Assembly (NCBI GenBank): GCA_005883575.1
Contig: VBFH01000035.1
Coordinates: forward strand, 1-64,000
Reading direction: 5' to 3'
DNA from: Chloroflexota bacterium
Lineage (GTDB): Bacteria; Chloroflexota; Dormibacteria; Dormibacterales; Dormibacteraceae
DNA: 64,000 nt
The position numbers were made by a program, and so were the translations under genes. This document shows, in pieces, positions 1-64,000 of the stretch (within the stretch, counting starts at the first letter, position 1; every line of letters begins with the position of its first letter). The notes below the pieces were generated by a model. The model was not told the origin of the DNA. It saw only the letters and a list, made by a program, of their open reading frames with translations, and searched no databases.

Positions 1-794
1 GGGTTGAGCCGGAGCTGCTCGAGGAGCGCCGCGGGGACTCGGGCGAGATTCTCTGGCTGACGCTCAACCGCCCGCGAGCGCGCAACGCGCTCACGTTCCC
101 CATGTATGAGCGGATCGGCGAGGTCTGCCTCGAGGTCAACGCCGACCCATCCGTGCGGACGGTTGTGTTCACAGGCGCCGGTGGGCACGCGTTTGCCGCT
201 GGCACCGACATCTCGCAGTTTCGCGCCTTCGACAAGGAGGAAGACGCGCTCGCCTACGAGGAGCGGATGGACCGCGTGCTGGGTGCTCTGGAAAGCGTGC
301 GGGTTCCGACGATCGCTGCCATCGCCGGGGCGTGCACCGGCGGTGGTGCCGGCATCGCCGCCGCATGTGACCTTCGCATCTGCACGCCGTCGCTGAAATT
401 CGGTTTCCCGATCGCCCGGACGGTTGGGAACACGCTCTCGATGGCCAACTTCGCGCGCCTGACGATGCTGATCGGTGCCGGCCGCGTCAAGGATTTGATC
501 TTCATGGCTCGGCTGGTGGGCGCTGACGAGGCGGCAGCGATTGGGCTGGTGAATGAGGTCGTCCCATCCGAAGAGGCGCTGGAGCCGCGGGTCATGGAGA
601 TATGCTCCATCGTCTCCACAAATGCACCGCTCACGCAGGAGACGGCCAAGGAGGCGCTCCGCCGCATCCGCGTGCAGATGACGCCGCCGGACGGGGGTGC
701 GGACCTGCTGATAAAGGCCTACATGAGCGAAGATTTCCGGGAGGGGATAGAAGCGTTCTTCGCGAAGCGCCCCGCACGGTGGAAGGGCCGCTGA
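1..794 (+). CDS. Enoyl-CoA hydratase/isomerase (crotonase) family protein, 5' end outside window
   Basis: The reading frame is open from the window edge. Codons before the first in-frame ATG (102) encode a typical crotonase N-terminus, ILWLTLNRPRARNAL, so the true start lies upstream. Visible crotonase hallmarks are the oxyanion-hole segment HAFAAGTDISQF, the second oxyanion loop with the Gly-rich GACTGGGAGIAAACDLRI, and a C-terminal helix ending in AFFAKRPARWKGR. The family hydrates or isomerises acyl-CoA thioesters in the cytoplasm. The expected acidic catalytic position around VGNTLSMANFARL is not clearly conserved, so the precise reaction is open. The gene is followed by 188 non-coding bases, so it is probably the last gene of an operon entering from the left. 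Confidence 0.9.
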   Translation, partial: VEPELLEERRGDSGEILWLTLNRPRARNALTFPMYERIGEVCLEVNADPSVRTVVFTGAGGHAFAAGTDISQFRAFDKEEDALAYEERMDRVLGALESVRVPTIAAIAGACTGGGAGIAAACDLRICTPSLKFGFPIARTVGNTLSMANFARLTMLIGAGRVKDLIFMARLVGADEAAAIGLVNEVVPSEEALEPRVMEICSIVSTNAPLTQETAKEALRRIRVQMTPPDGGADLLIKAYMSEDFREGIEAFFAKRPARWKGR

Positions 795-982
795 AGTCTG
801 GGCCTCCCAACAGTGAGGAGGTCGCAATCGTCAAGGCCGTCAGCGGTTGCCTGATACCAGGGGCTGTTTCGTCCATTGCGGCAACGCCGGCGGCAAACCG
901 CGGAGTTGTACACCTGACTATCTGGTTCGGGTGAGTTGCCCCATGCTTTTGGCAACGACCGATCTTTCAGGGAGGCCGAACC

Positions 983-1192
983 ATGACACAGGGCAACGTC
1001 GGAGATCGCGTGATTGTTGAATCGGAACGGACGGGGCGGTCGGCACGCGAAGGTGAGATCATCGAGGTGCTCGCTACCGGCGAGTTGACCCACTTCCGAG
1101 TTCGTTGGAACGACGGTCACGAGAGCACAGTCTTTCCAGGCCCAGGCACCATCAGCATCATCCCCAAAGGAACCAGAGCTGGGCTGCCTTGA
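983..1192 (+). CDS. DUF1918 domain protein
   Basis: A 69-residue protein preceded by an AGGGAGG-like ribosome site. Almost the whole chain matches the DUF1918 pattern: GDRVIVESERTGRSAREGEIIEV, then FRVRWNDGHESTVFPGPG. This small SH3-like beta domain is common in actinobacteria and relatives and has no established function. The gene stands alone, with non-coding sequence on both sides and a hairpin about 50 bases downstream. Family assignment is confident; role unknown. Confidence 0.85.
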   Translation: MTQGNVGDRVIVESERTGRSAREGEIIEVLATGELTHFRVRWNDGHESTVFPGPGTISIIPKGTRAGLP

Positions 1193-1243
1193 GACTTGCT
1201 ACGTTCCGATTGATTCCCACCTTTTCGAAAGCTGCGGATGAAA

Positions 1244-1269
1244 AGGCCCGCCACCTCGGTGGCGGGCCT
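1244..1269 (-). terminator. Hairpin, probable minus-strand terminator
   Basis: Perfect 12-bp inverted repeat AGGCCCGCCACC / GGTGGCGGGCCT around a 2-base centre. On the minus strand the stem is followed by a short T run (from AAAA at 1241-1244), which fits termination of the small minus-strand frame ending at 1285. On the plus strand no T tract follows, but it could also stop readthrough from the DUF1918 gene. Confidence 0.55.
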
Positions 1270-1284
1270 GATTGGGTCGAGGCG

Positions 1285-1458
1285 CTAGCGGCGGGAGGCG
1301 GTAGCGGCACCCGGCTTTGCAAATCCGGCGGCAGCTTGCTTGGCCTTGCGGAGCATCGCCACGGCTTCGTCCATGGTGATCAGCCTGGTCGTATGAACCC
1401 CGGTGACCCCAGAGCTGCTTACAGCCAGGCTGGCGGCACCGGCCGCCTCGTGGACCAC
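1285..1458 (-). pseudogene. Short minus-strand frame, possible 3' remnant of a lost gene
   Basis: A 57-residue frame starting with GTG directly after an in-frame TGA and without a visible ribosome site. Its end, LITMDEAVAMLRKAKQAAAGFAKPGAATASRR, reads like a real protein C-terminus (amphipathic helix, then an Ala/Lys/Arg-rich tail), and it is followed by a terminator-like hairpin. I do not recognise the family. The likeliest reading is the last part of a gene whose 5' portion has been deleted or scrambled. A small intact gene is possible. Confidence 0.3.
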
Positions 1459-2255
1459 TCATAAAGCCGTGCCGACGGTCGCGCGGGTCCTTATAGATAT
1501 GCCCAAGATATGTGCCGAGCTGTCGACTCGCTGGTTGTTGCCGATAGGGCGGTACTTAGCGCGAGCGACGCCTGACCGACGCGCTTTTCCATGCGCGGGG
1601 ACTGATCGACACGCTGTTGAGGCCAGAGCAGCCGTCTCGGACAGTTCGGCGAGTGAGAGGAAACGGAAGAGGTAAGCGGGCCGCTCGGCACTTCCGCCAT
1701 GTCAGCTCACAGATGCAACGGGCTGGGGAGCGGTCCGCTGTCCCCACCATACGCTCTCAACTTCGGAACGCAAGCTCCAAGAAGTAGCCGCGACCTCAGA
1801 TGAGACCCTCGCCTAGCCGCTCGGGTAGCAGCCACACGATCGCGCAGGTCTCCCATCAGACGCCTTCCGGTCGATGGAGGAGAAACCATCTCGCGCGTCC
1901 CTTGCGTTCGCACCCGCTCGGCGGAACTCATGTCCAATCGATTGCTATCGATAACCTCTGACATCACCATCGTGGGGCTGAAGCAGAAATGCTCTACAAA
2001 CGGACCTGCCGCGATTGTGCCGATGCCGATGCCGGCGGCACAAGCTGCGCTAGAGCGAATACGGGCACGGGAGCCAATCTTGCGGGCGCAGCGCCCTCGT
2101 CTCACCTGATTCCACTCCGCTAATGCCTCGCTGACTTAGACCGTAGGACGGCCCATAAGTGCCGTACCCCGGACGGCGGATAATCCGAAATCGACATCCA
2201 ACACACCAGGCTTGGGCGGACGGGGCTGAAGGTTTCGCGGCTGTGCCTCGGGACC

Positions 2256-3188
2256 ATGACCTTCGGCCTGCAGATCGACGAAGTGGCATCCAGGTCCGTC
2301 CTTGATCGCGCGGCCGAAGGCGGGATCACCTTCCTCGACACGGCCGACGTCTATCCACTTGGCGGCGTCGTCGACCTGGCCGGCGCGACTGAGGACATCC
2401 TCGGCCGCTGGCTCAAGGGCAAGCGTCACCAGTTCGTCCTCGCCACCAAATGTTTTGGCCGCACCGGCCCGCAAGCCTGGGACGTCGGCAATAGTCGCCG
2501 CCACATCCTCGACGCAGTCGACGCCTCGCTCCGCAGGCTTGGCACCGACTACATCGACCTCTACCAGCTGCACGGCGACGACCCTGAAACCCCACTCGAC
2601 GAAACCCTCCAGGCGCTGAACGAACTGGTGCAGTCGGGCAAGGTGCGCTATATCGGCTGCTCCAACTTCCTCGCCTACCGCCTCGCGCGGGCGCTCGGCC
2701 GCAGCGAGGCCCTCGCCCTGGCGCGCTTCGACTCCGTGCAGCCCCGCTACAACCTTCTGTTCCGAGAGTTCGAGCGCGAGCTCTTCCCGCTCTGCCTCGA
2801 AGACGGGATCGGCGTCATCCCCTACAACCCGCTCGCCGGCGGGCTCCTGTCTGGCAAGCACGGCCGCGGTCAGAATCCCGCCGCCGGCACCCGCTTCACC
2901 ATCCCCAACGCGGGCACGATGTACCAGGATCGGTACTGGCACGACCGCGAGTTCGAGACGGTGGATGCTTTCAGGCTGATCGCCAAGGAAATCGGTCTCA
3001 AGCCGGCAACCCTCGCCGTCGCCTGGGTCATGCACAACCCAGCGATCACTTCGCCCATCATCGGCGCGAGCCGTCCCGACCAGCTCGACGACACGCTCGC
3101 CGCCGCCGAGGTCAAGCTCGAAGCGGGCGTGCTGAGCCAGCTCGACGAACTGACCCGCGACTTCCGCCGCGGAGACGCCGCCCGCTGA
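2256..3188 (+). CDS. Aldo/keto reductase family oxidoreductase (N-terminus extends upstream of first canonical start)
   Basis: NADPH-dependent carbonyl reductase fold. Visible are FLDTADVY (catalytic Asp and Tyr), HQFVLATKCFG (Lys), YIDLYQLHGDD (His) and the C-terminal cofactor site PIIGASRPDQLDD. Homology continues upstream of the ATG at 2256: codons from about 2196 read IQHTRLGRTGLKVSRLCLGT, the usual first beta-strand of the family. Between the in-frame TAA at 2181 and 2256 there is no ATG, GTG or TTG; an ATC sits at 2196 where Met is expected. Starting at 2256 would remove the first strand of the barrel. The stop overlaps the next start (TGATG), so the gene heads a catabolic operon. Confidence 0.85.
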   Translation: MTFGLQIDEVASRSVLDRAAEGGITFLDTADVYPLGGVVDLAGATEDILGRWLKGKRHQFVLATKCFGRTGPQAWDVGNSRRHILDAVDASLRRLGTDYIDLYQLHGDDPETPLDETLQALNELVQSGKVRYIGCSNFLAYRLARALGRSEALALARFDSVQPRYNLLFREFERELFPLCLEDGIGVIPYNPLAGGLLSGKHGRGQNPAAGTRFTIPNAGTMYQDRYWHDREFETVDAFRLIAKEIGLKPATLAVAWVMHNPAITSPIIGASRPDQLDDTLAAAEVKLEAGVLSQLDELTRDFRRGDAAR

Positions 3189-4966
3189 TGGCCCACGTCG
3201 GCGACCTAGTGTCCGAGATGCTGATGCGCTACGGCGTCACGCACGTGTTCGGCCAGCCCGGCGGCCAGACCGCGGCCCTGTACGACGGCATCGCGCGGCG
3301 CAGCCCTCGCATCCGGCACATCCTGGTCCGTGACGAGCGTTCGGCCGCCTACGCCGCCGACGCGTTCGCGCGGCTCACCGGCCGTCCCGGCGTGTGCGAC
3401 GTCACCATCGGGCCCGGCACCACCAAACTCCCCGACGGCCTGGTCGAGAGCCACAACGCGTCCGTGCCTGTGGTCGCGCTGGTCGGCGAGCTGCCCAGAG
3501 ACTGGGCACCCTACCGGGAGATGGGTGTGGCCTCACAGGGCTTCGACCAGATCAGGTTCCTGTCCTCGATCACGAAGTCGACGCTCGAGGTTCCGACCAA
3601 GTCAGCACTGCCGCAGCTGATCCGCTCGGCTTTCCGCATCGCCACCAGCGGCCGGCCAGGCCCCGTCGCCCTGGTGATCCCGCACGACGTGCTGGACGCG
3701 GAGTGGGAGCCCGACGATACAGACCTCGAGACCGATGATCGCTACACACGCGCGCCGGCCTACCGTCCCGTTGCCTCCCCGGATTCCGTTGCGGCCGCGA
3801 AGAATCTCTTGAAGAAAGCCCGCAGGCCGGTCATCGTCGCTGGCGGTGGCGTGCACGCATCGCGTGCCACCGACCAGCTGGCGGCGCTTGCCGAACGCAT
3901 TGACGCGGTGGTCGTAACCAGCCTTTCCGGAAAGGGCGCTGTAGCGGAGACCGCTCCCTACTCGGCGGGCGTCCTCAACCCGCTGGGTACCACGGACTCA
4001 CTGGACCTCATTCGCCGCGCAGACCTCGTCTTCTGGTGCGGCTGCAAGGTCGGCCAGAACACAAGCCACAACTGGACGCTGCCGCTCGGGGAGCAGGCGA
4101 CCATCCATCTGGATGCGGACGGAACGGAGCTGGGTCGCACCTTCCGGCCCACCGTGGCGCTCAACGGCGATGCCCGCTCCACGCTCACGGCTCTGCTTGC
4201 GATCATCGGTGAGGAACACCACCCCGACTGGCGGCGCGAAGCCGCAGAGGTCAAAGCGGTTGCGGCAGGCGAACGCCTGGGGTTCGAATCCACCGACGCG
4301 GTACCGATTCTGCCGCCACGCGTCATGCGCGAGCTTGCCGCGCGACTGAGCCCGGAGGACGTGGTCATAAGCGACGCCAGCTTCTCTGCTGGCTGGATCG
4401 CGTCGCACATCCCCGCGCAGCAGGCCGGACGTGGCTTCCTGTTCGCCAGGGGCCAGGGCGGCCTGGGCTACGCGGTACCGGCCGCGATCGGCGCCGCGGC
4501 GGCCATGCCGAATGGGCGCGTCATCACCGTCAGCGGCGACGGCGGTTTCAGCTACGCGATCGGCGAGCTGGCCACCCATGCCCAGCAGGGACTGCGCACG
4601 GTCAACCTCGTCCTCAACAACGGAACCCTGTCGTGGCTGGCGATCTGGCAGCGCCTGTTCTTCGACGGGCTGCGCCAATCCGTCGATCTCGAGGGCGAAG
4701 GCGTCAGTCCCAATTTCGCGACCGTCGCGGGTGGACTCGGCTGCGAGGGCCTTCGAGTCGAGCAGCTCGACGAGATTGGCGAGGCGCTGGACAAAGCCTT
4801 CGCGGCCACTCGCCCGGTGGTCGTCGACCTCAGGACCGACCCGATGGCGACCCCGATCCACAGCTACCGCCGTCGGCTGGCCGAGGGCAAGTCATATCCG
4901 CGGCCGGGCACCGTGTACCAGCTGCCGCCGTGGCGCCGCAGCCAGGAGCTGCCACAGGTCGACTGA
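3188..4966 (+). CDS. Thiamine-diphosphate-dependent enzyme, acetolactate-synthase-like
   Basis: A 592-residue protein with the three-domain ThDP layout. The N-terminal Pyr domain has the activating Glu at about residue 50 (VRDERSAAYAADAFARLTG), the central domain begins near SGRPGPVALVIPHDV, and the C-terminal domain carries the cofactor motif GDGGF (about 450) to LNN (about 477). The family decarboxylates or condenses 2-oxoacids, or cleaves diketones. Because it sits in an operon with an aldo/keto reductase, SDR and sugar kinase, a role in polyol or sugar breakdown is more likely than isoleucine/valine synthesis, and no small regulatory subunit is present. Substrate unknown. Confidence 0.85.
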   Translation: MAHVGDLVSEMLMRYGVTHVFGQPGGQTAALYDGIARRSPRIRHILVRDERSAAYAADAFARLTGRPGVCDVTIGPGTTKLPDGLVESHNASVPVVALVGELPRDWAPYREMGVASQGFDQIRFLSSITKSTLEVPTKSALPQLIRSAFRIATSGRPGPVALVIPHDVLDAEWEPDDTDLETDDRYTRAPAYRPVASPDSVAAAKNLLKKARRPVIVAGGGVHASRATDQLAALAERIDAVVVTSLSGKGAVAETAPYSAGVLNPLGTTDSLDLIRRADLVFWCGCKVGQNTSHNWTLPLGEQATIHLDADGTELGRTFRPTVALNGDARSTLTALLAIIGEEHHPDWRREAAEVKAVAAGERLGFESTDAVPILPPRVMRELAARLSPEDVVISDASFSAGWIASHIPAQQAGRGFLFARGQGGLGYAVPAAIGAAAAMPNGRVITVSGDGGFSYAIGELATHAQQGLRTVNLVLNNGTLSWLAIWQRLFFDGLRQSVDLEGEGVSPNFATVAGGLGCEGLRVEQLDEIGEALDKAFAATRPVVVDLRTDPMATPIHSYRRRLAEGKSYPRPGTVYQLPPWRRSQELPQVD

Positions 4967-4986
4967 TCAAACGGAGGGATGGGGAA

Positions 4987-5754
4987 ATGGAGAAGCGATT
5001 CGCCGGCAAGGTCGCGTTTGTCACGGGCGCCTGCACCGGGATCGGGCAGGCGACGGCCGTCCGGCTCGCGACCGACGGAGCTCTTGTGGGCGTCAACGGG
5101 CGACCGTCGGACGATCCCGCTGAGACCCTGCGCCGAATCAAGGAGGCGGGAGGCGAGGGCTTTCCGGTCATCGCCGACCTGCGCGATCCGGCTCAGGTCG
5201 TGGCGATGGTGCGGGAAGTCGCCAGGCGTGGGGGCCGCCTCGACTACGCGGTGTCCAACGCAGGGATCAACCCGTTCATGACCTGGGACAAGACGTCGGT
5301 CGAAGACTTCGACGAGCTGTCGGAGACCAACTTCCGCGGCACCTGGCTCGTCGTCACCGAGGGCGCGAAGCAGATGATCAAGGAGGGGCACGGCGGCGCG
5401 ATCTGCTGCACCAGCTCGCTGTCTGCGCATGTCAGTTCGCCTTCGCAGGTCGCGTACTGCGGCACGAAGGCCGCCGTGAGCATGCTCGCCAAAGCGCTCG
5501 GGGCAGTCCTCGGCGAGCACGGCATCCGAGTAAACGCCGTCGAGCCGGGCTGCATCGACACGCCGATGGCAGCCTCCCTCCTCGCCGACCCGCCGGCCCT
5601 CAAGTACTACGAGGAGCGCATCGCCCTCCACCGGGTCGGCAAGCCCGAGGAGATGGCGAATGTGATCGCATTCCTCTTGAGCGACGACGCCAGCTACCTG
5701 ACCTGCACCACCGTGCTCGCGGACGCCGGCTTCATCGTCAACGCGGAGCTGTAG
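4987..5754 (+). CDS. SDR family NAD(P)-dependent oxidoreductase
   Basis: 255 residues; the start is chosen at the ATG 9 bases after CGGAGGG, although the frame is open further upstream. Rossmann motif TGACTGIGQATAVRL, SNAG in place of the usual NNAG, catalytic Ser in CCTSSLSAH, and YCGTK (Tyr-Lys pair). The C-terminus LADAGFIVNAEL is typical of classical SDRs. It probably oxidises a sugar or polyol hydroxyl. It lies between the ThDP enzyme and the FGGY kinase, in the same direction. Confidence 0.88.
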   Translation: MEKRFAGKVAFVTGACTGIGQATAVRLATDGALVGVNGRPSDDPAETLRRIKEAGGEGFPVIADLRDPAQVVAMVREVARRGGRLDYAVSNAGINPFMTWDKTSVEDFDELSETNFRGTWLVVTEGAKQMIKEGHGGAICCTSSLSAHVSSPSQVAYCGTKAAVSMLAKALGAVLGEHGIRVNAVEPGCIDTPMAASLLADPPALKYYEERIALHRVGKPEEMANVIAFLLSDDASYLTCTTVLADAGFIVNAEL

Positions 5755-5851
5755 ACCGACGAGCCTCATCGGTATCGACATCGGCAGCAGCGCGATCAAA
5801 GCAGTCGCGTACACGGTCGATGGCACGCCGCTGGCGTCCACCCGGCGTGCG

Positions 5852-7207
5852 GTGCCGGTCTACCGCCCGCATCCTGGCCATTCGGAGATCGACGTCAATG
5901 AGTCACGCGAGGCTTTTCACTCCGCCCTCGTGGAGCTGACCGCCAGCCCTCGGGTGAAGAAGGATCGCCCTGTTGCCATCTCGTTCAGCTCCTCCGGCCG
6001 CGAGGTCTTTCCCGTCAGCGCCGACGGCACGCCGATCGGCCGGTGCCTGATGACCGCCGATACTCGCGGGGACGACGTCGCGGCCGGGACGGCGGCTCGA
6101 CGGTCGCCCGAGGAATGGTTCCGGCTGACCGGCCACGTTCCACGCCGGATGGATCCGGTCAACCGCGCCCTGTGGTGGCGGAAGACCCAGCCCGAGGTCG
6201 CCGCCAGGACGCGGTGGTTCATGAACTGGCATGAGTTCTACGCCCTGCTCCTCAGCGGCCGGCCGGTGGTCGACTGGAGCGATGCCGGCGCATGGGCGAG
6301 CTACGACTTCGCTTCGGGCGGCTGGTCGGCGGAACGCATCGCTGAAACAGAGATCGACGCGCAGTGGCTTCCAGAGGTGCAGCCGAACGCCACGCCTATC
6401 GGACCCATCCTGCCAGCGATCGCGAAGGAGCTAGGACTGCCCTCTGACGTCCTCATAGTCACGGGCGCGTGGGACGCCTTTGCGGCTGCGGTCGGCGCCG
6501 GCGGCGTGGATCCAGGCGTGGTCGCGCTGACCTGCGGTACCTGGCACTCGTTCACGGTGCCGGTCCGGACGGGCTGGCCGGACGAGCTCATGAAGGAGGG
6601 CATAAACGTCTGCCCGCACCCTGGGCCAACAGGATTTGGGATCCTCGCCACCAATCCGAACGGCATGAGCGTCATCGCTTGGGCGTGCGATCTGATGAAG
6701 GTGTCGATTCCCGACCTGGAGCAGGGCCTGGCTTCTGCCGGTCGCGGCCCGGCCGCCGTGTTTGCGGACGCCGCCCTGATCCCGCTGCCGCACGCCTCGG
6801 GAAGCGGGGCCCAAGGCGCCACGTTCCAGGGCGTGACGCTGGCGACCACCCGTATCGACGTCATCCGAGCGCTCCTGGAGTCGATCGCTTGTGAGTTCTC
6901 GCTCGCGATCGAACGCCTGCGCCGGCACGGCATCGAGTCGTCAATGGTTCGTGCCACCGGAGGCGGCTCCAAGCTCGACTGGTGGCTGCAGCTGCACGCC
7001 GACGTGTGCGACATCCCGTTCGAGGTGGTCGCCCAGGAGGAGCCGGGCGCGTTTGGCGCCGCGATCCTGGCCGGCTTGGGCGCCGGCGTCTTCCCGTCGG
7101 TGTCCGAGGCGGTGGCGCAGCTTGTCGCCGTGTCCCGGCGCTTCGAACCGGACGCGGAGCGCGGCGCCATGTATGAGCCGCTGCGCAAGCGCCTGGCCGC
7201 GCGATGA
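5852..7207 (+). CDS. FGGY-family carbohydrate kinase (N-terminus extends upstream of first canonical start)
   Basis: Two-domain FGGY kinase: the catalytic Asp region GAWDAFAAAVGAG, then the second phosphate loop LTCGTWHSF, and the C-terminal ATP region ATGGGSKLDWWLQLHADV. The standard N-terminal phosphate loop is encoded upstream of the GTG at 5852: codons from 5765 read LIGIDIGSSAIKAVAYTVDG. No ATG, GTG or TTG occurs in frame between TGA 5663 and GTG 5852; ATC (5768) and ACG (5759) lie where Met is expected. With the extension the protein is about 480 residues, normal for the family. It phosphorylates a ketose or polyol; substrate unknown. The stop overlaps the next gene (ATGA at 7204-7207). 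Confidence 0.85.
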   Translation: MPVYRPHPGHSEIDVNESREAFHSALVELTASPRVKKDRPVAISFSSSGREVFPVSADGTPIGRCLMTADTRGDDVAAGTAARRSPEEWFRLTGHVPRRMDPVNRALWWRKTQPEVAARTRWFMNWHEFYALLLSGRPVVDWSDAGAWASYDFASGGWSAERIAETEIDAQWLPEVQPNATPIGPILPAIAKELGLPSDVLIVTGAWDAFAAAVGAGGVDPGVVALTCGTWHSFTVPVRTGWPDELMKEGINVCPHPGPTGFGILATNPNGMSVIAWACDLMKVSIPDLEQGLASAGRGPAAVFADAALIPLPHASGSGAQGATFQGVTLATTRIDVIRALLESIACEFSLAIERLRRHGIESSMVRATGGGSKLDWWLQLHADVCDIPFEVVAQEEPGAFGAAILAGLGAGVFPSVSEAVAQLVAVSRRFEPDAERGAMYEPLRKRLAAR

Positions 7208-8256
7208 TCCCACCTCTGTCGACGCCTGCCCTGGTGGTCGATCTCGACCTCTTCGACGCCAACGTCGACGCGATGAACGAGCTGCTGCAAGGCACCGGAA
7301 AGACCGTGCGCCCGCATGTGAAGACCCATCGCACCCCTGAGCTGGCGAAGCGTCAGCTGGGCCAGTTCGCGGTGGGCGTGACCTGCGCGACGGTGGGGGA
7401 GGCCGAGGTCATGGTCGCCGCCGGCATCCACGATGTGCTGATCGCCAACGAGGTGGTCGACGAGGCGAAGCTCGCCCGCATCGCCAGGCTGGCGCAGTTC
7501 GCCAACGTCATGATCGCGGCAGACGACCCTGCTCCGGTCGAAGCCCTGTCGCGTGCGGCCAAGCGCGCCGGCGTGACGGTGGGCGTGCTCCTCGACGTCG
7601 ACGTGCTCCTGCACCGGTGCGGCGTGGTCTCCGTTCCCGAAGCGCTCGCTCTGGCCCGTGTTATCGAAGGAGCGCCCGGCGTGCGCCTCGACGGGATCAT
7701 GGGCTATGAGGGCCGGGTGCGGCTCCACACGGAACGTCGGGACGAACTTATCGCGGGTGCTTACGCGTTTCTGCATAAGGTCCGCGACGGGCTGGTCGCC
7801 GCGGGACACCAGGTCGACGTCGTCTCGACGGCGGGCACTTCCACGATTCGAGAGGCGATCGCCGACCCGTTCGTCACCGAGGTCCAGGCCGGCGTCTACG
7901 CCCTGATGGAGTCGGAGCTGCTGGTGATGGATCTCCCGTTTCGCTGCGCGGCGGCAGTTAGGGGCACCGTCATCAGCCGGCATCCAGGTCACTTCGTGGC
8001 CGACGTGGGCAGGCGGGTCGTCGGCGTCGAGTACGGCCCGCCCGTGGCGGTGGGGATCGAAGCCAGCGCCGTCGCCTTGAGCGATGAGCACGCGACGGTG
8101 GCCATTGCGGGCACCCCGCCGGCGCTCGGCAGCCAGGTCGACTTCATCCCCGGGCAGATCAGGACGACCTTCAACCTGCACGACCACGTTTGGGTCAGCC
8201 GCGGAGGCGAGATCGTCGACCGCTGGCCGGTGTCCGCGCGCGGTGCCTCTCAGTAA
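7204..8256 (+). CDS. Fold-III PLP protein of the D-threonine aldolase/D-serine dehydratase-like family
   Basis: 350 residues. The N-terminal alanine-racemase-type barrel carries the PLP lysine in VRPHVKTHRTPELAK (about residue 40). The C-terminal beta domain ends with PGQIRTTFNLHDHVWV. In characterised D-threonine aldolases and D-serine dehydratases this segment holds a metal-binding His-x-Cys or His-x-Asp pair; here the positions read Gln and Arg, so the usual divalent-metal site appears lost. The reaction may differ (racemisation, other aldol cleavage or a non-catalytic role). Start overlaps the kinase stop. Confidence 0.8.
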   Translation: MIPPLSTPALVVDLDLFDANVDAMNELLQGTGKTVRPHVKTHRTPELAKRQLGQFAVGVTCATVGEAEVMVAAGIHDVLIANEVVDEAKLARIARLAQFANVMIAADDPAPVEALSRAAKRAGVTVGVLLDVDVLLHRCGVVSVPEALALARVIEGAPGVRLDGIMGYEGRVRLHTERRDELIAGAYAFLHKVRDGLVAAGHQVDVVSTAGTSTIREAIADPFVTEVQAGVYALMESELLVMDLPFRCAAAVRGTVISRHPGHFVADVGRRVVGVEYGPPVAVGIEASAVALSDEHATVAIAGTPPALGSQVDFIPGQIRTTFNLHDHVWVSRGGEIVDRWPVSARGASQ

Positions 8257-8265
8257 GGAGCTGAT

Positions 8266-9024
8266 ATGAGCGAGAAGAGACTCGACGGCAAGGTCGCGAT
8301 CGTGACCGGCTCGTCCCGCGGCATCGGCAAGGCCATCGCGGAGCGTTTCGCCGCCGAGGGCGCGAAGGTGACGGTCAACTGGGTGGGGAAGGAGCGTGAG
8401 GCCGAGGCGGTCGTCGATTCCATCAAGAACGGCGGTGGCGAGGCGCTTTCTGTGCATGCCGACGTCTCTTCGTCGGCCGAAGTCAAGGAGCTGGTGCGCG
8501 CAACTGTCGATCGCTTCGGTCGCGTCGACATCCTGGTCAACAACGCAGGCGTGATGTTCACGAAATCGGTGCTGGAGACCACCGAAGACGAGTGGGATCG
8601 CACCATCGACATCAACCTCAAGGGCGCCTACCTGTGCGCCAAGGAGGTGGCCCCGATCATGCTCCGACAGCAGGCCGGCAAGATCATCATGATGTCCTCG
8701 AACTCAGGCCTCTATCACCCGTCGGCGATGCGGTTCACCGAGTACGTGGTCTCGAAGGCGGGTATGAACGGGCTCACCAAAGCCTTGGCGCTGGCGCTCG
8801 GCCCGCACATCACCGTCAACGCCATCTGCCCTGGATGGATCAAGACGGACATGATCGCGGACACCGATCCTGCGGTCGAGCAGCGCATCCTCGACGAGAC
8901 CGCGCTACACCGCTGGGGTACCACCGACGACGTGGCGGGCGCGGCGGTCTTTCTCGCCTCACGCGAGGCCGACTTCATCACCGGCGAGCTGCTGATCGTC
9001 GCGGGCGGCCGCGGTATGCACTGA
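8266..9024 (+). CDS. SDR family oxidoreductase (3-oxoacyl reductase-like)
   Basis: 252 residues with a strong AAGGAG site 6 bases before ATG. Motifs: TGSSRGIGKAIAERF, VNNAGVM, MMSSNSG, YVVSK, and the C-terminal GGRGMH. All classical SDR catalytic residues are present. It closes the first plus-strand operon. Its 3' end overlaps the convergent dhaL gene by 66 bases. Substrate is unknown, probably a sugar-derived alcohol given its neighbours. Confidence 0.88.
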   Translation: MSEKRLDGKVAIVTGSSRGIGKAIAERFAAEGAKVTVNWVGKEREAEAVVDSIKNGGGEALSVHADVSSSAEVKELVRATVDRFGRVDILVNNAGVMFTKSVLETTEDEWDRTIDINLKGAYLCAKEVAPIMLRQQAGKIIMMSSNSGLYHPSAMRFTEYVVSKAGMNGLTKALALALGPHITVNAICPGWIKTDMIADTDPAVEQRILDETALHRWGTTDDVAGAAVFLASREADFITGELLIVAGGRGMH

Positions 9025-9603
9025 TTCGAGGATCAACGCAAGCGAGGTAGCGCCGGGGTCCGGCAGCCCGCGGCTTCGCTCGCCAAGCCGGCTCGCACGA
9101 CCGATCGTGGCGACCATCTCTGCCGACGCCTCGGCGCCTGCGCGGGCGGCTTTGGCGGCCGCGGCCAGGTCCTGCCCTCGTCGCAACGCCTCGACGGCCG
9201 GGTGCAGAGCGTCGAGGATCGTCTTGTCGCCCGGCTTCGCATGACCGATGGCAGAGATCGCGTTTTCGGCGGCCTCGCCGAGAGCCAGCATCTTGACCGC
9301 GGTCATCGGTCCAGGCGGCAGCTCGTCGAGCTTGGTCGCGACGGCGAGCAGCCCGGACGTATAGATCGGCCCGCTTGCCCCTCCCACTGAGGCCATCGCC
9401 AGGGCGATCTTGACCAAGACTTCGTGGTCGCTCTCGTCCTGAGGATCCGCCAGCGCCTGGCGAACAGCCCGGGCCGCAAGGGCCATCGTCAGGCCGTGGT
9501 CGCCGTCGCCCGCGGCCGCATCGAGCCGGCACAGCTCATCGCGCGCGGCTTCGACGGCGTCGGCCGCGGCCACCACGCACGCCCGCAACAGCTGGCTGCT
9601 CAC
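8959..9603 (-). CDS. dhaL: Dihydroxyacetone kinase, ADP-binding subunit DhaL-like
   Basis: 214 residues beginning with GTG inside a GTGA overlap with the dhaK stop. The nucleotide/Mg site LDAAAGDGDHGLTM (residues 27-40), ASVGGASGPIYTSGLL, and PGDKTILDALHPA match DhaL. It transfers phosphate to the substrate held covalently on DhaK. Whether ATP or a PTS donor is used cannot be told from sequence; no DhaM is seen here. The C-terminus runs 66 bases into the convergent SDR gene, which suggests a displaced stop codon. Confidence 0.88.
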   Translation of the reverse strand: MSSQLLRACVVAAADAVEAARDELCRLDAAAGDGDHGLTMALAARAVRQALADPQDESDHEVLVKIALAMASVGGASGPIYTSGLLAVATKLDELPPGPMTAVKMLALGEAAENAISAIGHAKPGDKTILDALHPAVEALRRGQDLAAAAKAARAGAEASAEMVATIGRASRLGERSRGLPDPGATSLALILESVHTAAARDDQQLAGDEVGLA

Positions 9604-10556
9604 ACCCTGAACTTCGGTGTTCGGGCCTCGGCGTCCAGGAGCCTGAGCAGCTCGTCGTCGAGCACGGTCACTGTCACGGACGCGCCCGTCATCTCCAGCG
9701 AGGTGATGAACTCGCCGACGTAGCTCCTCACCACCTGAAGGCCCCTGGCTTCGAGGGCGCGCCTGGCGCCCCGGTAGAGGATGTACTGCTCGAGGTGGGC
9801 CGTCGCCCCGAGGCCATTGACGAGCAGGGCCACGTCGCGCGCGCCCAGATCCCCTGCGTCTTCGAGGATCGCGTCGACCAGAATCTGCGCTACCTCGTCC
9901 GCCGGCTTGAGCGGCGCCCGCTCGATCCCCGGCTCGCCGTGGACGCCCATGCCGATCTCCATCTCACCGTCGGTCAGCTCGAACGTCGGCCGGCCCGAGC
10001 CCGGGACCTCGCAGGCGGACAGCGCTACGCCCATGCTGCGGGTGGCCTTGCCAGCCTGCAGCCCGATCCGCTCGACCTCGTCCAGCGACATGCCCCGCTC
10101 CGCGGCCGCACCGGCGCACTTGAACACCATGATGTCGCCGGCGATGCCTCGCCGTTTGCCTGACTCCGCATTCGGCGCCGACGCGACGTCGTCGGCGACC
10201 CGGATCTCGCGCACGTCGATGCCTTCAGCCCGAGCCATCTGGGCGGCCAGGCCGAAGTTCATGACGTCGCCGGCGTAGTTTCCGTACCCCAGGAGCACGC
10301 CGCGTCCCATGTTCGCCGCGTGGATCGCCGCCAGCACGACGTTGGGAGGTGGGGACGCGAAGACGTTGCCGCAGGCCGCGGCGTCCGCCATGCCCCTGCC
10401 GACATAGCCGGCAAACGCCGGCTCATGACCAGAGCCGCCGCCAACGACAAAGCCCACCTTGCCGGCGGCGCGCGATCGCCTGACCACGACCCTGGGCTCG
10501 GCGAGCGCGACAATGTCGGCGTGAGCGGCGGCGAAGCCTTCGAGCGACTCGTCCAC
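9600..10556 (-). CDS. dhaK: Dihydroxyacetone/tetrulose kinase substrate-binding subunit DhaK-like
   Basis: Binds short ketoses through a hemiaminal to His206 in IGMGVHGEPG. Other hallmarks are FVVGGGSGHEPAFAGYVG, FASPP, and NYAGDVMNFGLA. Homology begins upstream of the GTG used here: codons from 10592 read IYKKLINDPFVAV, the typical DhaK N-terminus, directly after an in-frame TAA (10599-10601) and without ATG/GTG/TTG. Full length would be about 330 residues. Relatives include erythrulose kinases (DerK/LerK). The adjacent, divergently transcribed TIM-barrel epimerase makes a tetrulose or other ketose substrate plausible. Confidence 0.88.
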   Translation of the reverse strand: MDESLEGFAAAHADIVALAEPRVVVRRSRAAGKVGFVVGGGSGHEPAFAGYVGRGMADAAACGNVFASPPPNVVLAAIHAANMGRGVLLGYGNYAGDVMNFGLAAQMARAEGIDVREIRVADDVASAPNAESGKRRGIAGDIMVFKCAGAAAERGMSLDEVERIGLQAGKATRSMGVALSACEVPGSGRPTFELTDGEMEIGMGVHGEPGIERAPLKPADEVAQILVDAILEDAGDLGARDVALLVNGLGATAHLEQYILYRGARRALEARGLQVVRSYVGEFITSLEMTGASVTVTVLDDELLRLLDAEARTPKFRV

Positions 10557-10619
10557 CGCGACGAAGGGATCGTTGATCAGTTTCTTGTAGATGTCGACTT
10601 ACGTTAGCGGGAGCGGGAG

Positions 10620-11465
10620 ATGAAGTACGGCATCAACCTGTACCTGTGGGCTGACGACATGCATGACGGCCTGATGCCCGTGCTCGAAAAGCTCAAGCAG
10701 ATCGGTTATGACGGCGTCGAGGTGCCGATCTTCGACCTCGACCGGGCCAAGTGGAAGACGTGGGCGAAGCGGCTCGACGACCTCGGGTTGGAGCGCACCG
10801 CCAACACCGTGATCGCCCCGGAGCACAATCCCGTGAGCGCCGATCCGAAGATCCGCGAGGCCGCCTATCAGCACATGCAGGCGGTCGTCGACTGCTGCGC
10901 CGAGGTGGGCTCGTCGATCCTGTGCGGGCCTCACCAAGTCGCGCTCGGAGTGTTCACCGGAAAGGGCGCAACCGATGACGAGTGGAAGCGCAGCGTCGAG
11001 CACCTCAGGCGCGTCGCCGAGTATGCCTCTGATAAGGGCGTCACGCTGGCAGAGGAGGTCGTCAACCGTTTCGAGTTGTACCACCTCAATACACTCGAAC
11101 AGGGCATCCGGCTGGTGGACGACGTCGGGCACCCGAGCTGCAAGCTCCATCTCGACACGTTCCACGCGCACATCGAGGAGAAGAATCCCGCCACAGCGAT
11201 CCGCCACGCAGGCAGCCGGATCGCCCACGTGCACATCTCCGAGAACGACCGTGGCGTGCCCGGAAGCGGGAGCGTCGCGTGGGACGACACGTTCGACGCG
11301 CTGCACGACGTCGGCTACGACGGTTGGCTCACCGTCGAGGCGTTCGGAAACTTCCTCCCGAACCTGGCTGCCGCGACAAAGATCTGGCGGCCGCTGTTCG
11401 AGAGCGAGGAGCAGCTCGCCACCCAGGCGCACGCGTTTCTGAGCGAAAAGACGGCCCGCCGTTAA
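10620..11465 (+). CDS. Sugar phosphate isomerase/epimerase, D-psicose/D-tagatose 3-epimerase-like TIM barrel
   Basis: 281 residues, AP-endonuclease-2-type TIM barrel, with GGGAG just before ATG. Metal-binding residues are visible as Glu in LAEEVVNRFELYHLNT (about residue 144), Asp-x-x-His in KLHLDTFHAH, His in AHVHISENDRG and Glu in TVEAFG, the set used by ketose 3-epimerases. It is transcribed divergently from dhaK-dhaL across 63 bases, so shared control is likely. Related enzymes also act as tetrulose-phosphate isomerases. Substrate not determined. Confidence 0.82.
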   Translation: MKYGINLYLWADDMHDGLMPVLEKLKQIGYDGVEVPIFDLDRAKWKTWAKRLDDLGLERTANTVIAPEHNPVSADPKIREAAYQHMQAVVDCCAEVGSSILCGPHQVALGVFTGKGATDDEWKRSVEHLRRVAEYASDKGVTLAEEVVNRFELYHLNTLEQGIRLVDDVGHPSCKLHLDTFHAHIEEKNPATAIRHAGSRIAHVHISENDRGVPGSGSVAWDDTFDALHDVGYDGWLTVEAFGNFLPNLAAATKIWRPLFESEEQLATQAHAFLSEKTARR

Positions 11466-11480
11466 GCGGCGCCGGGTGCC

Positions 11481-11509
11481 TTGACATTACGGATTGCCGC
11501 ACACAGAAT
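11481..11509 (+). promoter_or_regulatory. Predicted sigma70-type promoter of the lsrF-like operon
   Basis: Consensus -35 TTGACA at 11481-11486, 17-base spacer, -10-like CAGAAT at 11504-11509 (4/6). It lies just before the two-box operator at 11511 and 58 bases before the lsrF-like start. Confidence 0.6.
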
Positions 11510-11510
11510 G

Positions 11511-11544
11511 GCTCCACGATCGTGCTGGGGCTGCAAGATTGTGC
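11511..11544 (+). promoter_or_regulatory. Two-box operator, copy 1 (before lsrF-like gene)
   Basis: Box A contains the perfect palindrome CACGATCGTG (11515-11524). Box B reads GCTGCAAGATTGTGC (11530-11544). Box centres are 19 bases apart, nearly two helical turns. The 34-base element matches the copy at 14673 at 27 of 34 positions and sits in the same place relative to a TTGACA promoter. A SorC-family regulator encoded in this operon is the likely binder (inference). Confidence 0.65.
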
Positions 11545-11566
11545 TGGGCAGGACAGGAGATAGCTG

Positions 11567-12463
11567 ATGCCGGAACCGGACGGTGACGCCAAGAACTTCT
11601 ATGCCGACGTGCCGGCGCCCAGCCAGGGATTTTTCCTGAAGGGATCGGGATCGCTCGACTGGGGCATGAGCAACCGGCTCGCCCGAGTGTTCCGTCCCGA
11701 CACTGGCCGGACTGTGATGCTGGCCATCGACCATGGGTATTTCCAGGGCCCCACCACCGGTCTCGAGCGCGTCGACCTGAACATCCTGCCGCTCGTGCCG
11801 CTTGCGGACGCGCTGATGTGCACCCGCGGCATCCTGCGCTCGACGATTCCACCAAGCTCAAGAACTTCGGTTGTGCTGCGCGCCAGCGGAGGACCGAGCA
11901 TCCTCAAGGAGCTCTCGGACGAGCAGATCGCGGTCGACATCGAGGACGCGGCCCGCCTCAACGTCGCCGCGCTGGCCGTGCAGGTCTTCATCGGCGGCGA
12001 GCACGAAACGCAATCGGTTCACAATATGACCCGGCTGGTCGACCTTGGGCTCCGCTACGGGATGCCGGTGATGGGCGTCACAGCGGTAGGCAAGCAGCTC
12101 ACGCGCGACGCCAAGTACATCCGCCTCGCCTGCCGCATCTGTGCCGAGCTCGGCGCCCAGTTCGTCAAGACTTACTACGTCGACGACGGATTCGACACCG
12201 TCACCGCATCGTGCCCTGTCCCGATCGTGATGGCCGGCGGCAAGAAGCTGCCTGAGCTCGACGCCCTGACCATGGCCCATCGTGCGGTCACCGAAGGAGC
12301 GGCGGGCGTGGACATGGGCAGGAACATCTTCCAGAGCGACAACCCCCTGGGGATGATGCGGGCGGTCGTTTCCGTGGTGCACGAGGGAAGCTCGCCCGTC
12401 GAGGCGCTAGAAATCTATCGCTCTTCGAAGGGAGCATCAATTGGGCACCGCTCCAAGCGCTGA
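11567..12463 (+). CDS. lsrF: LsrF-like 3-hydroxy-5-phosphonooxypentane-2,4-dione thiolase
   Basis: 298 residues, class-I-aldolase fold. Long blocks recall enterobacterial LsrF almost word for word: [47 protein letters not shown] (candidate Schiff-base Lys201), [12 protein letters not shown] and [14 protein letters not shown]. In E. coli LsrF transfers an acetyl group from phosphorylated, isomerised autoinducer-2 to CoA. ATG start follows ACAGGAG. It is the first gene of a four-gene operon with rpe, a SIS isomerase and a SorC-type regulator. An alternative substrate, another linear phospho-diketone, cannot be excluded. Confidence 0.85.
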
Positions 12464-13118
12464 GCCTCAGCTCAGCATCGTCATCACGACGGCCGACTGG
12501 CTGCACATGGGCGAGGAGCTGGCGCGGATCGAGGACGCCGGTGCCGACTTCGTCCACATCGATGTGATGGACGGGTGCTTCTGCCCGCAGCTCACTGTGG
12601 GCCCGCCCGTGATCGCAGCTCTGAAGACGAGGCTGCGAAAGGACATCCACCTGATGATCGAGGATCCCCTCGAGAAGGTCCGCGCCTACGTCGAAGCCGG
12701 TGCAGACATGCTCACCTTCCACGTCGAGGCGGCACGACACCCGCACCGCGTTCTGCAGGCACTTGGGCCCGCGGTCAAGCGTGGAATCGCATTGAACCCC
12801 GGTACTCCGGTGACGGCGGTGGAGCCGCTTCTCGATGACCTCGAGCTCGTACTGGTCCTGGCCGTCAATCCGGGCTGGGGAGGCCAGCGCTTTGCGCCTT
12901 CGACCGAGCGCCGCCTCGCGGCCGCTCGGGAGCTGATCGAGCGAAGCGGCCGGACGGTGATGCTCGGAGTCGACGGCGGCGTGACTCGCGAGAACGTCGG
13001 GTCCATCGCCGCCATGGGCGTGGACCTGATAGTTGCCGGGAGCGCCGTGTTCGACGGCGGCGACGCGGCGGCGAACCTGCGGCAGCTCCGTGCCGGCGCG
13101 GGCAGGGCCGCGGAATGA
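12441..13118 (+). CDS. rpe: Ribulose-phosphate 3-epimerase family protein
   Basis: 225 residues, TTG start about 9 bases after GGGAG, overlapping the lsrF-like gene by 23 bases. Signature motifs: [19 protein letters not shown] (His/Asp metal ligands), [27 protein letters not shown] and [10 protein letters not shown]. It epimerises C3 of a ketopentose phosphate, or a related ketose phosphate given its place beside a SIS isomerase and a sugar-responsive regulator. It is probably a pathway-specific copy, not the housekeeping one. Confidence 0.85.
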
Positions 13119-13675
13119 CGTCCGGCATCGACGGTCTCTTCGCGGGCGCGCTCGACGAGATCCGCGCGGTGTTCGACGCGAGCGCCGCCGCTGAGGTCGA
13201 CATACTCTGTGACGAGCTGCTGAAGGCCCACAGGATCGCCTGCTACGGGGTCGGGCGGGAAGGCCTGATGATGCGCGCCCTCTGCATGCGGCTCATGCAC
13301 CTTGGGATGGATGCCCACGTGGTCGGCGACATGACTACGCCGGCGCTTGGCCCCGGCGACTTGCTCGTGGTCAGCGCAGGCCCGGGCTATTTCTCGACTG
13401 TGAAGGCGCTGCAGGGAGTGGCGCATACGGCTGGCGCGCGGACAGTCGCAGTGACCGCCCAACCCGCGGGCGAGGTTCCGGCTGCTGCGGACGCCGTCAT
13501 CCACATTCGCGCACAGACAATGGCCGACGACACAGGCGGTAGGAGCGTCCTCCCGATGGGCAGCCTCTACGAGGCGGCGATGCTGGTCTTCTTCGACATC
13601 GTCTCCATCGTCCTGCGGGAGCGCACCAGCCAGACCACGGAGGGCATGCGTTCTCGGCATACGAACCTTGAGTAG
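13115..13675 (+). CDS. SIS-domain sugar isomerase, 6-phospho-3-hexuloisomerase-like
   Basis: 186 residues forming one SIS domain: [53 protein letters not shown] and [17 protein letters not shown] match HxlB-type phosphohexuloisomerases. It overlaps rpe by ATGA and the regulator gene by 8 bases. The family interconverts ketose-6-phosphates such as 3-hexulose-6-P and fructose-6-P. No hexulose-6-phosphate synthase is present in the window, so a formaldehyde-fixing role is unsupported. Isomerisation of a phosphorylated catabolic intermediate is more likely. Confidence 0.78.
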
Positions 13676-14636
13676 ATCCCTCAAGGTGGCAACGGGTCCC
13701 ACCATGGACCAGCTCATCGACATCGCGACGCGGTTCTACGTGACCGGCCAGAGCCAGATCGAGATCGCGCGCACGGTCGGCCTCGACGCGTCCACCGTCT
13801 CGCGCTACCTGAAGCGGGCGCGCGACGAGGGAATCGTGCGGGTCGAGATACATCGTCCCCGCAGTCTCCACGGCGACCTCGCACTGGAGTTGGCGCAGCG
13901 CTTCGACCTCAAGCGGGCTGTGGTGGTCTCGGGGAATTCGGGTGCGGGGGCCATCCAGGCGGTCGCCCGGGCCGCGGCCGACTACGTCAACAGCCAGCTC
14001 TTCAACGGCATGCGCCTCGGTCTTTCCTGGGGACGCATGCTGTCGGCGGCGATCCACATGCTGCCGCCGGGCACGGTCTCCAATCTGGACGTCTCTTTGC
14101 TGCATGGCGGCGTGGGCAGCGCCGGGGCGGGCATCCAGGGTGTCGAGCTCGCGCGCCACATCGCCTCACTGCATCCGCACAGCCATGTCCACTACCTCCA
14201 CGCTCCCGTCCTGGTGGACTCGCCTGACATCAAGAATGCGATGCTCCGCGACGGCTCAATCCGGGCCGCACTGGAGTCGGCAGCTTCGAGCGACCTCGCC
14301 CTCGTCGGCATCGGCACCCTCCATGAGACCGCGCCCCTGGTTCGCTACGGGCACATCTCGCCCAAGGACCGGCGGCGGCTGCTGGCCGCCGGCGCGGTGG
14401 GGGACATGTGCACCCGCTTCTTCACCCCCGAGGGCGTGCCCGTCCATGTGCTCGACGACCGGTTGATCGCAATCGAATGGGATGAGCTGGGCCGGATCCC
14501 GCTCGTCGTTGCGATGGCGGCCGGCCTCGAAAAACGCGACGCGATCCTGGGTGCGCTCAGGGCTGGCTGTATGAACGTCCTGGTCACGGACGAGACCACC
14601 GCCCGGGCAGTGTTGAAAGCGGCAAAACGGCCTTGA
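13668..14636 (+). CDS. SorC/DeoR-family (LsrR-type) sugar-binding transcriptional regulator
   Basis: 322 residues from a TTG start that overlaps the SIS gene. N-terminal [35 protein letters not shown] (about residues 27-60). The C-terminal sugar-phosphate domain is seen in [37 protein letters not shown] and [15 protein letters not shown], all typical of SorC/LsrR proteins. Members form tetramers that bind paired operator sites and release DNA on binding a phosphorylated sugar or phospho-AI-2. It ends just before the operator at 14673 and probably controls both its own operon and the next one. Confidence 0.88.
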
Positions 14637-14644
14637 AAATGCCC

Positions 14645-14672
14645 TTGACAAACCCGCGTACGTCCGCATACT
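14645..14672 (+). promoter_or_regulatory. Predicted sigma70-type promoter of the APC permease operon
   Basis: Consensus TTGACA at 14645-14650, 16-base spacer, -10-like CATACT at 14667-14672. The operator begins at the next base and the permease start is 77 bases downstream. Confidence 0.6.
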
Positions 14673-14709
14673 GCTCCATGATCGTGGAAAGGCTGCAAGA
14701 TCTTGCAGC
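14673..14709 (+). promoter_or_regulatory. Two-box operator, copy 2 (before APC permease operon)
   Basis: Box A reads CCATGATCGTGG (14676-14687), a near-palindrome. Box B is the perfect 18-bp palindrome GCTGCAAGATCTTGCAGC (14692-14709). Box centres are 19 bases apart, exactly as in the copy at 11511. It sits immediately downstream of a TTGACA promoter, where a bound repressor would block transcription start. Confidence 0.7.
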
Positions 14710-14748
14710 GCTGGGAAGTGGCGACTCAGTTTGGAGGGGTAAGGCGTA

Positions 14749-16230
14749 ATGGCGAATCCGACTCAGGTAGACGTACCGATCGAAACCACACTGAAACGGG
14801 ATTCCCTCGGTCTGCTGGCCGCGACGATGCAGGCGATAACTCACATCGCGCCCGCCATCGCGGCCTTGTTCTTCACGCAGTTCATCGTTTCGCTGGCCGG
14901 CGTGACCGCGCCCCTGGCCTACATCATCGCCGTCCTGGTCGTCCTCATGCTCGGCAACACGCTGGTTCAGTTCTCCAAGCAACTGCCGTCAGCGGGTGGT
15001 TACTACACCTACGTGAGCCGGGCCCTGGGCCCGCGCTTTGGATTCATCACTTCCTGGATGTACATCCTCTACTCACCCCTGTCGGGCGGCGCCATTTACG
15101 GTTTTTTCGGCTTCATCCTCGCCGGCGAGCTGAAGTCGAACTACAACATCGATCTGCCCTGGCTCTGGTGGGTCTTCATCATCGTCGGGGCGCCGCTGAT
15201 CGCCTTCCTGCAGTACAGGGGCATCGAGATCTCGGCCCGGGCGCTCGTCATCACGGGCGGCCTCGAGATGCTGATCGTGCTTTCCCTCGCCCTCACCGGG
15301 TTCTTCAACCCCGGCTCCGGCGGCTTCTCGCTCGCCGTGTTCAACCCCGGAAACATTCCCGCCTTATCGGGATTCGCGCTCGCGATCGTGCTCGGGGTTC
15401 AGGGCCTGACGGGGTGGGAGGCGGCCGCGCCGCTGGCTGAGGAAACCAAGGATCCGAAGCGCAACACGCCGCGCTCGGTGATGCTCTCGATCATCATTCT
15501 TGGCGCCTTCCTGGTGTTCACGTTCTGGGGCATCATCACCGGGTTTGGTGTGAACAACATCCAGGGGATCGTCAAGTCGTCCGACCTCCCTGGCCTTGCG
15601 CTCGCGCACAAGGACTGGGGACCGGTGTGGTGGTTCATCCTCGTCGCTTTCGCCTCCTCGGTGTTCGCCGTCTGCCTCGCCACTGCCAACGTCGGCACGC
15701 GCATGTGGTACGGCATGGGCCGAAGCGGTTCCTTCCCGCGATGGTTCTCCACCGTTTCCAGGTACAAGACGCCGGTCAACGCGATCATCGCCCAGATGTG
15801 CCTCGCGCTGGGAAGCGGCCTGATCGGCGGCTTGCTGTGGGGCTCTGACGTGGCGTTCTTCTTCATCGACGGTTTGATCCTGGTGCTGGGCGTGGCCTTC
15901 GTTTACGTCATCGCCAACATCGCCGTGACCTTCTATTACCTGAAGCAACGCCGCAATGAGTTCAGCGTGCTCCTGCACCTGGTATTTCCGGTCCTCTCGT
16001 CGCTGGTGCTTCTATTCGCCATTCTCGTGTCGTTTCAGCCGCTCTGCTCGAACTACGGCACCTGCCCGGTCGCGCCATACAGCTTTGCTCCTCTCGTCGA
16101 TGGGGTCTGGCTCCTTGTCGGCCTGGGCGTGCTTCTGTACTACTTCTCGCAGAAGCGTGAGGACTGGATTCGGAACGCGGGGGCGGCGTTGGGCGAGAGC
16201 GAAGCCGATCTGGCGAGAGCGGCGACCTAG
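14749..16230 (+). CDS. APC-superfamily permease
   Basis: 493 residues with about 12 hydrophobic segments. The cytoplasmic N-terminus LKRDSLGLLAATMQAITHIAPAIA and the TM1-TM2 region, then QLPSAGGYYTYVSRALGPRFGF, are typical of amino acid/polyamine/organocation carriers. GGAGGGG lies upstream of ATG. It is the first gene of the operon that ends with the lsrK-like kinase, so it is the best candidate importer for that pathway's substrate and takes the place an LsrABCD transporter would have. APC carriers usually move amino acids, amines or related small organics; the cargo is unknown. Confidence 0.87.
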   Translation: MANPTQVDVPIETTLKRDSLGLLAATMQAITHIAPAIAALFFTQFIVSLAGVTAPLAYIIAVLVVLMLGNTLVQFSKQLPSAGGYYTYVSRALGPRFGFITSWMYILYSPLSGGAIYGFFGFILAGELKSNYNIDLPWLWWVFIIVGAPLIAFLQYRGIEISARALVITGGLEMLIVLSLALTGFFNPGSGGFSLAVFNPGNIPALSGFALAIVLGVQGLTGWEAAAPLAEETKDPKRNTPRSVMLSIIILGAFLVFTFWGIITGFGVNNIQGIVKSSDLPGLALAHKDWGPVWWFILVAFASSVFAVCLATANVGTRMWYGMGRSGSFPRWFSTVSRYKTPVNAIIAQMCLALGSGLIGGLLWGSDVAFFFIDGLILVLGVAFVYVIANIAVTFYYLKQRRNEFSVLLHLVFPVLSSLVLLFAILVSFQPLCSNYGTCPVAPYSFAPLVDGVWLLVGLGVLLYYFSQKREDWIRNAGAALGESEADLARAAT

Positions 16231-16256
16231 GATCGGGAGTCATAGGGAGGGGTCCG

Positions 16257-17381
16257 ATGCCTCCGATCCGGGGTAGGGCGATGACCCGGCGCGATCTGAT
16301 GCGCCGGGTCGGTCGTCTCGAACAGGTCGCCGGCGTCCGGCTGGTCACGCTGGGCGACGGCATCGAGCGCGGCGTACGGGTGCTCGAGTTCCGGACCGGC
16401 ACCGGCTACGTCTTCGACGTGATCGTCGATCGGTCCATGGACGTCGGTCGCTGCGAGTTCGAGGGTCGCTCGCTGGCCTGGCTGTCACCGACCGGGGTTG
16501 TCGGGCCGTGGTTCACCGAGCCGATGGGCCTCGGCTGGTTTCGGGCGTGGGGTGGCGGCATGCTGGTCACCTGCGGCCTGGACCACACACTGCTCGGCGG
16601 CAGCGACGACGCCTCCAACTTCCACCAGCTCGTCAAACCGACGGAGGACTATGGGCTCCATGGCCGGATCGGCTTCATGCCTGCGCGCCTGACCGGCTAC
16701 GGCGAGCGATGGGACGGTGAAGAGTGTGTGTTGTGGGCCGAGGGCGTCGTTCGCCAGGCAGCCGTATTCGGCGAGGCGATGGAGCTGCGCCGGCGAATCG
16801 AGGCGAGGGTCGGCGAGAGCCGGTTCACGGTGCATGACGAGATCGTCAACACCGGCTTCGACCCCACGACCCACATGTACCTCTACCACGTGAACGTGGG
16901 CTGGCCGGTCGTCGACGCGGGCTCGGAGTACCTGATCCCCGCGCCGCCTGGCGTGCCGGTGGCCGAGTACCCCACTAGTGATTACAGGCGGCTCACGGAG
17001 CCGAACAACGGATTCCCCGAGGAGTGCTACGAGCATGACGTTGCGCCCGAAGCCGGCGGGACCGTACCGGTGGGTGTGGTCAACCGCAGCGCGGGACTTG
17101 GCGCGTACCAGGTCTACCGAAAAGAGCAGTTCCCGTTCCACACCATGTGGCGGATGCTCGGTGAGGGAACGTACGGAGTGGCCATGGAGCCGACCACCAA
17201 CCGAGACGCGGGGCGGTTCGACGCCCGCGAGCGGGGCGAGCTTGCGTACCTGGCTCCCGGCGAGATGCGCGCTTACGACCTCGAGATCGGCGCTCTCGAC
17301 GGGCTGGTGGCCATCAACGCGTTTGCGGCGCGCGTGGATGCGCTCGCCGGCACGCCAGCAGGCAAAAGCCACCGTGCCTGA
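16257..17381 (+). CDS. DUF4432 family protein (aldose-epimerase-like fold)
   Basis: 374 residues, start after GGGAGGGG; a second ATG at 16281 is possible. DUF4432 features: VIVDRSMDVGRCEFEGRSLAWLSPTG, GGGMLVTCGLDHTLLGG, YGLHGRIGFMPA and MWRMLGEGTYGVAMEPTTN. These beta-sandwich proteins resemble galactose mutarotases, with conserved His residues (GLDH, LHGR, LYHVN), and occur in sugar catabolic operons. A mutarotase or sugar-binding role is inferred. The stop overlaps the next start. Confidence 0.85.
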   Translation: MPPIRGRAMTRRDLMRRVGRLEQVAGVRLVTLGDGIERGVRVLEFRTGTGYVFDVIVDRSMDVGRCEFEGRSLAWLSPTGVVGPWFTEPMGLGWFRAWGGGMLVTCGLDHTLLGGSDDASNFHQLVKPTEDYGLHGRIGFMPARLTGYGERWDGEECVLWAEGVVRQAAVFGEAMELRRRIEARVGESRFTVHDEIVNTGFDPTTHMYLYHVNVGWPVVDAGSEYLIPAPPGVPVAEYPTSDYRRLTEPNNGFPEECYEHDVAPEAGGTVPVGVVNRSAGLGAYQVYRKEQFPFHTMWRMLGEGTYGVAMEPTTNRDAGRFDARERGELAYLAPGEMRAYDLEIGALDGLVAINAFAARVDALAGTPAGKSHRA

Positions 17382-18531
17382 GCTCGCGCCCGCGGCGGGC
17401 GCCATCCAGGAGACGCGCGACCGCGTGAAGCGCGCCTACGGCTCCGCCATCGGGCGGCACCGGCGCGACCTCGTAACTCCCGCGCTGATCCTCGATCTTC
17501 CTGCCGCGCGCCGCAACATCGCGAAGATGGCGGAACGGCTGAAGACGATGCCGGCCAAGATCCGCCCACACATCAAGGTTCACAAGAGCCCGGAGCTGGC
17601 GCGGCTGCAGGTCGACGCGGGTGCGATCGGCCTCTCGACGGCCACGATCTGGGAAGCCATCGTCATGGTGCGGAGCGGTCTGGACAGCATCTTCATCGTG
17701 AACACGCTGGCGGGCCGCGAGAAGCTGGCAGCCCTGGCGGAGATCGCCCGCGAAGCCGAGGTCATGGTCGCCGTCGACGACCCGCAGAACACCGCCGATA
17801 TCGCGGCCGCCGCGCGGACCGCGGGTAGCGAGGTTGGCGTCCTGATCGAGGTCGACACCGGGATGGATCGCGCCGGGCTGGACACGCCGGAGCAGGCGGT
17901 CGAGCTGGCTCGGCGCGTGGCCGGCATGGAGGGCCTCGAGCTCATGGGCGTAACCGGCTACGAGGGCCATTGCTCGCTGACCCCCGAGCGCGACCTGCGA
18001 GCGTCGAGGCAGCGCGTCGCGATGAGCACGCTCGTCGACGCGGCGGAACGGATCAGGGCCGCCGGCCTTCCCTGCCCGATCGTCTCGGCGGGCGGCACGG
18101 CCACCTGGGATTGGACGGCCACTACTCACGGTGTCACCGAGATCCAGGCGGGGTCGTATGCGGTCATGGACAACTTTCACTTTCCCATGGCCGGCGACTT
18201 CGAGAAGGCTTTGACCGTCCTCGCGACGGTCATCAGCCGACCCCCAGATCGCGTCATCGTCGACGCCGGCAACAAGTCGCTCGGCGCGCCCGCGCTCAGC
18301 ACGATGCGGGGCCACGACCTGAAGGCGATGCGGTTCGACGAGGAGCACGGCCTCTTCATCGCCGAACCGGACTATCCGCTTCACGTCGGAGACGTCGTCG
18401 AGCTGGTGCCTGGATATGCGCCAGGGACTGTCAACTGGTATGACGCCTACCACGTTGTTGAGGGCGATCGGGTCGTCGACGTGTGGCCGGTGATCCCTCG
18501 AGGCCCTGGCCACGGAGGGTTGATCTCGTGA
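17374..18531 (+). CDS. Fold-III PLP protein of the D-threonine aldolase/D-serine dehydratase-like family (second copy)
   Basis: 385 residues from the GTG that overlaps the DUF4432 stop; an open frame further upstream lies inside DUF4432. PLP lysine in IRPHIKVHKSPELARLQ (about residue 68), substrate/PLP barrel motifs GVTGYEGHCSL and VSAGGTATWD. The C-terminal segment PGYAPGTVNWYDAYHVV has Tyr and Pro where D-serine dehydratases and D-threonine aldolases have the metal-binding His-x-Cys/Asp pair. Either the metal site differs or the protein has another reaction. It is in the operon of the lsrK-like kinase. Confidence 0.8.
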   Translation: MPELAPAAGAIQETRDRVKRAYGSAIGRHRRDLVTPALILDLPAARRNIAKMAERLKTMPAKIRPHIKVHKSPELARLQVDAGAIGLSTATIWEAIVMVRSGLDSIFIVNTLAGREKLAALAEIAREAEVMVAVDDPQNTADIAAAARTAGSEVGVLIEVDTGMDRAGLDTPEQAVELARRVAGMEGLELMGVTGYEGHCSLTPERDLRASRQRVAMSTLVDAAERIRAAGLPCPIVSAGGTATWDWTATTHGVTEIQAGSYAVMDNFHFPMAGDFEKALTVLATVISRPPDRVIVDAGNKSLGAPALSTMRGHDLKAMRFDEEHGLFIAEPDYPLHVGDVVELVPGYAPGTVNWYDAYHVVEGDRVVDVWPVIPRGPGHGGLIS

Positions 18532-19328
18532 GCTTTGAGGGGAAAGGCGTCGTCGTCACCGGCGCCGCGCAAGGCATAGGCCGCGCGGTCGCCAAGGCAT
18601 TCGCGGCTGAAGGAGCCGGCGTTGTCATGCTTGACAACGAGGGCGACGTGCTCGAGGCGACCGCCCAGGCCATTCACACGTCGGGAGCTCGGGCCGAGGC
18701 GATCGTCGGCGACGTGAGCCGGCGAGAGGATGTTCGGCAGGCGGTGGAGCTCGCGATCGAGCGGTTCGGTCACCTCGACGCGGCCGTACAGGTCGCGGGC
18801 ATCGCCGACTTCGTGCCGTTCCTTGAGTTCACCGACGAGAGCTGGGACAGGATCCTCGACGTCAACCTTCGGGGTACGTGGTACCTGGTCCAGGAGGCGG
18901 GGCGGGCGATGGTCCGCGGCGGCTCGCACGGGGCGATCGTGGTCACGTCATCGACGAACGCATTCCAACCGGAGGCAGGAGGACTTGGCTACAACACCTC
19001 AAAGTCCGGTCAGGTCGCGGTCATGCACACGGCGGCCCTCGAGCTTTCGCGCCATGGCATTCGAGTCAACGCGATCGCGCCGGGCATCATCAACACACGG
19101 CTCTCGTGGTTCGTCATCAACAACCCCGAGCAGGCCCGCGTCTTTCTCGACCGCATTCCGCTCGGCCGGTTTGCCGAACCCGAGGAGATGGCGAAGCCGA
19201 TCCTCTGGATGTGCTCGGACGACGCCTCTTACCTCTCCGGACACCTGATGGTGGTCGACGGGGCGATGACCGCGGGTCTGCCCGAACCCGGCGAGATGGA
19301 CACTCCGCTCCCGGGCGCGATCCGATGA
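18528..19328 (+). CDS. SDR family oxidoreductase
   Basis: 266 residues from a GTG inside a GTGA overlap, with GGAGGG 9 bases upstream. TGAAQGIGRAVAKAF, then QVAGIAD where NNAG is expected, VVTSSTN, YNTSK and a C-terminus VVDGAMTAGLPEPGEMDTPLPG. The Ser-Tyr-Lys triad is intact but the NNAG asparagine, which helps position the catalytic lysine in classical SDRs, is missing. It probably oxidises an intermediate between the PLP protein and cyclase steps. Confidence 0.85.
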   Translation: MSFEGKGVVVTGAAQGIGRAVAKAFAAEGAGVVMLDNEGDVLEATAQAIHTSGARAEAIVGDVSRREDVRQAVELAIERFGHLDAAVQVAGIADFVPFLEFTDESWDRILDVNLRGTWYLVQEAGRAMVRGGSHGAIVVTSSTNAFQPEAGGLGYNTSKSGQVAVMHTAALELSRHGIRVNAIAPGIINTRLSWFVINNPEQARVFLDRIPLGRFAEPEEMAKPILWMCSDDASYLSGHLMVVDGAMTAGLPEPGEMDTPLPGAIR

Positions 19329-20269
19329 ACCCGCGGGCTCCCAGCGTCTCTCTCGCCGAGTTCGAGGCCATGTTCGAGTCGGTGAAGAACTGGGGGCGGT
19401 GGGGCCCCGACGACCAGATGGGGACGCTCAACTACATCACGCCGGAGCACGTCAGGCGGGCCGCAGGCCTTGTCAGGTCCGGCCGCTCGGTCTCGATGGC
19501 GATCCCTATCAACACCGTCGCCGGACCTGACAACCAGAGTCCAGCGATTCACCACATGACCCAGATGTTCGACCTCCCGGTCGGTACGAGCAGCCTGCGG
19601 TTCGGAATGGATTTCCTGGGCATGAGCTGCCACGGCGACTGCCACACCCACATCGACGCCTTGTGTCACATCGCCTACGGCGGCCACGTGTATGGGGGGC
19701 GCCCGGAATCGCTGCTCACCAGCCATGGTGGGTCGGCCCTCGACATCGCGGGCTACGCAAATGGGATCGTCGGCCGGGGCGTGTTGCTCGACATTCCTCG
19801 TCTCCGGGGCACGCCCTGGCTCGAACCAGGCGAAGCAGTGACCAGGGCCGAGCTCGAGGCCGCGGAGAAGGCCGAGGGGGTCCGCCTCGATGAGGGCGAC
19901 ATCCTGGTCTTTCGCACAGGCCACCACAGGCGGCGGCTCGCGCGCGGGCCGTGGGACAACGGCTACACGGGCGAAGGCAAGGCCGGGCTGCACGTCGACA
20001 CCATCCCCTGGATGCACGAGCGCCGGATCGCGGCGTTCTTACCCGATGGAGACGGTGAGACGGTGCCGGGCACGGTCGACGGGATCCTGTACCCCATCCA
20101 TCCGCTGCAGATCGTGGCCATGGGCATGGTCGCTTCCGACAGCCTGAACCTAGAGGACATCGCGGTGGCATGCGAGGAGGAAAAGCGCTGGGAGTTCATG
20201 GTCGTGGCCGAGCCCCTGCGGCTCCCCGGTGGCACCGGGTCGCCGTTCAACCCGATCGCACTTTTGTAA
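19325..20269 (+). CDS. Cyclase family protein (kynurenine-formamidase-like metal hydrolase)
   Basis: 314 residues; the ATG overlaps the SDR stop (ATGA). The family's metal motif HxGTHxDxPxH appears as CHGDCHTHIDALCH (about residues 103-116), with LLDIPRLRGTPW and a C-terminal IHPLQIVAMGMVASDSLNLEDIA. These enzymes hydrolyse amides or lactones, or cyclise small acids, using Zn or Mn. GDILVFRTGHHRRR recalls plant/bacterial cyclases of unknown substrate. Its stop codon is embedded in the ribosome site of the next gene. Confidence 0.82.
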   Translation: MNPRAPSVSLAEFEAMFESVKNWGRWGPDDQMGTLNYITPEHVRRAAGLVRSGRSVSMAIPINTVAGPDNQSPAIHHMTQMFDLPVGTSSLRFGMDFLGMSCHGDCHTHIDALCHIAYGGHVYGGRPESLLTSHGGSALDIAGYANGIVGRGVLLDIPRLRGTPWLEPGEAVTRAELEAAEKAEGVRLDEGDILVFRTGHHRRRLARGPWDNGYTGEGKAGLHVDTIPWMHERRIAAFLPDGDGETVPGTVDGILYPIHPLQIVAMGMVASDSLNLEDIAVACEEEKRWEFMVVAEPLRLPGGTGSPFNPIALL

Positions 20270-20279
20270 GGAGGTAACG

Positions 20280-20816
20280 ATGAAGAGCCACGCTCACAGT
20301 CACACCGAGCACTCGAAGGAGATGACCATCCCGGAGGGAGGTTTTCCAATCAGCCAGATCGCAATCGTCGTGCGCGACATCGACGAGGCGCTCGAGCGGT
20401 ACCACCGGGCGCTGGGCTGGGGGCCGTGGAACGTGTATGAACACAAGCCCCCGGCGCTTCACGACACGTACTTGCATGGCAAGCCCACCGACTTCACGAT
20501 GATCGGCGCCGAGACGCACGTCGGTCCCATCGTGGTCGAGCTCCTGCAGCCCGACAAAGGACCCAGCATATATAAGGAATGGCTCGACGCCCATGGCGAG
20601 GGCCTTCACCACATCGCAGTGATGCGCCCCACGCCGGCCGAGTCCGACGCGACCGAACGCCACTTCGCCGATCTCGGGGCCAAGATCATGATGGAGGGGA
20701 GGATCGGCGAGACGATCCGGTTTTACTACCTTGACACCGAACCGATGCTCAAGGTGATCATGGAATCGGGCACCGGGCATGCCGTGGATCTGAAGCCTAG
20801 CCGGGTCTATCCCTGA
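20280..20816 (+). CDS. VOC (glyoxalase/dioxygenase) superfamily protein
   Basis: 178 residues, start set by TAAGGAGGT just before ATG. The His-rich leader MKSHAHSHTEHSKE precedes a VOC core: FPISQIAIVVRDIDEALERYHRALGWGPW, then EGLHHIAVMRP and the acid end LDTEPMLKVIMESG. The first metal His of classical VOC enzymes is replaced by Gln-Ile-Ala; HHIAV keeps one. It resembles methylmalonyl-CoA-epimerase-like or bleomycin-resistance-like proteins. The His-rich leader could bind metal (inference). Confidence 0.78.
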   Translation: MKSHAHSHTEHSKEMTIPEGGFPISQIAIVVRDIDEALERYHRALGWGPWNVYEHKPPALHDTYLHGKPTDFTMIGAETHVGPIVVELLQPDKGPSIYKEWLDAHGEGLHHIAVMRPTPAESDATERHFADLGAKIMMEGRIGETIRFYYLDTEPMLKVIMESGTGHAVDLKPSRVYP

Positions 20817-20835
20817 GCTCGCGCTGACCCGCAGC

Positions 20836-21879
20836 ATGAAGATCCTGGTCGTCGGCGATTCCTTTGTGCCGGTCCCTGTCTTCGAGCGGGGACTTGCGGG
20901 CCTGCGAGGCGAGCACCGGCTCGAATACCTCCAGCTCGACGAGGCGGAAGAGCTGGTGCCGGCCACTGCCTCCGAATGCTCGATTCGCGAATACCTGGGC
21001 ACCCCGGCCCAGCTCGCGGCACGGATCGGCGACGCCGAGATTCTCATCGTGCACGGCGCCCCGGTGACGGAAGAGGTGCTCGCCGCCGCGCCCGCGCTCA
21101 AGCTGATCTGCTGCGCCCGAGGCGGTCCGGTCAATGTCGATGTGGCGGCCGCATCGGCCCGTCAGATTCCACTCGTCAACACGCCCGGCAAGAACGCCGA
21201 ATCGGTGGCCGACCAGGCCCTGGCATTCATGATCATGCTGGCGCGCCGGTTCCCCAAGGCCCAGCGTTTCTTGATCGAAGGGGGGACGCTCGGCGAGTCG
21301 GCTTACGAGGGCGCCCGCTTCCTGGGGCACGACCTTGGTGGCCATACGCTCGGGCTCGTCGGATTTGGCAACGTGGGCAGCCGCGTCCAGCGACGGGCAG
21401 TGGCCTTTGGCATGGGCCTCCTCGTCTACGACCCCTATGTGCGGGTCGGCGAGCTTGCGTCGACCGAGCAGGTTCCCACGCTCGAGCAGCTGTTGGCCAG
21501 GTCAGACTTCGTCTCGCTCCACGTGCGGGCCACCGCGGAGACGGAGAACCTGTTTGGCACGACGCAGTTCGCCGCCATGAAGCGGGCATCCTATTTCGTC
21601 AACACGGCTCGCGAGTCGCTGGTCGACGAGGCGGCGCTTGACGCCGCCCTCGCGTCTGGCCATCTGGCCGGTGCGGCACTGGACGTAGTGCGGCCGCGGG
21701 CTGACGGCGGCCCGCATCATCTGCTCCGGCACGACAACGTGGTGATCACTCCCCATATAGGCGGCGCCACTCACGAAACCCTGCTTCGCGGCGTGACCAT
21801 GGTGGCCGAGGAGGTAAGCCGGTTTGCCGCCGGCGAATCCCTGCGCGCGGTCGTCAATGGTGCCGTGGTCAAGGCGTGA
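20836..21879 (+). CDS. D-isomer-specific 2-hydroxyacid dehydrogenase family protein
   Basis: 347 residues. NAD-binding motif LGLVGFGNVGSRVQRRAVAFG (about residues 173-193), LHVRATAET, the catalytic Arg in NTARESLVDE, and the His in ITPHIGGATHETLLRG. The catalytic Glu normally found in the xEP segment is absent: the stretch after AGAALDV is VRPRADGGPHH. Reductase activity may therefore be altered. The stop overlaps the lsrK-like start (GTGA). Confidence 0.85.
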   Translation: MKILVVGDSFVPVPVFERGLAGLRGEHRLEYLQLDEAEELVPATASECSIREYLGTPAQLAARIGDAEILIVHGAPVTEEVLAAAPALKLICCARGGPVNVDVAAASARQIPLVNTPGKNAESVADQALAFMIMLARRFPKAQRFLIEGGTLGESAYEGARFLGHDLGGHTLGLVGFGNVGSRVQRRAVAFGMGLLVYDPYVRVGELASTEQVPTLEQLLARSDFVSLHVRATAETENLFGTTQFAAMKRASYFVNTARESLVDEAALDAALASGHLAGAALDVVRPRADGGPHHLLRHDNVVITPHIGGATHETLLRGVTMVAEEVSRFAAGESLRAVVNGAVVKA

Positions 21880-23438
21880 GCGGAGAGCTGCTCCTCGCGC
21901 TCGACGCTGGCACCGGCAGCTGCCGCGCCGTCCTGTTCGGGATCGACGGCAGGCAGGTGGCGATGGCCCAGCGCGAGTGGTCGCACGCCGAGATTCCGGG
22001 CGTGCCCGGCTCGCAGGTGTTCGACACGGAGACGAACTGGGCCCTCATCGCCGAATGCGTGCGGCAAGTGCTTGCGCAATCCGGGGTCGACGCCTCCGCG
22101 ATCCGGGCTCTGAGCACCACCAGCATGCGCGAGGGAATGGTCCTGTACGACAAGGCCGGACGGGATCTGTGGGCTTGCCCGAACGTCGACTCGCGAGCCG
22201 CGGTCGAGGCCACCGAGCTGGTCGAGCGAGGGCTCGCAGAGACCATCTACAGGCACGGCGGCGACTGGGTTGCCATCACGGCGCCGGCTCGCCTGCTGTG
22301 GGTTCAGCGCCACGAGCCGGACCTCTTCGCGAAGGTCCAGCACATGAACATGCTGGCCGACTGGATCACGCACCAGCTGACGGGTGAGTTCGTCACCGAC
22401 CCGTCCATCGGCTCGAGCTCGGGAATGTTCGACCTTGCGCGGAGGGGGTGGTCGAAGGACGTCATCGACATCTGCGGGATGAGATCGGACGTGTTCCCCA
22501 CAGTTCTCGAGCCGGGAACCGTCGCAGGCCTTGTCACCGGCGCGGCAGCCGACGCCACAGGGCTGCGGACCGGCACCCCGGTGGTCGTCGGAGGAGCCGA
22601 TACTCAGCTCGGTCTGGTCGGTATCGGCGTCGTCGACCCGGGCAAGTTCACCGTCATCGGTGGCACTTTCTGGCAGCAGACGATCGGTCTTGGGGAGGCG
22701 ATGATCGACCCGAAGGCCAGGCTGCGCACCCTCTGCCACGCGCTGCCCGGCCAGTGGATGATGGAAGGGATCGGCTTCTACAGCGGGCTGGCCATGCGCT
22801 GGTTCCGCGACGCGTTTTGCGACCTCGAGAAACTCGAAGCCGGGCGGATCGGTGCGGACGCGTACACACTGATGGAGCGGGCCGCGATGGAGGTCCCGCC
22901 AGGGTCGAACGACGTCATCGGGATTTTCTCCAACCTGATGGTGGCCAGTCGCTGGATCCACGCGTCGCCGGCATTCCTACAGTTCAACGTGGGAGATCCC
23001 GCGAGCTCAGGCCGAAAGGAGTGCATCAGGGCGATCGAGGAAGCGGCGGCGTACGTCTCGCTCGGCCACCTCCGCATCATCGAAGAGATAACCGGCGAAG
23101 CGATCGAGGGTGCGGTTTTCACCGGCGGTGCGTCGAAGGGAAAGCTTTGGCAGCGCATCATGGCCGACGTGCTGGGGCTCCCGGTCAGCGTGCCTCGCGT
23201 GAAGGAGTCGACGGCGCTGGGCGCGGCGATGTTCGCGGGCATCGGCGCCGGTGTATATCCGGACGTGGCGACCGCCGCACGCCAGGTCGTGAGCTTCGAA
23301 GCAACGGTAGATCCGGATCCTGAGATTCACGGCCGATATGGCGAGCTGTACGAAGGCTGGAAGCGCGTCTACGGCGCCCAGCTGGCCGTTGTTGAAGGTG
23401 GCCTGCTCAAGCCGTTATGGAAGGCGGCGGGGGTGTAG
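21876..23438 (+). CDS. lsrK: LsrK-like autoinducer-2 kinase (FGGY family)
   Basis: 520 residues, GTG start overlapping the dehydrogenase stop. Blocks recall E. coli LsrK closely: ALDAGTGSCRAVLF, SMREGMVLYD, CPNVDSRAA, MRWFRDAFC, EVPPGS, FTGGASKGKLWQRIMADV and VKESTALGAAMFAG, with the second phosphate loop VIGGTFWQQT. LsrK phosphorylates open-chain DPD, the AI-2 precursor, at the C5 hydroxyl. It is the last gene of the operon that starts with the APC permease. A related linear dihydroxyketone could be the true substrate; FGGY kinase identity itself is certain. Confidence 0.85.
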   Translation: MSGELLLALDAGTGSCRAVLFGIDGRQVAMAQREWSHAEIPGVPGSQVFDTETNWALIAECVRQVLAQSGVDASAIRALSTTSMREGMVLYDKAGRDLWACPNVDSRAAVEATELVERGLAETIYRHGGDWVAITAPARLLWVQRHEPDLFAKVQHMNMLADWITHQLTGEFVTDPSIGSSSGMFDLARRGWSKDVIDICGMRSDVFPTVLEPGTVAGLVTGAAADATGLRTGTPVVVGGADTQLGLVGIGVVDPGKFTVIGGTFWQQTIGLGEAMIDPKARLRTLCHALPGQWMMEGIGFYSGLAMRWFRDAFCDLEKLEAGRIGADAYTLMERAAMEVPPGSNDVIGIFSNLMVASRWIHASPAFLQFNVGDPASSGRKECIRAIEEAAAYVSLGHLRIIEEITGEAIEGAVFTGGASKGKLWQRIMADVLGLPVSVPRVKESTALGAAMFAGIGAGVYPDVATAARQVVSFEATVDPDPEIHGRYGELYEGWKRVYGAQLAVVEGGLLKPLWKAAGV

Positions 23439-23597
23439 GCGGTGGGCTGTTCGTCCAGCAACGCCGGCGACAGATGGTGCGCACCGTTCAGACGGCCAGC
23501 TCTTGCGGAGCGCGTAAGGATTGCGTCGGCGCAGTCGTGGACCCGAAGCGACATGGCGACGCGGCATGGCTGGCCGAAAAGGCTTCGGAGTCACGGC

Positions 23598-23628
23598 AAA
23601 AAAAGAGGCGGCCTTTTTCGGCCGCCTC
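23598..23628 (-). terminator. Intrinsic terminator of the 159-aa secreted-protein gene
   Basis: Stem GAGGCGGCC / GGCCGCCTC (23605-23613 with 23620-23628) around a 6-base loop. On the minus strand it is followed by seven T, 15 bases past the stop codon at 23643. A textbook Rho-independent terminator. Read from the plus strand it may also slow transcripts leaving the lsrK-like operon. Confidence 0.85.
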
Positions 23629-23642
23629 CTCGTTGTTGCTAT

Positions 23643-24122
23643 TTATCCGCAGCTGGGCTTGTCAAACGTGTTGACCACGCCGCTGGCACTTACGCTGGCA
23701 TGCATCACTTCGTGGAAGGTCAGCGTCGATCCGTCTGAGCCTGTTCCCCGTATCGACATCGTTGATGTCTCGCTTCCATTTTTCAGGTTGTTGTTGTCTC
23801 CAAACCATGCGGTGAAGCGGCCCGTGAACGAGGGCTGGGTTGGATCGTTCGGGGTAAACGTAAAGGTGCCCGTCTGAGTTCCTGTTGCCCAGAAGGTGCC
23901 CGCCCCGATGCCGGACGTCAACGTCGTGACGTGGAAGACGCCGTTGTAGATGACTGATACTGTGCCGCTGGCACCCGTGCACGGGTTCGGCGACGGGAAC
24001 GAATCCGTGGCGTTGTGAAAGGTTTGGGTGAAGCTTACGGCTCCGGCGCCGTTGGCGGCCGCCGGAACAGCGAGCAGCCATCCCGCCACGATGGCGGCCG
24101 AAATGGCAAGCACCTTTTTCAT
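23643..24122 (-). CDS. Small secreted protein of unknown function
   Basis: 159 residues, start after GGAGAG. A clear signal peptide MKKVLAISAAIVAGWLLAVPAAANGAG is followed by a Thr/Ser/Gly-rich beta-type domain: FTQTFHNATDSFPSPNPCTGASG, FTPNDPTQPSFTGRFTAWFGDNNN and a final Cys (KPSCG) that could pair with the Cys at about residue 48. It resembles small exported beta-sandwich proteins of soil bacteria but I cannot name a function. It has its own promoter and strong terminator, so it is a single-gene transcription unit. Confidence 0.8.
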   Translation of the reverse strand: MKKVLAISAAIVAGWLLAVPAAANGAGAVSFTQTFHNATDSFPSPNPCTGASGTVSVIYNGVFHVTTLTSGIGAGTFWATGTQTGTFTFTPNDPTQPSFTGRFTAWFGDNNNLKNGSETSTMSIRGTGSDGSTLTFHEVMHASVSASGVVNTFDKPSCG

Positions 24123-24173
24123 GTTTCTCTCCTCGGCCCTGGCGAGCCTCCCCTGCCCGACGAATTGCAGGTC

Positions 24174-24202
24174 AATGTAAGGCCGCCGGGATGAAGGGTC
24201 AA
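24174..24202 (-). promoter_or_regulatory. Predicted promoter of the secreted-protein gene
   Basis: On the minus strand: -35 TTGACC (24197-24202), 17-base spacer, -10 TACATT (24174-24179). Transcription would start about 45 bases before the ATG. Confidence 0.5.
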
Positions 24203-24391
24203 GGTGGCGCGCCGGTGTCTGCGATCAGCCGCCGTGGCAAGGCTGCAGCCGATGCGAATCCCAAACAATTACCCGAGCGGGACGGCGCACGGACATAGAT
24301 GTCGGCGCAAGGTCGCTGATCCCAACTCGAGCTTCATTGTGCGGAGCGCAACCGAATGTGTGTCGATGAGAAACCTAGGTGCCAACATCAT

Positions 24392-24423
24392 GGAGCCGGC
24401 CGCCGCTCGAGGCGGCCGGCTCC
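24392..24423. terminator. Strong GC hairpin, possible terminator
   Basis: Perfect 13-bp inverted repeat GGAGCCGGCCGCC / GGCGGCCGGCTCC with a 6-base loop, 16 bases past the stop of the minus-strand phosphoesterase gene. No clear T run follows on the minus strand, so it is a weaker or bidirectional terminator or an RNA-stabilising stem. Confidence 0.5.
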
Positions 24424-24439
24424 TTCTGCTGGTCAGCAA

Positions 24440-26296
24440 TTAGCGTCGCAGACGCGTTGCCTCCCGGTGTCGTCGAGTCCGTCGGAACAAGAGAAGCGCG
24501 GCGATGGCTAGGACGATCACTCCAGCCGCTGCTGTTTCGCCTACCTTGGCCGACTCGATCTGAGCGGCCGGGTTGGCGTCCACGAGCCTCGATTGGACTG
24601 CACCGCCCACGCCGGTGACGTGGCTACCTTCCACGCTGGGAATGGCGCTTGGCTGACCGCCGCCGGTACTACCACTTGCAGGGCTACCGCCGGCCGGCAA
24701 TGAACTCGCGCCAGCGGTGGTCGCAAGGGAGCTTGGGGCATGCGGGCCGCCGCCAGTCGTCGCTGGGTGGTTGGGAGTCTGCGGCACCACGGTGTTCGAT
24801 GCCAAAGACGGCAAGCTTGCGCCCATGCCGTTTACAGCTCTGACCACGAATGAGTATCCGACTCCATTCTTGAGGTGCTTGAGGGTCGTACTTGTCTGGC
24901 TGGCTCCAACCGAAGCTGTCGTGCCATCGGATGCCTGCACCCGGTAGCTCAATATTGGGCTGCCGCCGTCGGTGCTAGGCCGAGTCCAAGACACCTGCGC
25001 TGAATGGTTGTCCGCAACTGCGTGGACATCCGTCGGAGGGCCCGGAACGGTCCGAACGACCGTCGGGGTCGGGCTCGGTGACGGTGAAGGCTTTGGCGAG
25101 GGCGAAGAGCTCGGCGAGGGCGAAGGGCTCGGCGAGTGCGAAGGGCTCGGCGAGGGCGATAGTGAAGGCAAGGGGCTGGGCGGGAGCGTGGTCCCGAATA
25201 CATCCGTGATCTGCGCCGTGCTGGCTGCGTTGGCCAGTCCTGGCAATCCGTAGAATCCCCCGATCGTTCGCAGGACGTTGTAGTGGGTGATGTGCTCGGA
25301 GTACTTACCCGCGATCACGCCCTGGCCGGCAAAGACCGTGGCGATGTGGTTGCCCTCACTGCCATTGTCCTCGTCGAAGGTCATGATCGCCAGCGAATTG
25401 TGGCTCTTGGCCCACTGCACGTAGGGGTCGAAGTGGGTCTTCAGCCAGCCATCGCCGGTGGCGACCGAGCAATCGTGCATGTCGCTGCAGAGGTTCGGGA
25501 CCACTAAGGAGACCGTGGGCAGGGTGGTGAAGTCGGATGGCCAGGAGGCGTATGTCTTGTCGTGGGCAGCGTCTGCGGTCGCCGTCCAGTCGGCCAGCGG
25601 ATTGTGCTTGCGGGCGTAGGAGCCGCTGGTGCAGGCCAGAGAGCCGTCAGCGGGCATCGACTCGTTGAAGCCCTTGACACTCAAGCCGGCGGCCAAAAGC
25701 TGAGTGCCCAGGGAGCCGGCGCTGAAGGTGTGAGGGCAAGAATCGTCGGTCACGCCCTGGTTGGAGCCACTCCACAACTCCAGGTAGTTAGGTTCCGAGG
25801 GATGACCGATGGCAAAGGACTGGGTCATGAGCGCGTTGGCGTTGGCCAGCGAGTTGATATATGGCGCCGACGAGCTGCCGATGATCTGGGAGTAACCGTG
25901 GTTCTCCATGATCACGACCACGACATGGTCGGGCTTGGTCGCGGCAGCGGCCGGGAGCATGGACCGAGTCAGGCTGACCGCTCCGAGCGCGCCGGCCGCC
26001 ATTGTGACCCCGATGACTGCGGCAACGACGGTCATGGGTCCAAGTCGGCGTCCTATACGAATTGGTGGCGGCGCCGACTTGCGTAGCGCTTCCGACGGCG
26101 GCCTCACCACTTTGACTGACTCCGCGTTTCTTGAACACCCGCTCTGTGGCAAGAAAATGGCAAGTCTTTCGATGTCGATTTGAGACGCGAGCATGCGGAA
26201 ATTAGCATGTCTCCCCCCTTCCAGATCGGGCGCGCACGCGCGCGGACCAATCTCTAGTGTTAGGGGCAGGGTAGCGACCATTACGCACTGTGTCAA
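24440..26296 (-). CDS. Secreted/anchored phosphoesterase (acid phosphatase/phospholipase C-like) with fibronectin III domain
   Basis: Up to 618 residues. The start is uncertain: this GTG at 26294-26296, ATG at 26194 or GTG at 26110 all precede a basic stretch and the hydrophobic segment MTVVAAVIGVTMAAGALGAVSL. The mature part begins KPDHVVVVIMENHGYSQIIGSSSAPYINSLA, the phosphoesterase (AcpA/phospholipase C-like) nucleophile region, with IMTFDEDNGSEGNHIATVFAG further on. A (Ser-Pro)n linker, an FN3 domain (GPPTDVHAVADNHSAQVSW...), a Gly/Ser/Pro-rich stretch, a C-terminal transmembrane helix and a basic tail RRTRRHREATRLRR follow. The layout suggests surface display. Likely a phosphomonoesterase or phospholipase for phosphate scavenging. 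Confidence 0.82.
   Translation of the reverse strand: MTQCVMVATLPLTLEIGPRACAPDLEGGRHANFRMLASQIDIERLAIFLPQSGCSRNAESVKVVRPPSEALRKSAPPPIRIGRRLGPMTVVAAVIGVTMAAGALGAVSLTRSMLPAAAATKPDHVVVVIMENHGYSQIIGSSSAPYINSLANANALMTQSFAIGHPSEPNYLELWSGSNQGVTDDSCPHTFSAGSLGTQLLAAGLSVKGFNESMPADGSLACTSGSYARKHNPLADWTATADAAHDKTYASWPSDFTTLPTVSLVVPNLCSDMHDCSVATGDGWLKTHFDPYVQWAKSHNSLAIMTFDEDNGSEGNHIATVFAGQGVIAGKYSEHITHYNVLRTIGGFYGLPGLANAASTAQITDVFGTTLPPSPLPSLSPSPSPSHSPSPSPSPSSSPSPKPSPSPSPTPTVVRTVPGPPTDVHAVADNHSAQVSWTRPSTDGGSPILSYRVQASDGTTASVGASQTSTTLKHLKNGVGYSFVVRAVNGMGASLPSLASNTVVPQTPNHPATTGGGPHAPSSLATTAGASSLPAGGSPASGSTGGGQPSAIPSVEGSHVTGVGGAVQSRLVDANPAAQIESAKVGETAAAGVIVLAIAALLLFRRTRRHREATRLRR
25095..25166. repeat. 18-bp minisatellite encoding a Ser-Pro linker
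   Basis: Four tandem 18-base units starting GGCGAGGGCGAAGGGCTC (units at 25095, 25113, 25131 and a divergent one at 25149), read in the minus-strand phosphoesterase as alternating Ser and Pro. It links the catalytic and FN3 domains. Copy number could vary between strains. Confidence 0.8.
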
Positions 26297-26501
26297 GTCG
26301 CGTCATCCGATGCGTGGCATCGCACTCGACGACACGATCAAACGACGGCGGTGGCCTGCAACGCATTTCGGCTGCGCTCGTTAGCTCAGCCCTCGCGTGT
26401 GTCCTCGATCTATGGCTGGCGCGTAAGCAACCACGCGATAGCGTGCGATGTGATGCGTGGCGCGGGCGACAGTCGTGCGGACTCCGCTGAATTGGAGGCA
26501 G

Positions 26502-28587
<2,086 letters not shown>

Positions 28588-28613
<26 letters not shown>

Positions 28614-30213
28614 CAGTGCGGCCTGGCGGGCCGAGGTTCACGCGCACGCCAGCGCTTTCTCGCTCGAACGCAATTCGGTCGCCCTCGACCTGCACCCACA
28701 CACCCTGCGCGACCGCGGGAAGGCGCCGCCGCAAGGCGATCAGGTCGCGATACCACTTGAGCATGCCGCGATGGTAAGGCTCGTTCACCTCGTCCCAGTC
28801 GAGCCTCGACCGCTCAAAGGTGCCGGGGTCTTGCGGGTCGGGCACCTGGGCAGGGTTCCAGCCGAAGGCGGCGAACTCGCGCCGGCGTCCTTCCGCCACA
28901 GCCTTGCCCAGCCCTGGGTCGGCGTGGTCGGTGAAGTACTGGAAGGGTGTGCTTGCCGCCCATTCCTCACCCTGGAACAGCAACGGTGTGAACGGCGTGG
29001 TCAGGAGCAGCGCGGCCGCAGCTTTCAACCTGCCTTCGTCCACCATCGCCGCAAGGCGCTCGCCGGCCGCCCGATTCCCAACCTGGTCGTGGTTCTGCGC
29101 CGCGACCACGAAGCGCTCAGGAGGAACACCGATCGGGTTTCGGCCGCGCGTCTTCTGCCGGTGGGGTGACCACACGCCGTCGTAAACCCAGGCCTGTCGC
29201 AGCGCCTTCCCGAGCAGCTCGGGCGCGCCGAAGTCCTCGTAATAGCCGGTGCGCTCACCGGTCAATGCGACATGGAGCGCGTGATGCCAATCGTCTGCCC
29301 ACGCCGCGTCGAGACCGTATCCGCCTGCATCGCGGTTGCGCACAAGGCGAGGGTCGTTGGCGTCCGTTTCGGCGATGAGTAACACCGACCGGTGAAGCGC
29401 AGCCGACAGAGCGTCGACCTCGGCGGCGAGCTGCTCCAGGATGTGCAGGGGCGATTGGTCAACGATCGCGTGCACCGCGTCGAGTCGCAGACCGTCGATG
29501 TGGTAGTCGCGAATCCACATCAACGCGTTGTCGACGACGAAGCGGCGGACCTCGTCGCTGCCGGCACCGTCGAAATTGAAAGTGGCTCCCCACGTGGTGC
29601 GGTAACGCCCGGTGAAGTAAGGGCCGAACTCGCCCAGGAAGTTGCCGACAGGACCGGCGTGGTTGTAGACGACATCGAGAATGACGCCGAGCCCGGCGGC
29701 GTGACACGCTTCGATCAGCCGTTTGAGACCGGCGGGTCCCCCGTAGGCGTGATGCGGAGCGAAGAAATCCGCGCCGTCATAGCCCCACCCACGATTGCCG
29801 GAGAACTCAGCGACCGGCATCAGCTCAAGGGCGTCGATGCCGAGCTCGCCGAGGTGGGGGAGGCGGTTGATCACACCGTCGAAGGTCCCCTCCGGCGAGA
29901 ACGTCCCGACGTGCAGCTCATAAAGGACGAGGCCGGGGAGGGACAGGCCGCGCCAGCCCGAGTCAGTCCACGGGTGCAGGTCGTGGTCGACGACCTGGGA
30001 GAGGCCGAGCACACCGTCCGGCTGCGAAGCAGAGCGTGGGTCGGGTCGCGTCTGGGCCCCCTCGATCGAGAAGCCGTAGCGCGTCCCCGGACCGGCCGCC
30101 GCATCTGATGCCTCCCACCAGCCACGCTCGAGTCGCGCCATCGGCGTCTGTCTTTCGTCCGACATCAGGTCGACCCGGTTTTTGTTCGGCGCCCAGACCT
30201 TGAACCGATGCAT
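28588..30213 (-). CDS. treZ: Malto-oligosyltrehalose trehalohydrolase TreZ
   Basis: 541 residues. The N-terminal FKVWAPNKNRVDLMSDERQTPMARLERGWW domain precedes a GH13 barrel with ELHVGTFSPEGTFDGVINRLPHL, DVVYNHAGPVGN, nucleophile Asp in DGLRLDAVHAI, Glu in LLIAETDAND and QNHDQVGNRAAG. It releases trehalose from maltooligosyl-trehalose made by TreY. Five bases separate it from treY, and it overlaps glgX downstream. Standard length for the family. Confidence 0.93.
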
Positions 30214-30218
30214 CGCGC

Positions 30219-32681
30219 CTACGGTGGTCCGGCTGGCCGCCCCAGCACAGCCACCGGAAAATGGCGCATGAGCTCTGCGACCGGAATGGCTCGGCCGCCT
30301 TTCAGTTCTTCACCTGTCAGGAGACTCCTCCAGCTGCCGGCGGGAAGCTCGACCGTGGTGTCGGCCCAATCGCCGCCCAGCCCGGCCACGAGTCTGGGCA
30401 CCACGACGAGCAGACGATCACGGACAAAGCCGACCGCGTGCCGTGACTTCGTCCCGACCACGGCGAGCGGCGTGTAGCTCGTGCTCCCGAAAAGCTCGGG
30501 ATCGATTCGGCGCTGACCGAGCAGTCGGGTGATGAGCCACAGCTTCGGTGCGCCCTCGTCCGCGCGCGCCAGCACGCCCTGCGCGTCGGCCCCACGAATC
30601 TCCGACAGAAGCGCGGCGAGACGTTGATGGTCAACCGGCCGGCGGTTGTCCGGGTCGACCAGGCTCAGGTTCCACACTTCTGTGCCCTGGTATAGGTCGG
30701 GCACGCCCGGACAGGTAAGCAGCAGCGTGGTCTGGGCGAGCGAGGCGATCCGCCCGAGGGCAACCAGCTGGTGGTGGCCAATGAATGACTCGAGATCGCT
30801 CTTGAATTCGGCGTCGGACATCACGCTGCCGGCGAATTGAGTTAGCGCGTCCTCAAAGGTGGGAACCGGGTTGATCCATGAGGTGTGGACCTTCGCTTCG
30901 CGTGCCGCTTTCTGGAGGAACGCGAGCAGCCGCGGCTGGTCGACCGGCCACGCTCCGACCACCGTCTGGTACATGAGGTATTCGAGGTTTCGATCCGGAT
31001 AGCCCTGCGCGCGATGGCGCTCGTTGTGCTCAGCCCATCGCCGGACGGCCGATTCCCACTCCGCCGGAATCTCCGACAGCAGGTTGATCCTCGCGCGCAC
31101 GTCGCCGCTGCGCTTGGTGTCATGGGTGGACAAAGTGAGCATCGTGGTTGGCCATTTCGCCGCGATCCTGGAGCAGTACGAATGGAATTCCTCGAGTGGA
31201 CGCCCGAACTTCCCCGGATCCCCGCCGACTTCGTTCAGGGAAACCAGGCGGTTGTAGCGGTAGAACGCCGTGTCCTCGACGCCTTTGCCCATGACCGCGG
31301 GCGTGAGCTGCTGAAACCTAGCCGTGAATTCGGCCTCGGCCGCCCCCTCGTAACGCATCAGCAAAAGCTCAGCCACAAACGCCAGGAGGTCGGCATCGAT
31401 GTCCGGTCGGCGCCGCGCCGCTTCTTCGGCCGCGATCGAAATTTGACGCTGGTCCTGTTCTGGGGCCAGCGAACCGGGACGGACGTACGCTCGGTACACG
31501 TGCAGACCGGCGGCGACCTCTCGGATGGCGTCCTCCAGCTCGCGGCGTGTGCGGTCGCGGTGGCGCCGGTGGCGGTCGCAGACGTCGACCAGCACGTTGG
31601 TCAGGCGCTCAACGTCCGTAGCGAGCTCGCTCGCCATGATTTCCTGCTTGCACGTGCGCACTACTTCGGAGAAAGGCTGCGACTGGCCGGTAAACCCGTG
31701 ATAAAGGGCAGTCAACGACCCTTCATTTCCCGAGTCGACGAAAAGGCCGTCGACCTGTGCGATGAAGTCATAACCGGTCGTGCCCTGCACAGGGAAGCTT
31801 TCTTGCAACTCCTCGTCGGTGGCCAAGACTTTCTCAACCACCACGTATGCGTCCGGGGCTGCGGACCTCAGCTGCCGTAGGTAGGCCACCGGGTCCCTGA
31901 GGCCATCGACATGGTCGATGCGCAGGCCGGCCACGCTGCCATTGGCGACCAATCCGAGGATTACGCGGTGGCTGTCTTCGAAAACCTGCGGCTTCTCGAC
32001 ACGAAGGCCGATCAGGCTGTCGATGGTGAAAAAGCGCCGGTAGTTGAGCTGCTCCTGCGCACTGCGCCAGTAAGAGAGTCGGTAGTGCTGATGCTCCAGG
32101 ACGGCGTCGAGCGCGTCGATGTCTTGATTTACTGCGTCGAGCTCGAGTCCGTCCAGGCTGTCAGGCGATACGGGAAACATCTGGTCCTCGTATCGGACCA
32201 CCACTTCCGAGCCCTCGCGCTGGAGTGTCAGTGCGCCGCGCTCGAGCTCTCGGCCGTAACGATCTCCTAACACGCCCAGAAGCACCTTGCCCTTTACAGC
32301 CGAGATCGGCGATTCCCAGTCAATGTCGAAATAATTCGCGTAACGGCTCGAGGGGCCGTTCTGCAGCATGTCCCACCACCATGGGTTCGCCCGTCCCGCG
32401 GTGGCCATGTGGTTCGGCACGATGTCCACCACCAGGCCAAGCTCGTGTTCGTGCAGCGCAGCGACCAGCCGCTGCAGGGCCATTTCGCCCCCGAGCTCGT
32501 GGTTGACCCGCGTCGGGTCGACCACATCGTACCCGTGGTTGCTGCCGGGAGCAGCTTGCAGGACAGGCGAGCAGTAAAGCTGTTCGACGCCGAGCGACGA
32601 AAGGTATGCGGCGCACGCGTCCGCGTCGTCGAACGTGAACTGTTGCGAGAGTTGAAGCCGGTAGGTGGAACTGATCTGCAT
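30219..32681 (-). CDS. treY: Malto-oligosyltrehalose synthase TreY
   Basis: 820 residues if the ATG of MQISSTYRLQLSQQF is used; a GTG five codons upstream is possible. GH13 barrel: TYRLQL, LGVEQLYCSPVLQAAPGSNHGYDVVDPTRVNHELGG, VDIVPNHMA, SVAGLRIDHVDGLRDP (nucleophile), EKVLATDE (acid/base) and LSTHDTKRSGDVRAR. It converts the reducing-end alpha-1,4 bond of maltodextrins to alpha-1,1. It is the first gene of treY-treZ-glgX, so the operon turns glycogen into trehalose, a route for osmotic or desiccation protection. Confidence 0.93.
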   Translation of the reverse strand: MQISSTYRLQLSQQFTFDDADACAAYLSSLGVEQLYCSPVLQAAPGSNHGYDVVDPTRVNHELGGEMALQRLVAALHEHELGLVVDIVPNHMATAGRANPWWWDMLQNGPSSRYANYFDIDWESPISAVKGKVLLGVLGDRYGRELERGALTLQREGSEVVVRYEDQMFPVSPDSLDGLELDAVNQDIDALDAVLEHQHYRLSYWRSAQEQLNYRRFFTIDSLIGLRVEKPQVFEDSHRVILGLVANGSVAGLRIDHVDGLRDPVAYLRQLRSAAPDAYVVVEKVLATDEELQESFPVQGTTGYDFIAQVDGLFVDSGNEGSLTALYHGFTGQSQPFSEVVRTCKQEIMASELATDVERLTNVLVDVCDRHRRHRDRTRRELEDAIREVAAGLHVYRAYVRPGSLAPEQDQRQISIAAEEAARRRPDIDADLLAFVAELLLMRYEGAAEAEFTARFQQLTPAVMGKGVEDTAFYRYNRLVSLNEVGGDPGKFGRPLEEFHSYCSRIAAKWPTTMLTLSTHDTKRSGDVRARINLLSEIPAEWESAVRRWAEHNERHRAQGYPDRNLEYLMYQTVVGAWPVDQPRLLAFLQKAAREAKVHTSWINPVPTFEDALTQFAGSVMSDAEFKSDLESFIGHHQLVALGRIASLAQTTLLLTCPGVPDLYQGTEVWNLSLVDPDNRRPVDHQRLAALLSEIRGADAQGVLARADEGAPKLWLITRLLGQRRIDPELFGSTSYTPLAVVGTKSRHAVGFVRDRLLVVVPRLVAGLGGDWADTTVELPAGSWRSLLTGEELKGGRAIPVAELMRHFPVAVLGRPAGPP

Positions 32682-32786
32682 CGGAAAGCTTCCCACAAGC
32701 GTGCCGGCCGAGCATTCTCGTGACCAGACAAATTGACTACTGAATCGACCCCACGGCCCGGCCGCGACGAACCGGTGTAGGCGGCC

Positions 32787-33482
32787 TCAGCCCATAGCCG
32801 CCTCGCCAACGCGCTCGAGTCTGATTCCTGCGATCAACAGCCAGAAGCCCGTCGACACTTCCGCAATCAGGATCGGCAACGAGGCAAACAGGTTGACCAG
32901 TGCCGGAGCGTTGGGCGCCACCAGCTCCGTGAACCATGACACCAGATAGACGACCGATGCGAACATGCCCCAGGCCGACAGGATTCGCGGAATGTAGCTC
33001 GACATGAAGAACACGTAGAAGAAGATCGTCGATCCCAGGCAGAAGAAGACGGCCGCGATCGCCGTCGACGTTCCGAGCGGATGCAAGTCCGACAGGACGC
33101 GGAGCTGATCCACGCCGAGCGCCCCGGGATGGTTGGCCGCGAGATACACCTGGAGCACCCCGAACGCACCCACGATGCCAATGCCCCCGATCGCCGCCTC
33201 GGCCGCCCTGAAGAGCAGCGCCATCATCGCCAGGTTGCCGTCGACCGGTCTCACGGCCACGTAGAGGCAGGTCGCCAGCGGGATGGTGGACAGGCTGCCG
33301 AGAAGCCCAAGGCAGAGTCCTAGTCGGTACAGGCTCTCCGATGCGCCGATGTGGCGCGCACCCTCCGCAAAGCCGCCGCTTCCTTCGATGAAGTAGGTGA
33401 TGACCACGCCGGCGATGTCGAAAGCGAGCACCAGCAAGTAGAAGAGTCCCGCGAACCGCGCGTACGAGCGCTGCGCGTCCAT
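32787..33482 (-). CDS. DUF4386 integral membrane protein
   Basis: 231 residues with about six to seven hydrophobic helices: YARFAGLFYLLVLAFDIAGVVITYFIEG, LCLGLLGSLSTIPLATCLYVAV, AAIGGIGIVGAFGVLQVYL, FFCLGSTIFFYVFFMSSYIPRILSAWG. The pattern RxAGxFYLL...SxYIPRxLxxWG is the DUF4386 signature. No function is established for the family. It is transcribed toward treY and away from the LuxR regulator gene on the same strand. Confidence 0.8.
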   Translation of the reverse strand: MDAQRSYARFAGLFYLLVLAFDIAGVVITYFIEGSGGFAEGARHIGASESLYRLGLCLGLLGSLSTIPLATCLYVAVRPVDGNLAMMALLFRAAEAAIGGIGIVGAFGVLQVYLAANHPGALGVDQLRVLSDLHPLGTSTAIAAVFFCLGSTIFFYVFFMSSYIPRILSAWGMFASVVYLVSWFTELVAPNAPALVNLFASLPILIAEVSTGFWLLIAGIRLERVGEAAMG

Positions 33483-33525
33483 GCGCCGAGCCTATGGCGC
33501 TCGAGCGGCGCCGCCACCGGTGGAA

Positions 33526-35829
33526 TCACCGACTCGGTACCGAGCTGACCCAGCCCGCGATCTGGGCGCGTGAGTTGAACCCGAGCTTGTTCAGGATGCT
33601 TCGAACGTGGCTGTCTACGGTGCGCTCGGAGATGAAAAGACGGGCGCCGATCTGCTTGTTGCTCAGTCCCTCGGCGACAAGGCGCGCCACCTCGGCCTCC
33701 CGTTTGGCGAGCAGTCCCACGCCGACCCCGCTCGTCTCCTCACCGCCCGGATGGACCGGCTCGCCAAGCGCCATGCTCACGGCGGTGTCGCGGCTCAAGC
33801 GCATCCCGGTCTCCAGCTCGGCCTCGAACCTCGATGCACCGAGGGCGGCGGCCGCCGTCTCTCGAGCCTGGTTGATGATCGGGCTCATGGCCGGCATGAC
33901 GGTCGCGCCGGCACCGATTCGAATCTTCTCCGAGGCCCCTAGCAGCTGCGCGGCGGTTTTCGGCTGGCCCGCGATCGCCGCGTGGAGGCCAAGCGCGCCG
34001 AGCAGGTAGTACTGACCGATCCGGTCGTCGATGCGATAGGCGATGCGCAGCGATTCCTGGTAACGCGCTTTCGACTCCTCGAGGTCGCCCGCGAGCAGCG
34101 CGGCGCCGCCGAGGTTGAGGTTCATCATGTGCAGCGCGTAGAGGTCGCCCACCTCCCTGCTCATGCGCGCACCTTCGGTGGAAACGAGCTTGAGCGTTTC
34201 GAAATCGCCTCCGTACAGGGCATTGAGCGCCCTCGCCTGCAGCACGCCGACCTTCGCCGGCACGTCGTCGAGCTCGGCCGCCAGGTCATGCGCCAGGTCC
34301 AGGAAGCTCTGGGCCGAGGGGCGGTCGCCGGCCATCGCGGCCGCGATCGACGCCATGGACAGGGCATTCGCCAGCTGCACCGGCTGACCAGCGTCGCGTG
34401 CCGCGGCCATGGACTTTTCCAGCGCCGGCCGTGCCGCCTCCCAGTTGCCCTGCAGCACGGCCAGGAAGCCACGGATAAAGTAAGACCAGCCCAGCGTCTC
34501 CGGGTTCCCGGGACCGGAGGCAAGTAGCTCGTCGAGCCACCGCACGCCCTCGGTGGTCCCGCGTGTGATCCAGAACCAGGCGAGCGAGGTCGCCAGCTGG
34601 ATCCCGCGCACGGAGTCAGACTCGACCAGGCATCGTCGAAGCACCGGTCGGATGTTGTCGATCTCGAGGTCCATCCAGGCGAGCCATTCGGGCAGCCGGA
34701 AGCGTGCCTGCGGCGACATTCGCTGGGCCGCCGACAGGTAATAAACGGTGCATCGCTCCTGCAGCTCGCGGTGTTCGTGGGCGTCGACCAGCTTGCGGGC
34801 GGCGTACTCGCGCATCGTCTCGTGGAGGCGGTGGCAGGCGACGCCTCGCGCGTCCTCTTTTATGACGAGCGACTTGTCGACCAATGAGGAGAGCAGCTCC
34901 AGGCCATTGCCCGCCGGCACCTCGTCCGAGGTGCATACCCCCTCGACGTCTTCGAGGGTGAACCTGCCCGCGAACACACAGAGCCGCCGCAGCAGCGCTT
35001 GCTCGCGGGCGGAGAGCATCTCGAAGCTCCAGTCGATCGCGGTCTCTAGCGTCTTGTGGCGCGGCAGCGCGGCGCGGCCGGCGCCGGTCAGCAGGCCGAA
35101 GCGGTCGCTCAACCGCTCGAGAATCTGCTCCACGGTCAGGATCCGCGTCCGGACCGCGGCCAGCTCGATCGCCAGCGGCAGGCCATCGAGCCGGCGGCAC
35201 AGGTCGGCGACAGCCCGCCGGTTGGCCTCGGTCAACTCGAAGGCGCCGGACGCCGCCCCGGCGCGTTCGACGAAGAGCGTCACAGCCTCGTTCTGGCGCA
35301 ACCGGTGCAGCGGCTCGGCGGAGTCCGTTGACGGCAGGTCCAGCGGGGGGACGGGGAGGACGTGCTCGCCAGGTGCCGAAAGCGGCTCGCGGCTCGTGGC
35401 GATGACCCGGACCCCCGGCGCGGCCCGGAGGACCTCGGTCGCGAAGGCGGCGGACACCTCGAGCAGATGCTCGCAGTTGTCGAGGACGAGCAGGAGATGC
35501 CGCTCGCGAAGATGCGCGAGCAGAAGCACAAGCGGCTCCGTGCCGGCCTGGTCGCGCAGGTCGAGTGCCGCCAGCACCGCGTTGGCGACGAGTCCGGGGA
35601 CGCGCACCTCCGCCAGCTCGACCCACCACGCGCCGGCGGGAAAGCCGCGGCTCAGATCTGTCGCTGCACGCAGAGCGAGCCGCGATTTGCCGACGCCGCC
35701 CGGTCCGATCAGGCTGACGAGACGGGCACTCGCGAGCTTCTTCCTCAGCTCGGCGAGCTCGTGGCGACGGCCGACGAAGCTCGTCGCTTCGGCCGGCAGG
35801 TTGCCGATGCGGCGGGCGGGCTTGGCCAT
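33526..35829 (-). CDS. Large ATPase-LuxR family transcriptional regulator
   Basis: 767 residues. NB-ARC/AAA-type domain: SFVGRRHELAELRKKL, P-loop LIGPGGVGKSRLAL (about 40-53), Walker B HLLLVLDNCEHLLE, ATSREPL and GLPLAIELAAVR. A helical repeat (TPR-like) region fills the middle. The C-terminal LuxR HTH is LLAKREAEVARLVAEGLSNKQIGARLFISERTVDSHVRSILNKLGFNSRAQIAGWV. Such proteins act as ATP-dependent activators that sense a ligand through the repeats. It is divergent from the 35910/36122 membrane-protein genes, which it may control (inference). Confidence 0.88.
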   Translation of the reverse strand: MAKPARRIGNLPAEATSFVGRRHELAELRKKLASARLVSLIGPGGVGKSRLALRAATDLSRGFPAGAWWVELAEVRVPGLVANAVLAALDLRDQAGTEPLVLLLAHLRERHLLLVLDNCEHLLEVSAAFATEVLRAAPGVRVIATSREPLSAPGEHVLPVPPLDLPSTDSAEPLHRLRQNEAVTLFVERAGAASGAFELTEANRRAVADLCRRLDGLPLAIELAAVRTRILTVEQILERLSDRFGLLTGAGRAALPRHKTLETAIDWSFEMLSAREQALLRRLCVFAGRFTLEDVEGVCTSDEVPAGNGLELLSSLVDKSLVIKEDARGVACHRLHETMREYAARKLVDAHEHRELQERCTVYYLSAAQRMSPQARFRLPEWLAWMDLEIDNIRPVLRRCLVESDSVRGIQLATSLAWFWITRGTTEGVRWLDELLASGPGNPETLGWSYFIRGFLAVLQGNWEAARPALEKSMAAARDAGQPVQLANALSMASIAAAMAGDRPSAQSFLDLAHDLAAELDDVPAKVGVLQARALNALYGGDFETLKLVSTEGARMSREVGDLYALHMMNLNLGGAALLAGDLEESKARYQESLRIAYRIDDRIGQYYLLGALGLHAAIAGQPKTAAQLLGASEKIRIGAGATVMPAMSPIINQARETAAAALGASRFEAELETGMRLSRDTAVSMALGEPVHPGGEETSGVGVGLLAKREAEVARLVAEGLSNKQIGARLFISERTVDSHVRSILNKLGFNSRAQIAGWVSSVPSR

Positions 35830-35909
35830 GATCGACCGAAATTACTACGTACCCGGTCAGCGATTCCACCGATTTCGACGGCGCTTGGCCCGGCGTAGCT
35901 TCAGAGGCG

Positions 35910-36119
35910 ATGACTGAAGAGCTGGTCGTGCAGCGAGTCGAGGTCCTGTTCGTCGGCAGTCCGCCCGCGCGTCAGGTGGAGCGCGCCTCCGGGGTCGGCG
36001 AGGTCGAGGTCGACGGGCGAGTCCTTCGGTGCACTGTCTACGGCAGCTTTCAGCCTTTTCTCGAGGCGCTGCGCGGTTACGAGGTCATCAGCCTCAAGTC
36101 AATGAATTCAGGAGAGTGA
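35910..36119 (+). CDS. Small protein resembling the C-terminal domain of ABC transporter ATPases
   Basis: 69 residues from ATG; an AGAGGCG stretch precedes it. The segment GVGEVEVDGRVLRCTVYGSFQPFLEALRGYEVISLKS resembles the accessory C-terminal domain found after the nucleotide-binding domain of many ABC drug-export ATPases, but no ATPase domain is present here. It may be a surviving fragment or a stand-alone domain. It lies 2 bases before the DUF4389 gene, so the two are probably co-expressed. Confidence 0.55.
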   Translation: MTEELVVQRVEVLFVGSPPARQVERASGVGEVEVDGRVLRCTVYGSFQPFLEALRGYEVISLKSMNSGE

Positions 36120-36121
36120 AC

Positions 36122-36742
36122 ATGATCAGCAGCTATCCCGTGCGGTTCGACGTCGACTTCCCCTCCCGGCCACTCGGCCGGCTCAGCACCGCGTTCCGTT
36201 TCATCGTCGCGATCCCGATCGTGGTTGTGCTCACCATGCTGTCGGGCGAGACCTTCCGCGACGGCGACCACTCGGCCGGGAACACGCTCGTGATCGGCGG
36301 CGCGGCGGTATTCATCCCGCTCGTGCTGATGCTCGTGTTCCGGCAGAAATACCCGCGCTGGTGGTTCGACTGGAACCTCAACCTCTTGCGCTTCTCCAAC
36401 CGCGTCACCGCGTACCTCGCCCTGCTCGACGATAGCTATCCGTCCACCGACGAAGAGCAGTCGGTGCACCTCGACTTCGCGTACCCGGACACCCGGCAGA
36501 TGAACCGGTGGCTGCCGCTGGTCAAATGGATCCTCGCCCTGCCGCACTACGTCGTGCTCTTCTTGCTCTGGCTCGGCGCTCTCGTCGCGGTCGTCGCCGC
36601 CTGGTTCGCGATCCTCTTCACGGGCACGTATCCACGCAGCCTTTTCAACTACGTGGTCGGCGTGCTCCGGTGGACCAACCGGGTCAACGGCTACGCCTTC
36701 ACGCTGGTCACAGACCAGTACCCACCGTTCCGCCTGAGCTGA
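36122..36742 (+). CDS. DUF4389 membrane protein
   Basis: 206 residues; start chosen at the ATG 6 bases after AGGAGAG. Three to four transmembrane helices: RFIVAIPIVVVLTML, LVIGGAAVFIPLVLMLVF and WILALPHYVVLFLLWLGALVAVVAAWFAILFTG. RYPRWWFDWNLNLLRFSNRVTAYLALLDDSYPS and YPRSLFNYVVGVLRWTNRVNGYAFTLVTDQYPPF are the paired DUF4389 motifs. Function is unknown in the family. Confidence 0.82.
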   Translation: MISSYPVRFDVDFPSRPLGRLSTAFRFIVAIPIVVVLTMLSGETFRDGDHSAGNTLVIGGAAVFIPLVLMLVFRQKYPRWWFDWNLNLLRFSNRVTAYLALLDDSYPSTDEEQSVHLDFAYPDTRQMNRWLPLVKWILALPHYVVLFLLWLGALVAVVAAWFAILFTGTYPRSLFNYVVGVLRWTNRVNGYAFTLVTDQYPPFRLS

Positions 36743-36774
36743 AGAAGTTGGTTTCGATCGTGACACGAGGCACC

Positions 36775-37749
36775 ATGAGAGCCGTCGTCTGCCGCCGGCC
36801 ATCGGCACCGGGAGAGCTCGAAGTCGCAGAGCTCGACCGGCCCGCCGTGACAGACGACGGCCTGCTCGTCCGAGTCCATGCGTCTTCCGCCAACCCTGTG
36901 GACCTCTACGCCCTCTCGCCGGTGGGGCACATATTGCGCCGGCGCCGGCCTGTTGTGGTCGGCACCGACTTTGCGGGCACGGTGGAGGCGATCGGAAGAC
37001 GCGTGACCGCGTTCGAGCCTGGCGACGAGGTCTTCGGGGCCGCGCGGGGCTCCTTCGCCGAGTACGTGAGCATCGCGGCGAGCGGCGGCGTGGTGCGCAA
37101 GCCTCCGGGGGTCTCGTTCCAGGATGCCGCCACCTTGCCCGTGGCGGCGAGCACGGCGCTGCAAGCGCTGCGCGACCATGGGCGCATCGAGAGCGGACAG
37201 CGCGTCCTCGTCAACGGCGCCTCGGGTGGCGTCGGCACCTTCGCCGTCCAGATCGCCAGGTCGTTCGGCGCCGAGGTGACCGCGGTTTGCAGCACGAGAA
37301 ACGTCGACCTCGTCCGTGCGATCGGCGCCGGCATGGTCATCGACTACACCAGGGATGACTTCACACGCAGTGGAGAGCGTTATGACCTGATGCTCGACGT
37401 CGCAGGCAACCGCTCGTGGTCGGACTGCACTCGAATGCTGGGCAAAGGTGCCACGTACGTCGGGGTCGGCGCGGCAGGGGTGCAGCATGGCAAGGGCGGT
37501 TCGCGGGCGGCGGTGGCCCACTTCCTCGAGATGCGCCTGCTCTCGATCGGCAGCGGCCGCAGGGTCGTGGCCCTCTTCATCGCCAAGTTGAGAAAGGACG
37601 ATCTCGAGTTCCTGGGCCGGCTCGTCGAGTCGCGGCGCGTGAAGCCTGTTATCGAGAGGAGCTATGAGCTGGCAGGTATTCCGGAAGCGCTCAGGCGCAT
37701 CGACGAAGGCCACGCGCAGGGAAAGCTCGCGATCGTTGTCCAGCGATGA
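36775..37749 (+). CDS. Zinc-independent MDR family alcohol dehydrogenase/quinone oxidoreductase
   Basis: 324 residues from the ATG at MRAVVCRRPSAPG; an open frame upstream overlaps DUF4389. MDR features: VRVHASSANPVDLYALSPVG, VGTDFAGTVEAIGRRVTAFEPGDEVFG, the NADP loop NGASGGVGTFAVQIARSFGA and the C-terminal AGIPEALRRIDEGHAQGKLAIVV. The structural zinc Cys cluster is absent, typical of QOR-type enzymes. It reduces enones or quinones. It is separated by 32 bases from the DUF4389 gene. Confidence 0.86.
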   Translation: MRAVVCRRPSAPGELEVAELDRPAVTDDGLLVRVHASSANPVDLYALSPVGHILRRRRPVVVGTDFAGTVEAIGRRVTAFEPGDEVFGAARGSFAEYVSIAASGGVVRKPPGVSFQDAATLPVAASTALQALRDHGRIESGQRVLVNGASGGVGTFAVQIARSFGAEVTAVCSTRNVDLVRAIGAGMVIDYTRDDFTRSGERYDLMLDVAGNRSWSDCTRMLGKGATYVGVGAAGVQHGKGGSRAAVAHFLEMRLLSIGSGRRVVALFIAKLRKDDLEFLGRLVESRRVKPVIERSYELAGIPEALRRIDEGHAQGKLAIVVQR

Positions 37750-37876
37750 GGTCAACCTGGATGCGATGACGGATTCGTCCTCCTGACGTTCGAGCTCAGG
37801 GTCGCGACACGACTCGGCGAACGGGAGATGCAATTTCCGAACGGGGTACCACGATTTGTTAACTGCAAGGTTCAGG

Positions 37877-37900
37877 TTTCGAATCCCTTTCCCGGAACCA
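37877..37900 (+). other. tRNA-3'-end-like sequence, possible attachment-site remnant
   Basis: The bases TTTCGAATCC at 37877-37886, a 7-base acceptor-like strand TCCCGGA, one discriminator base and CCA at 37898-37900 have the spacing of a tRNA T-loop-to-CCA end. The T-stem pairs at only three of five positions and no matching 5' acceptor strand is seen upstream, so it is not a working tRNA. It lies in the convergent gap between the MDR and formamidase genes. Chance resemblance is possible. Confidence 0.25.
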
Positions 37901-37959
37901 ATGACTGGCCGCTCGGTATCGTCGGCGCACGGAGCCGACCGGACGTCGCGCCCGCAAAT

Positions 37960-38877
37960 TCACACCTGGTGGGCGATGTTCGGCACCACGATCTCGTTCA
38001 GGGCGAGGATGCTCTTCGGCAGCTCGAACCGGCAATGCACAAGCCCGGCAAGCGGAATGTACTGGCACACGCGAAGATGACCGGCGGCGCTCATTAAGAA
38101 CCCCGCATCTATGGGATCCATGCCGCCAATCGACAAGACTTCAACCGCCTTTGCCATCACCGCCTTCGCCGCCTCGTCAAATGTTGAGCCGCTTGCGATC
38201 ACTGCCACCAACTCGTCGGTCTCGACCAGTGGAGTCGGAAGCGACCAGTAAGCGGCCACCGTGACTCGGGCTCGAATCCTGCCAGCGATCTCGACGCCGC
38301 TCAGGAAGACCTCACCGTCGCCCATCGCCGCGTGCACATCACCGAAGTAGACCATCCCGCCGTCGCAGAAGGTAGGTAGAAACACCCGGGTCCCTGTCCC
38401 GATCAGCAGGATGTCCATGTTGCCGCCGTGCTCGGCACCTCGAAACGTCGAGACCGGATCCCCGTTGGGCGCGACTCCAAGCAGGCCGATCATGGGCGTT
38501 ACCGGGACGCGGAAGGCGCCCACATTCGCGTAAACGTCGTCGCATTCCACGATGCGCAGCTGCGGCTCGTCCGTAATCGCCAGCCCGGTCACACCCGGTC
38601 GGGTGACCATCAGGCCGACCCGGCTGTCGACATGCAACTCCTCGATCTCGACACAGATTGTGTCCCCAGCTCTTACTCCGTCGATTGATATGGGGCCCGT
38701 CGCTGGGTTGACGCATCGAGTGTCGAGTAGGTCGCCGGCCTGGTCAGGGCGCGTGATGGTCCCAGTGCGGCAGTCATGCGTCTCCACGATGAATGACTCC
38801 CCTTGGCTCACCTTCGCCACCGCTTCGTGCCCAGAATCGAGCGCGTATTTTGGATCCGCTCGCGAGATCGTTTTCAT
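37960..38877 (-). CDS. Acetamidase/formamidase family amidohydrolase
   Basis: 305 residues. The family N-terminus is seen in GESFIVETHDCRTGTITRPDQAGDLLDTRCVNPATGPISIDGVRAGDTICVEIEEL; the metal/active-site region GGNMDILLIGTGTRVFLPTFCDGGMVYFGDVHAAMGDGEVFLSGVEIAG contains the conserved Asp/His residues. These enzymes hydrolyse short amides to ammonia and acid. It is alone on the minus strand, upstream of a 0.5-kb gap, facing away from the Gfo/Idh operon. The branched-chain-type importer encoded from 40442 could supply an amide substrate, but that is inference. Confidence 0.88.
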   Translation of the reverse strand: MKTISRADPKYALDSGHEAVAKVSQGESFIVETHDCRTGTITRPDQAGDLLDTRCVNPATGPISIDGVRAGDTICVEIEELHVDSRVGLMVTRPGVTGLAITDEPQLRIVECDDVYANVGAFRVPVTPMIGLLGVAPNGDPVSTFRGAEHGGNMDILLIGTGTRVFLPTFCDGGMVYFGDVHAAMGDGEVFLSGVEIAGRIRARVTVAAYWSLPTPLVETDELVAVIASGSTFDEAAKAVMAKAVEVLSIGGMDPIDAGFLMSAAGHLRVCQYIPLAGLVHCRFELPKSILALNEIVVPNIAHQV

Positions 38878-39355
38878 CCAATCATCCCTGGTTAAGTGGA
38901 ATCACGCTTCAGTCGCCGTTGGGCACGGGCGCACGAGAGACGTAGACGGCATGCAGGACCGATGTGAACTCGGCCGGGCCACGCACCATGTCCGAAAGGT
39001 TGGGCTGCACTAATGACTACGGTGCTTTCACCGCGCGATATTCGCATCCTCATCTGTACGTTGGACGGATTGGCGTCCCATGCCGGCACCGCCGCCGGTC
39101 CGATCGCGCGTCATTGCCGCACGCATGTGCGACCACCTCCCCACGGCTGTTGTGCGTACGTAACTCTGACGAGACATGACTTCGCACGCAGGTCGCCGGC
39201 GTTTACCGGCATCGCCGCTACAGCCTAACCGACCCGCCGCGAGGCCGGTCTCGGCTTGACAGGCCGCACTGGGCAGCGCATATTAACCGCCTCGAGGAAA
39301 TCCATTTCCATGGGGTATGGACTCACCAACTTCGGGGAGGGTGCGCGCATCATCA
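38878..39355. other. Divergent intergenic region
   Basis: About 480 bases without a recognisable gene; short open frames here have no family resemblance. It must hold the promoters of the formamidase gene (-) and the Gfo/Idh operon (+); only the latter is recognisable. No repeat or insertion-sequence end seen. Confidence 0.5.
39256..39284 (+). promoter_or_regulatory. Predicted promoter of the Gfo/Idh-importer operon
   Basis: TTGACA at 39256-39261, 17-base spacer, CATATT at 39279-39284. Transcription would start about 65 bases before the oxidoreductase ATG. No operator palindrome like those at 11511/14673 is present. Confidence 0.5.
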
Positions 39356-39356
39356 G

Positions 39357-40385
39357 ATGACGAAGAAATACGGCGTGGCGATCCTCGGCGCCGGCTGGGT
39401 GGCGGGCGAATACGTCAAGGCGTTTCGGGACCATCCACTGACCGAGATCTGCGGCATCTACAGCCACACTCCGGGCAAAGCAGGCGGGCTGCTGAAGCTA
39501 CACGGTGTAGAGGCGCGCGAGTATTCGTCTGAGGACGAGCTCTTCACCGACGACCGGGTCAAGATCGTCGCGTCATGTACGCCGCCCGACGTGCGGCCGC
39601 AGCAGCTCGAGCGGGCCGCGAAGTCCGGCCGCCACATCGTGATCGAAAAGCCAATCGCGCTCGATTACGAGGGCGTGAAGCGCATCTATCGCGCGGTGCG
39701 CGACTCCAAGGTGAAGAGCGTCACCTCGTTTGTGCTGCGCTGGAACCCGCAGTTCGAGACCGTCAAGCAGCTGCAGGCCGATGGGGTGATCGGGAAGGTG
39801 ATCTACGCGGAGGCCGATTACTGGCATCCGATGAAGACCGAATACCCCAGCTACCCGTGGGCGGTGACGAAAGAAAAGGGCGGCAGCTCATTCATCAGCG
39901 CCGGCTGCCACGCCGCCGACGCTATTCGATACTTCGCGGGCGAGGTCAGCGAAGTCTCGGCCTTCTCATCCGGCCCCAAGAAGGACCTCAACTACACCTA
40001 TGACCCGACCACGGTGGCGTCGCTCCGGTTCGAGAACGGCGCGGTGGGGAAGCTCTCCTCTGTGATCGAAGGCGAGACGCCCTATATCTTCAACGTCCGG
40101 TTGTTTGGCACAGACGGAACCATCCAGAACAACCGGGTCTTCTCCAGGAAGCACTATCCGGGCTCTCTAAATTACTGGACGTTTCCGACTGTCGAACCCG
40201 ACTCCGGCGATGTGACACACCATCCGTTCGTCCCCGAGATCCGGCATTTCCTCGAATGCATCGAGAACAACGTCGAGTCACACGCGGCCATCTACGACTC
40301 GTACAGGTCGATGGCGCTGTGCTTCGCGATCGATGAATCCGCGGCCAACGACGGCAAACCGGTCAAGGTCGACTACAAGGTATGA
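39357..40385 (+). CDS. Gfo/Idh/MocA family oxidoreductase
   Basis: 342 residues. Rossmann motif GVAILGAGWVAGEYVKAF, the lysine motif IVIEKPIALDYEG (about residues 92-104), and the C-terminal dehydrogenase sheet with FISAGCHAADAIRYFAG, containing the conserved His. NAD-dependent oxidation of a sugar, inositol or amino sugar is typical. No good ribosome site directly precedes the ATG; GGGGAGG is 18 bases away. It heads the operon with the ABC importer, though a weak terminator-like stem follows it. Confidence 0.87.
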   Translation: MTKKYGVAILGAGWVAGEYVKAFRDHPLTEICGIYSHTPGKAGGLLKLHGVEAREYSSEDELFTDDRVKIVASCTPPDVRPQQLERAAKSGRHIVIEKPIALDYEGVKRIYRAVRDSKVKSVTSFVLRWNPQFETVKQLQADGVIGKVIYAEADYWHPMKTEYPSYPWAVTKEKGGSSFISAGCHAADAIRYFAGEVSEVSAFSSGPKKDLNYTYDPTTVASLRFENGAVGKLSSVIEGETPYIFNVRLFGTDGTIQNNRVFSRKHYPGSLNYWTFPTVEPDSGDVTHHPFVPEIRHFLECIENNVESHAAIYDSYRSMALCFAIDESAANDGKPVKVDYKV

Positions 40386-40390
40386 GACGG

Positions 40391-40415
40391 TGCGCGACCG
40401 CGCATCGGGTGTTTT
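40391..40415 (+). terminator. Weak hairpin with T run between Gfo/Idh and importer genes
   Basis: Stem TGCGCG / CGCGCA (40391-40396 with 40399-40404), followed seven bases later by TTTTT (40412-40416). It could attenuate transcription into the substrate-binding-protein gene. The tight loop and the gap before the T run make it a weak candidate. Confidence 0.35.
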
Positions 40416-40441
40416 TATCAGTTTCCACAAGGAGGATTTAA

Positions 40442-41755
40442 GTGGCGGGCGATTCATTCAGTCGGCGTGAGGTGACCCGGCGGTCGATTCTGGTCGGCGG
40501 CGCTGGGGTGGTCGGTGGATTGGTGGTCGGTGGGCTGGCTGGCAGCGCCCTCGCTCCGAAGTCGTCCACCGCTGCGGGAGGATCCCGCGGCAGCCTCAAG
40601 GTCGTGGGCGTCTTCCCGGTTGGGGGCTCGATCGCCTCGGACGGCAAGGAGATGGCAAACGGCGTCAAGATGGCGGTTGACGAGATCAACGCCCGGGGCG
40701 GTCTTGTCGGTTACCACCTCAACTACGTCCAGATCGACGACAAGGACTCCTCGACGGATCAGATCACGACCGCATTCAACCGGGCGGTCAGCGTTGAGAA
40801 GGCAGACGTCATCTTCTCCGGCTATCACCTGGCATCGGGCCCCGAGTTCGACATCGTCGCCAACGCCGGCGCCCTCTACTACAACGTCAACACCCAGGTG
40901 GCGTGGGTCCAGCGCTACAAGAGCAACCGGAGCAAGTACTGGGGCATCTTCCAGTGCGACCCCACCGAGGCCTGGTATGGCCAGGGCTTCGCCTACTGGG
41001 TAGACGGCGCGCTCAACGCGGGCCTGCTCAACTCCAAGGTCAAGACGTGCTCGATCATCAGCGGTAAGAGCGCATACGGCACGGTAATCGCCACCGGCTT
41101 CGAGACCCAGATCAAGCAGCTCGGCTGGACTGTCTTGACCAACGACGGCGTCAGTGAGGGAGCGGTGCCCGACTGGGGCCCGGTGCTCTCCAAGGTCAAG
41201 ACGGCGAAGCCGACTGTGCTGTTCACCAGCGACTTCTCGCCCGCCGACGACGCCGCGATGGCGAAGGCCTGGGCGGCGAGCCCGACCAAGACGCTCGTCT
41301 ACCAGCAGTACGGCCCGTCCGTCCCCGAGTACCTGAACCTCGCGGGTCCGGCCGCTAACGGGATCGTCTGGGCCACCGTGCTCGGCCTGCTCCCCGACAA
41401 GATCGGGAATGACTTCCGCTCGCGCTACGCCGCGAAGTTCGGTGCCCAGCCAGGTTGGGCCAACGCCGGCGGCTGCTACGACGAGGTCAACGTCTGGGCG
41501 GCGGCGGTCGCCATGTCGGGTGACCCAAAGAACTACAAGGCGGTAGCCAAGGCCACCGAGTCGGTCATCTGGCGAGGCACCACGGGCTCGATCTCATTCG
41601 TGGACCACACTGGCGTTCAGTTCCCAGCGCAAACGGCGGATGCGTCCGTCGGTCAGCCGCACATCATCGTCCAGATCCAGGACGGCGTGCAGAAGGTCGT
41701 CTCGCCGACGCCTTTCACGAGCGGCACGTTTGTGCTCCCCAGCTGGATGAGGTAA
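40442..41755 (+). CDS. Branched-chain-amino-acid-type ABC transporter substrate-binding protein
   Basis: 437 residues, GTG start with AAGGAGG 5 bases upstream. A twin-arginine-like signal SRREVTRRSILVGGAGVVGGLVVGGLAGSALA suggests Tat export. The mature part starts LKVVGVFPVGGSIASDGKEMANGVKMAVDEINARGGLVGYHLNYVQIDDKDSSTDQ, a type-I periplasmic binding fold of the LivJ/AmiC kind. It belongs with the two ATPases and two permeases that follow. These systems carry branched-chain amino acids, amides, urea or aromatic acids; the operon's deacylases suggest an acylated amine or amino-acid ligand. Confidence 0.9.
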   Translation: MAGDSFSRREVTRRSILVGGAGVVGGLVVGGLAGSALAPKSSTAAGGSRGSLKVVGVFPVGGSIASDGKEMANGVKMAVDEINARGGLVGYHLNYVQIDDKDSSTDQITTAFNRAVSVEKADVIFSGYHLASGPEFDIVANAGALYYNVNTQVAWVQRYKSNRSKYWGIFQCDPTEAWYGQGFAYWVDGALNAGLLNSKVKTCSIISGKSAYGTVIATGFETQIKQLGWTVLTNDGVSEGAVPDWGPVLSKVKTAKPTVLFTSDFSPADDAAMAKAWAASPTKTLVYQQYGPSVPEYLNLAGPAANGIVWATVLGLLPDKIGNDFRSRYAAKFGAQPGWANAGGCYDEVNVWAAAVAMSGDPKNYKAVAKATESVIWRGTTGSISFVDHTGVQFPAQTADASVGQPHIIVQIQDGVQKVVSPTPFTSGTFVLPSWMR

Positions 41756-41786
41756 GTCTCAAGAAACCGCCAGACTAAAATCAGGA

Positions 41787-42557
41787 ATGCCGATCCTCGA
41801 GTGCCAGAAGGTCAGCAAGGCCTATGGGGGACTGCTCGCGGTAAGCGACCTGAGCTTTGCCGTCGAGCCCGGCGAGGTGTATGCGATCGTCGGGCCCAAC
41901 GGCGCTGGAAAGACGTCGCTGTTCGACTGCATCTCCGGGGTCAACGCCGCCACCAGCGGCGTCATCAAGTTCAAAGATCGAGAGATCCAGGGGCTGCGCG
42001 CGCACCAGATCGGCAGGCTTGGCCTCGCGCGCACCTTTCAGACCACTGTCGCGTTCGACAGCCAGACCGTGCTGGCCAACGTGCTGGTCGGCGGCGCATT
42101 CGGGCGTGAGGGAGAGTACCCCACGCTCTGGTTCAAACACCAGGCGCAGGATGACGCGCTCGACGCCCTGGCCCTGTGCGGCATGGGCGGCCAGCAGCGA
42201 ACCCTGGCCGGCCAGCTGCCGGTGCTCGCGCGAAAGCGCCTCATGCTGGCCACCGCGCTCGCCATGCGTCCGCAGATGCTCCTGCTCGACGAGCCGTTCG
42301 GCGGCCTCAACCCGGTCGAGCGTGCGCAGATGATCGAGCTGATCCGGATCGTTGCCAAGACCGGCATGACGATCCTGATGATCGAGCACGTGATGAAGGC
42401 GGTCCAGGCGCTGGCTGACCGCATCCTCGTCATCCATCATGGGCAGCAGATCACGATCGGACCGCCCTCCAAGGTGCTTCGAGACCCCCGGGTGGTCGAG
42501 GTGTATCTCGGCAACCTTGGGCCGATGGGTCCTGAGGCGACTCCGGCCGATGCTTGA
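41787..42557 (+). CDS. livG: ABC transporter ATP-binding protein, LivG-like
   Basis: 256 residues. Walker A GPNGAGKTSLFDCISG (about 35-50), Walker B MLLLDEPFGGLNP, H-loop ILMIEHVMKAV, and the LivG-type C-terminus GPPSKVLRDPRVVEVYLGN. The ABC signature is unusual: LAGQLPVLARKRLMLA replaces the standard LSYGQQRRLEIA, so the Ser-Gly-Gly core is not intact. It overlaps livF by 8 bases. Confidence 0.9.
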   Translation: MPILECQKVSKAYGGLLAVSDLSFAVEPGEVYAIVGPNGAGKTSLFDCISGVNAATSGVIKFKDREIQGLRAHQIGRLGLARTFQTTVAFDSQTVLANVLVGGAFGREGEYPTLWFKHQAQDDALDALALCGMGGQQRTLAGQLPVLARKRLMLATALAMRPQMLLLDEPFGGLNPVERAQMIELIRIVAKTGMTILMIEHVMKAVQALADRILVIHHGQQITIGPPSKVLRDPRVVEVYLGNLGPMGPEATPADA

Positions 42558-43251
42558 GGTCAAGGGCCTCGTCGCCGGTTACGGAGGGGGCGAGGTCCTG
42601 CACGGGATCGACCTCGTGGTGAACGAACGCGAGGGCGTCATCGTCCTGGGTCCGAACGGCCACGGCAAGACCACGCTACTGCGCACCATCACCGGCCTCT
42701 TGCCGCCCCGGGCGGGGAAGGTGCTGCTCGACGGCAAGGAGATCACGCGCTGGCGGGCCGATTCGATCGCGGCGGCCGGCCTGGTGCACATCCCTCAGGG
42801 CGACCTGCTGTTTCCCGAGATGACGGTGACCGAAAACTTGCTGATGGGCGCCTACCACGGCCCGACGTGGGCGGAGCGCAACGCGCGACTCGACCGCGTG
42901 TACGAGCTTTTCCCGTGGCTGAAAGAACGGAGGGGTCAGCTTGCCCGCACTCTCTCGGGCGGGGAGAGGCGGATGCTGGCGCTTGGCCGTGGCTTGATGT
43001 CGAAGGCGAGGCTGTTACTGATCGACGAGCCCTCTCTCGGCCTTGCGCCGCTGATCACACAGCAGATCTACGCGAGCATCCACAAAGTCAAGGAAAGCGG
43101 GATGTCTCTGCTGATCGCCGACGAGAACGCCAACCACGTCGCCGGCCTCGCAGACCGAGTCTACCTTCTCGAGACCGGATCGCTGGTGCGGGAGGGGCCG
43201 GCCAACGACCTGCTCCGGGACAAGGCGTTGCTGGAGAGCTATCTCGGATGA
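42550..43251 (+). CDS. livF: ABC transporter ATP-binding protein, LivF-like
   Basis: 233 residues from the ATG inside the end of livG. Walker A LGPNGHGKTTLLRTITG, Q-loop IPQGDLLFPEMTV, normal signature LSGGERRMLALGRGLM, Walker B LLLIDEPSLGLAP, and LLIADENANHVAGLADRVYLLETG in the H-loop region. It forms the second half of the ATPase heterodimer; its intact signature would pair with the LivG Walker A site. Stop overlaps livH (ATGA). Confidence 0.9.
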   Translation: MLEVKGLVAGYGGGEVLHGIDLVVNEREGVIVLGPNGHGKTTLLRTITGLLPPRAGKVLLDGKEITRWRADSIAAAGLVHIPQGDLLFPEMTVTENLLMGAYHGPTWAERNARLDRVYELFPWLKERRGQLARTLSGGERRMLALGRGLMSKARLLLIDEPSLGLAPLITQQIYASIHKVKESGMSLLIADENANHVAGLADRVYLLETGSLVREGPANDLLRDKALLESYLG

Positions 43252-44129
43252 GCACGCAGTTCGTGCAGGCGTTGTGGGGCGGGATCCTCTTCGGCTCGGT
43301 TTACGGGCTGATGGCCCTCGGGCTGACCCTTGTCTGGGGCGCCGTTCGGCTGTTGAACCTCGCGCACGGCGCCATATTCGTGGTCGGTTCCTATGTTGCC
43401 TACTGGGTGGTTTCGAGCTTGAACCTGCCGATCCTGGTCGCCCTGCCGATCGGGGTCCTGGCGGCAGCCGCATTCGCCTACCTGATGCACCTGATCTTCA
43501 TCCGCCCCGTGATCGGCAAGCCGGGCTTCGACAACTCGACCCTGATCGCCACGGTTGGGGTCTCGATCGCCGTCTCCGCAGCCGCGATCCTGATCTTCAA
43601 CCCGGAGTACAAGGTCATCCCGCCGGTGATCGGCGGCAACTTCACGGTCAGTGAGGTGCAGATCACCAAGCAGGGATTGCTTGTGATCGGCACCTCGCTT
43701 GCCCTCTTTGGGCTCGTCTACCTCTTCCTCACCTACACGCGGCTGGGGATGGCGATCCGCGCCGTCTCGCAGCAGCAGGAGGCGGCCAGCCTGATGGCCA
43801 TCCCGGTCGTGCGAACTTACGGAATGGTCATCGCCATCAGCGGCGCTCTGGCGGGCCTGGCGGGAGTGCTGCTCTCTCCTTTCTTCTTCCTTAACCCCAA
43901 CTCAGGGTTCAACCCGATGATCCAGGCCCTCATCGTCACCATCTTCGGGGGGCTCGGCAGCGTGCGAGGTGCGCTGGTGGCGGGTTTTGTGCTCGGCATC
44001 TTCGAATCTTTCATCGAGGTCTACTACGGCGTCGCATGGGCGCAGCCTGGGGTCTTTCTGCTGATCATCCTGATGCTGATCCTGCGGCCGAACGGCCTGT
44101 TCGGGATCGGGGAGGTGAGGCGGTTGTGA
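43248..44129 (+). CDS. livH: Branched-chain-type ABC permease, LivH-like
   Basis: 293 residues with about eight transmembrane helices. Start chosen at the ATG overlapping the livF stop. LivH hallmarks: GGILFGSVYGLMALGLTLVWGAVRLLNLAHGAIFVVGSYVAYW, TRLGMAIRAVSQQQEAASLMAIPVVRTYGMVIAISGALAGLAGVLL and IFGGLGSVRGALVAGFVLGIFES (EAA-like loop). It forms the membrane channel with LivM. The stop overlaps livM (GTGA). Confidence 0.9.
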   Translation: MSTQFVQALWGGILFGSVYGLMALGLTLVWGAVRLLNLAHGAIFVVGSYVAYWVVSSLNLPILVALPIGVLAAAAFAYLMHLIFIRPVIGKPGFDNSTLIATVGVSIAVSAAAILIFNPEYKVIPPVIGGNFTVSEVQITKQGLLVIGTSLALFGLVYLFLTYTRLGMAIRAVSQQQEAASLMAIPVVRTYGMVIAISGALAGLAGVLLSPFFFLNPNSGFNPMIQALIVTIFGGLGSVRGALVAGFVLGIFESFIEVYYGVAWAQPGVFLLIILMLILRPNGLFGIGEVRRL

Positions 44130-45214
44130 GCGCGCAGACCGCCGCGACCGTCGGCCTGGCACGCCCGGCGCTCGACCTGGCGGCGGCGCCGTGGCGCCGG
44201 GTGTCCGTGTGGACGGTGGGCGGAGTCGTGGCGGCCGCGATCGTGCTCCCGCTTCTGCTCGTCCGCCTCGACATCGGCACCTACCTGATGACGCTATTGA
44301 TCCTGTTCTTCGTCCAGGCCGTGGTCGCGCAGTCGTGGAACCTGATCATGGGATACGGCGGCATCTACTCCTTCGCACAGGTGGCGCTGTTCGCCGTCGG
44401 GGGTTGGACCTCCGGTGTGCTCGTTCACAGCCTGGGCTGGAACCCGTTCCTCGCGATCCTTGTCTCGCCGCTGGTCGCTGTGGTCGCGGCGCTCGGCATC
44501 GGCCTGCCCACCCTCCGGCTGCGTGGCGTCTACGTGGTGCTGCTGACGCTTGCGTTCCACGAGCTGGCGCGCGTGTTCGCGGTCACGGGACCGCGCTTCA
44601 TCAGCGGTGGCGGCTACGGCCTCGTCACGGTGCAGACCTTTCAGTTCGGCAACGCGATCGGCGACCAGCGCACGATCTACCTCTACTACCTGGCCGGCCT
44701 GATCTTCGCCATCGCCACGTTTGTCATCTGGCGTGTGATTCATTCGCCGCTCGGAGTGGCGATGACCGCGCTACGCGACTCCGAGACCTATGCCGTGAGC
44801 CGCGGGATCAACCAGTTCCGCGTCCGCCTCGTGCTGTTCGCGATCAGCGCCTTCTTCACCGGGCTGGCCGGCGGCTATAGCACCCATTACAACGGCGGGA
44901 TCTCGACCACGATCTTCGACTTCCCGCGGATTATCGACCTGCTGGCGATGATCGTCATCGGCGGCTGGGGCACATTCGGCGGCCCCATCCTTGGCGCCGG
45001 GCTCGTGATAGGGCTCGACCAGTACCTGGTTGCGCTCGGCGACTACCAGACGCTGATTCTCGGCCTGGCCCTCGCCGGGATAGCCGTCTTTGCACCGCAG
45101 GGCCTATGGCCACTCCTCCGCGCGACATACGAGAAGTACCTGGCCGCGGAGCCGCTGCCGCCTGCCGTGGAGGTCAGCCCAGCCGCGCCACACGACACGA
45201 CGGACGAGTTGTGA
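44126..45214 (+). CDS. livM: Branched-chain-type ABC permease, LivM-like
   Basis: 362 residues from GTG overlapping livH. About ten hydrophobic segments; motifs SWNLIMGYGGIYSFAQVALFAVGGWTSGVL, RLRGVYVVLLTLAFHELARVFAVTGPRFISGGGYGL, SPLGVAMTALRDSETYAVSRGINQFRVRLVLFAISAFFTGLAGG and IVIGGWGTFGGPILGAGLVIGLDQYL are typical LivM. A long cytoplasmic tail ends in PPAVEVSPAAPHDTTDEL. The stop overlaps the deacetylase gene. Confidence 0.9.
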   Translation: MSAQTAATVGLARPALDLAAAPWRRVSVWTVGGVVAAAIVLPLLLVRLDIGTYLMTLLILFFVQAVVAQSWNLIMGYGGIYSFAQVALFAVGGWTSGVLVHSLGWNPFLAILVSPLVAVVAALGIGLPTLRLRGVYVVLLTLAFHELARVFAVTGPRFISGGGYGLVTVQTFQFGNAIGDQRTIYLYYLAGLIFAIATFVIWRVIHSPLGVAMTALRDSETYAVSRGINQFRVRLVLFAISAFFTGLAGGYSTHYNGGISTTIFDFPRIIDLLAMIVIGGWGTFGGPILGAGLVIGLDQYLVALGDYQTLILGLALAGIAVFAPQGLWPLLRATYEKYLAAEPLPPAVEVSPAAPHDTTDEL

Positions 45215-46320
45215 CCACCGGCCTTGTCTGGCACGAGTTGTACATGTGGCATGACACCGGCACCGGTGCATGGGTGATGCCGGCGAGCCTTACCGTCCAA
45301 CCGCTCGGGCACATCGAAAGCGCGGAAGGCAAGCGCAGGATTCACAACCTCCTCCAGGTCAGCGGGCTCATGGATCATCTCGTGCAGCTGAAGCCGCGCC
45401 CGGCCACCGAGGACGAGATCCTTCGCCTGCACACCCAGGAATACGTCGAACGGATCAAGAAGATGAGCTCCGAATTGGGTGGGGAGGCGGGGGAGGAGAC
45501 GCCATTCGGGCGCGGCTCTTACGAGATCGCGCTGCTGGCCGCGGGCGGCTGCATCACGGCGGTAGATGCCGTACTCGACAAAAAGGTGGACAACGCTTAC
45601 GCGCTCGTGCGTCCCCCTGGACATCACGCCGAGAGGGATCAGGGCCGCGGCTTCTGCATTTTCGGCAACGTCACCCTCGCCGCCATGCACGCGCAGGTCC
45701 GGGGGCTGTCTCGCCTAGCGATCGTGGACTGGGATGTCCACCACGGCAACGGCACCGAGCACGCGTTCTACTCCGACCCGACCGTCCTCACCATCTCTAT
45801 CCATCAGGACAACAACTATCCGCCGGGCTCGGGCGCCATCACCGATACCGGCCAGGGCGCGGGCCGTGGCTACAACATCAACGTCCCGCTGCCGCCGGGA
45901 TCCGGGGTCGGCGCTTACGTCGCCACCTTCGAGCGGGTGGTGGTGCCGGCGCTGAAGGCGTTTCGCCCGGAGCTGATCCTGATCGCGTCCGGCCTGGACG
46001 CAAGCGCGATGGACCCGCTCGCTTCGATGATGATGACCAGCGACGGCTACCGGACGCTCACCGGCATGGTGCTCGCCGCAGCGCGCGACGTTTGCGGCGG
46101 CATGCTGGTCGCCTGCCACGAGGGCGGCTACTCGCCCGCGTACGTCCCCTACTGTGGGCTGGCTGTCATCGAGGAGCTGGCTGGAATGCGGACGAGCATC
46201 GAAGATCCTCTCCTCGGTCTGCTGGCCGCGTTCGGGGGCCAGGAGATCCAGCCCCACCAGGAGGTCGTGGTGCAGCAAGCGGCGAAGCTGGCGGCGGGTG
46301 TCTTGCCCGCCGCGCACTGA
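45211..46320 (+). CDS. Class II histone-deacetylase-like amidohydrolase
   Basis: 369 residues from GTG overlapping livM by TGTGA. Zn-dependent deacetylase motifs are complete: RPPGHHAERDQGRGFCIFGNV (tandem His), VDWDVHHGNGTEHAFYSDP (Asp and His ligands), SGLDASAMDPLASM (third ligand Asp) and CHEGGYSPAYVPYC (Tyr). Bacterial members deacetylate polyamines, acetoin-like compounds or other small N-acetyl amines. Being translationally coupled to a full ABC importer, it probably deacylates the imported compound. Confidence 0.88.
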   Translation: MTTGLVWHELYMWHDTGTGAWVMPASLTVQPLGHIESAEGKRRIHNLLQVSGLMDHLVQLKPRPATEDEILRLHTQEYVERIKKMSSELGGEAGEETPFGRGSYEIALLAAGGCITAVDAVLDKKVDNAYALVRPPGHHAERDQGRGFCIFGNVTLAAMHAQVRGLSRLAIVDWDVHHGNGTEHAFYSDPTVLTISIHQDNNYPPGSGAITDTGQGAGRGYNINVPLPPGSGVGAYVATFERVVVPALKAFRPELILIASGLDASAMDPLASMMMTSDGYRTLTGMVLAAARDVCGGMLVACHEGGYSPAYVPYCGLAVIEELAGMRTSIEDPLLGLLAAFGGQEIQPHQEVVVQQAAKLAAGVLPAAH

Positions 46321-46345
46321 GCCGGCGACGATGCAAGGAGGCGAC

Positions 46346-47008
46346 GTGGACAGGTTTGCGGCAGACTACTTGGACCACATCGCGGATCGCCTCTACTCGT
46401 CGGTGCTGGCCGACATTCTTGACGACGCAGGCTACCGGCATCAGGTGATGCGGCACGACGTGCGCCCGCTATATCCAGGCGCGAAAGCGGTTGGGCGAGC
46501 GGCCACGATGCTCGCCCTCGAGGTCACCGAGCTGCCAGCGGAGCCCTACAAGCTGCTGATGGATTTGCTGGACGGCATCCGCCCAGGCGAGGTGGTCGTG
46601 GGCGCTGTGCAGGGGAACCCGGGCGGCGCGCTCTGGGGCGAGCTGCTGAGCACGCACACCCGCGCCCGCGGCGGCAGGGGCACCGTGCTCGATGGCTTGA
46701 CCCGTGACATCTGGGGAATCGTTGACATGAAGTTCCCGGTGTTTGCGCGCGGGCTCTCTCCGGCCGACTCCAAGGGCCGCCTGGAGGTCGTCGCCATCCG
46801 GGCCACGATTCCCGTGGCCGGGGTCTCAGTGGCAGACGGCGACCTGGTCTTCGCCGATGGCGACGGCTGCGTGGTAGTGCCTGCAAAGGTCGAGGAAGAC
46901 GTCGTCGTCCGCGCGCTCGAAAAAGTGTCGGGAGAGAACAAGATGCGCGAGATCCTGGCCCGAGGGGCGAGCATCCGCGAGGTCTTCAAGGAGTACGGCA
47001 TTCTTTGA
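46346..47008 (+). CDS. RraA-type family protein (HMG/CHA aldolase-like)
   Basis: 220 residues from GTG 4 bases after AAGGAGG; an ATG at 46331 lies before that ribosome site and is less likely. LADILDDAGYRHQVMRHDVRPLYPGAKAVGRAATM, GNPGGALWGELLSTHTRARGGRGTVLDGLTRDIWGI (Arg-Asp active-site pair) and VFADGDGCVVVPAKVEEDVV match the RraA/demethylmenaquinone-methyltransferase-like family, whose enzymatic members are divalent-metal pyruvate aldolases or oxaloacetate decarboxylases. It probably cleaves a keto acid from the operon's pathway. Confidence 0.83.
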   Translation: MDRFAADYLDHIADRLYSSVLADILDDAGYRHQVMRHDVRPLYPGAKAVGRAATMLALEVTELPAEPYKLLMDLLDGIRPGEVVVGAVQGNPGGALWGELLSTHTRARGGRGTVLDGLTRDIWGIVDMKFPVFARGLSPADSKGRLEVVAIRATIPVAGVSVADGDLVFADGDGCVVVPAKVEEDVVVRALEKVSGENKMREILARGASIREVFKEYGIL

Positions 47009-47040
47009 CCGCGCCCGCGGCAAATTAAGGAGAGACTGGT

Positions 47041-47169
47041 ATGAGCGAGCGCATCCGGTTCCGCGCTGACAGCGCGCCTCCGCCGGGAGGACCGTACTCG
47101 CAAGCGATCAAAGCTGGCTTTCTCAGATTCGAGGTCGAGATCGACGCCATCCTCGATATGGACGACTGA
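47041..47169 (+). pseudogene. RidA (YjgF) family gene with large internal in-frame deletion
   Basis: A 42-residue frame with a good AAGGAGAG ribosome site. It begins MSERIRFRADSAPPPGGPYSQAIKAG, the typical RidA N-terminus, then jumps after FL straight to RFEVEIDAILDMDD, the typical RidA C-terminus. The middle, about 80 residues with the conserved Arg that binds imines, is missing while the frame stays open. RidA deaminates reactive enamines/imines made by PLP enzymes. The product is probably not functional. It is directly followed by the SDR ATG. Confidence 0.65.
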
Positions 47170-47982
47170 ATGGCGATGCGGTTCGACGGCCGGGTGGTGA
47201 TCGTCACCGGCGCGGGCTCCGGGATCGGGCGCGTGATCGTGCAAAGGTTCGCCGGCGAGGGCGCGAAAGTTGCGGTAGTGGACTGGGTGGCCGATCGTGC
47301 CGACGGGGTCACGGCCGAAATCGCTTCGGCAGGTGGCAGCGCGCTGTCAGTGCACGCCGATGTCAGCTCGAGGCGCGACGTGGACGCCATGGTCGGGAGG
47401 GTGGTGTCGGAGCTCGGGCCGGTGGACGTGCTCGTCAACAACGCGGCCATCGCCGAAGGCGACGACGTGCTCCGGATGGACGAGGTCACGTGGGACCGCG
47501 ACGTGGCGGTGGTGCTGAGGAGCGTCTTCCTCTGCTGCAGGGCGGTGCTGCCTTCGATGATCGATCGCCGCACCGGGGCGATCGTGAACATCTCATCGGT
47601 CAACGGGATCACGGCCCTCGGCAACGAGGCATACAGCGCGGCCAAGGCCGGCATGCTCAATCTGACGCAGGGAATCGCCGTCCGGTACGGAGCGCACGGG
47701 ATCAGGTGCAACGCGATCGCTCCAGGTACCATCCGGACGCCGATCTGGCAGGCGCGAATCGATCGGGATCCCGTGGTGTTCCAACGGCTGGTGAAGTGGT
47801 ACCCGCTCGGCCGCGTGGGCGAGCCGGACGACATTGCGAACGCCGCGATGTTTCTGGCGTCGGACGAGGCGTCCTGGATCACAGGCGCCGTGCTTCCAGT
47901 GGACGGCGGCTTGCTCGCCGGCAACTACCGAATGACGCGGGAGCTGCTGGCCGAGGCCGGCAACGAAACGCTGGACTCCTAG
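47170..47982 (+). CDS. SDR family oxidoreductase
   Basis: 270 residues, ATG immediately after the stop of the RidA remnant. TGAGSGIGRVIVQRF, VNNAAIAE (NNAA instead of NNAG), NISSVNG, YSAAK and a C-terminal PVDGGLLAGNYRMTRELLAEAGNETLDS extension. The catalytic triad is intact. Three bases separate it from the D-aminoacylase-like gene. Confidence 0.86.
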   Translation: MAMRFDGRVVIVTGAGSGIGRVIVQRFAGEGAKVAVVDWVADRADGVTAEIASAGGSALSVHADVSSRRDVDAMVGRVVSELGPVDVLVNNAAIAEGDDVLRMDEVTWDRDVAVVLRSVFLCCRAVLPSMIDRRTGAIVNISSVNGITALGNEAYSAAKAGMLNLTQGIAVRYGAHGIRCNAIAPGTIRTPIWQARIDRDPVVFQRLVKWYPLGRVGEPDDIANAAMFLASDEASWITGAVLPVDGGLLAGNYRMTRELLAEAGNETLDS

Positions 47983-47985
47983 CAT

Positions 47986-49527
47986 TTGGAGTTCGACGTC
48001 CTCATCACCGGCGGCGACGTCGTGGACGGGAGCGGCGGGCCGCGGCAGCGCCTGGACGTCGGAATCTCGGGCCACCGCATAGCCGCGGTCGACCGTCTGG
48101 AAGGCTCGCGCGCCGGGCGCATGATCTACGCGCGCGGCCTGGCGGTCGCACCGGGCTTCGTTGACGTCCACGTCCACTCCGAGTTGGCCCGCCTCGGGGG
48201 CGTCGACCAGTTCGCCGGCGTGCTCGACGGCGTCACGACCGAGCTGATGTCACCGGACGGGTTCAGCTGGGCTCCGCTTTCACAAGATCGGCTGGGCGAG
48301 GTCAAGGATTATCTGCAGGTCTTTTACGGTGACCCCGACATCGGGTGGGATTGGACCTCGGTGGCCGGCTACCTGTCGATGTTCAGGGGACGAATCCCGA
48401 ATCACCTCGTGCCGCAAGCTCCCCACCTCGCCATCAAGGTCGCGGCCATGGGATGGAAGCCCGGCCCTCCATCTGACGAGGAGGCGAGAGCCATGCAGGC
48501 GCACCTGGTCGAGTGGCTCGAGGCCGGCGCGGTGGGCATGGCCGCGGGCCTTGAGTATCAGCCGGGCGCCCTGTCAGAGCTTGGCGAGCTGGTCGACCTG
48601 TGCCGCCTGGTGGCGGACGCAGGCGGGGTGTACGCGCCTCACCAGCGCGGTTACTGGAGCCGACTGGCCTCGGGCTGCCGCGAGAGCTTCGAGATCGGGC
48701 GCAGGTCCGGAGTCAAAGTCCACATCTCGCACCTGGCGATGGACGACGCCGCGGCCGGCCTGGTCGAAGAGGCACAAGCCTCAGATGTCAACGTGAGCTT
48801 TGACATGTACCCGTACTCGGCCGCATGCACGCACCTGCTCATGATGCTGCCGGAGTGGGCGCAGGCGGGCGGCTACCAGGCCAGCATCGAACGTCTCGCC
48901 AGTCAGTCTGAACGGAGGGCGCTGCGCGACGAGACGGCGGCGCGGATCGCCGAGAGGGGCGACATCACGCTGAGCAGTGTGGAGGCAGGGGAGGAGCTGG
49001 AAGGGCGAAGTCTCGGCCGGCTCGCAGATGAAGCCGGTAAGGAGGACGTGGACTTCCTCTTCGATCTGCTCGCAGGCCACGCCGGCCGTGCCCTGGCCAT
49101 CTATCACTGGCCGGACTCCCTGGATGGCGAGGCGATCCTCAAGCGAACCATCGCACACCCGCTCTACGTGGGCTCCACTGACGGCATCTACGTGGGCAGC
49201 CGGCCGCACAGGCGGGGCTTTGGTACCTTCGCCAGGATCGTGGGAGAGCAAGTGCGCGGCGGCACGCTGACGCTCGAACAAGCAGTCCGCAAGGTCACCG
49301 GAGCTCCTGCCGAGCGCTTCGCCCTCGAGGACCGCGGCATCATCAAGGAGGGCATGGCCGCCGACATCACGGTATTCGATCCCGAGGCGCTCGCGGACAG
49401 GAGCACGTGGGAGAACCCTCGCGTGCCCCCGTCAGGGATCGCGCACGTGCTGGTCGAGGGCGAAGCGGTCGTGTCCGACGGCCGAGCGACCGGCGCGTTG
49501 CCCGGCCGGATCGTCGGCCGCTCCTAG
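47986..49527 (+). CDS. D-aminoacylase/N-acyl-D-amino-acid deacylase-like amidohydrolase
   Basis: 513 residues from TTG. N-terminal composite beta domain FDVLITGGDVVDGSGGPRQRLDVGISGHRIAAV, metal motif GFVDVHVHSE, later His in VKVHISHL (His 250-type ligand), GSTDGIYVGSRPHRRGFGTFARIVGEQVR (catalytic Asp) and GIIKEGMAADITVFDPEAL. In characterised D-aminoacylases GNCG supplies a Cys metal ligand after GVTT; here it is SPDG, placing Asp there. It likely releases an acyl group from an N-acyl amino-acid-like compound; specificity uncertain. Confidence 0.83.
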   Translation: MEFDVLITGGDVVDGSGGPRQRLDVGISGHRIAAVDRLEGSRAGRMIYARGLAVAPGFVDVHVHSELARLGGVDQFAGVLDGVTTELMSPDGFSWAPLSQDRLGEVKDYLQVFYGDPDIGWDWTSVAGYLSMFRGRIPNHLVPQAPHLAIKVAAMGWKPGPPSDEEARAMQAHLVEWLEAGAVGMAAGLEYQPGALSELGELVDLCRLVADAGGVYAPHQRGYWSRLASGCRESFEIGRRSGVKVHISHLAMDDAAAGLVEEAQASDVNVSFDMYPYSAACTHLLMMLPEWAQAGGYQASIERLASQSERRALRDETAARIAERGDITLSSVEAGEELEGRSLGRLADEAGKEDVDFLFDLLAGHAGRALAIYHWPDSLDGEAILKRTIAHPLYVGSTDGIYVGSRPHRRGFGTFARIVGEQVRGGTLTLEQAVRKVTGAPAERFALEDRGIIKEGMAADITVFDPEALADRSTWENPRVPPSGIAHVLVEGEAVVSDGRATGALPGRIVGRS

Positions 49528-50705
49528 GCGGTGGTCTCGACCGCGGCGCGGATCAGGTCGAGTGACTCCAGGCGCATGAGCCCGTAGTGGTAGAAGCCAA
49601 CACCGGCGACGTCCAGCTCGCGCGCGACCGCGAGCTTCGCGGCCAGGTTCTCGGCCCCGTCGCAGTCGGGCGCCATCGGCCGCATGATTACCGAGAGCCG
49701 TGGCTCCGAACCGATAGCGGCGCGATATGCGGCGAGGTCGAGTCGGAGTCGCTTGGGATCGGCCGCGTAGCCGATCGCCTCGAGCTGGCCGCAAGCCGCG
49801 GCCACGCCGCCGACATCAATCCCGAACTGCCACGCGGTGTCCGCGGCTGGTCCACCCCGCGGGCGCCCGGTGGCGTAACCCTTGACCGCACCGGACAGGT
49901 CGATGAAGGCGAAGCCCGCCTTCTCGGCAGCGGCGGTCCCCGCAGCCTCCGTCACCAGCGAGAGAACGGTGTCGGCTCGCGTCTCGAGATACCCCGCCAG
50001 CTCGCCGCCGGCGAACTCACCCACCTTCTCGCGGACCAGCTCAGGCGGCTCCGGTTTGGGATCGGCCGCGAAGCGGCGATCCAGTTCCAGCCGCGCTTCG
50101 AGCCGCAGTTTTTCCGCGTCGACCCCGCGCCGCCTTGCCGCGGCCAGGCAGCTGTCGCAGAAGCACAGGCCGAGCAAGAAACGGCCGAAGCCGCCGAGCT
50201 CGATGAAGTACCGCTCGTGATGGAAGCCGTGCTCGAGGCCATGGAAGTGGAGGGACTCCGCAACCACCGCCGCCACGCCCTTGCCCGAGATGTCAGCGCT
50301 GAGGGCTATGACGTAGGCCCGCACGTCGGGATTGGACGGGCAGAGATCGGTGAGGTGCGCGTCACCGAATGCGTTGTGGCACGCGCATTCTGGATGGGCG
50401 GTGCCGAGCGAGTAGTTGTGCAGAAAGACAGTCCAGGCGCGCACCCGCAAGGAGCGTGCGGCCGCCTCGCGACAGAGCTCGGCGAGGATATCCGACTCCC
50501 GGGCGAGGGCGCTGACCCTGGGCTGCAGTTTCAGGCCGCGATACCGTGCTGTATCCGGCCTGAAGAAGACGCTGTCACCATCCAGGAAGTGCACCTTTCG
50601 CGAAGGGTTGTGTGGAAAGATGTCGCGGCCCTGGTGGTAGGCGGCCGCCATCGTGATGCCGCCCAGCCCGGCACGGCCCGACGCGTTGTCCAGCACCCTA
50701 GCCAC
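49524..50705 (-). CDS. Cys-rich protein of unknown family, possible TIM-barrel glycosidase (N-terminus extends upstream of first canonical start)
   Basis: Coding resemblance continues upstream of this GTG: codons from 50762 read ILTIDTSLFAFASDLADEG, plausibly the true N-terminus. No ATG/GTG/TTG is in frame until far inside the divergent gene; an ATC is at 50760-50762. With it the protein is 412 residues. Features: AAAYHQGRDIFPHNPSRKVHFLDGDSVFFRP, VRAWTVFLHNYSLG, Cys pairs in ECACHNAFGD, LCPSN and CFCDSCLAAARRRG, and GFYHYGLMRLESLDLIRAAV at the end. The W-x-x-x-x-H-N / CFCDSC layout recalls uncharacterised glycoside-hydrolase-like barrels. I cannot assign a function. Its end overlaps the D-aminoacylase-like gene by 4 bases. 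Confidence 0.7.
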   Translation of the reverse strand: MARVLDNASGRAGLGGITMAAAYHQGRDIFPHNPSRKVHFLDGDSVFFRPDTARYRGLKLQPRVSALARESDILAELCREAAARSLRVRAWTVFLHNYSLGTAHPECACHNAFGDAHLTDLCPSNPDVRAYVIALSADISGKGVAAVVAESLHFHGLEHGFHHERYFIELGGFGRFLLGLCFCDSCLAAARRRGVDAEKLRLEARLELDRRFAADPKPEPPELVREKVGEFAGGELAGYLETRADTVLSLVTEAAGTAAAEKAGFAFIDLSGAVKGYATGRPRGGPAADTAWQFGIDVGGVAAACGQLEAIGYAADPKRLRLDLAAYRAAIGSEPRLSVIMRPMAPDCDGAENLAAKLAVARELDVAGVGFYHYGLMRLESLDLIRAAVETTA

Positions 50706-50822
50706 ACCCTCGTCCGCAAGGTCGCTGGCGAACGCGAATAAGGACGTATCGATGGTCAGGATGTTAGCGGCGCCACATGAGCCCGACGCGGCGCGTGGCG
50801 CTGATCTAACTTTGACCCGACG

Positions 50823-51461
50823 ATGGTGAACGCCGTCGACAGGGCTTTCCCGCTCCGCCCCGAGACTTCGGCGCTGATCGTGGTGGACATGCAGAACGAC
50901 TTCGTTCGAGTCGGGGCTCCGCTCGAGGTGCCTGACGCCCGGGAAACGATCGAGGTTCACCTCGCGCTGCTCGATTGGTTCCGAAAACGGTCACGGCCGG
51001 TGGTTTTCACACGATTTGTGGCCGGACCTTACCCGACCTTGATGTGGAAGTGGTCTCCAGTCATCGCGCCTCCGGTGTGCTGCTGCTGGCCAGGCTTCAT
51101 GCGCGCATACGGCGACATCGAGGGTGAGCGCGACTGCGCGGGGGTGATCGATGAGCTCGCGCCGCTGCATGGGGAGGCTCAGATCGACAAGTACGGCTAC
51201 AACGGGTTCCATCGCACCAGGCTGACCGACCTGCTCGTTGCCCACGGTGTCGACACCGTGCTGATCACCGGCACGGTCACGCAGATCTGCGTCGAAGACA
51301 CAGCGCGAGGCGCCTTCCACGAGGGCTTCCAGGCCGCGGTCGTCGCTGACGCTGTCTCCTCGTACGCGCCGGAGCTTCACCGCGCGAGCCTGCAGACCCT
51401 GGCCATGAAGTACGGCCGCGTCGTGACTGCGGACGAGGCCATGCGCGAGCTGGAACGGTGA
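50823..51461 (+). CDS. Isochorismatase-family cysteine hydrolase
   Basis: 212 residues. Catalytic triad of the family: Asp in ALIVVDMQNDFVRVG (about residue 22), Lys in IDKYGYNGFHRT and Cys in GTVTQICVEDTARGAFHEGF, with the cis-peptide GTVTQ. Members hydrolyse amides such as N-carbamoyl compounds, nicotinamide or ureido acids. The odd stretch APPVCCCWPGFMRAYG adds three adjacent cysteines. The stop TGA shares its A with the next ATG (TGATG), so expression is coupled to the D-serine-dehydratase-like gene. Confidence 0.88.
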   Translation: MVNAVDRAFPLRPETSALIVVDMQNDFVRVGAPLEVPDARETIEVHLALLDWFRKRSRPVVFTRFVAGPYPTLMWKWSPVIAPPVCCCWPGFMRAYGDIEGERDCAGVIDELAPLHGEAQIDKYGYNGFHRTRLTDLLVAHGVDTVLITGTVTQICVEDTARGAFHEGFQAAVVADAVSSYAPELHRASLQTLAMKYGRVVTADEAMRELER

Positions 51462-52762
51462 TGGCGCGCTCACAGGCGCGGTCTCTCAATCTCGATTCGT
51501 TGCTGGAGGAGCCTGTCGACTGGCGCTACAAATCGTTTCCTGGGGGGCAGGCCGTGCCGCTCCGCTCCGTGGGAACCCGCGGCTGGAACGTCCTCGACGG
51601 TGAATTCATGTTGCCCGTCATGGTGATCAAGGACTCGGCTCTGCGGCACAACATCGAGCTCATGTCGAGCTACTGCCGCGACCATGACGTCCTCCTCGCT
51701 CCTCATGGAAAGACGGCCATGTCCCCCCAGCTGCTCAAGCTTCAATTGGAGGCCGGTGCGTGGGCGGTGACGGCCGCGACCATGAGCCAGGTTAGGATCT
51801 GGCGCGCCTTCGACGTCGACCGCGTGATCCTGGCCAACGAGCTGGTCGAGCCCGCCTCGGTGCGATGGGTTGCGAACGAGCTGCGCGACGACCCGGAGTT
51901 CGACTTCTACTGCCTCGTCGATTCAGTCGCCGAGGTGCGCCTGCTCGAGACTGCGCTCGGCGACACTGCTCTGGATCGCCCTCTGCAGGTCCTGCTCGAG
52001 GTCGGGCCGGTCGGCGGGCGGACCGGGTGCCGAACTCCGGAGCAGGCACTCGAGGTAGCGCGCGCCGTGGATTCCTCTCCCCGGCTCATCCTTGCTGGCG
52101 TGGAGGCCTTCGAGGGCGTCATCGGCTCCAAGACTCTAGGCGGCACGATCGACGCGATCGATGCCTTGCTGGGCGACATGCGTGCGCTGGTCCTCAAGCT
52201 GGATGGAGCGGGTCACTTCGCCAAGACGCCCCAGGTGATCGTGACCGCAGGGGGCAGCGCGTTCCCTGACCGTGTCGTGGCCGCGCTGGGACGCCCGTGG
52301 GATCTGAGCCGGCCCGTGGCGCTTGTCCTCCGCAGCGGCTGCTACCTGACGCATGACGCCATCCATTACCAACACCTGTCGCCGTTTGGCGGCCGCATTC
52401 CCGAAACGGCACCGCTTGAGGAAGCTCTTGAAGCGTGGGGGGTCGTTCTGTCTTTGCCCGAGCCGGGACTGGCGCTGATCGGCTTCGGCAAGCGCGACGT
52501 CCCCCATGACCTCGAGCTCCCGGTGCCGCGCTTCGTCAAGTCCGGCGCTGAGAAGGCACGACGGCTCGGTGACGGCGCATCGATCTTCGCCGTCAACGAC
52601 CAACACGCATATATGAAGGTTGACCCGGCTGAGGAGCTTGGGGTGGGGGACGTGGTCGGATGCGGCATCTCGCATCCGTGCACAGCGTTCGACAAGTGGC
52701 GGCTGATCCCCGTGGTCGACGACGGCTACCGCGTGATCGACGCCATCCTGACCTACTTCTAA
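51461..52762 (+). CDS. D-serine dehydratase-like fold-III PLP enzyme (third copy)
   Basis: 433 residues. PLP lysine in LAPHGKTAMSPQLLKLQ (about residue 87), GVEAFEGVIG, VTAGGSAFPD, LRSGCYLTHD, and a C-terminal domain ending GCGISHPCTAFDKWRLIPVVDD. Unlike the copies at 7204 and 17374, this one keeps the His-x-Cys pair (SHPC) that binds zinc in D-serine dehydratases, so a zinc- and PLP-dependent elimination or aldol cleavage is plausible. It is upstream of KDG kinase and KDPG aldolase genes, 3 bases from the former. Confidence 0.85.
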   Translation: MARSQARSLNLDSLLEEPVDWRYKSFPGGQAVPLRSVGTRGWNVLDGEFMLPVMVIKDSALRHNIELMSSYCRDHDVLLAPHGKTAMSPQLLKLQLEAGAWAVTAATMSQVRIWRAFDVDRVILANELVEPASVRWVANELRDDPEFDFYCLVDSVAEVRLLETALGDTALDRPLQVLLEVGPVGGRTGCRTPEQALEVARAVDSSPRLILAGVEAFEGVIGSKTLGGTIDAIDALLGDMRALVLKLDGAGHFAKTPQVIVTAGGSAFPDRVVAALGRPWDLSRPVALVLRSGCYLTHDAIHYQHLSPFGGRIPETAPLEEALEAWGVVLSLPEPGLALIGFGKRDVPHDLELPVPRFVKSGAEKARRLGDGASIFAVNDQHAYMKVDPAEELGVGDVVGCGISHPCTAFDKWRLIPVVDDGYRVIDAILTYF

Positions 52763-52765
52763 GTC

Positions 52766-53698
52766 TTGCCAAAACGGCAGCTGGTCACGCTGGGCGAGGC
52801 CATGCTCCGTCTGTCGGTGAAACCCGGCGACCGGGTCGAGGACGCACCGGCTTTCGACGTTCACGTGGCCGGCTCCGAGGCCAACGTCGCTTATGCTGCC
52901 GCCCGGGTCGGGGTTCGCACCGCCTGGACGTCGGTCCTTCCTGACAATCCACTGGGTCACAGGGTCGCCACCACGCTTTCGGCCGGAGGCGTCGACACGT
53001 CGCTCGTGCGCTGGGAGCCCGGCGGCAGGCTAGGTCTTTACTTTGTGGAGCTGGGAGCCGCACCGCGGCCGATCAGCGTCACCTACGACCGCGCCGCTTC
53101 CACCATGGCGCTCGCCTCCACATCCGATTTCGATTGGCCGGCCGTGGTCGACACGCGGGTGTTCCATGTGTCAGGGATCACCCTGGGGCTGTCGGCCTCG
53201 TGTCGCGAGCTGGCGAAGCACGCGATGCGGGAGGCCCGTCGCGCCGGCGCCACCGTAACGTTCGACGTCAACTACCGGCAGAAGCTATGGGACCCGAAGC
53301 TCGCGGCCGCCGTGGTCCGCGAAGTTGCACCGCTTATCGACGTCCTCATCTGCACACAAGAGGACGCGCGAGACCTGTTCGAGGTGAATGGAGCCCCGGC
53401 CCTCGGCGTGGAAACCGTCGTCCTCACGCGTGGTGCCGAGGGCGCGGTTGCTTCCCGCGACGGAGTTTCGATCGAGCGCCGCGGCCACCCGGTGGAGACC
53501 GTCGACCGCGTCGGCGCAGGCGATGCGTTCGTGGCCGGCCTGGTGTGGGGCCTGTTGGACGGATCGCTCGAGCGCGGCCTCGAACGAGGCCTGGCGATGA
53601 GCGCGCTGAAGATGACTCTGCGCGGCGACCTCTTCCGGCTCGACGCCGCCGATGTCATCGCGCTTCTCGCGCGCGAAGGCCGAGAGGTCGGGCGTTGA
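52766..53698 (+). CDS. kdgK: PfkB-family sugar kinase, 2-keto-3-deoxygluconate kinase-like
   Basis: 310 residues from TTG. PfkB/ribokinase features: GEAMLRLSVKPGDRVEDAPAFDVHVAGSEANVAYAAARVG at the substrate lid, VTFDVNYRQKLWDPKLAA, and the anion-hole/catalytic motif DRVGAGDAFVAGLVWG (Asp base about residue 252). FDVNYRQKLW is frequent in KDG kinases. It overlaps the KDPG aldolase gene by TTGA, which supports the assignment: KDG to KDPG, then cleavage. Confidence 0.87.
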   Translation: MPKRQLVTLGEAMLRLSVKPGDRVEDAPAFDVHVAGSEANVAYAAARVGVRTAWTSVLPDNPLGHRVATTLSAGGVDTSLVRWEPGGRLGLYFVELGAAPRPISVTYDRAASTMALASTSDFDWPAVVDTRVFHVSGITLGLSASCRELAKHAMREARRAGATVTFDVNYRQKLWDPKLAAAVVREVAPLIDVLICTQEDARDLFEVNGAPALGVETVVLTRGAEGAVASRDGVSIERRGHPVETVDRVGAGDAFVAGLVWGLLDGSLERGLERGLAMSALKMTLRGDLFRLDAADVIALLAREGREVGR

Positions 53699-54333
53699 GC
53701 CCGGTCGAGCGGCTGCTGAAGTCGAGGCTGATCGGGATTGTCCGGCTTGACGACCTCGAGCTCGCGGTGGCCTCCGCGACATGCGCGATCGAAGCCGGTC
53801 TCGAGGTGATCGAGGTGACGTTCACGCTGCCGAGCGCCGCCCGCGCCATCGGGAGGCTTCGCCGCGAACATCCATCGGCGCTGGTCGGTGCCGGGACCGT
53901 CCGCACCCTCACCGAGCTGGAGGACGCGGCGGCTGCCGGCGCCCAGTTCTTGGTCGCGCCGGGGCTCAATCCCGAGCTGGTGGAAGCCGCCCGGCGGCGC
54001 GGGCTGTTGATCCTCCCGGGTGTGTTCACCGCCTCCGAAGTTGACACCGCCCTCCGCCACGGCGCCGAGTTGCTGAAGCTCTTTCCGGTCGAGCCGCTTG
54101 GACCTTCGTACATGGCGTCTCTGCTGCAGCCGTTCCCGCGAGCCCGGATCGTCCCGACGGGCGGCATCAATGCCGCCAACGCGGCCGCCTACCTGCAGGC
54201 CGGCGCCGCCGCGGTCGCGATGGGCTCGTCGCTGTTTCCGGCCGCGCGCATCATGTCTGAGGGGCCGGGTGTGGTGGTGCCGCTGGTCGCTGGCGCCCTG
54301 GCGGCAGTCGGAACCAAAGGAGACAAACGATGA
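53695..54333 (+). CDS. eda: 2-keto-3-deoxy-6-phosphogluconate (KDPG/KHG) aldolase
   Basis: 212 residues from TTG overlapping the kinase stop. Class I aldolase: catalytic Glu in VIEVTFTLPSA (about residue 41), Schiff-base Lys in ELLKLFPVEPLGPSYMASLLQPFP, ALVGAGTV and VPTGGINAANAAAYLQAGAAAVAMGSSLF. It splits KDPG into pyruvate and glyceraldehyde-3-phosphate. With the kinase it forms the lower branch of an Entner-Doudoroff-type sugar-acid pathway; no dehydratase of the usual type is seen, and the upstream PLP enzyme might supply the keto-deoxy acid (inference). Confidence 0.9.
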   Translation: MSPVERLLKSRLIGIVRLDDLELAVASATCAIEAGLEVIEVTFTLPSAARAIGRLRREHPSALVGAGTVRTLTELEDAAAAGAQFLVAPGLNPELVEAARRRGLLILPGVFTASEVDTALRHGAELLKLFPVEPLGPSYMASLLQPFPRARIVPTGGINAANAAAYLQAGAAAVAMGSSLFPAARIMSEGPGVVVPLVAGALAAVGTKGDKR

Positions 54334-55460
54334 TCATCGACGCCCACAACCACGTGCTTGCGGCCGGCCTATACCCCGGCTACGAGCGGTTCATCAAAGA
54401 GATGACCATGGGCTACTTCCAGTCGCACGGCTCGCTGCCCGAAGACCGTGACCCCCGGGACGAGGACTGGAAGGGTCTGGAGTACCTGTGGGAACCGATC
54501 GACCCGGAGACTCTTATCCGCGATCACGCTGGTGTGGGAGTCGACAAATGCACGATCCTGGCGGTGGCCCCCTCCGAGTACACGCGGTACGAGGCCCGCG
54601 GCACGGTCGACATCGCAGGTGTGACCGGGGTCGAGGGTCCCCCAAGCATCGACAAGGGCAACGACTACATCGCCGCGCTCGTGAGGAAGTATCCCGACAC
54701 GTTCATCGGCATGTCTGCGGTCAACCCCAAGTTCCGCGGAGTCAAGGCGGCGGTCGCTGAGTTGGAGCGGGCAATCACCAACCTCCGGCTGACCGGCCTG
54801 AAGCTTTACCCGATGTACGACCACTGGGCGCCCAACGACCGCGACCTGGCTTTTCCGATTTTCGCGAAGGCGGCGGAGCTCGACATCCCGGTGATGGTCC
54901 ATCTCTCAACCACCCCTGTCGGCGACACGGTGCTCATTTACGGCTGGCCGGTCCTGCTCGACGACGTCGCGCGCGCGTTTCCAAGCCTGCGTCTGCTCAT
55001 CTGCCACGCCGGCCACCCATGGATCGACGAATGCCTGGTGCTGATCTCGCGCCACCGCAACGTCTACCTGGACATGAGCTTCCTGAACAGCACGCTCGAC
55101 CAGCGAGAGACCTATGGCTTTCTGAGGCGGGCGCGGCAGCTCGGCTGCCCGCTGAGCCGCGTCTGCTGGGCCACCGATTACCCGGGCTTCGAGTTTCCGG
55201 AGACGCTGCTTCCGAAGCTCGCCCTGGTCAATCGCTCAGCGGGCGACGATCCGGTCATCCCGACCAATGACGTCGCACGGATGCTGGGCGGAAACTACGC
55301 CCGCTTCTTGAATATCGACTGGAGCCTGGACGAGACGCTCGAGCAGATCCGGACGCTCGAGCCGAGATGGTCGAGCATCCTCAGCGGAGAGAAGCTGGAC
55401 GGGTCAGAAAGGCCCAACGCTGACCGACCGATGAATCCGCCGCGGCACCACAGCTGCTGA
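54330..55460 (+). CDS. Amidohydrolase-2 family protein
   Basis: 376 residues, ATG overlapping eda by ATGA. TIM-barrel metal hydrolase/decarboxylase: N-terminal DAHNHVL in place of the usual HxH, GLKLYPMYDHWAPNDRDLAFPIFAKAAELDIPVMVHLSTTPVGD, LLICHAGHPWIDECLVLISRHRNVYLDMSF and CWATDYPGFEFPE (metal Asp). Homologues include decarboxylases such as ACMSD and lactone hydrolases. In the sugar-acid operon, lactonase activity is an attractive guess. Confidence 0.84.
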   Translation: MIIDAHNHVLAAGLYPGYERFIKEMTMGYFQSHGSLPEDRDPRDEDWKGLEYLWEPIDPETLIRDHAGVGVDKCTILAVAPSEYTRYEARGTVDIAGVTGVEGPPSIDKGNDYIAALVRKYPDTFIGMSAVNPKFRGVKAAVAELERAITNLRLTGLKLYPMYDHWAPNDRDLAFPIFAKAAELDIPVMVHLSTTPVGDTVLIYGWPVLLDDVARAFPSLRLLICHAGHPWIDECLVLISRHRNVYLDMSFLNSTLDQRETYGFLRRARQLGCPLSRVCWATDYPGFEFPETLLPKLALVNRSAGDDPVIPTNDVARMLGGNYARFLNIDWSLDETLEQIRTLEPRWSSILSGEKLDGSERPNADRPMNPPRHHSC

Positions 55461-55521
55461 ACCGGCTCGCGCGCGCGTCTTCTAAATTCATGTACTTGCG
55501 GTTCCGTCAAAATTGAGCCCG

Positions 55522-57006
55522 ATGGCCGAGCCCGATCAGAACGCCTGGGTCTCGGCCGCGGAATTGGCGCGGCTCATCCGGACGCGCGAGCTTTCACCGG
55601 TCGAGCTGATGGCCGCGACCATCCAGCGAATCGAGCGACGCAACCCCAGCCTCAAAGCTCTGGTCTATCTCGACTTCGACCAGGCCATGCAGAGAGCGCG
55701 CGCCGCGGAGGGGGCTGTGATGTCGGGCGCAAGCCTTGGCCCGCTGCACGGCGTGCCTACCGCGATGAAAGACCTCTTCGACTTCAAGCCAGGATGGCCG
55801 GCGACCTTTGGAGGCATCCGTGCCCTTCGAAACCAGGTGATTGACGCTTACTGTCCGTACGCGGAGCGGATGGAACGCGCGGGGGCGATCCTGGTCGGCA
55901 AGACCAACGCGCCGATCATGGGCCTGCGTGGGATCGCCGACAACTACCTTTTCGGACCAACCCACAATCCGTTTGATTTAAGCCGGAATCCAGGCGGTTC
56001 TTCGGGCGGAAGCGCGGCCGCAGTGGCCGATGGGCTCGTGGCAATCGCGGAAGGGACCGATGGCGGCGGCTCGATCCGGATCCCGGCCGCATGGTGCAAC
56101 GTGTTCGGCTACCGCGCCTCATACGGCCGAGTGCCGTACACGTTCCGCCCGAACGCGTTCGGGAGCCTGAACCCGTTTTTGTTCGAAGGCACGCTCACGC
56201 GAACGGTCGAGGACGCGGCGATCGGCCTGCAAATCCTGGCCGGGCCCGACGCCCGCGACCCGTTCTCGCTGACGAGCACGCCGGACTTCAGCGCCGCGTT
56301 ATCGCATACGTTGAGTGGGTCCAGGGTCGCCTACAGCCCCGACTTCGACGTGTATCCAATCGAGCCGGCGGTCGCCGTCGTGGTGGCCGACGCCGTGCGC
56401 GGATTTGTCGACGCCGGGGCCACCGTCGAGACGGTCAAGGTCGGCATCAAGCGCTCGCAGCGTGAGCTCAGCGACCTCTGGAACCGCATGATCATGCCGC
56501 TGAACATCTCGGGACTCGAGGGTCTCAAAGCCGCCGGTGTCGATCTCATGCGCGACCATCCCGAGGACCTGCCGCCGGAGTACCGGCACTGGATCGAGAT
56601 CGGTTACGGCATGTCGGCCATGGACGTGTGGAACGACATGGTGTTGCGCACCGAGGTGTACGACGCAATCGAGTCGGTGCTGCAGAGCTACGACCTGCTC
56701 GTCACGCCCACCCTGGCGTGCCTGCCGGTCAAGAACGCCACCGACGGCAACACGCTGGGGCCGACCCAGATCAACGGGGAGGCGGTCGATCCCCTCATCG
56801 GCTGGTGCCTTACGTATCTGACGAACTTCTCCGGCCATCCGTCCGCGTCGATTCCTGCCGGACTGTCGGGTGGGCTGCCGGTTGGGATGCAGATCATCGG
56901 CCGCCGCGAGGCTGACGTCGATGTGCTCGGTGCCAGCGCGGCCTTCGAGCGTGTCCGTCCCTGGGCGGATGCCTACCGGATCTGCGAGGAGCGGCCCCTG
57001 TCGTAG
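55522..57006 (+). CDS. Amidase (amidase-signature family)
   Basis: 494 residues from ATG (a TTG three codons earlier is possible). Ser-cisSer-Lys triad: Lys83 in GVPTAMKDLFDF, cis-Ser in GGSSGGSAAAVADG and nucleophile Ser in EGTDGGGSIRIPAAWCNVFGYRAS. C-terminal SIPAGLSGGLPVGMQIIGRREADVDVL is standard. It hydrolyses an amide or aryl-amide; substrate unknown. A 61-base gap separates it from the previous gene, and its last 34 bases overlap the convergent GMC gene. Confidence 0.9.
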   Translation: MAEPDQNAWVSAAELARLIRTRELSPVELMAATIQRIERRNPSLKALVYLDFDQAMQRARAAEGAVMSGASLGPLHGVPTAMKDLFDFKPGWPATFGGIRALRNQVIDAYCPYAERMERAGAILVGKTNAPIMGLRGIADNYLFGPTHNPFDLSRNPGGSSGGSAAAVADGLVAIAEGTDGGGSIRIPAAWCNVFGYRASYGRVPYTFRPNAFGSLNPFLFEGTLTRTVEDAAIGLQILAGPDARDPFSLTSTPDFSAALSHTLSGSRVAYSPDFDVYPIEPAVAVVVADAVRGFVDAGATVETVKVGIKRSQRELSDLWNRMIMPLNISGLEGLKAAGVDLMRDHPEDLPPEYRHWIEIGYGMSAMDVWNDMVLRTEVYDAIESVLQSYDLLVTPTLACLPVKNATDGNTLGPTQINGEAVDPLIGWCLTYLTNFSGHPSASIPAGLSGGLPVGMQIIGRREADVDVLGASAAFERVRPWADAYRICEERPLS

Positions 57007-58592
57007 TCGCGCCGGCTCTCCCAGATCTGGTCCGCACATCTGAGCGCAAGCGCTTGAATCGTGGCACTCGGGTTCACCCCGGCGCTCGTCGGCATGCTGC
57101 TGCCGTCGGCGATGAAGAGGTTGGGCACGTCGTGGGCGCGGTTGAAGCGGTCAGCGACCGACGTGCGCGGATCATCTCCCATCCTCGCGGTCCCGAGGAG
57201 GTGCCATCCCCAGATCGGTGCGAGCCCGAAGTCGCGAACGCTCCTGGCCCCGGCTGCCTCGAGCACCTGGTGGGCATGGCCGATCATGTCCCGGCCTAGC
57301 CGGCGGCTGTTGTCGTTCAGCTCATGGTGGGTGACCACGCCAGGCATGCCGAAGCCGTCCAGGTGGTCCCAATCGAGCTCCACGCGGTTCGACTCCTCCG
57401 GCAGGTCCTCACCGCAGAGGTAGAGGGAGATCTCGTGGTTGATCCGCTCGTCGAACGCCCGGTGGTGCCCTGAACCCCACGGCGCGATCTGCAGCGCCAG
57501 GTTGAGCGGAGACCAACCCCGGCATCCGCTCATGATGAACCCGCGCAGGTAGTCCCGAGCGGGATCGGTTTCATAGAACTGGCGGGTCGATACCGTCCCG
57601 CCCCAGGTCCCGTTCCAGCCGTCGACAGGCTCTTCGAAAAGACCGGTCGCGAAGCTCTGGACGTGCACCATCAGGTTCTTGCCGACCAGTCCGCTCGAGT
57701 TGGCAAGTCCGTCCGGATGGGAGGGCGAGGTGGACATGAGCAGCAGCCGCGGCGTGCCCAATCCGCCGCATGCGACGACGGTTACGGCGGCGCGCGCCTC
57801 CCGGACCACGCCATCCTGGTCGTAGTAGCGCGCGCCGAGGGCGCGGCCGTCCTCGCCGATCACGATCTCGCCGACGCGGGCCTGGGTCCGTAGGTCGACT
57901 CCGTTTTTGAGCGCGCCGGGCCAGTACGTCAGGTCGGCGGTGGACAGAGACCCTTGGGGACATCCAAACGTGCACCAGCCGCGGTTGTCGCACGCCGGGC
58001 GCCCACGGTAAGGCCGGGTTGTGATCGCCTGCTCGGTCGGCCACCAGTACCAACCGAGCTTCTCGTAGGCGTTCACGAGCAGCTGGCCGGGCCGCCCGAT
58101 CGGAGCGGGCGGATTGGGGAGAGGTTCGCGGGGTGGGCCGCACGGATCGCCGGCGAGGCCGGCGACTCCGACCTCGGCCTCGTTGATTGCGTAGTAGGGC
58201 GCCAGCTCCTCATAGTCGAACGGCCAGTCGGCGCCGACGCCATCGAGCGAGCGCACCTTGAAGTCTGAAGGCGCCATCCGCCAGTAGTTTCCGGCGAAGC
58301 CGATCTGGCTCCCGCCGACGGCGTTGTACATGTAGACATCGATCGGATCCTGCCCCTCGCTGCTCACTGGGTAGTCGGCAGGCCATCGCCGCACGTTCGG
58401 GTTGGCGGCCCAATAGCGCCGGCCGCGCACCTCCCAATCGGGATGCGACTTCGGCAGCCGGGCGCGATCGACCCACTCACCCTGCTCCAGGCACCTCACC
58501 CTGGCGCCTCGACCAGCCAGCCGGCTGCAGATTGCGGCCCCCGCCGCCCCCGACCCGATGACGAGGACGTCTGCGTCCGGTTCGCGGCTCAT
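56973..58592 (-). CDS. GMC-family FAD oxidoreductase (gluconate 2-dehydrogenase large-subunit-like)
   Basis: 539 residues; start at the ATG overlapping the subunit gene (ATGA), since the frame is open but unrelated upstream. FAD motif VLVIGSGAAGAAICSRLAGRGARVRCLEQGEW, VGGSQIGFAGNYWRMAPSDF, CTFGCPQGSLSTADLTYWP, and the C-terminal catalytic region GWHLLGTARMGDDPRTSVADRFNRAHDVPNLFIADGSSMPTSAGVNPSATIQALALR with the expected His and Asn. It oxidises a sugar or sugar acid and probably passes electrons through the small subunit to a cytochrome that is not in the window. Confidence 0.9.
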   Translation of the reverse strand: MSREPDADVLVIGSGAAGAAICSRLAGRGARVRCLEQGEWVDRARLPKSHPDWEVRGRRYWAANPNVRRWPADYPVSSEGQDPIDVYMYNAVGGSQIGFAGNYWRMAPSDFKVRSLDGVGADWPFDYEELAPYYAINEAEVGVAGLAGDPCGPPREPLPNPPAPIGRPGQLLVNAYEKLGWYWWPTEQAITTRPYRGRPACDNRGWCTFGCPQGSLSTADLTYWPGALKNGVDLRTQARVGEIVIGEDGRALGARYYDQDGVVREARAAVTVVACGGLGTPRLLLMSTSPSHPDGLANSSGLVGKNLMVHVQSFATGLFEEPVDGWNGTWGGTVSTRQFYETDPARDYLRGFIMSGCRGWSPLNLALQIAPWGSGHHRAFDERINHEISLYLCGEDLPEESNRVELDWDHLDGFGMPGVVTHHELNDNSRRLGRDMIGHAHQVLEAAGARSVRDFGLAPIWGWHLLGTARMGDDPRTSVADRFNRAHDVPNLFIADGSSMPTSAGVNPSATIQALALRCADQIWESRRDYDRGRSSQIR

Positions 58593-59185
58593 CGCTTGAC
58601 CTCTGGGCCGCCTTCGAAAATGCGGTAGCGGGGAGGCAGCTCGCGCACGCGCTCCAGCTGCGAGGTGTCGAACGGGGCGATCGGGCTGCCCGTCATCGTT
58701 GCATTGCCTCGCCACCCGCTCTTCGCCTCGATGGCGGCGAGCACCTTCGGGTGGCCGTAGTACGCCTCGTACGTGAAGTCGCTGACCATGCTGAACGCGT
58801 CGCGGTCGCCCCCAGACAGGAACTGCCGCAGTATCGCTTCCCGCTCCTCCGCGCTGCATTCCGAGAACCCTCTCCTGGTCGTGGTCCTGGCTAGGCGCTC
58901 CACCTCGTCGATGGCGTGGATGAGCACCGGTCGGATCGAGGGAACCAGATGCACGGTGGCGTCGATGTATTCCGCCGCGCCGACACTCCCGGCATCAGGC
59001 CGCCTCCCAGCGGCGGGGATCAGCGTCGACGTCCACGCCTTCAGGGTGGCGGCTCGCGCGGGGTCGAGGACCACAAAGTCTCGCGGTGACCCCAGCGGCA
59101 CCTCCGCACGCCCGACCTCGAGGCGATAGTCGGGCCGGCTCGACTGCGCCACCTGGTGTTGGCCCTGTTTTCGGTCATATGCCAT
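58589..59185 (-). CDS. Gluconate 2-dehydrogenase subunit 3 family protein
   Basis: 198 residues. AYIDATVHLVPSIRPVLIHAIDEVERLARTTTRRGFSECSAEEREAILRQFLSGGDRDAFSMVSDFTYEAYYGHPKVLAAIEAKSGWRG fits the small (gamma) subunit of FAD-dependent membrane gluconate dehydrogenases. No Tat or Sec signal is obvious at its N-terminus MAYDRKQGQHQVAQSS; in known complexes this subunit carries the Tat signal, so the location here is uncertain. It overlaps the GMC start by 4 bases, supporting a complex. Confidence 0.82.
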   Translation of the reverse strand: MAYDRKQGQHQVAQSSRPDYRLEVGRAEVPLGSPRDFVVLDPARAATLKAWTSTLIPAAGRRPDAGSVGAAEYIDATVHLVPSIRPVLIHAIDEVERLARTTTRRGFSECSAEEREAILRQFLSGGDRDAFSMVSDFTYEAYYGHPKVLAAIEAKSGWRGNATMTGSPIAPFDTSQLERVRELPPRYRIFEGGPEVKR

Positions 59186-59217
59186 CTCGCCCTCCTGGTC
59201 CTAACCGAAGCGCTCGA

Positions 59218-60303
59218 CTACGAGTCCTCGCCGCGCGGCCTCCCCGTGCTCTCTCTAACCATCAGCTCCACAGCGTGCAGCCTCGTGGTAGTGCTGGTGT
59301 CGTCGCCCTCCAGGTAGCGCATCAGACGCTGCACGCCCGCAGCACCGAGCTCGGCCATGGGGACGTGGACTGTAGTCAGCCTCGGATGGATGAACTCCAG
59401 TCCGGGAATGTCGTCAAATCCGGCCACGGAGACATCTTCTGGGACGCCAAGGCCTTGCCGTCGCAACTCGGCAAGAGCGCCCAGCGCCATCGTGTCGCTC
59501 GCTACGAACACAGCGCTTGGTGAGCGGTCCGCCAGCAGACGGGCCATCGCGGCAGCTCCTCCGGCGGTGGTGAAATCGGCCCGCACCACAACCGCGTCGG
59601 CGCCGGCACCCTCCATGACCTCGAGATATCCGAGCTCTCGTTCCCGGCTGGTCCGAAGGGTCGCCGGGCCGCTGATCATGGCGATCCGAACATGACCGAG
59701 CGCCAGCAGGTGCTGGGTTACGAGGCGAGCGCCGGCGCGGTTGTCAGGCATCTCGGCAGGCCATCGCTCGGACCGCGGGGCGAGGGCGACGATAGCGCCC
59801 CCGTAATGCGCGATGCTACGCGCGTAGTCACCCATGCGGCGGCGGTAGTGAGCCTCGTCAAGGCCTCCGCCTGCGAAGATCACGCCGGACACCCGGCTCA
59901 GGCTCAACATCTCGACATAGCGCAGCTCGGTCAGAGGGTCACGGTCGCTGCTGCAGACCACAGTCAGAAAGCCGCGCGAGGATGCGGCCGCGGTCGCGCC
60001 CCGGACGATCTCGGCGAAGTATGGGTCGGTCACGTCGTGGACAACGATGGCGATGGTTGGGACACGCCTCGTCCTCAGGGCCCGCGCCATCGGGTTCGGC
60101 CTGTAAGCAAGGCGCGTGGCTGCGGCCAGGACGCGGGCGCGTGTGCGATCGCTGACCGGGTGGCTATTGTCGGGATCCAGCGCGCGCGAGGCTGTCGTGA
60201 GCGAAACCGCAGCCTGCTGAGCGACGTCCGAGAGGATGGGCAGCTTGCGGCGGGTCGCTGCCGATCGCCGCTCCCTCCGCGCAGGAGAGGCGGTGCGGCT
60301 CAA
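59218..60303 (-). CDS. LacI-family transcriptional regulator
   Basis: 361 residues from TTG overlapping the SDR stop. A basic N-terminal tail SRTASPARRERRSAATRRK precedes the LacI HTH LPILSDVAQQAAVSLTTASRALDPD (about 21-45) and hinge ARVLAAATRLAYRPNPMARALRT. The periplasmic-binding-type core follows: IVVHDVTDPYFAEIVRGATAAASSRGF, GHVRIAMISGP, AVFVASDTMALGALAELRRQG and VSVAGFDDIP. It sits inside the SDR/GMC operon, so it likely controls it in response to a sugar. Confidence 0.9.
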   Translation of the reverse strand: MSRTASPARRERRSAATRRKLPILSDVAQQAAVSLTTASRALDPDNSHPVSDRTRARVLAAATRLAYRPNPMARALRTRRVPTIAIVVHDVTDPYFAEIVRGATAAASSRGFLTVVCSSDRDPLTELRYVEMLSLSRVSGVIFAGGGLDEAHYRRRMGDYARSIAHYGGAIVALAPRSERWPAEMPDNRAGARLVTQHLLALGHVRIAMISGPATLRTSRERELGYLEVMEGAGADAVVVRADFTTAGGAAAMARLLADRSPSAVFVASDTMALGALAELRRQGLGVPEDVSVAGFDDIPGLEFIHPRLTTVHVPMAELGAAGVQRLMRYLEGDDTSTTTRLHAVELMVRESTGRPRGEDS

Positions 60304-61145
60304 TACATGACTACGCCGGCGGAGACGTTCATGTCTTCACCCGTGATGCCCGAGCTGGCATCGCTGGCCAGGAATACGCACGCGGCGGCGACCTCTTCGA
60401 CATTGGTCGTCCGCTTCAGGGGGGACGCATCACTGAACTGGTGCATCGCCTCGGCCTCCGTGATGCCGCGCGCCTGCGCGCTCTGGCGGACAACCCTGTC
60501 GAGGCGCTCGCCACCGACTGCTCCCGGGCAGACGCTGTTGACGCGAATCCCGTGCCGGCCGAGCTCCATGGCCAGGCTGCGCACGAGGCCTATGACGCCC
60601 ATCTTGGCGGCGCAGTATGGCGTCCGTTCGGGCAGCGGTCGCTTGCCGGTCATCGACGAAACCGCGATCAGGCTCCCTCCCTGGGCGGCCTCGATCATCC
60701 TCGGTAGAAAACGGCGGAACGTCAGGTACACGCCGTCGAGGTCGGTTGTCAAGCAGTCCCGCCACTCCTCGTATGTGATCTCGTGCATGGGGCGGATGGC
60801 GCCAGCGATGCCGGCATTCGCAACGACCACGTTGACATGGCCGAAGTGCTGAAGCACGCCTGCCGCCATGGTGTCGGCGGACTCGGGATCGCGGACATCG
60901 CATGGGATGGCCAGGCAGTCGACGCCGAGACCGCGAACCGTGCGGGCCGCGCGCTCGAGCGACTCTTCCGTTCGGGCTGCGATCGCGACCGACGCGCCCG
61001 CGGCGGCCATGGCGCGGGCGATGGCAAGACCAATTCCCTGGTTGCCTCCGGTGACAACTGCCACCTTGCCGTCGAGTTCCGAGCCGGCGCTCATGACTGC
61101 GGGGTCGCGCAAAAAAGGAAATGGATTTCCGCGACCATGGGCCAT
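60300..61145 (-). CDS. SDR family oxidoreductase
   Basis: 281 residues from the ATG preceded by CACGAGG. A start at 61094 (MSAGSELDGKVAVVTGG) is also plausible because a TTGACA-GATAGT promoter would place transcription start downstream of the first ATG. TGGNQGIGLAIARAM, VANAGIAG (ANAG), AVSSMTG, YCAAK and the C-terminal TGEDMNVSAGVVMY. Catalytic residues intact. First gene of the minus-strand SDR-LacI-subunit 3-GMC operon. Confidence 0.85.
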   Translation of the reverse strand: MAHGRGNPFPFLRDPAVMSAGSELDGKVAVVTGGNQGIGLAIARAMAAAGASVAIAARTEESLERAARTVRGLGVDCLAIPCDVRDPESADTMAAGVLQHFGHVNVVVANAGIAGAIRPMHEITYEEWRDCLTTDLDGVYLTFRRFLPRMIEAAQGGSLIAVSSMTGKRPLPERTPYCAAKMGVIGLVRSLAMELGRHGIRVNSVCPGAVGGERLDRVVRQSAQARGITEAEAMHQFSDASPLKRTTNVEEVAAACVFLASDASSGITGEDMNVSAGVVMY

Positions 61146-61175
61146 ACTATCCTCGTGGCCGTCTGGGGATGTCAA
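61146..61175 (-). promoter_or_regulatory. Possible promoter of the SDR-LacI-GMC operon
   Basis: Minus strand TTGACA (61170-61175), 18-base spacer, GATAGT (61146-61151). It abuts the first candidate start codon, so if used it implies translation from 61094. No clear LacI-type palindrome was found in the 66-base divergent gap. Confidence 0.35.
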
Positions 61176-61211
61176 TCATGACCACCAGGCCGCCGGACGC
61201 GCTCGGCTGAC

Positions 61212-61604
61212 GTGGCGATGGTCCACCACATCGGCTGGGCCGTGCGTTCGATCGACGACTCCAGATTGCACTTTGAGACCGCACTCGGGCTCGAGTTTCG
61301 TGGCGAGGAGGGTTTTCCGGACGTGCGGGTCGCGTTCTTCGGGTCGGGATCGGCAACCGTCGAGCTGCTGGAGCCGCTTGACGACAGCTCCGAGCTGGGC
61401 GTCTTTCTCGCCAGGCACGGTGAGGGCGTGCATCACCTTGCCATCAAGGTGGACGACGTGGCCGCCGCACTTGACGACGCGAAGTCTCGTGGCTTCCGCA
61501 TGCTTGACATCGCGCCAAGGTCAGGCGCCCGCCGGACGCAGATCGGATATGTCGATCCCCAGCGCGCCGACGGCGTCCTGATCCAGTTCGTGCAGGAACG
61601 CTGA
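61212..61604 (+). CDS. VOC family protein, methylmalonyl-CoA epimerase-like
   Basis: 130 residues from GTG (an ATG two codons later is equally likely). Two beta-alpha-beta-beta-beta modules: VHHIGWAVRSIDDSRLHFETALGLEF (first metal His), ATVELLEPLDDSSELGVFLARHGEGVHHLAIKVDDVAAAL (second His) and DGVLIQFVQE (Glu ligand). The His/His/Glu set and length match methylmalonyl-CoA epimerase, but neighbours do not include propionate genes, so another epimerase or isomerase role is possible. First gene of a plus-strand operon. Confidence 0.8.
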   Translation: MAMVHHIGWAVRSIDDSRLHFETALGLEFRGEEGFPDVRVAFFGSGSATVELLEPLDDSSELGVFLARHGEGVHHLAIKVDDVAAALDDAKSRGFRMLDIAPRSGARRTQIGYVDPQRADGVLIQFVQER

Positions 61605-61628
61605 TACCTTCGGATGGGGGAGGTGTAG

Positions 61629-62579
61629 ATGAGGCTGGACCTTGAGGGCATGATCCCGGCGACCGTCCTGCCCATGACTGTGGACGCCGGGATCGACGAG
61701 GCTGGTCTGCGCAGGTACATCCGTCATGTGGCCAGGGCCAGACCCAAAGCGCTTGCCATCAACGTCGACACCGGCGAGGGCCCGCACCTGTGGCAGAAGG
61801 AGCGGCTGCGGGTGCTCGACCTGGTGCTGGCCGAGGTCGGCGACCGTATCCCGGTGATCGCCGGGCTGGGCGCGCAGTTCACCGCGCAGGCGGTGGACCT
61901 GGCGTGCGAAATCAAGGAGGTCGGTGCCGCCGGCCTGCTCGTCTTCCCGATCGGCGCTTACCACGGGCTTCCCCTCGACCCGGAGCTGCCGGTCAGATAC
62001 CACGCCGCAATCGGCGACGCCACCGGGTTGCCGCTCGTCCTATTTCAGCTTCAGCCCGCGCTGGGCGGCGTCAACTTCGACGCGCAGACTCTCGATCGCA
62101 TGTGCAGGGTGGCCCAGGTCGTCGCGATCAAGGAGGCGTCGTTCGATCGCAAGCGGTTTGTTGAGGTCCGCGACGCGGTCAAAGCCGCTCGCCCCGAGTG
62201 CATCTACCTGACCGGAAACGACAACTTCATCTACGAGTCATTCGTGCTCGGCGCGCAGGGCGCATTGATTGGTTTCGGAGCGGTCGCGATCCAGCAGCAG
62301 GTCGACCTGGTCACCCACGCGCTGGCAGGCCGGCACGACCAGGCGCGCCGCATCATGGACCGACTGACCCCGCTGGTCGACGCCATTTTCGCTCCTCCGG
62401 TCAGGAACTACAGGGCGCGCGCCAAGGCCGCGCTCGTGATGCAGGGAATCATCGATCGCGAGACGGTCCGCCCACCGCTCCTGCCCATCTCGGATGCCGA
62501 GAGGGAACGCATTCGTGTGGCGCTCGTCGCCGCGGGCGAGCTGGAGGAAAAGGGCGGCGAAGCGAAAGCCTTGGCATGA
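61629..62579 (+). CDS. Dihydrodipicolinate synthase (DapA)/N-acetylneuraminate lyase family protein
   Basis: 316 residues, start after GGGGAGG. TIM-barrel class I aldolase: MIPATVLPMTVDAGIDEAGLRRYIRHV, LAINVDTGEGPHLWQKERLRVL in the TGE loop, and Schiff-base Lys in VVAIKEASFDRKRF (about residue 170), then YLTGNDNFIYESFVLGAQGALIG. Family members condense or cleave pyruvate-type substrates, or dehydrate keto-deoxy sugar acids. Its operon suggests catabolic use, for example 5-keto-4-deoxyglucarate-type dehydration or a retro-aldol reaction. Confidence 0.87.
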   Translation: MRLDLEGMIPATVLPMTVDAGIDEAGLRRYIRHVARARPKALAINVDTGEGPHLWQKERLRVLDLVLAEVGDRIPVIAGLGAQFTAQAVDLACEIKEVGAAGLLVFPIGAYHGLPLDPELPVRYHAAIGDATGLPLVLFQLQPALGGVNFDAQTLDRMCRVAQVVAIKEASFDRKRFVEVRDAVKAARPECIYLTGNDNFIYESFVLGAQGALIGFGAVAIQQQVDLVTHALAGRHDQARRIMDRLTPLVDAIFAPPVRNYRARAKAALVMQGIIDRETVRPPLLPISDAERERIRVALVAAGELEEKGGEAKALA

Positions 62580-63586
62580 AGCTCGGGGTTTTCGTGCCCT
62601 CGTACCTCCTTCCGGGTGAGGCCGCGACGCACGGCGCCCAGATCCGCCGATTTGCCGTCATGGCAGAGGAGCTGGGGTTCAACTCGCTCTTCATCACCGA
62701 CCACCTGCTTACGGCGAGGCGGTTCTACAGGGTGAGCTGGACCGAGCCGATGATGACGCTTTCTCACGTCGCCGCCGTCACCAGTCAGATCAAGCTCGGC
62801 ACCTCTGTGCTTGTGCTGCCGACGCGCCAGCCGGTCGTGCTGGCGAAGGAGATCGCCACCCTTCAGCATCTGAGCGGTGGCCGCTTCATCTACGGCGTGG
62901 GGACCGGGTGGTTCCCGCCGGAGTTCGAGTCGACGGGCAGCTCGCGCCAGCAGCGTGGCGCACGCACGGACGAGGTCCTCGAAGCATCTATGCAGCTCCT
63001 GAAGGGCGGCCATGTCACGTTCGAGGGCTCCTACTACCGCTTGAGCGACATCACAATCGAACCGATCGGCCAAGTCCCGCCAGTCTGGGTCGCCGGCGGC
63101 GGCCAGTACACGCACGCCGCCTCACCTGAGCAGCCCGAAATGTCCGCCAACGTGCTGGCGCGTATCTGCCGGTGGGATGGATGGATCGCGCGACCGACCG
63201 CCGCCCCGCCGCAGATCGCCGAGGACCTCGGCAAGATCGACGCGGAGCTGAAGCGCCAGGGCACCAGTCGCAGACGGAAGATGTTCACTGTCGCGCACGA
63301 AAACTTCTGCTGGCTCAGCGAGAAGGCGCCCAAAAAAGCCGCCATCGAGGAGCAGAAGCGCTACCTGATGGCCGTCGTGTCCGATGAGCGACCGTGGGAC
63401 TACATTGAGGCCGTTTATCTCACCGGCACGATCGACGACATTCAGCGCCGCATCCAGGAGCGAATCGACGTGGGTGTTGAAGAGATCTTTCTTCACACGA
63501 TGACGGCGGATCCGCATCAGCTCGAGCTTTTCGCAAGGCACATCCTGGAGCCGTTCGCGCGTGTTGACGCCAAAGCGATCCCTTGA
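62576..63586 (+). CDS. LLM class flavin- or F420-dependent oxidoreductase
   Basis: 336 residues; ATG overlaps the previous stop (ATGA). Luciferase-like barrel: KLGVFVPSYLLPGEAATHGAQIRRFAVMAEELGFNSLFITDHLL, LSHVAAVTSQIKLGTSVLVLPTRQPVVLAKEIATLQHLSGGRFIYGVGTGWFPPEF, and a C-terminal INTERIM TGTIDDIQRRIQERIDVGVEEIFLH. Whether FMN or F420 is the cofactor cannot be settled from sequence. It is between a DapA-like enzyme and an SDR. Confidence 0.86.
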   Translation: MKLGVFVPSYLLPGEAATHGAQIRRFAVMAEELGFNSLFITDHLLTARRFYRVSWTEPMMTLSHVAAVTSQIKLGTSVLVLPTRQPVVLAKEIATLQHLSGGRFIYGVGTGWFPPEFESTGSSRQQRGARTDEVLEASMQLLKGGHVTFEGSYYRLSDITIEPIGQVPPVWVAGGGQYTHAASPEQPEMSANVLARICRWDGWIARPTAAPPQIAEDLGKIDAELKRQGTSRRRKMFTVAHENFCWLSEKAPKKAAIEEQKRYLMAVVSDERPWDYIEAVYLTGTIDDIQRRIQERIDVGVEEIFLHTMTADPHQLELFARHILEPFARVDAKAIP

Positions 63587-64000
63587 GCTTCGAAGGCCGC
63601 ACGGCGTTGGTCACCGGTGGCACGCGTGGCATCGGCCTTGCCATCGTCCGGGCGCTGCGCCGCGGGGGCGCCCGGGTGATCGCCATAGGCAAGTCCACAG
63701 AGCAGATCGCTGCGTTCCGAACTGAGTTCGTGGATGATCCCCTCGCCACCGCCGAGCTCGCAGATGTGCGCGAGCGCGGCGCTCTGGAAGCCGTCCGGCA
63801 GAGACTGACCGAGCTCGACATCCTGATCCCCAACGCGGGGGTGAACACGCGCGTGAAGGCGCTGGAGCTGCCTGACGAACCGCTGCGGGAGATGTTGGAG
63901 ACCAACCTGTATGGCGTGTTCGTGACCTGTCAGGTCTTTGCGCCCCTGCTTTTCGAGCGGCCGGGGAGTCGGGTAGTGATTACAAGCTCGGTGTCCGCTA
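63583..64000 (+). CDS. SDR family oxidoreductase, 3' end outside window
   Basis: Starts at TTG overlapping the LLM stop (TTGA) and stays open to the window edge (about 139 residues). SFEGRTALVTGGTRGIGLAIVRALRRGGARVIAIG is the Rossmann start, PNAGVN replaces NNAG, and RVVITSSVSA at the edge carries the catalytic Ser. The Tyr-Lys pair lies beyond the window. Confidence 0.85.
   Translation, partial: MSFEGRTALVTGGTRGIGLAIVRALRRGGARVIAIGKSTEQIAAFRTEFVDDPLATAELADVRERGALEAVRQRLTELDILIPNAGVNTRVKALELPDEPLREMLETNLYGVFVTCQVFAPLLFERPGSRVVITSSVSA

Follow-up and report, generated by a model that had tools for sequence, protein, structure and literature searches.

A candidate route by which a soil Chloroflexota may deaminate amino sugar acids for the lower Entner-Doudoroff branch

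Organization of the locus

The window analysed here is a 64,000 nt stretch (positions 1-64,000, forward strand, of contig VBFH01000035.1) from Chloroflexota bacterium GCA_005883575.1, a soil Chloroflexota genome that is 95.5% complete. Scanning of 48 window ORFs with Pfam placed an end-to-end run of five genes at 50823-55460, encoding an isochorismatase-like hydrolase, a fold-type III PLP enzyme, a PfkB (KDG-kinase-like) kinase, a KDPG aldolase and an Amidohydro_2 protein (Table 1). In the sequence, the TGA of the isochorismatase-like gene and the ATG of the PLP gene overlap by 1 base, and a 3-base gap separates the PLP ORF from the TTG start of the kinase. The TTG of the aldolase and the ATG of the Amidohydro_2 gene each lie within a 4-base overlap with the preceding gene. 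This spacing, together with the domain matches, bears out the tight run of isochorismatase-like, PLP, kdgK, eda and amidohydrolase genes described in a first-pass annotation of the DNA.

On the 5' side of these core genes lie a liv-type importer (a binding protein at 40442-41755, two ATPases and two permeases) and genes for a histone-deacetylase (HDAC)-family protein, an RraA-like protein, an SDR oxidoreductase and a D-aminoacylase-like hydrolase, with the antisense orf478 intervening. No promoter or terminator was found in a scan of 50700-50830. The LacI-type protein is a possible regulator of the operon and the HDAC-family protein a possible N-deacetylase; less certainly, the GMC oxidoreductase and the gluconate 2-dehydrogenase subunit 3-like protein might together act as a sugar oxidase in the pathway, and the Amidohydro_2 protein might be a lactonase.

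Table 1. Genes of the locus, with window positions, strand and supporting domain matches
Feature	Position	Strand	Domain match
liv-type ABC importer, overlapping ORFs	40442..45214	+	PF13458, PF00005 x2, PF02653 x2
Histone-deacetylase-family protein	45106..46320	+	PF00850 E 2e-91
RraA-like protein, approximate start	46427..47008	+	PF03737 E 8e-28
SDR oxidoreductase	47170..47982	+	PF13561 E 2e-65
D-aminoacylase-like amidohydrolase	47986..49527	+	PF07969 E 3e-23
orf478, approximate start, longer ORF to 50960	49524..50759	-	GHL6 E 0.015, below cut-off
Isochorismatase-family hydrolase	50823..51461	+	PF00857 E 6e-40
Fold-type III PLP enzyme	51461..52762	+	PF14031 E 7e-15, PF01168 E 3e-8
PfkB kinase, KDG-kinase-like	52766..53698	+	PF00294 E 5e-45
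KDPG/KHG aldolase	53695..54333	+	PF01081 E 3e-45; TIGR01182 eda
Amidohydro_2 protein	54330..55460	+	PF04909 E 4e-31
Amidase	55513..57006	+	PF01425 E 2e-85
GMC oxidoreductase	56973..58859	-	PF05199 E 3e-20, PF00732
Gluconate 2-dehydrogenase subunit 3-like protein	58589..59185	-	PF13618 E 7e-13
LacI-type regulator	59218..60303	-	PF00356, PF13377

The PLP enzyme and its partners

The fold-type III domains of the PLP enzyme (PF01168, Ala_racemase_N, and PF14031, D-ser_dehydrat) both score above cut-off; no NCBIfam model reached its cut-off with this protein, the best scoring 71.9 of 690 bits. Lys84, His405 and Cys407, whose roles we take to be those described for related enzymes, are conserved without exception in the 21 proteins aligned, OngC among them. 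PMC9537276 describes OngC, a fold-type III PLP enzyme of Pseudoalteromonas, as deaminating GlcN1A to KDG for KdgK and as also accepting D-Ser and D-Thr. Identity between the window enzyme and an OngC is 37%, and in a quick-search tree of 102 rows, built with no bootstraps, the two are split by a 98 branch that leaves the window enzyme outside the OngC clade. Omitted from this tree were L047 (which shares a contig with L025), G101 (split over frames) and L034; the L052 row contains one internal stop. By analogy with its homolog, the window enzyme likely works like OngC, and conversion of GlcN1A to KDG and ammonia may be its reaction; we propose that it is an amino-aldonate deaminase. The first-pass annotation had suggested that this enzyme might make a 2-keto-3-deoxy acid from an amino sugar acid, as an unusual entry to the lower Entner-Doudoroff branch. 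The OngC precedent and the gene neighbourhood make the chemistry likely, but it is ruled out as a novelty, because OngC has already been shown to convert GlcN1A to KDG (PMC9537276).

For the PfkB kinase, the best NCBIfam model is KDG/KDGal kinase, at 282.7 bits and below its cut-off of 440; the aldolase matches TIGR01182 at 191.3 bits, above the cut-off of 156. The D-aminoacylase-like protein is a proposed N-deacylase. It has Asp in place of OngB Cys97, Ala in place of Lys254 and Ala-Cys-Thr in place of Ser290-292, changes that we count against our best explanation; the place of OngB Gln298 falls in a stretch with a large insertion, where the alignment is unreliable.

Conservation of the gene set

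Among the 10 family genomes that hold a PLP ortholog, the isochorismatase, PLP and kinase genes are kept together in 8, with the isochorismatase gene adjoining the PLP gene in 8. A D-aminoacylase-like gene and an amidase are each found at the locus in 7/10, and an aldolase is present with the genes in 5/10. Three genomes (G024, G010 and G018) have parts of the liv-type importer upstream of the same genes and keep the HDAC-family gene; RraA and SDR are kept in these three and in G017 and G108, the LacI-type regulator in G024 and G108, and the GMC oxidoreductase and gluconate 2-dehydrogenase subunit 3-like genes in G024, and Amidohydro_2 also occurs in G017 and G018. The core genes reported earlier are real, but the set was drawn too small, as the D-aminoacylase-like gene, orf478 and upstream genes travel with it. 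Two observations count against our best explanation: RidA, present in G017, G108 and G010, was not found in the window, and G029 and G022 have the PLP gene without the module. In G022 a DapA-family aldolase directly follows the PLP gene, which we count in its favour, as we do the presence of RidA in three family genomes.

Beyond the family, we considered the best 80 of 594 confirmed loci, a selection that leans to the window's relatives, and counted homologs within 4 kb (near) or farther away (far) around the 79 other PLP genes, L047 being omitted. Near/far counts in this best 80 of 594 were 19/0 for KDG kinase, 30/2 for D-aminoacylase, 34/1 for RidA and 15/0 for a gluconate-type permease, with nearby matches possibly favoured because all reference proteins came from PLP or orf478 loci. 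Given the 8/10 conservation and this control, the isochorismatase-PLP-kinase grouping exceeds chance.

Comparison with known systems

Like the ong cluster, the window encodes a fold-type III PLP enzyme with the same Lys and His/Cys residues, a D-aminoacylase-family protein and a PfkB sugar kinase (37%, 27% and 27% identity, respectively, the last over 164 residues), and, as in some ong clusters, a KDG-6-P aldolase is added alongside the kinase. In contrast, the window PLP enzyme lies in the other half of the tree, and no GH20 (OngA), RidA (OngD), RpiR or SSS transporter was found in the window, which has instead the liv importer, HDAC-family, RraA, SDR, isochorismatase and amidase genes and orf478. 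A search of the host genome (95.5% complete) for LPMO (PF03067) gave 0 matches, which again counts against our best explanation. Identity of the operon with the ong cluster is therefore ruled out by the PLP clade, the OngB residues and the negative results for RidA in the window and LPMO in the genome. The ong pathway is treated in PMC9537276 and PMC12017989, and Aeromonas is described in PMC11653859 as having no close OngB/OngC homologs.

The actinomycete loci of the type RidA-IclR-KDGK-PLP-D-aminoacylase-(Eda)-GntP, as on Tsukamurella tyrosinosolvens plasmid 9, share the same four enzyme families with the window (40% identity for PLP, 34% for D-aminoacylase-like, 34% for kinase and 38% for aldolase), and in Tsukamurella the order is KDGK-PLP-D-aminoacylase-KDPG aldolase-gluconate symporter. 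Their PLP enzymes fall in the same half of the tree and their D-aminoacylase-like proteins, like that of the window, carry Asp where OngB has Cys97; they differ in having a gluconate-type symporter and an IclR regulator. We know of no assay on these actinomycete loci. The enzyme that deaminates glucosaminate 6-phosphate belongs to a different PLP fold type. Its system resembles the one considered here in that PLP-dependent deamination of a glucosaminate gives a 2-keto-3-deoxy acid ahead of an aldolase, and differs in that the substrate is the 6-phosphate, acted on after PTS uptake (PMC9529869).

A proposed pathway and its alternatives

Our best explanation, held with moderate confidence, is that the stretch from about 47986 to 55460, together with the upstream liv-type importer, encodes the catabolism of a 2-amino-2-deoxy-aldonic acid bearing an N-acyl group, either GlcNAc1A or a closely related compound. 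First, the amino group would be freed by an N-deacylase, for which the D-aminoacylase-like protein is the likeliest candidate. Second, by analogy with OngC, the PLP enzyme would form an aldimine with the amino acid end of the substrate; Lys84 would remove the C2 proton, the His405/Cys407 metal site would aid departure of the C3 hydroxyl, and the resulting enamine would pass to an imine whose hydrolysis would yield 2-keto-3-deoxygluconate and release ammonia, without net consumption of water. Third, the PfkB kinase, going by its family assignment, would form KDPG. Lastly, the aldolase, whose assignment is above cut-off, would give pyruvate and glyceraldehyde-3-phosphate. Judging from its predicted fold, orf478 may act ahead of these steps by cutting the amino aldonate out of a larger glycoside. 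In this way the host would probably remove the nitrogen of an oxidised amino sugar and use the Entner-Doudoroff aldolase to burn what is left. In favour of this explanation we count the OngC precedent, the shared residues, the conservation and near/far counts, the Tsukamurella locus and the DgoK and DgoA annotations of Comamonas and Klebsiella; against it we also count the position of the PLP enzyme outside the OngC clade, the loci that show no partner genes and the D-serine deaminase name of the closest solved structure (both detailed below).

The strongest competitor, though unlikely, is that the operon, with its amidases and liv-type importer, serves the catabolism of N-acyl-D-amino acids and that its PLP enzyme deaminates D-serine, D-threonine and beta-hydroxy-D-amino acids in general, the kinase and aldolase serving another sugar acid. 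The best PDB match of the PLP enzyme is indeed 3gwq, named D-serine deaminase (E 3e-79); it also matches 7dib (E 4e-16) and 6qkb (E 9e-14), D-threonine / 3-hydroxy-D-aspartate aldolases of the same fold-type III PLP family; to our knowledge none of these enzymes is tied to a KDG kinase and KDPG aldolase. Likewise, the D-aminoacylase-like protein matches D-aminoacylase 1m7j (E 2e-60) better than PpOngB 9kb1 (E 3e-38) and shares with D-aminoacylases the Thr at the OngB Ser292 place, and 33 of the best 80 of 594 loci show none of D-aminoacylase, kinase, aldolase, RidA and DgoK, although several loci are short contigs on which absences are weak. Against this, deamination of D-Ser or D-Thr leads to pyruvate or 2-oxobutyrate, for which no KDG kinase is needed, and the kinase is linked to the PLP gene both in the family genomes and in the near/far count.

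It is less probable still that the 2-keto-3-deoxy acid made by the PLP enzyme derives from another 2-amino sugar acid (galactosaminate, aminouronic or deoxy type), with flux running partly through SDR and RraA rather than kinase and Eda. Two Rhizobium loci (L150 and L153) hold SDR, RraA, orf478, RidA and a PLP homolog in one stretch in which no KDG kinase or KDPG aldolase is annotated, DgoK and DgoA annotations adjoin PLP and D-aminoacylase in Comamonas and Klebsiella, and the aldolase lies away from the kinase in 3 of the 8 kinase-bearing family loci (G017, G108 and G033; G108 has zero PF01081 matches), the last of which also weighs on our best explanation. However, RraA is not enriched near PLP genes (2 near and 3 far in the best 80 of 594), and the window and Rhizobium RraA proteins are only 26% identical over 146 residues.

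The earlier statement that no ordinary sugar-acid dehydratase is present holds on the window's contig (C54) for PF00920 and PF13378, the two families searched, neither of which gave a match. As for a dehydratase elsewhere, which the same annotation took to bear on its reading, other contigs carry six PF13378 (enolase superfamily) matches above cut-off and a single PF00920 match, a fragment cut off by the end of its contig, that fits best as dihydroxy-acid dehydratase. That such an enzyme supplies KDG, the PLP gene being in the operon for a different reason, is nevertheless highly improbable, as no PF13378 match shares the contig, while the PLP and kinase genes have stayed neighbours and lie together in other phyla as well.

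If our best explanation is true, a deaminating entry of amino sugar acids to the lower Entner-Doudoroff branch extends beyond a Gammaproteobacterial chitin trait, and soil Chloroflexota and Actinomycetota share the trait with their own importer, deacylase and glycosidase-like partner. Relative to marine ong, the new elements are the different make-up of the gene set and, within it, a partner that resembles a glycosidase but is so far uncharacterised. Our explanation would also suggest that some 'alanine racemase' and 'amino acid deaminase' annotations at such loci denote sugar-acid enzymes. The gene linkage lets PLP specificity and orf478 function be tested directly.

Possible role of orf478

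We tentatively raise a further possibility, itself doubtful: that orf478 founds an uncharacterised glycosidase-type family and forms with the PLP deaminase an amino-aldonate module independent of chitin LPMOs, recurring in Chloroflexota, Actinomycetota, Pseudomonadota and perhaps Bacillota, with enzymes other than those of marine ong and fed by a non-chitin glycoside. A first model (6 close sequences, pLDDT 47) was set aside, and L068 was left out of the second structure alignment. The predicted structure is a glycoside-hydrolase-type barrel (pLDDT 86.6) with fold matches to PgaB, Cwp19 and GH42, in a comparison covering the families of the VIA list; the orf478 profile had 0 matches among PDB sequences up to E 1. 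Homologs of orf478 recur in PLP-type loci of other phyla.

Gene organization and predicted chemistry

Sequence and domain checks confirm the coupled arrangement of isochorismatase-like, fold-type III PLP enzyme, kinase, aldolase and Amidohydro_2 genes described in the first-pass annotation, and the operon is larger than that gene set. Among the three key genes (PLP enzyme, kinase, aldolase), the aldolase alone passes a curated NCBIfam cut-off.

Features of the window
Feature	Position	Strand	Remark
PF14031 (D-ser_dehydrat) enzyme	7204-8256
PF14031 (D-ser_dehydrat) enzyme	about 17395-18531
alpha-amylase-family genes	24440-32696	-	three consecutive, CBM48 in two
acetamidase/formamidase-family gene	37960-38877	-	upstream of importer block
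liv-type importer	40442-45214
HDAC-family protein	45106-46320		in carbohydrate/amino-acid operon; position kept in three relatives
RraA	46427-47008
SDR	47170-47982
D-aminoacylase-like protein	47986-49527
orf478	about 49524-50759	-	antisense
isochorismatase-like hydrolase	50823-51461
PLP enzyme	51461-52762	+
PfkB KDG-kinase-like	52766-53698
KDPG aldolase	53695-54333
Amidohydro_2	54330-55460
amidase	55513-57006

The earlier proposal that the PLP enzyme might yield a 2-keto-3-deoxy acid from an amino sugar acid agrees with the reaction of the homolog OngC, and is hence already known chemistry. In Jiang et al. 2022 (PMC9537276), with which the ong reference genome (CP091443) was deposited, OngB deacetylates GlcNAc1A, the fold-III PLP enzyme OngC converts GlcN1A to KDG and ammonia with no water used and likewise deaminates D-Ser and D-Thr, and KdgK phosphorylates KDG, a KDG-6-P aldolase being added in the Vibrio, Klebsiella and Serratia clusters. 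By analogy, the window pathway is predicted to work like OngC, KdgK and Eda. The substrate would be bound as an aldimine, Lys84 would remove a proton, the C3 hydroxyl would be lost with metal assistance, and the enamine would become an imine and undergo hydrolysis; the kinase and aldolase steps would follow as their family assignments suggest. LPMO action on chitin as the substrate source is unsupported, no LPMO match being present in the window's genome (3.6 Mb, 127 contigs, 95.5% complete).

Glucosaminate deaminase and KDG kinase genes were already noted in Cupriavidus in 2010 (PMC2842291), and a glucosaminate route via a phosphate-dependent lyase has been predicted in haloarchaea (PMC12343721). 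No description of a Chloroflexota version was found in the literature searched, a scope that excluded most subscription papers.

The claim that no ordinary sugar-acid dehydratase is present holds on the window's contig for the two families searched there by profile, PF00920 and PF13378, each with zero matches, but such families occur elsewhere in the genome: a single PF00920 fragment where a contig ends, its best match being dihydroxy-acid dehydratase, and six enolase-superfamily genes found with PF13378, all on other contigs. Contig C103 has a further, more distant member of the KDPG/KHG aldolase family. The two further PF14031 genes of the window neighbour FGGY kinases, SDRs, and aldolase-type and TPP genes, and a fourth PF14031 gene of this genome is on contig C57.

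Conservation of the operon

Of the 110 class genomes, 12 match the PLP enzyme at E <= 1e-60. Nine other family genomes (ten counting the window's) have orthologs at 61-85% identity, and two more class members have 47-49% relatives without the module, of which one is close to the end of its contig and the other sits on a contig of just 4.7 kb. Within the family, isochorismatase-like and KDG-type kinase genes adjoin the PLP gene in 8/10 genomes, and KDPG aldolase adjoins the kinase in five (the window's, G024, G010, G018 and G031); the locus also holds orf478 in eight (partial in G033), the D-aminoacylase-like gene in seven, the amidase in seven and Amidohydro_2 in three. In G033 and G031 the contigs stop early. 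Wherever contigs or fetched stretches reach far enough upstream, they show RraA, SDR, HDAC-family and liv genes. The kinase lacks an adjoining aldolase in G017, G108 (where it is broken across frames) and G033; a genome profile search found PF01081 elsewhere in G017 and G033, and no match in G108. RidA lies inside the operon of G017, G108 and G010, and none was found in the window. G029 and G022 have the PLP gene without the module. In G022 (L030:9283-11508) a PF00701 (DapA-family) gene, rather than kinase and KDPG aldolase, follows it with zero gap; archaeal KDG aldolase is among the NCBIfam models this gene matches, every one below cut-off.

From at least 594 confirmed PLP relatives, the 80 best named loci were retained. 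Profiles found RidA in 36 of these 80, D-aminoacylase-like in 34, KDG kinase in 20, aldolase in seven and DgoK in one, and none of the five in 33. For 79 of the 80 (L047 omitted), we compared near (<=4 kb, 586 kb in total) with far (further out, 757 kb) sequence. Near/far counts were 19/0 for KDG kinase, 30/2 for D-aminoacylase-like, 34/1 for RidA, 15/0 for GntP, 26/5 for IclR, 6/1 for aldolase, 4/0 for orf478 and 27/11 for SDR, against 2/3 for RraA, 2/2 for amidase, 0/1 for isochorismatase and 0/1 for DgoK. In these 79 loci the links to kinase, deacylase, RidA and gluconate-type permease are therefore specific, while RraA, amidase and isochorismatase show no enrichment.

Relationship to the ong cluster

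By the tests made, the window operon does not belong to the ong cluster. Its PLP enzyme shares 37% identity with OngC of strain CF6-2; the corresponding values are 35-36% for the homologs of P. piscicida and Klebsiella and 42-43% for those of Comamonas and Pantoea. Lys84, His405 and Cys407 are invariant in 21/21 aligned proteins. In a quick 102-row tree with SH-aLRT as its only branch support, it falls within a ten-row Chloroflexota clade (support 98), in the half holding most actinomycete rows, whereas the OngC rows occupy the opposite half (branch 98). Kinase linkage, scored in 35 of the 102 rows, requires 13 changes on this tree (no fewer than 10 by starred branches) against 29.3 when shuffled, with 0/500 shuffles as low as observed; it is clustered, yet repeatedly gained or lost, two events that the tree cannot separate.

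The window and ong kinases share 27% identity over 164 residues, and the D-aminoacylase-family proteins 27%. OngB residues from Wang et al. 2025 (PMC12017989) were mapped by alignment, a one-residue shift fitting seven residues. His68, His70, His222, His252, Tyr285, Asp368 and Arg379 are kept; Cys97 is changed to Asp, Lys254 to Ala and Ser290-292 to Ala-Cys-Thr, differences that disfavour a GlcNAc1A deacetylase label for the window protein. Asp at the Cys97 place is common to the Tsukamurella, Arthrobacter and window proteins.

A predicted barrel protein at the locus

orf478 gave no Pfam match above cut-off (GHL6 at E 0.015). An AlphaFold2 model from nine sequences (six Chloroflexota, two Actinomadura, one Undibacterium) is a confident barrel (pLDDT 86.6, pTM 0.89), pointing to a glycoside-hydrolase-type barrel. 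Foldseek ranks the PgaB C-terminal domain first among PDB matches (E 8.6e-9), and VIA-align gave Z 26.9 for Cwp19 (298 aligned, rmsd 3.1), 25.4 for PgaB (316, 3.2) and 24.5 for GH42 (307, 3.0), a spread too small for the substrate to be named from fold matches. Glu168, invariant in 14/14 homologs, may be catalytic.

Among class genomes, orf478 occurs in 9/110 (E <= 1e-8), eight of which also have the PLP gene. It is present in five of the best 80 named loci from at least 594 relatives (L047, L056, L068, L100, L115), and both Actinomadura loci run PLP, aldolase, KDG kinase, RidA, orf478. Seven plasmid loci were fetched for orf478 itself: three have the PLP gene (L150, L155 and, by annotation, L153), two the D-aminoacylase-like gene (L155, L156), and L151 of Alicyclobacillus dauci a KDGP aldolase and FGGY kinase, while L152 and L154 have none of these. 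Phosphotriesterase-like and creatininase-family genes also neighbour the L151 homolog. On the Rhizobium plasmids L150 and L153, a single locus combines SDR, amino-acid ABC, RraA, orf478 homolog, AstE/AspA-family, RidA, PLP, Amidohydro_2 and sugar ABC genes. orf478 recurs in other phyla next to the PLP family or KDPG/KDGP aldolases.
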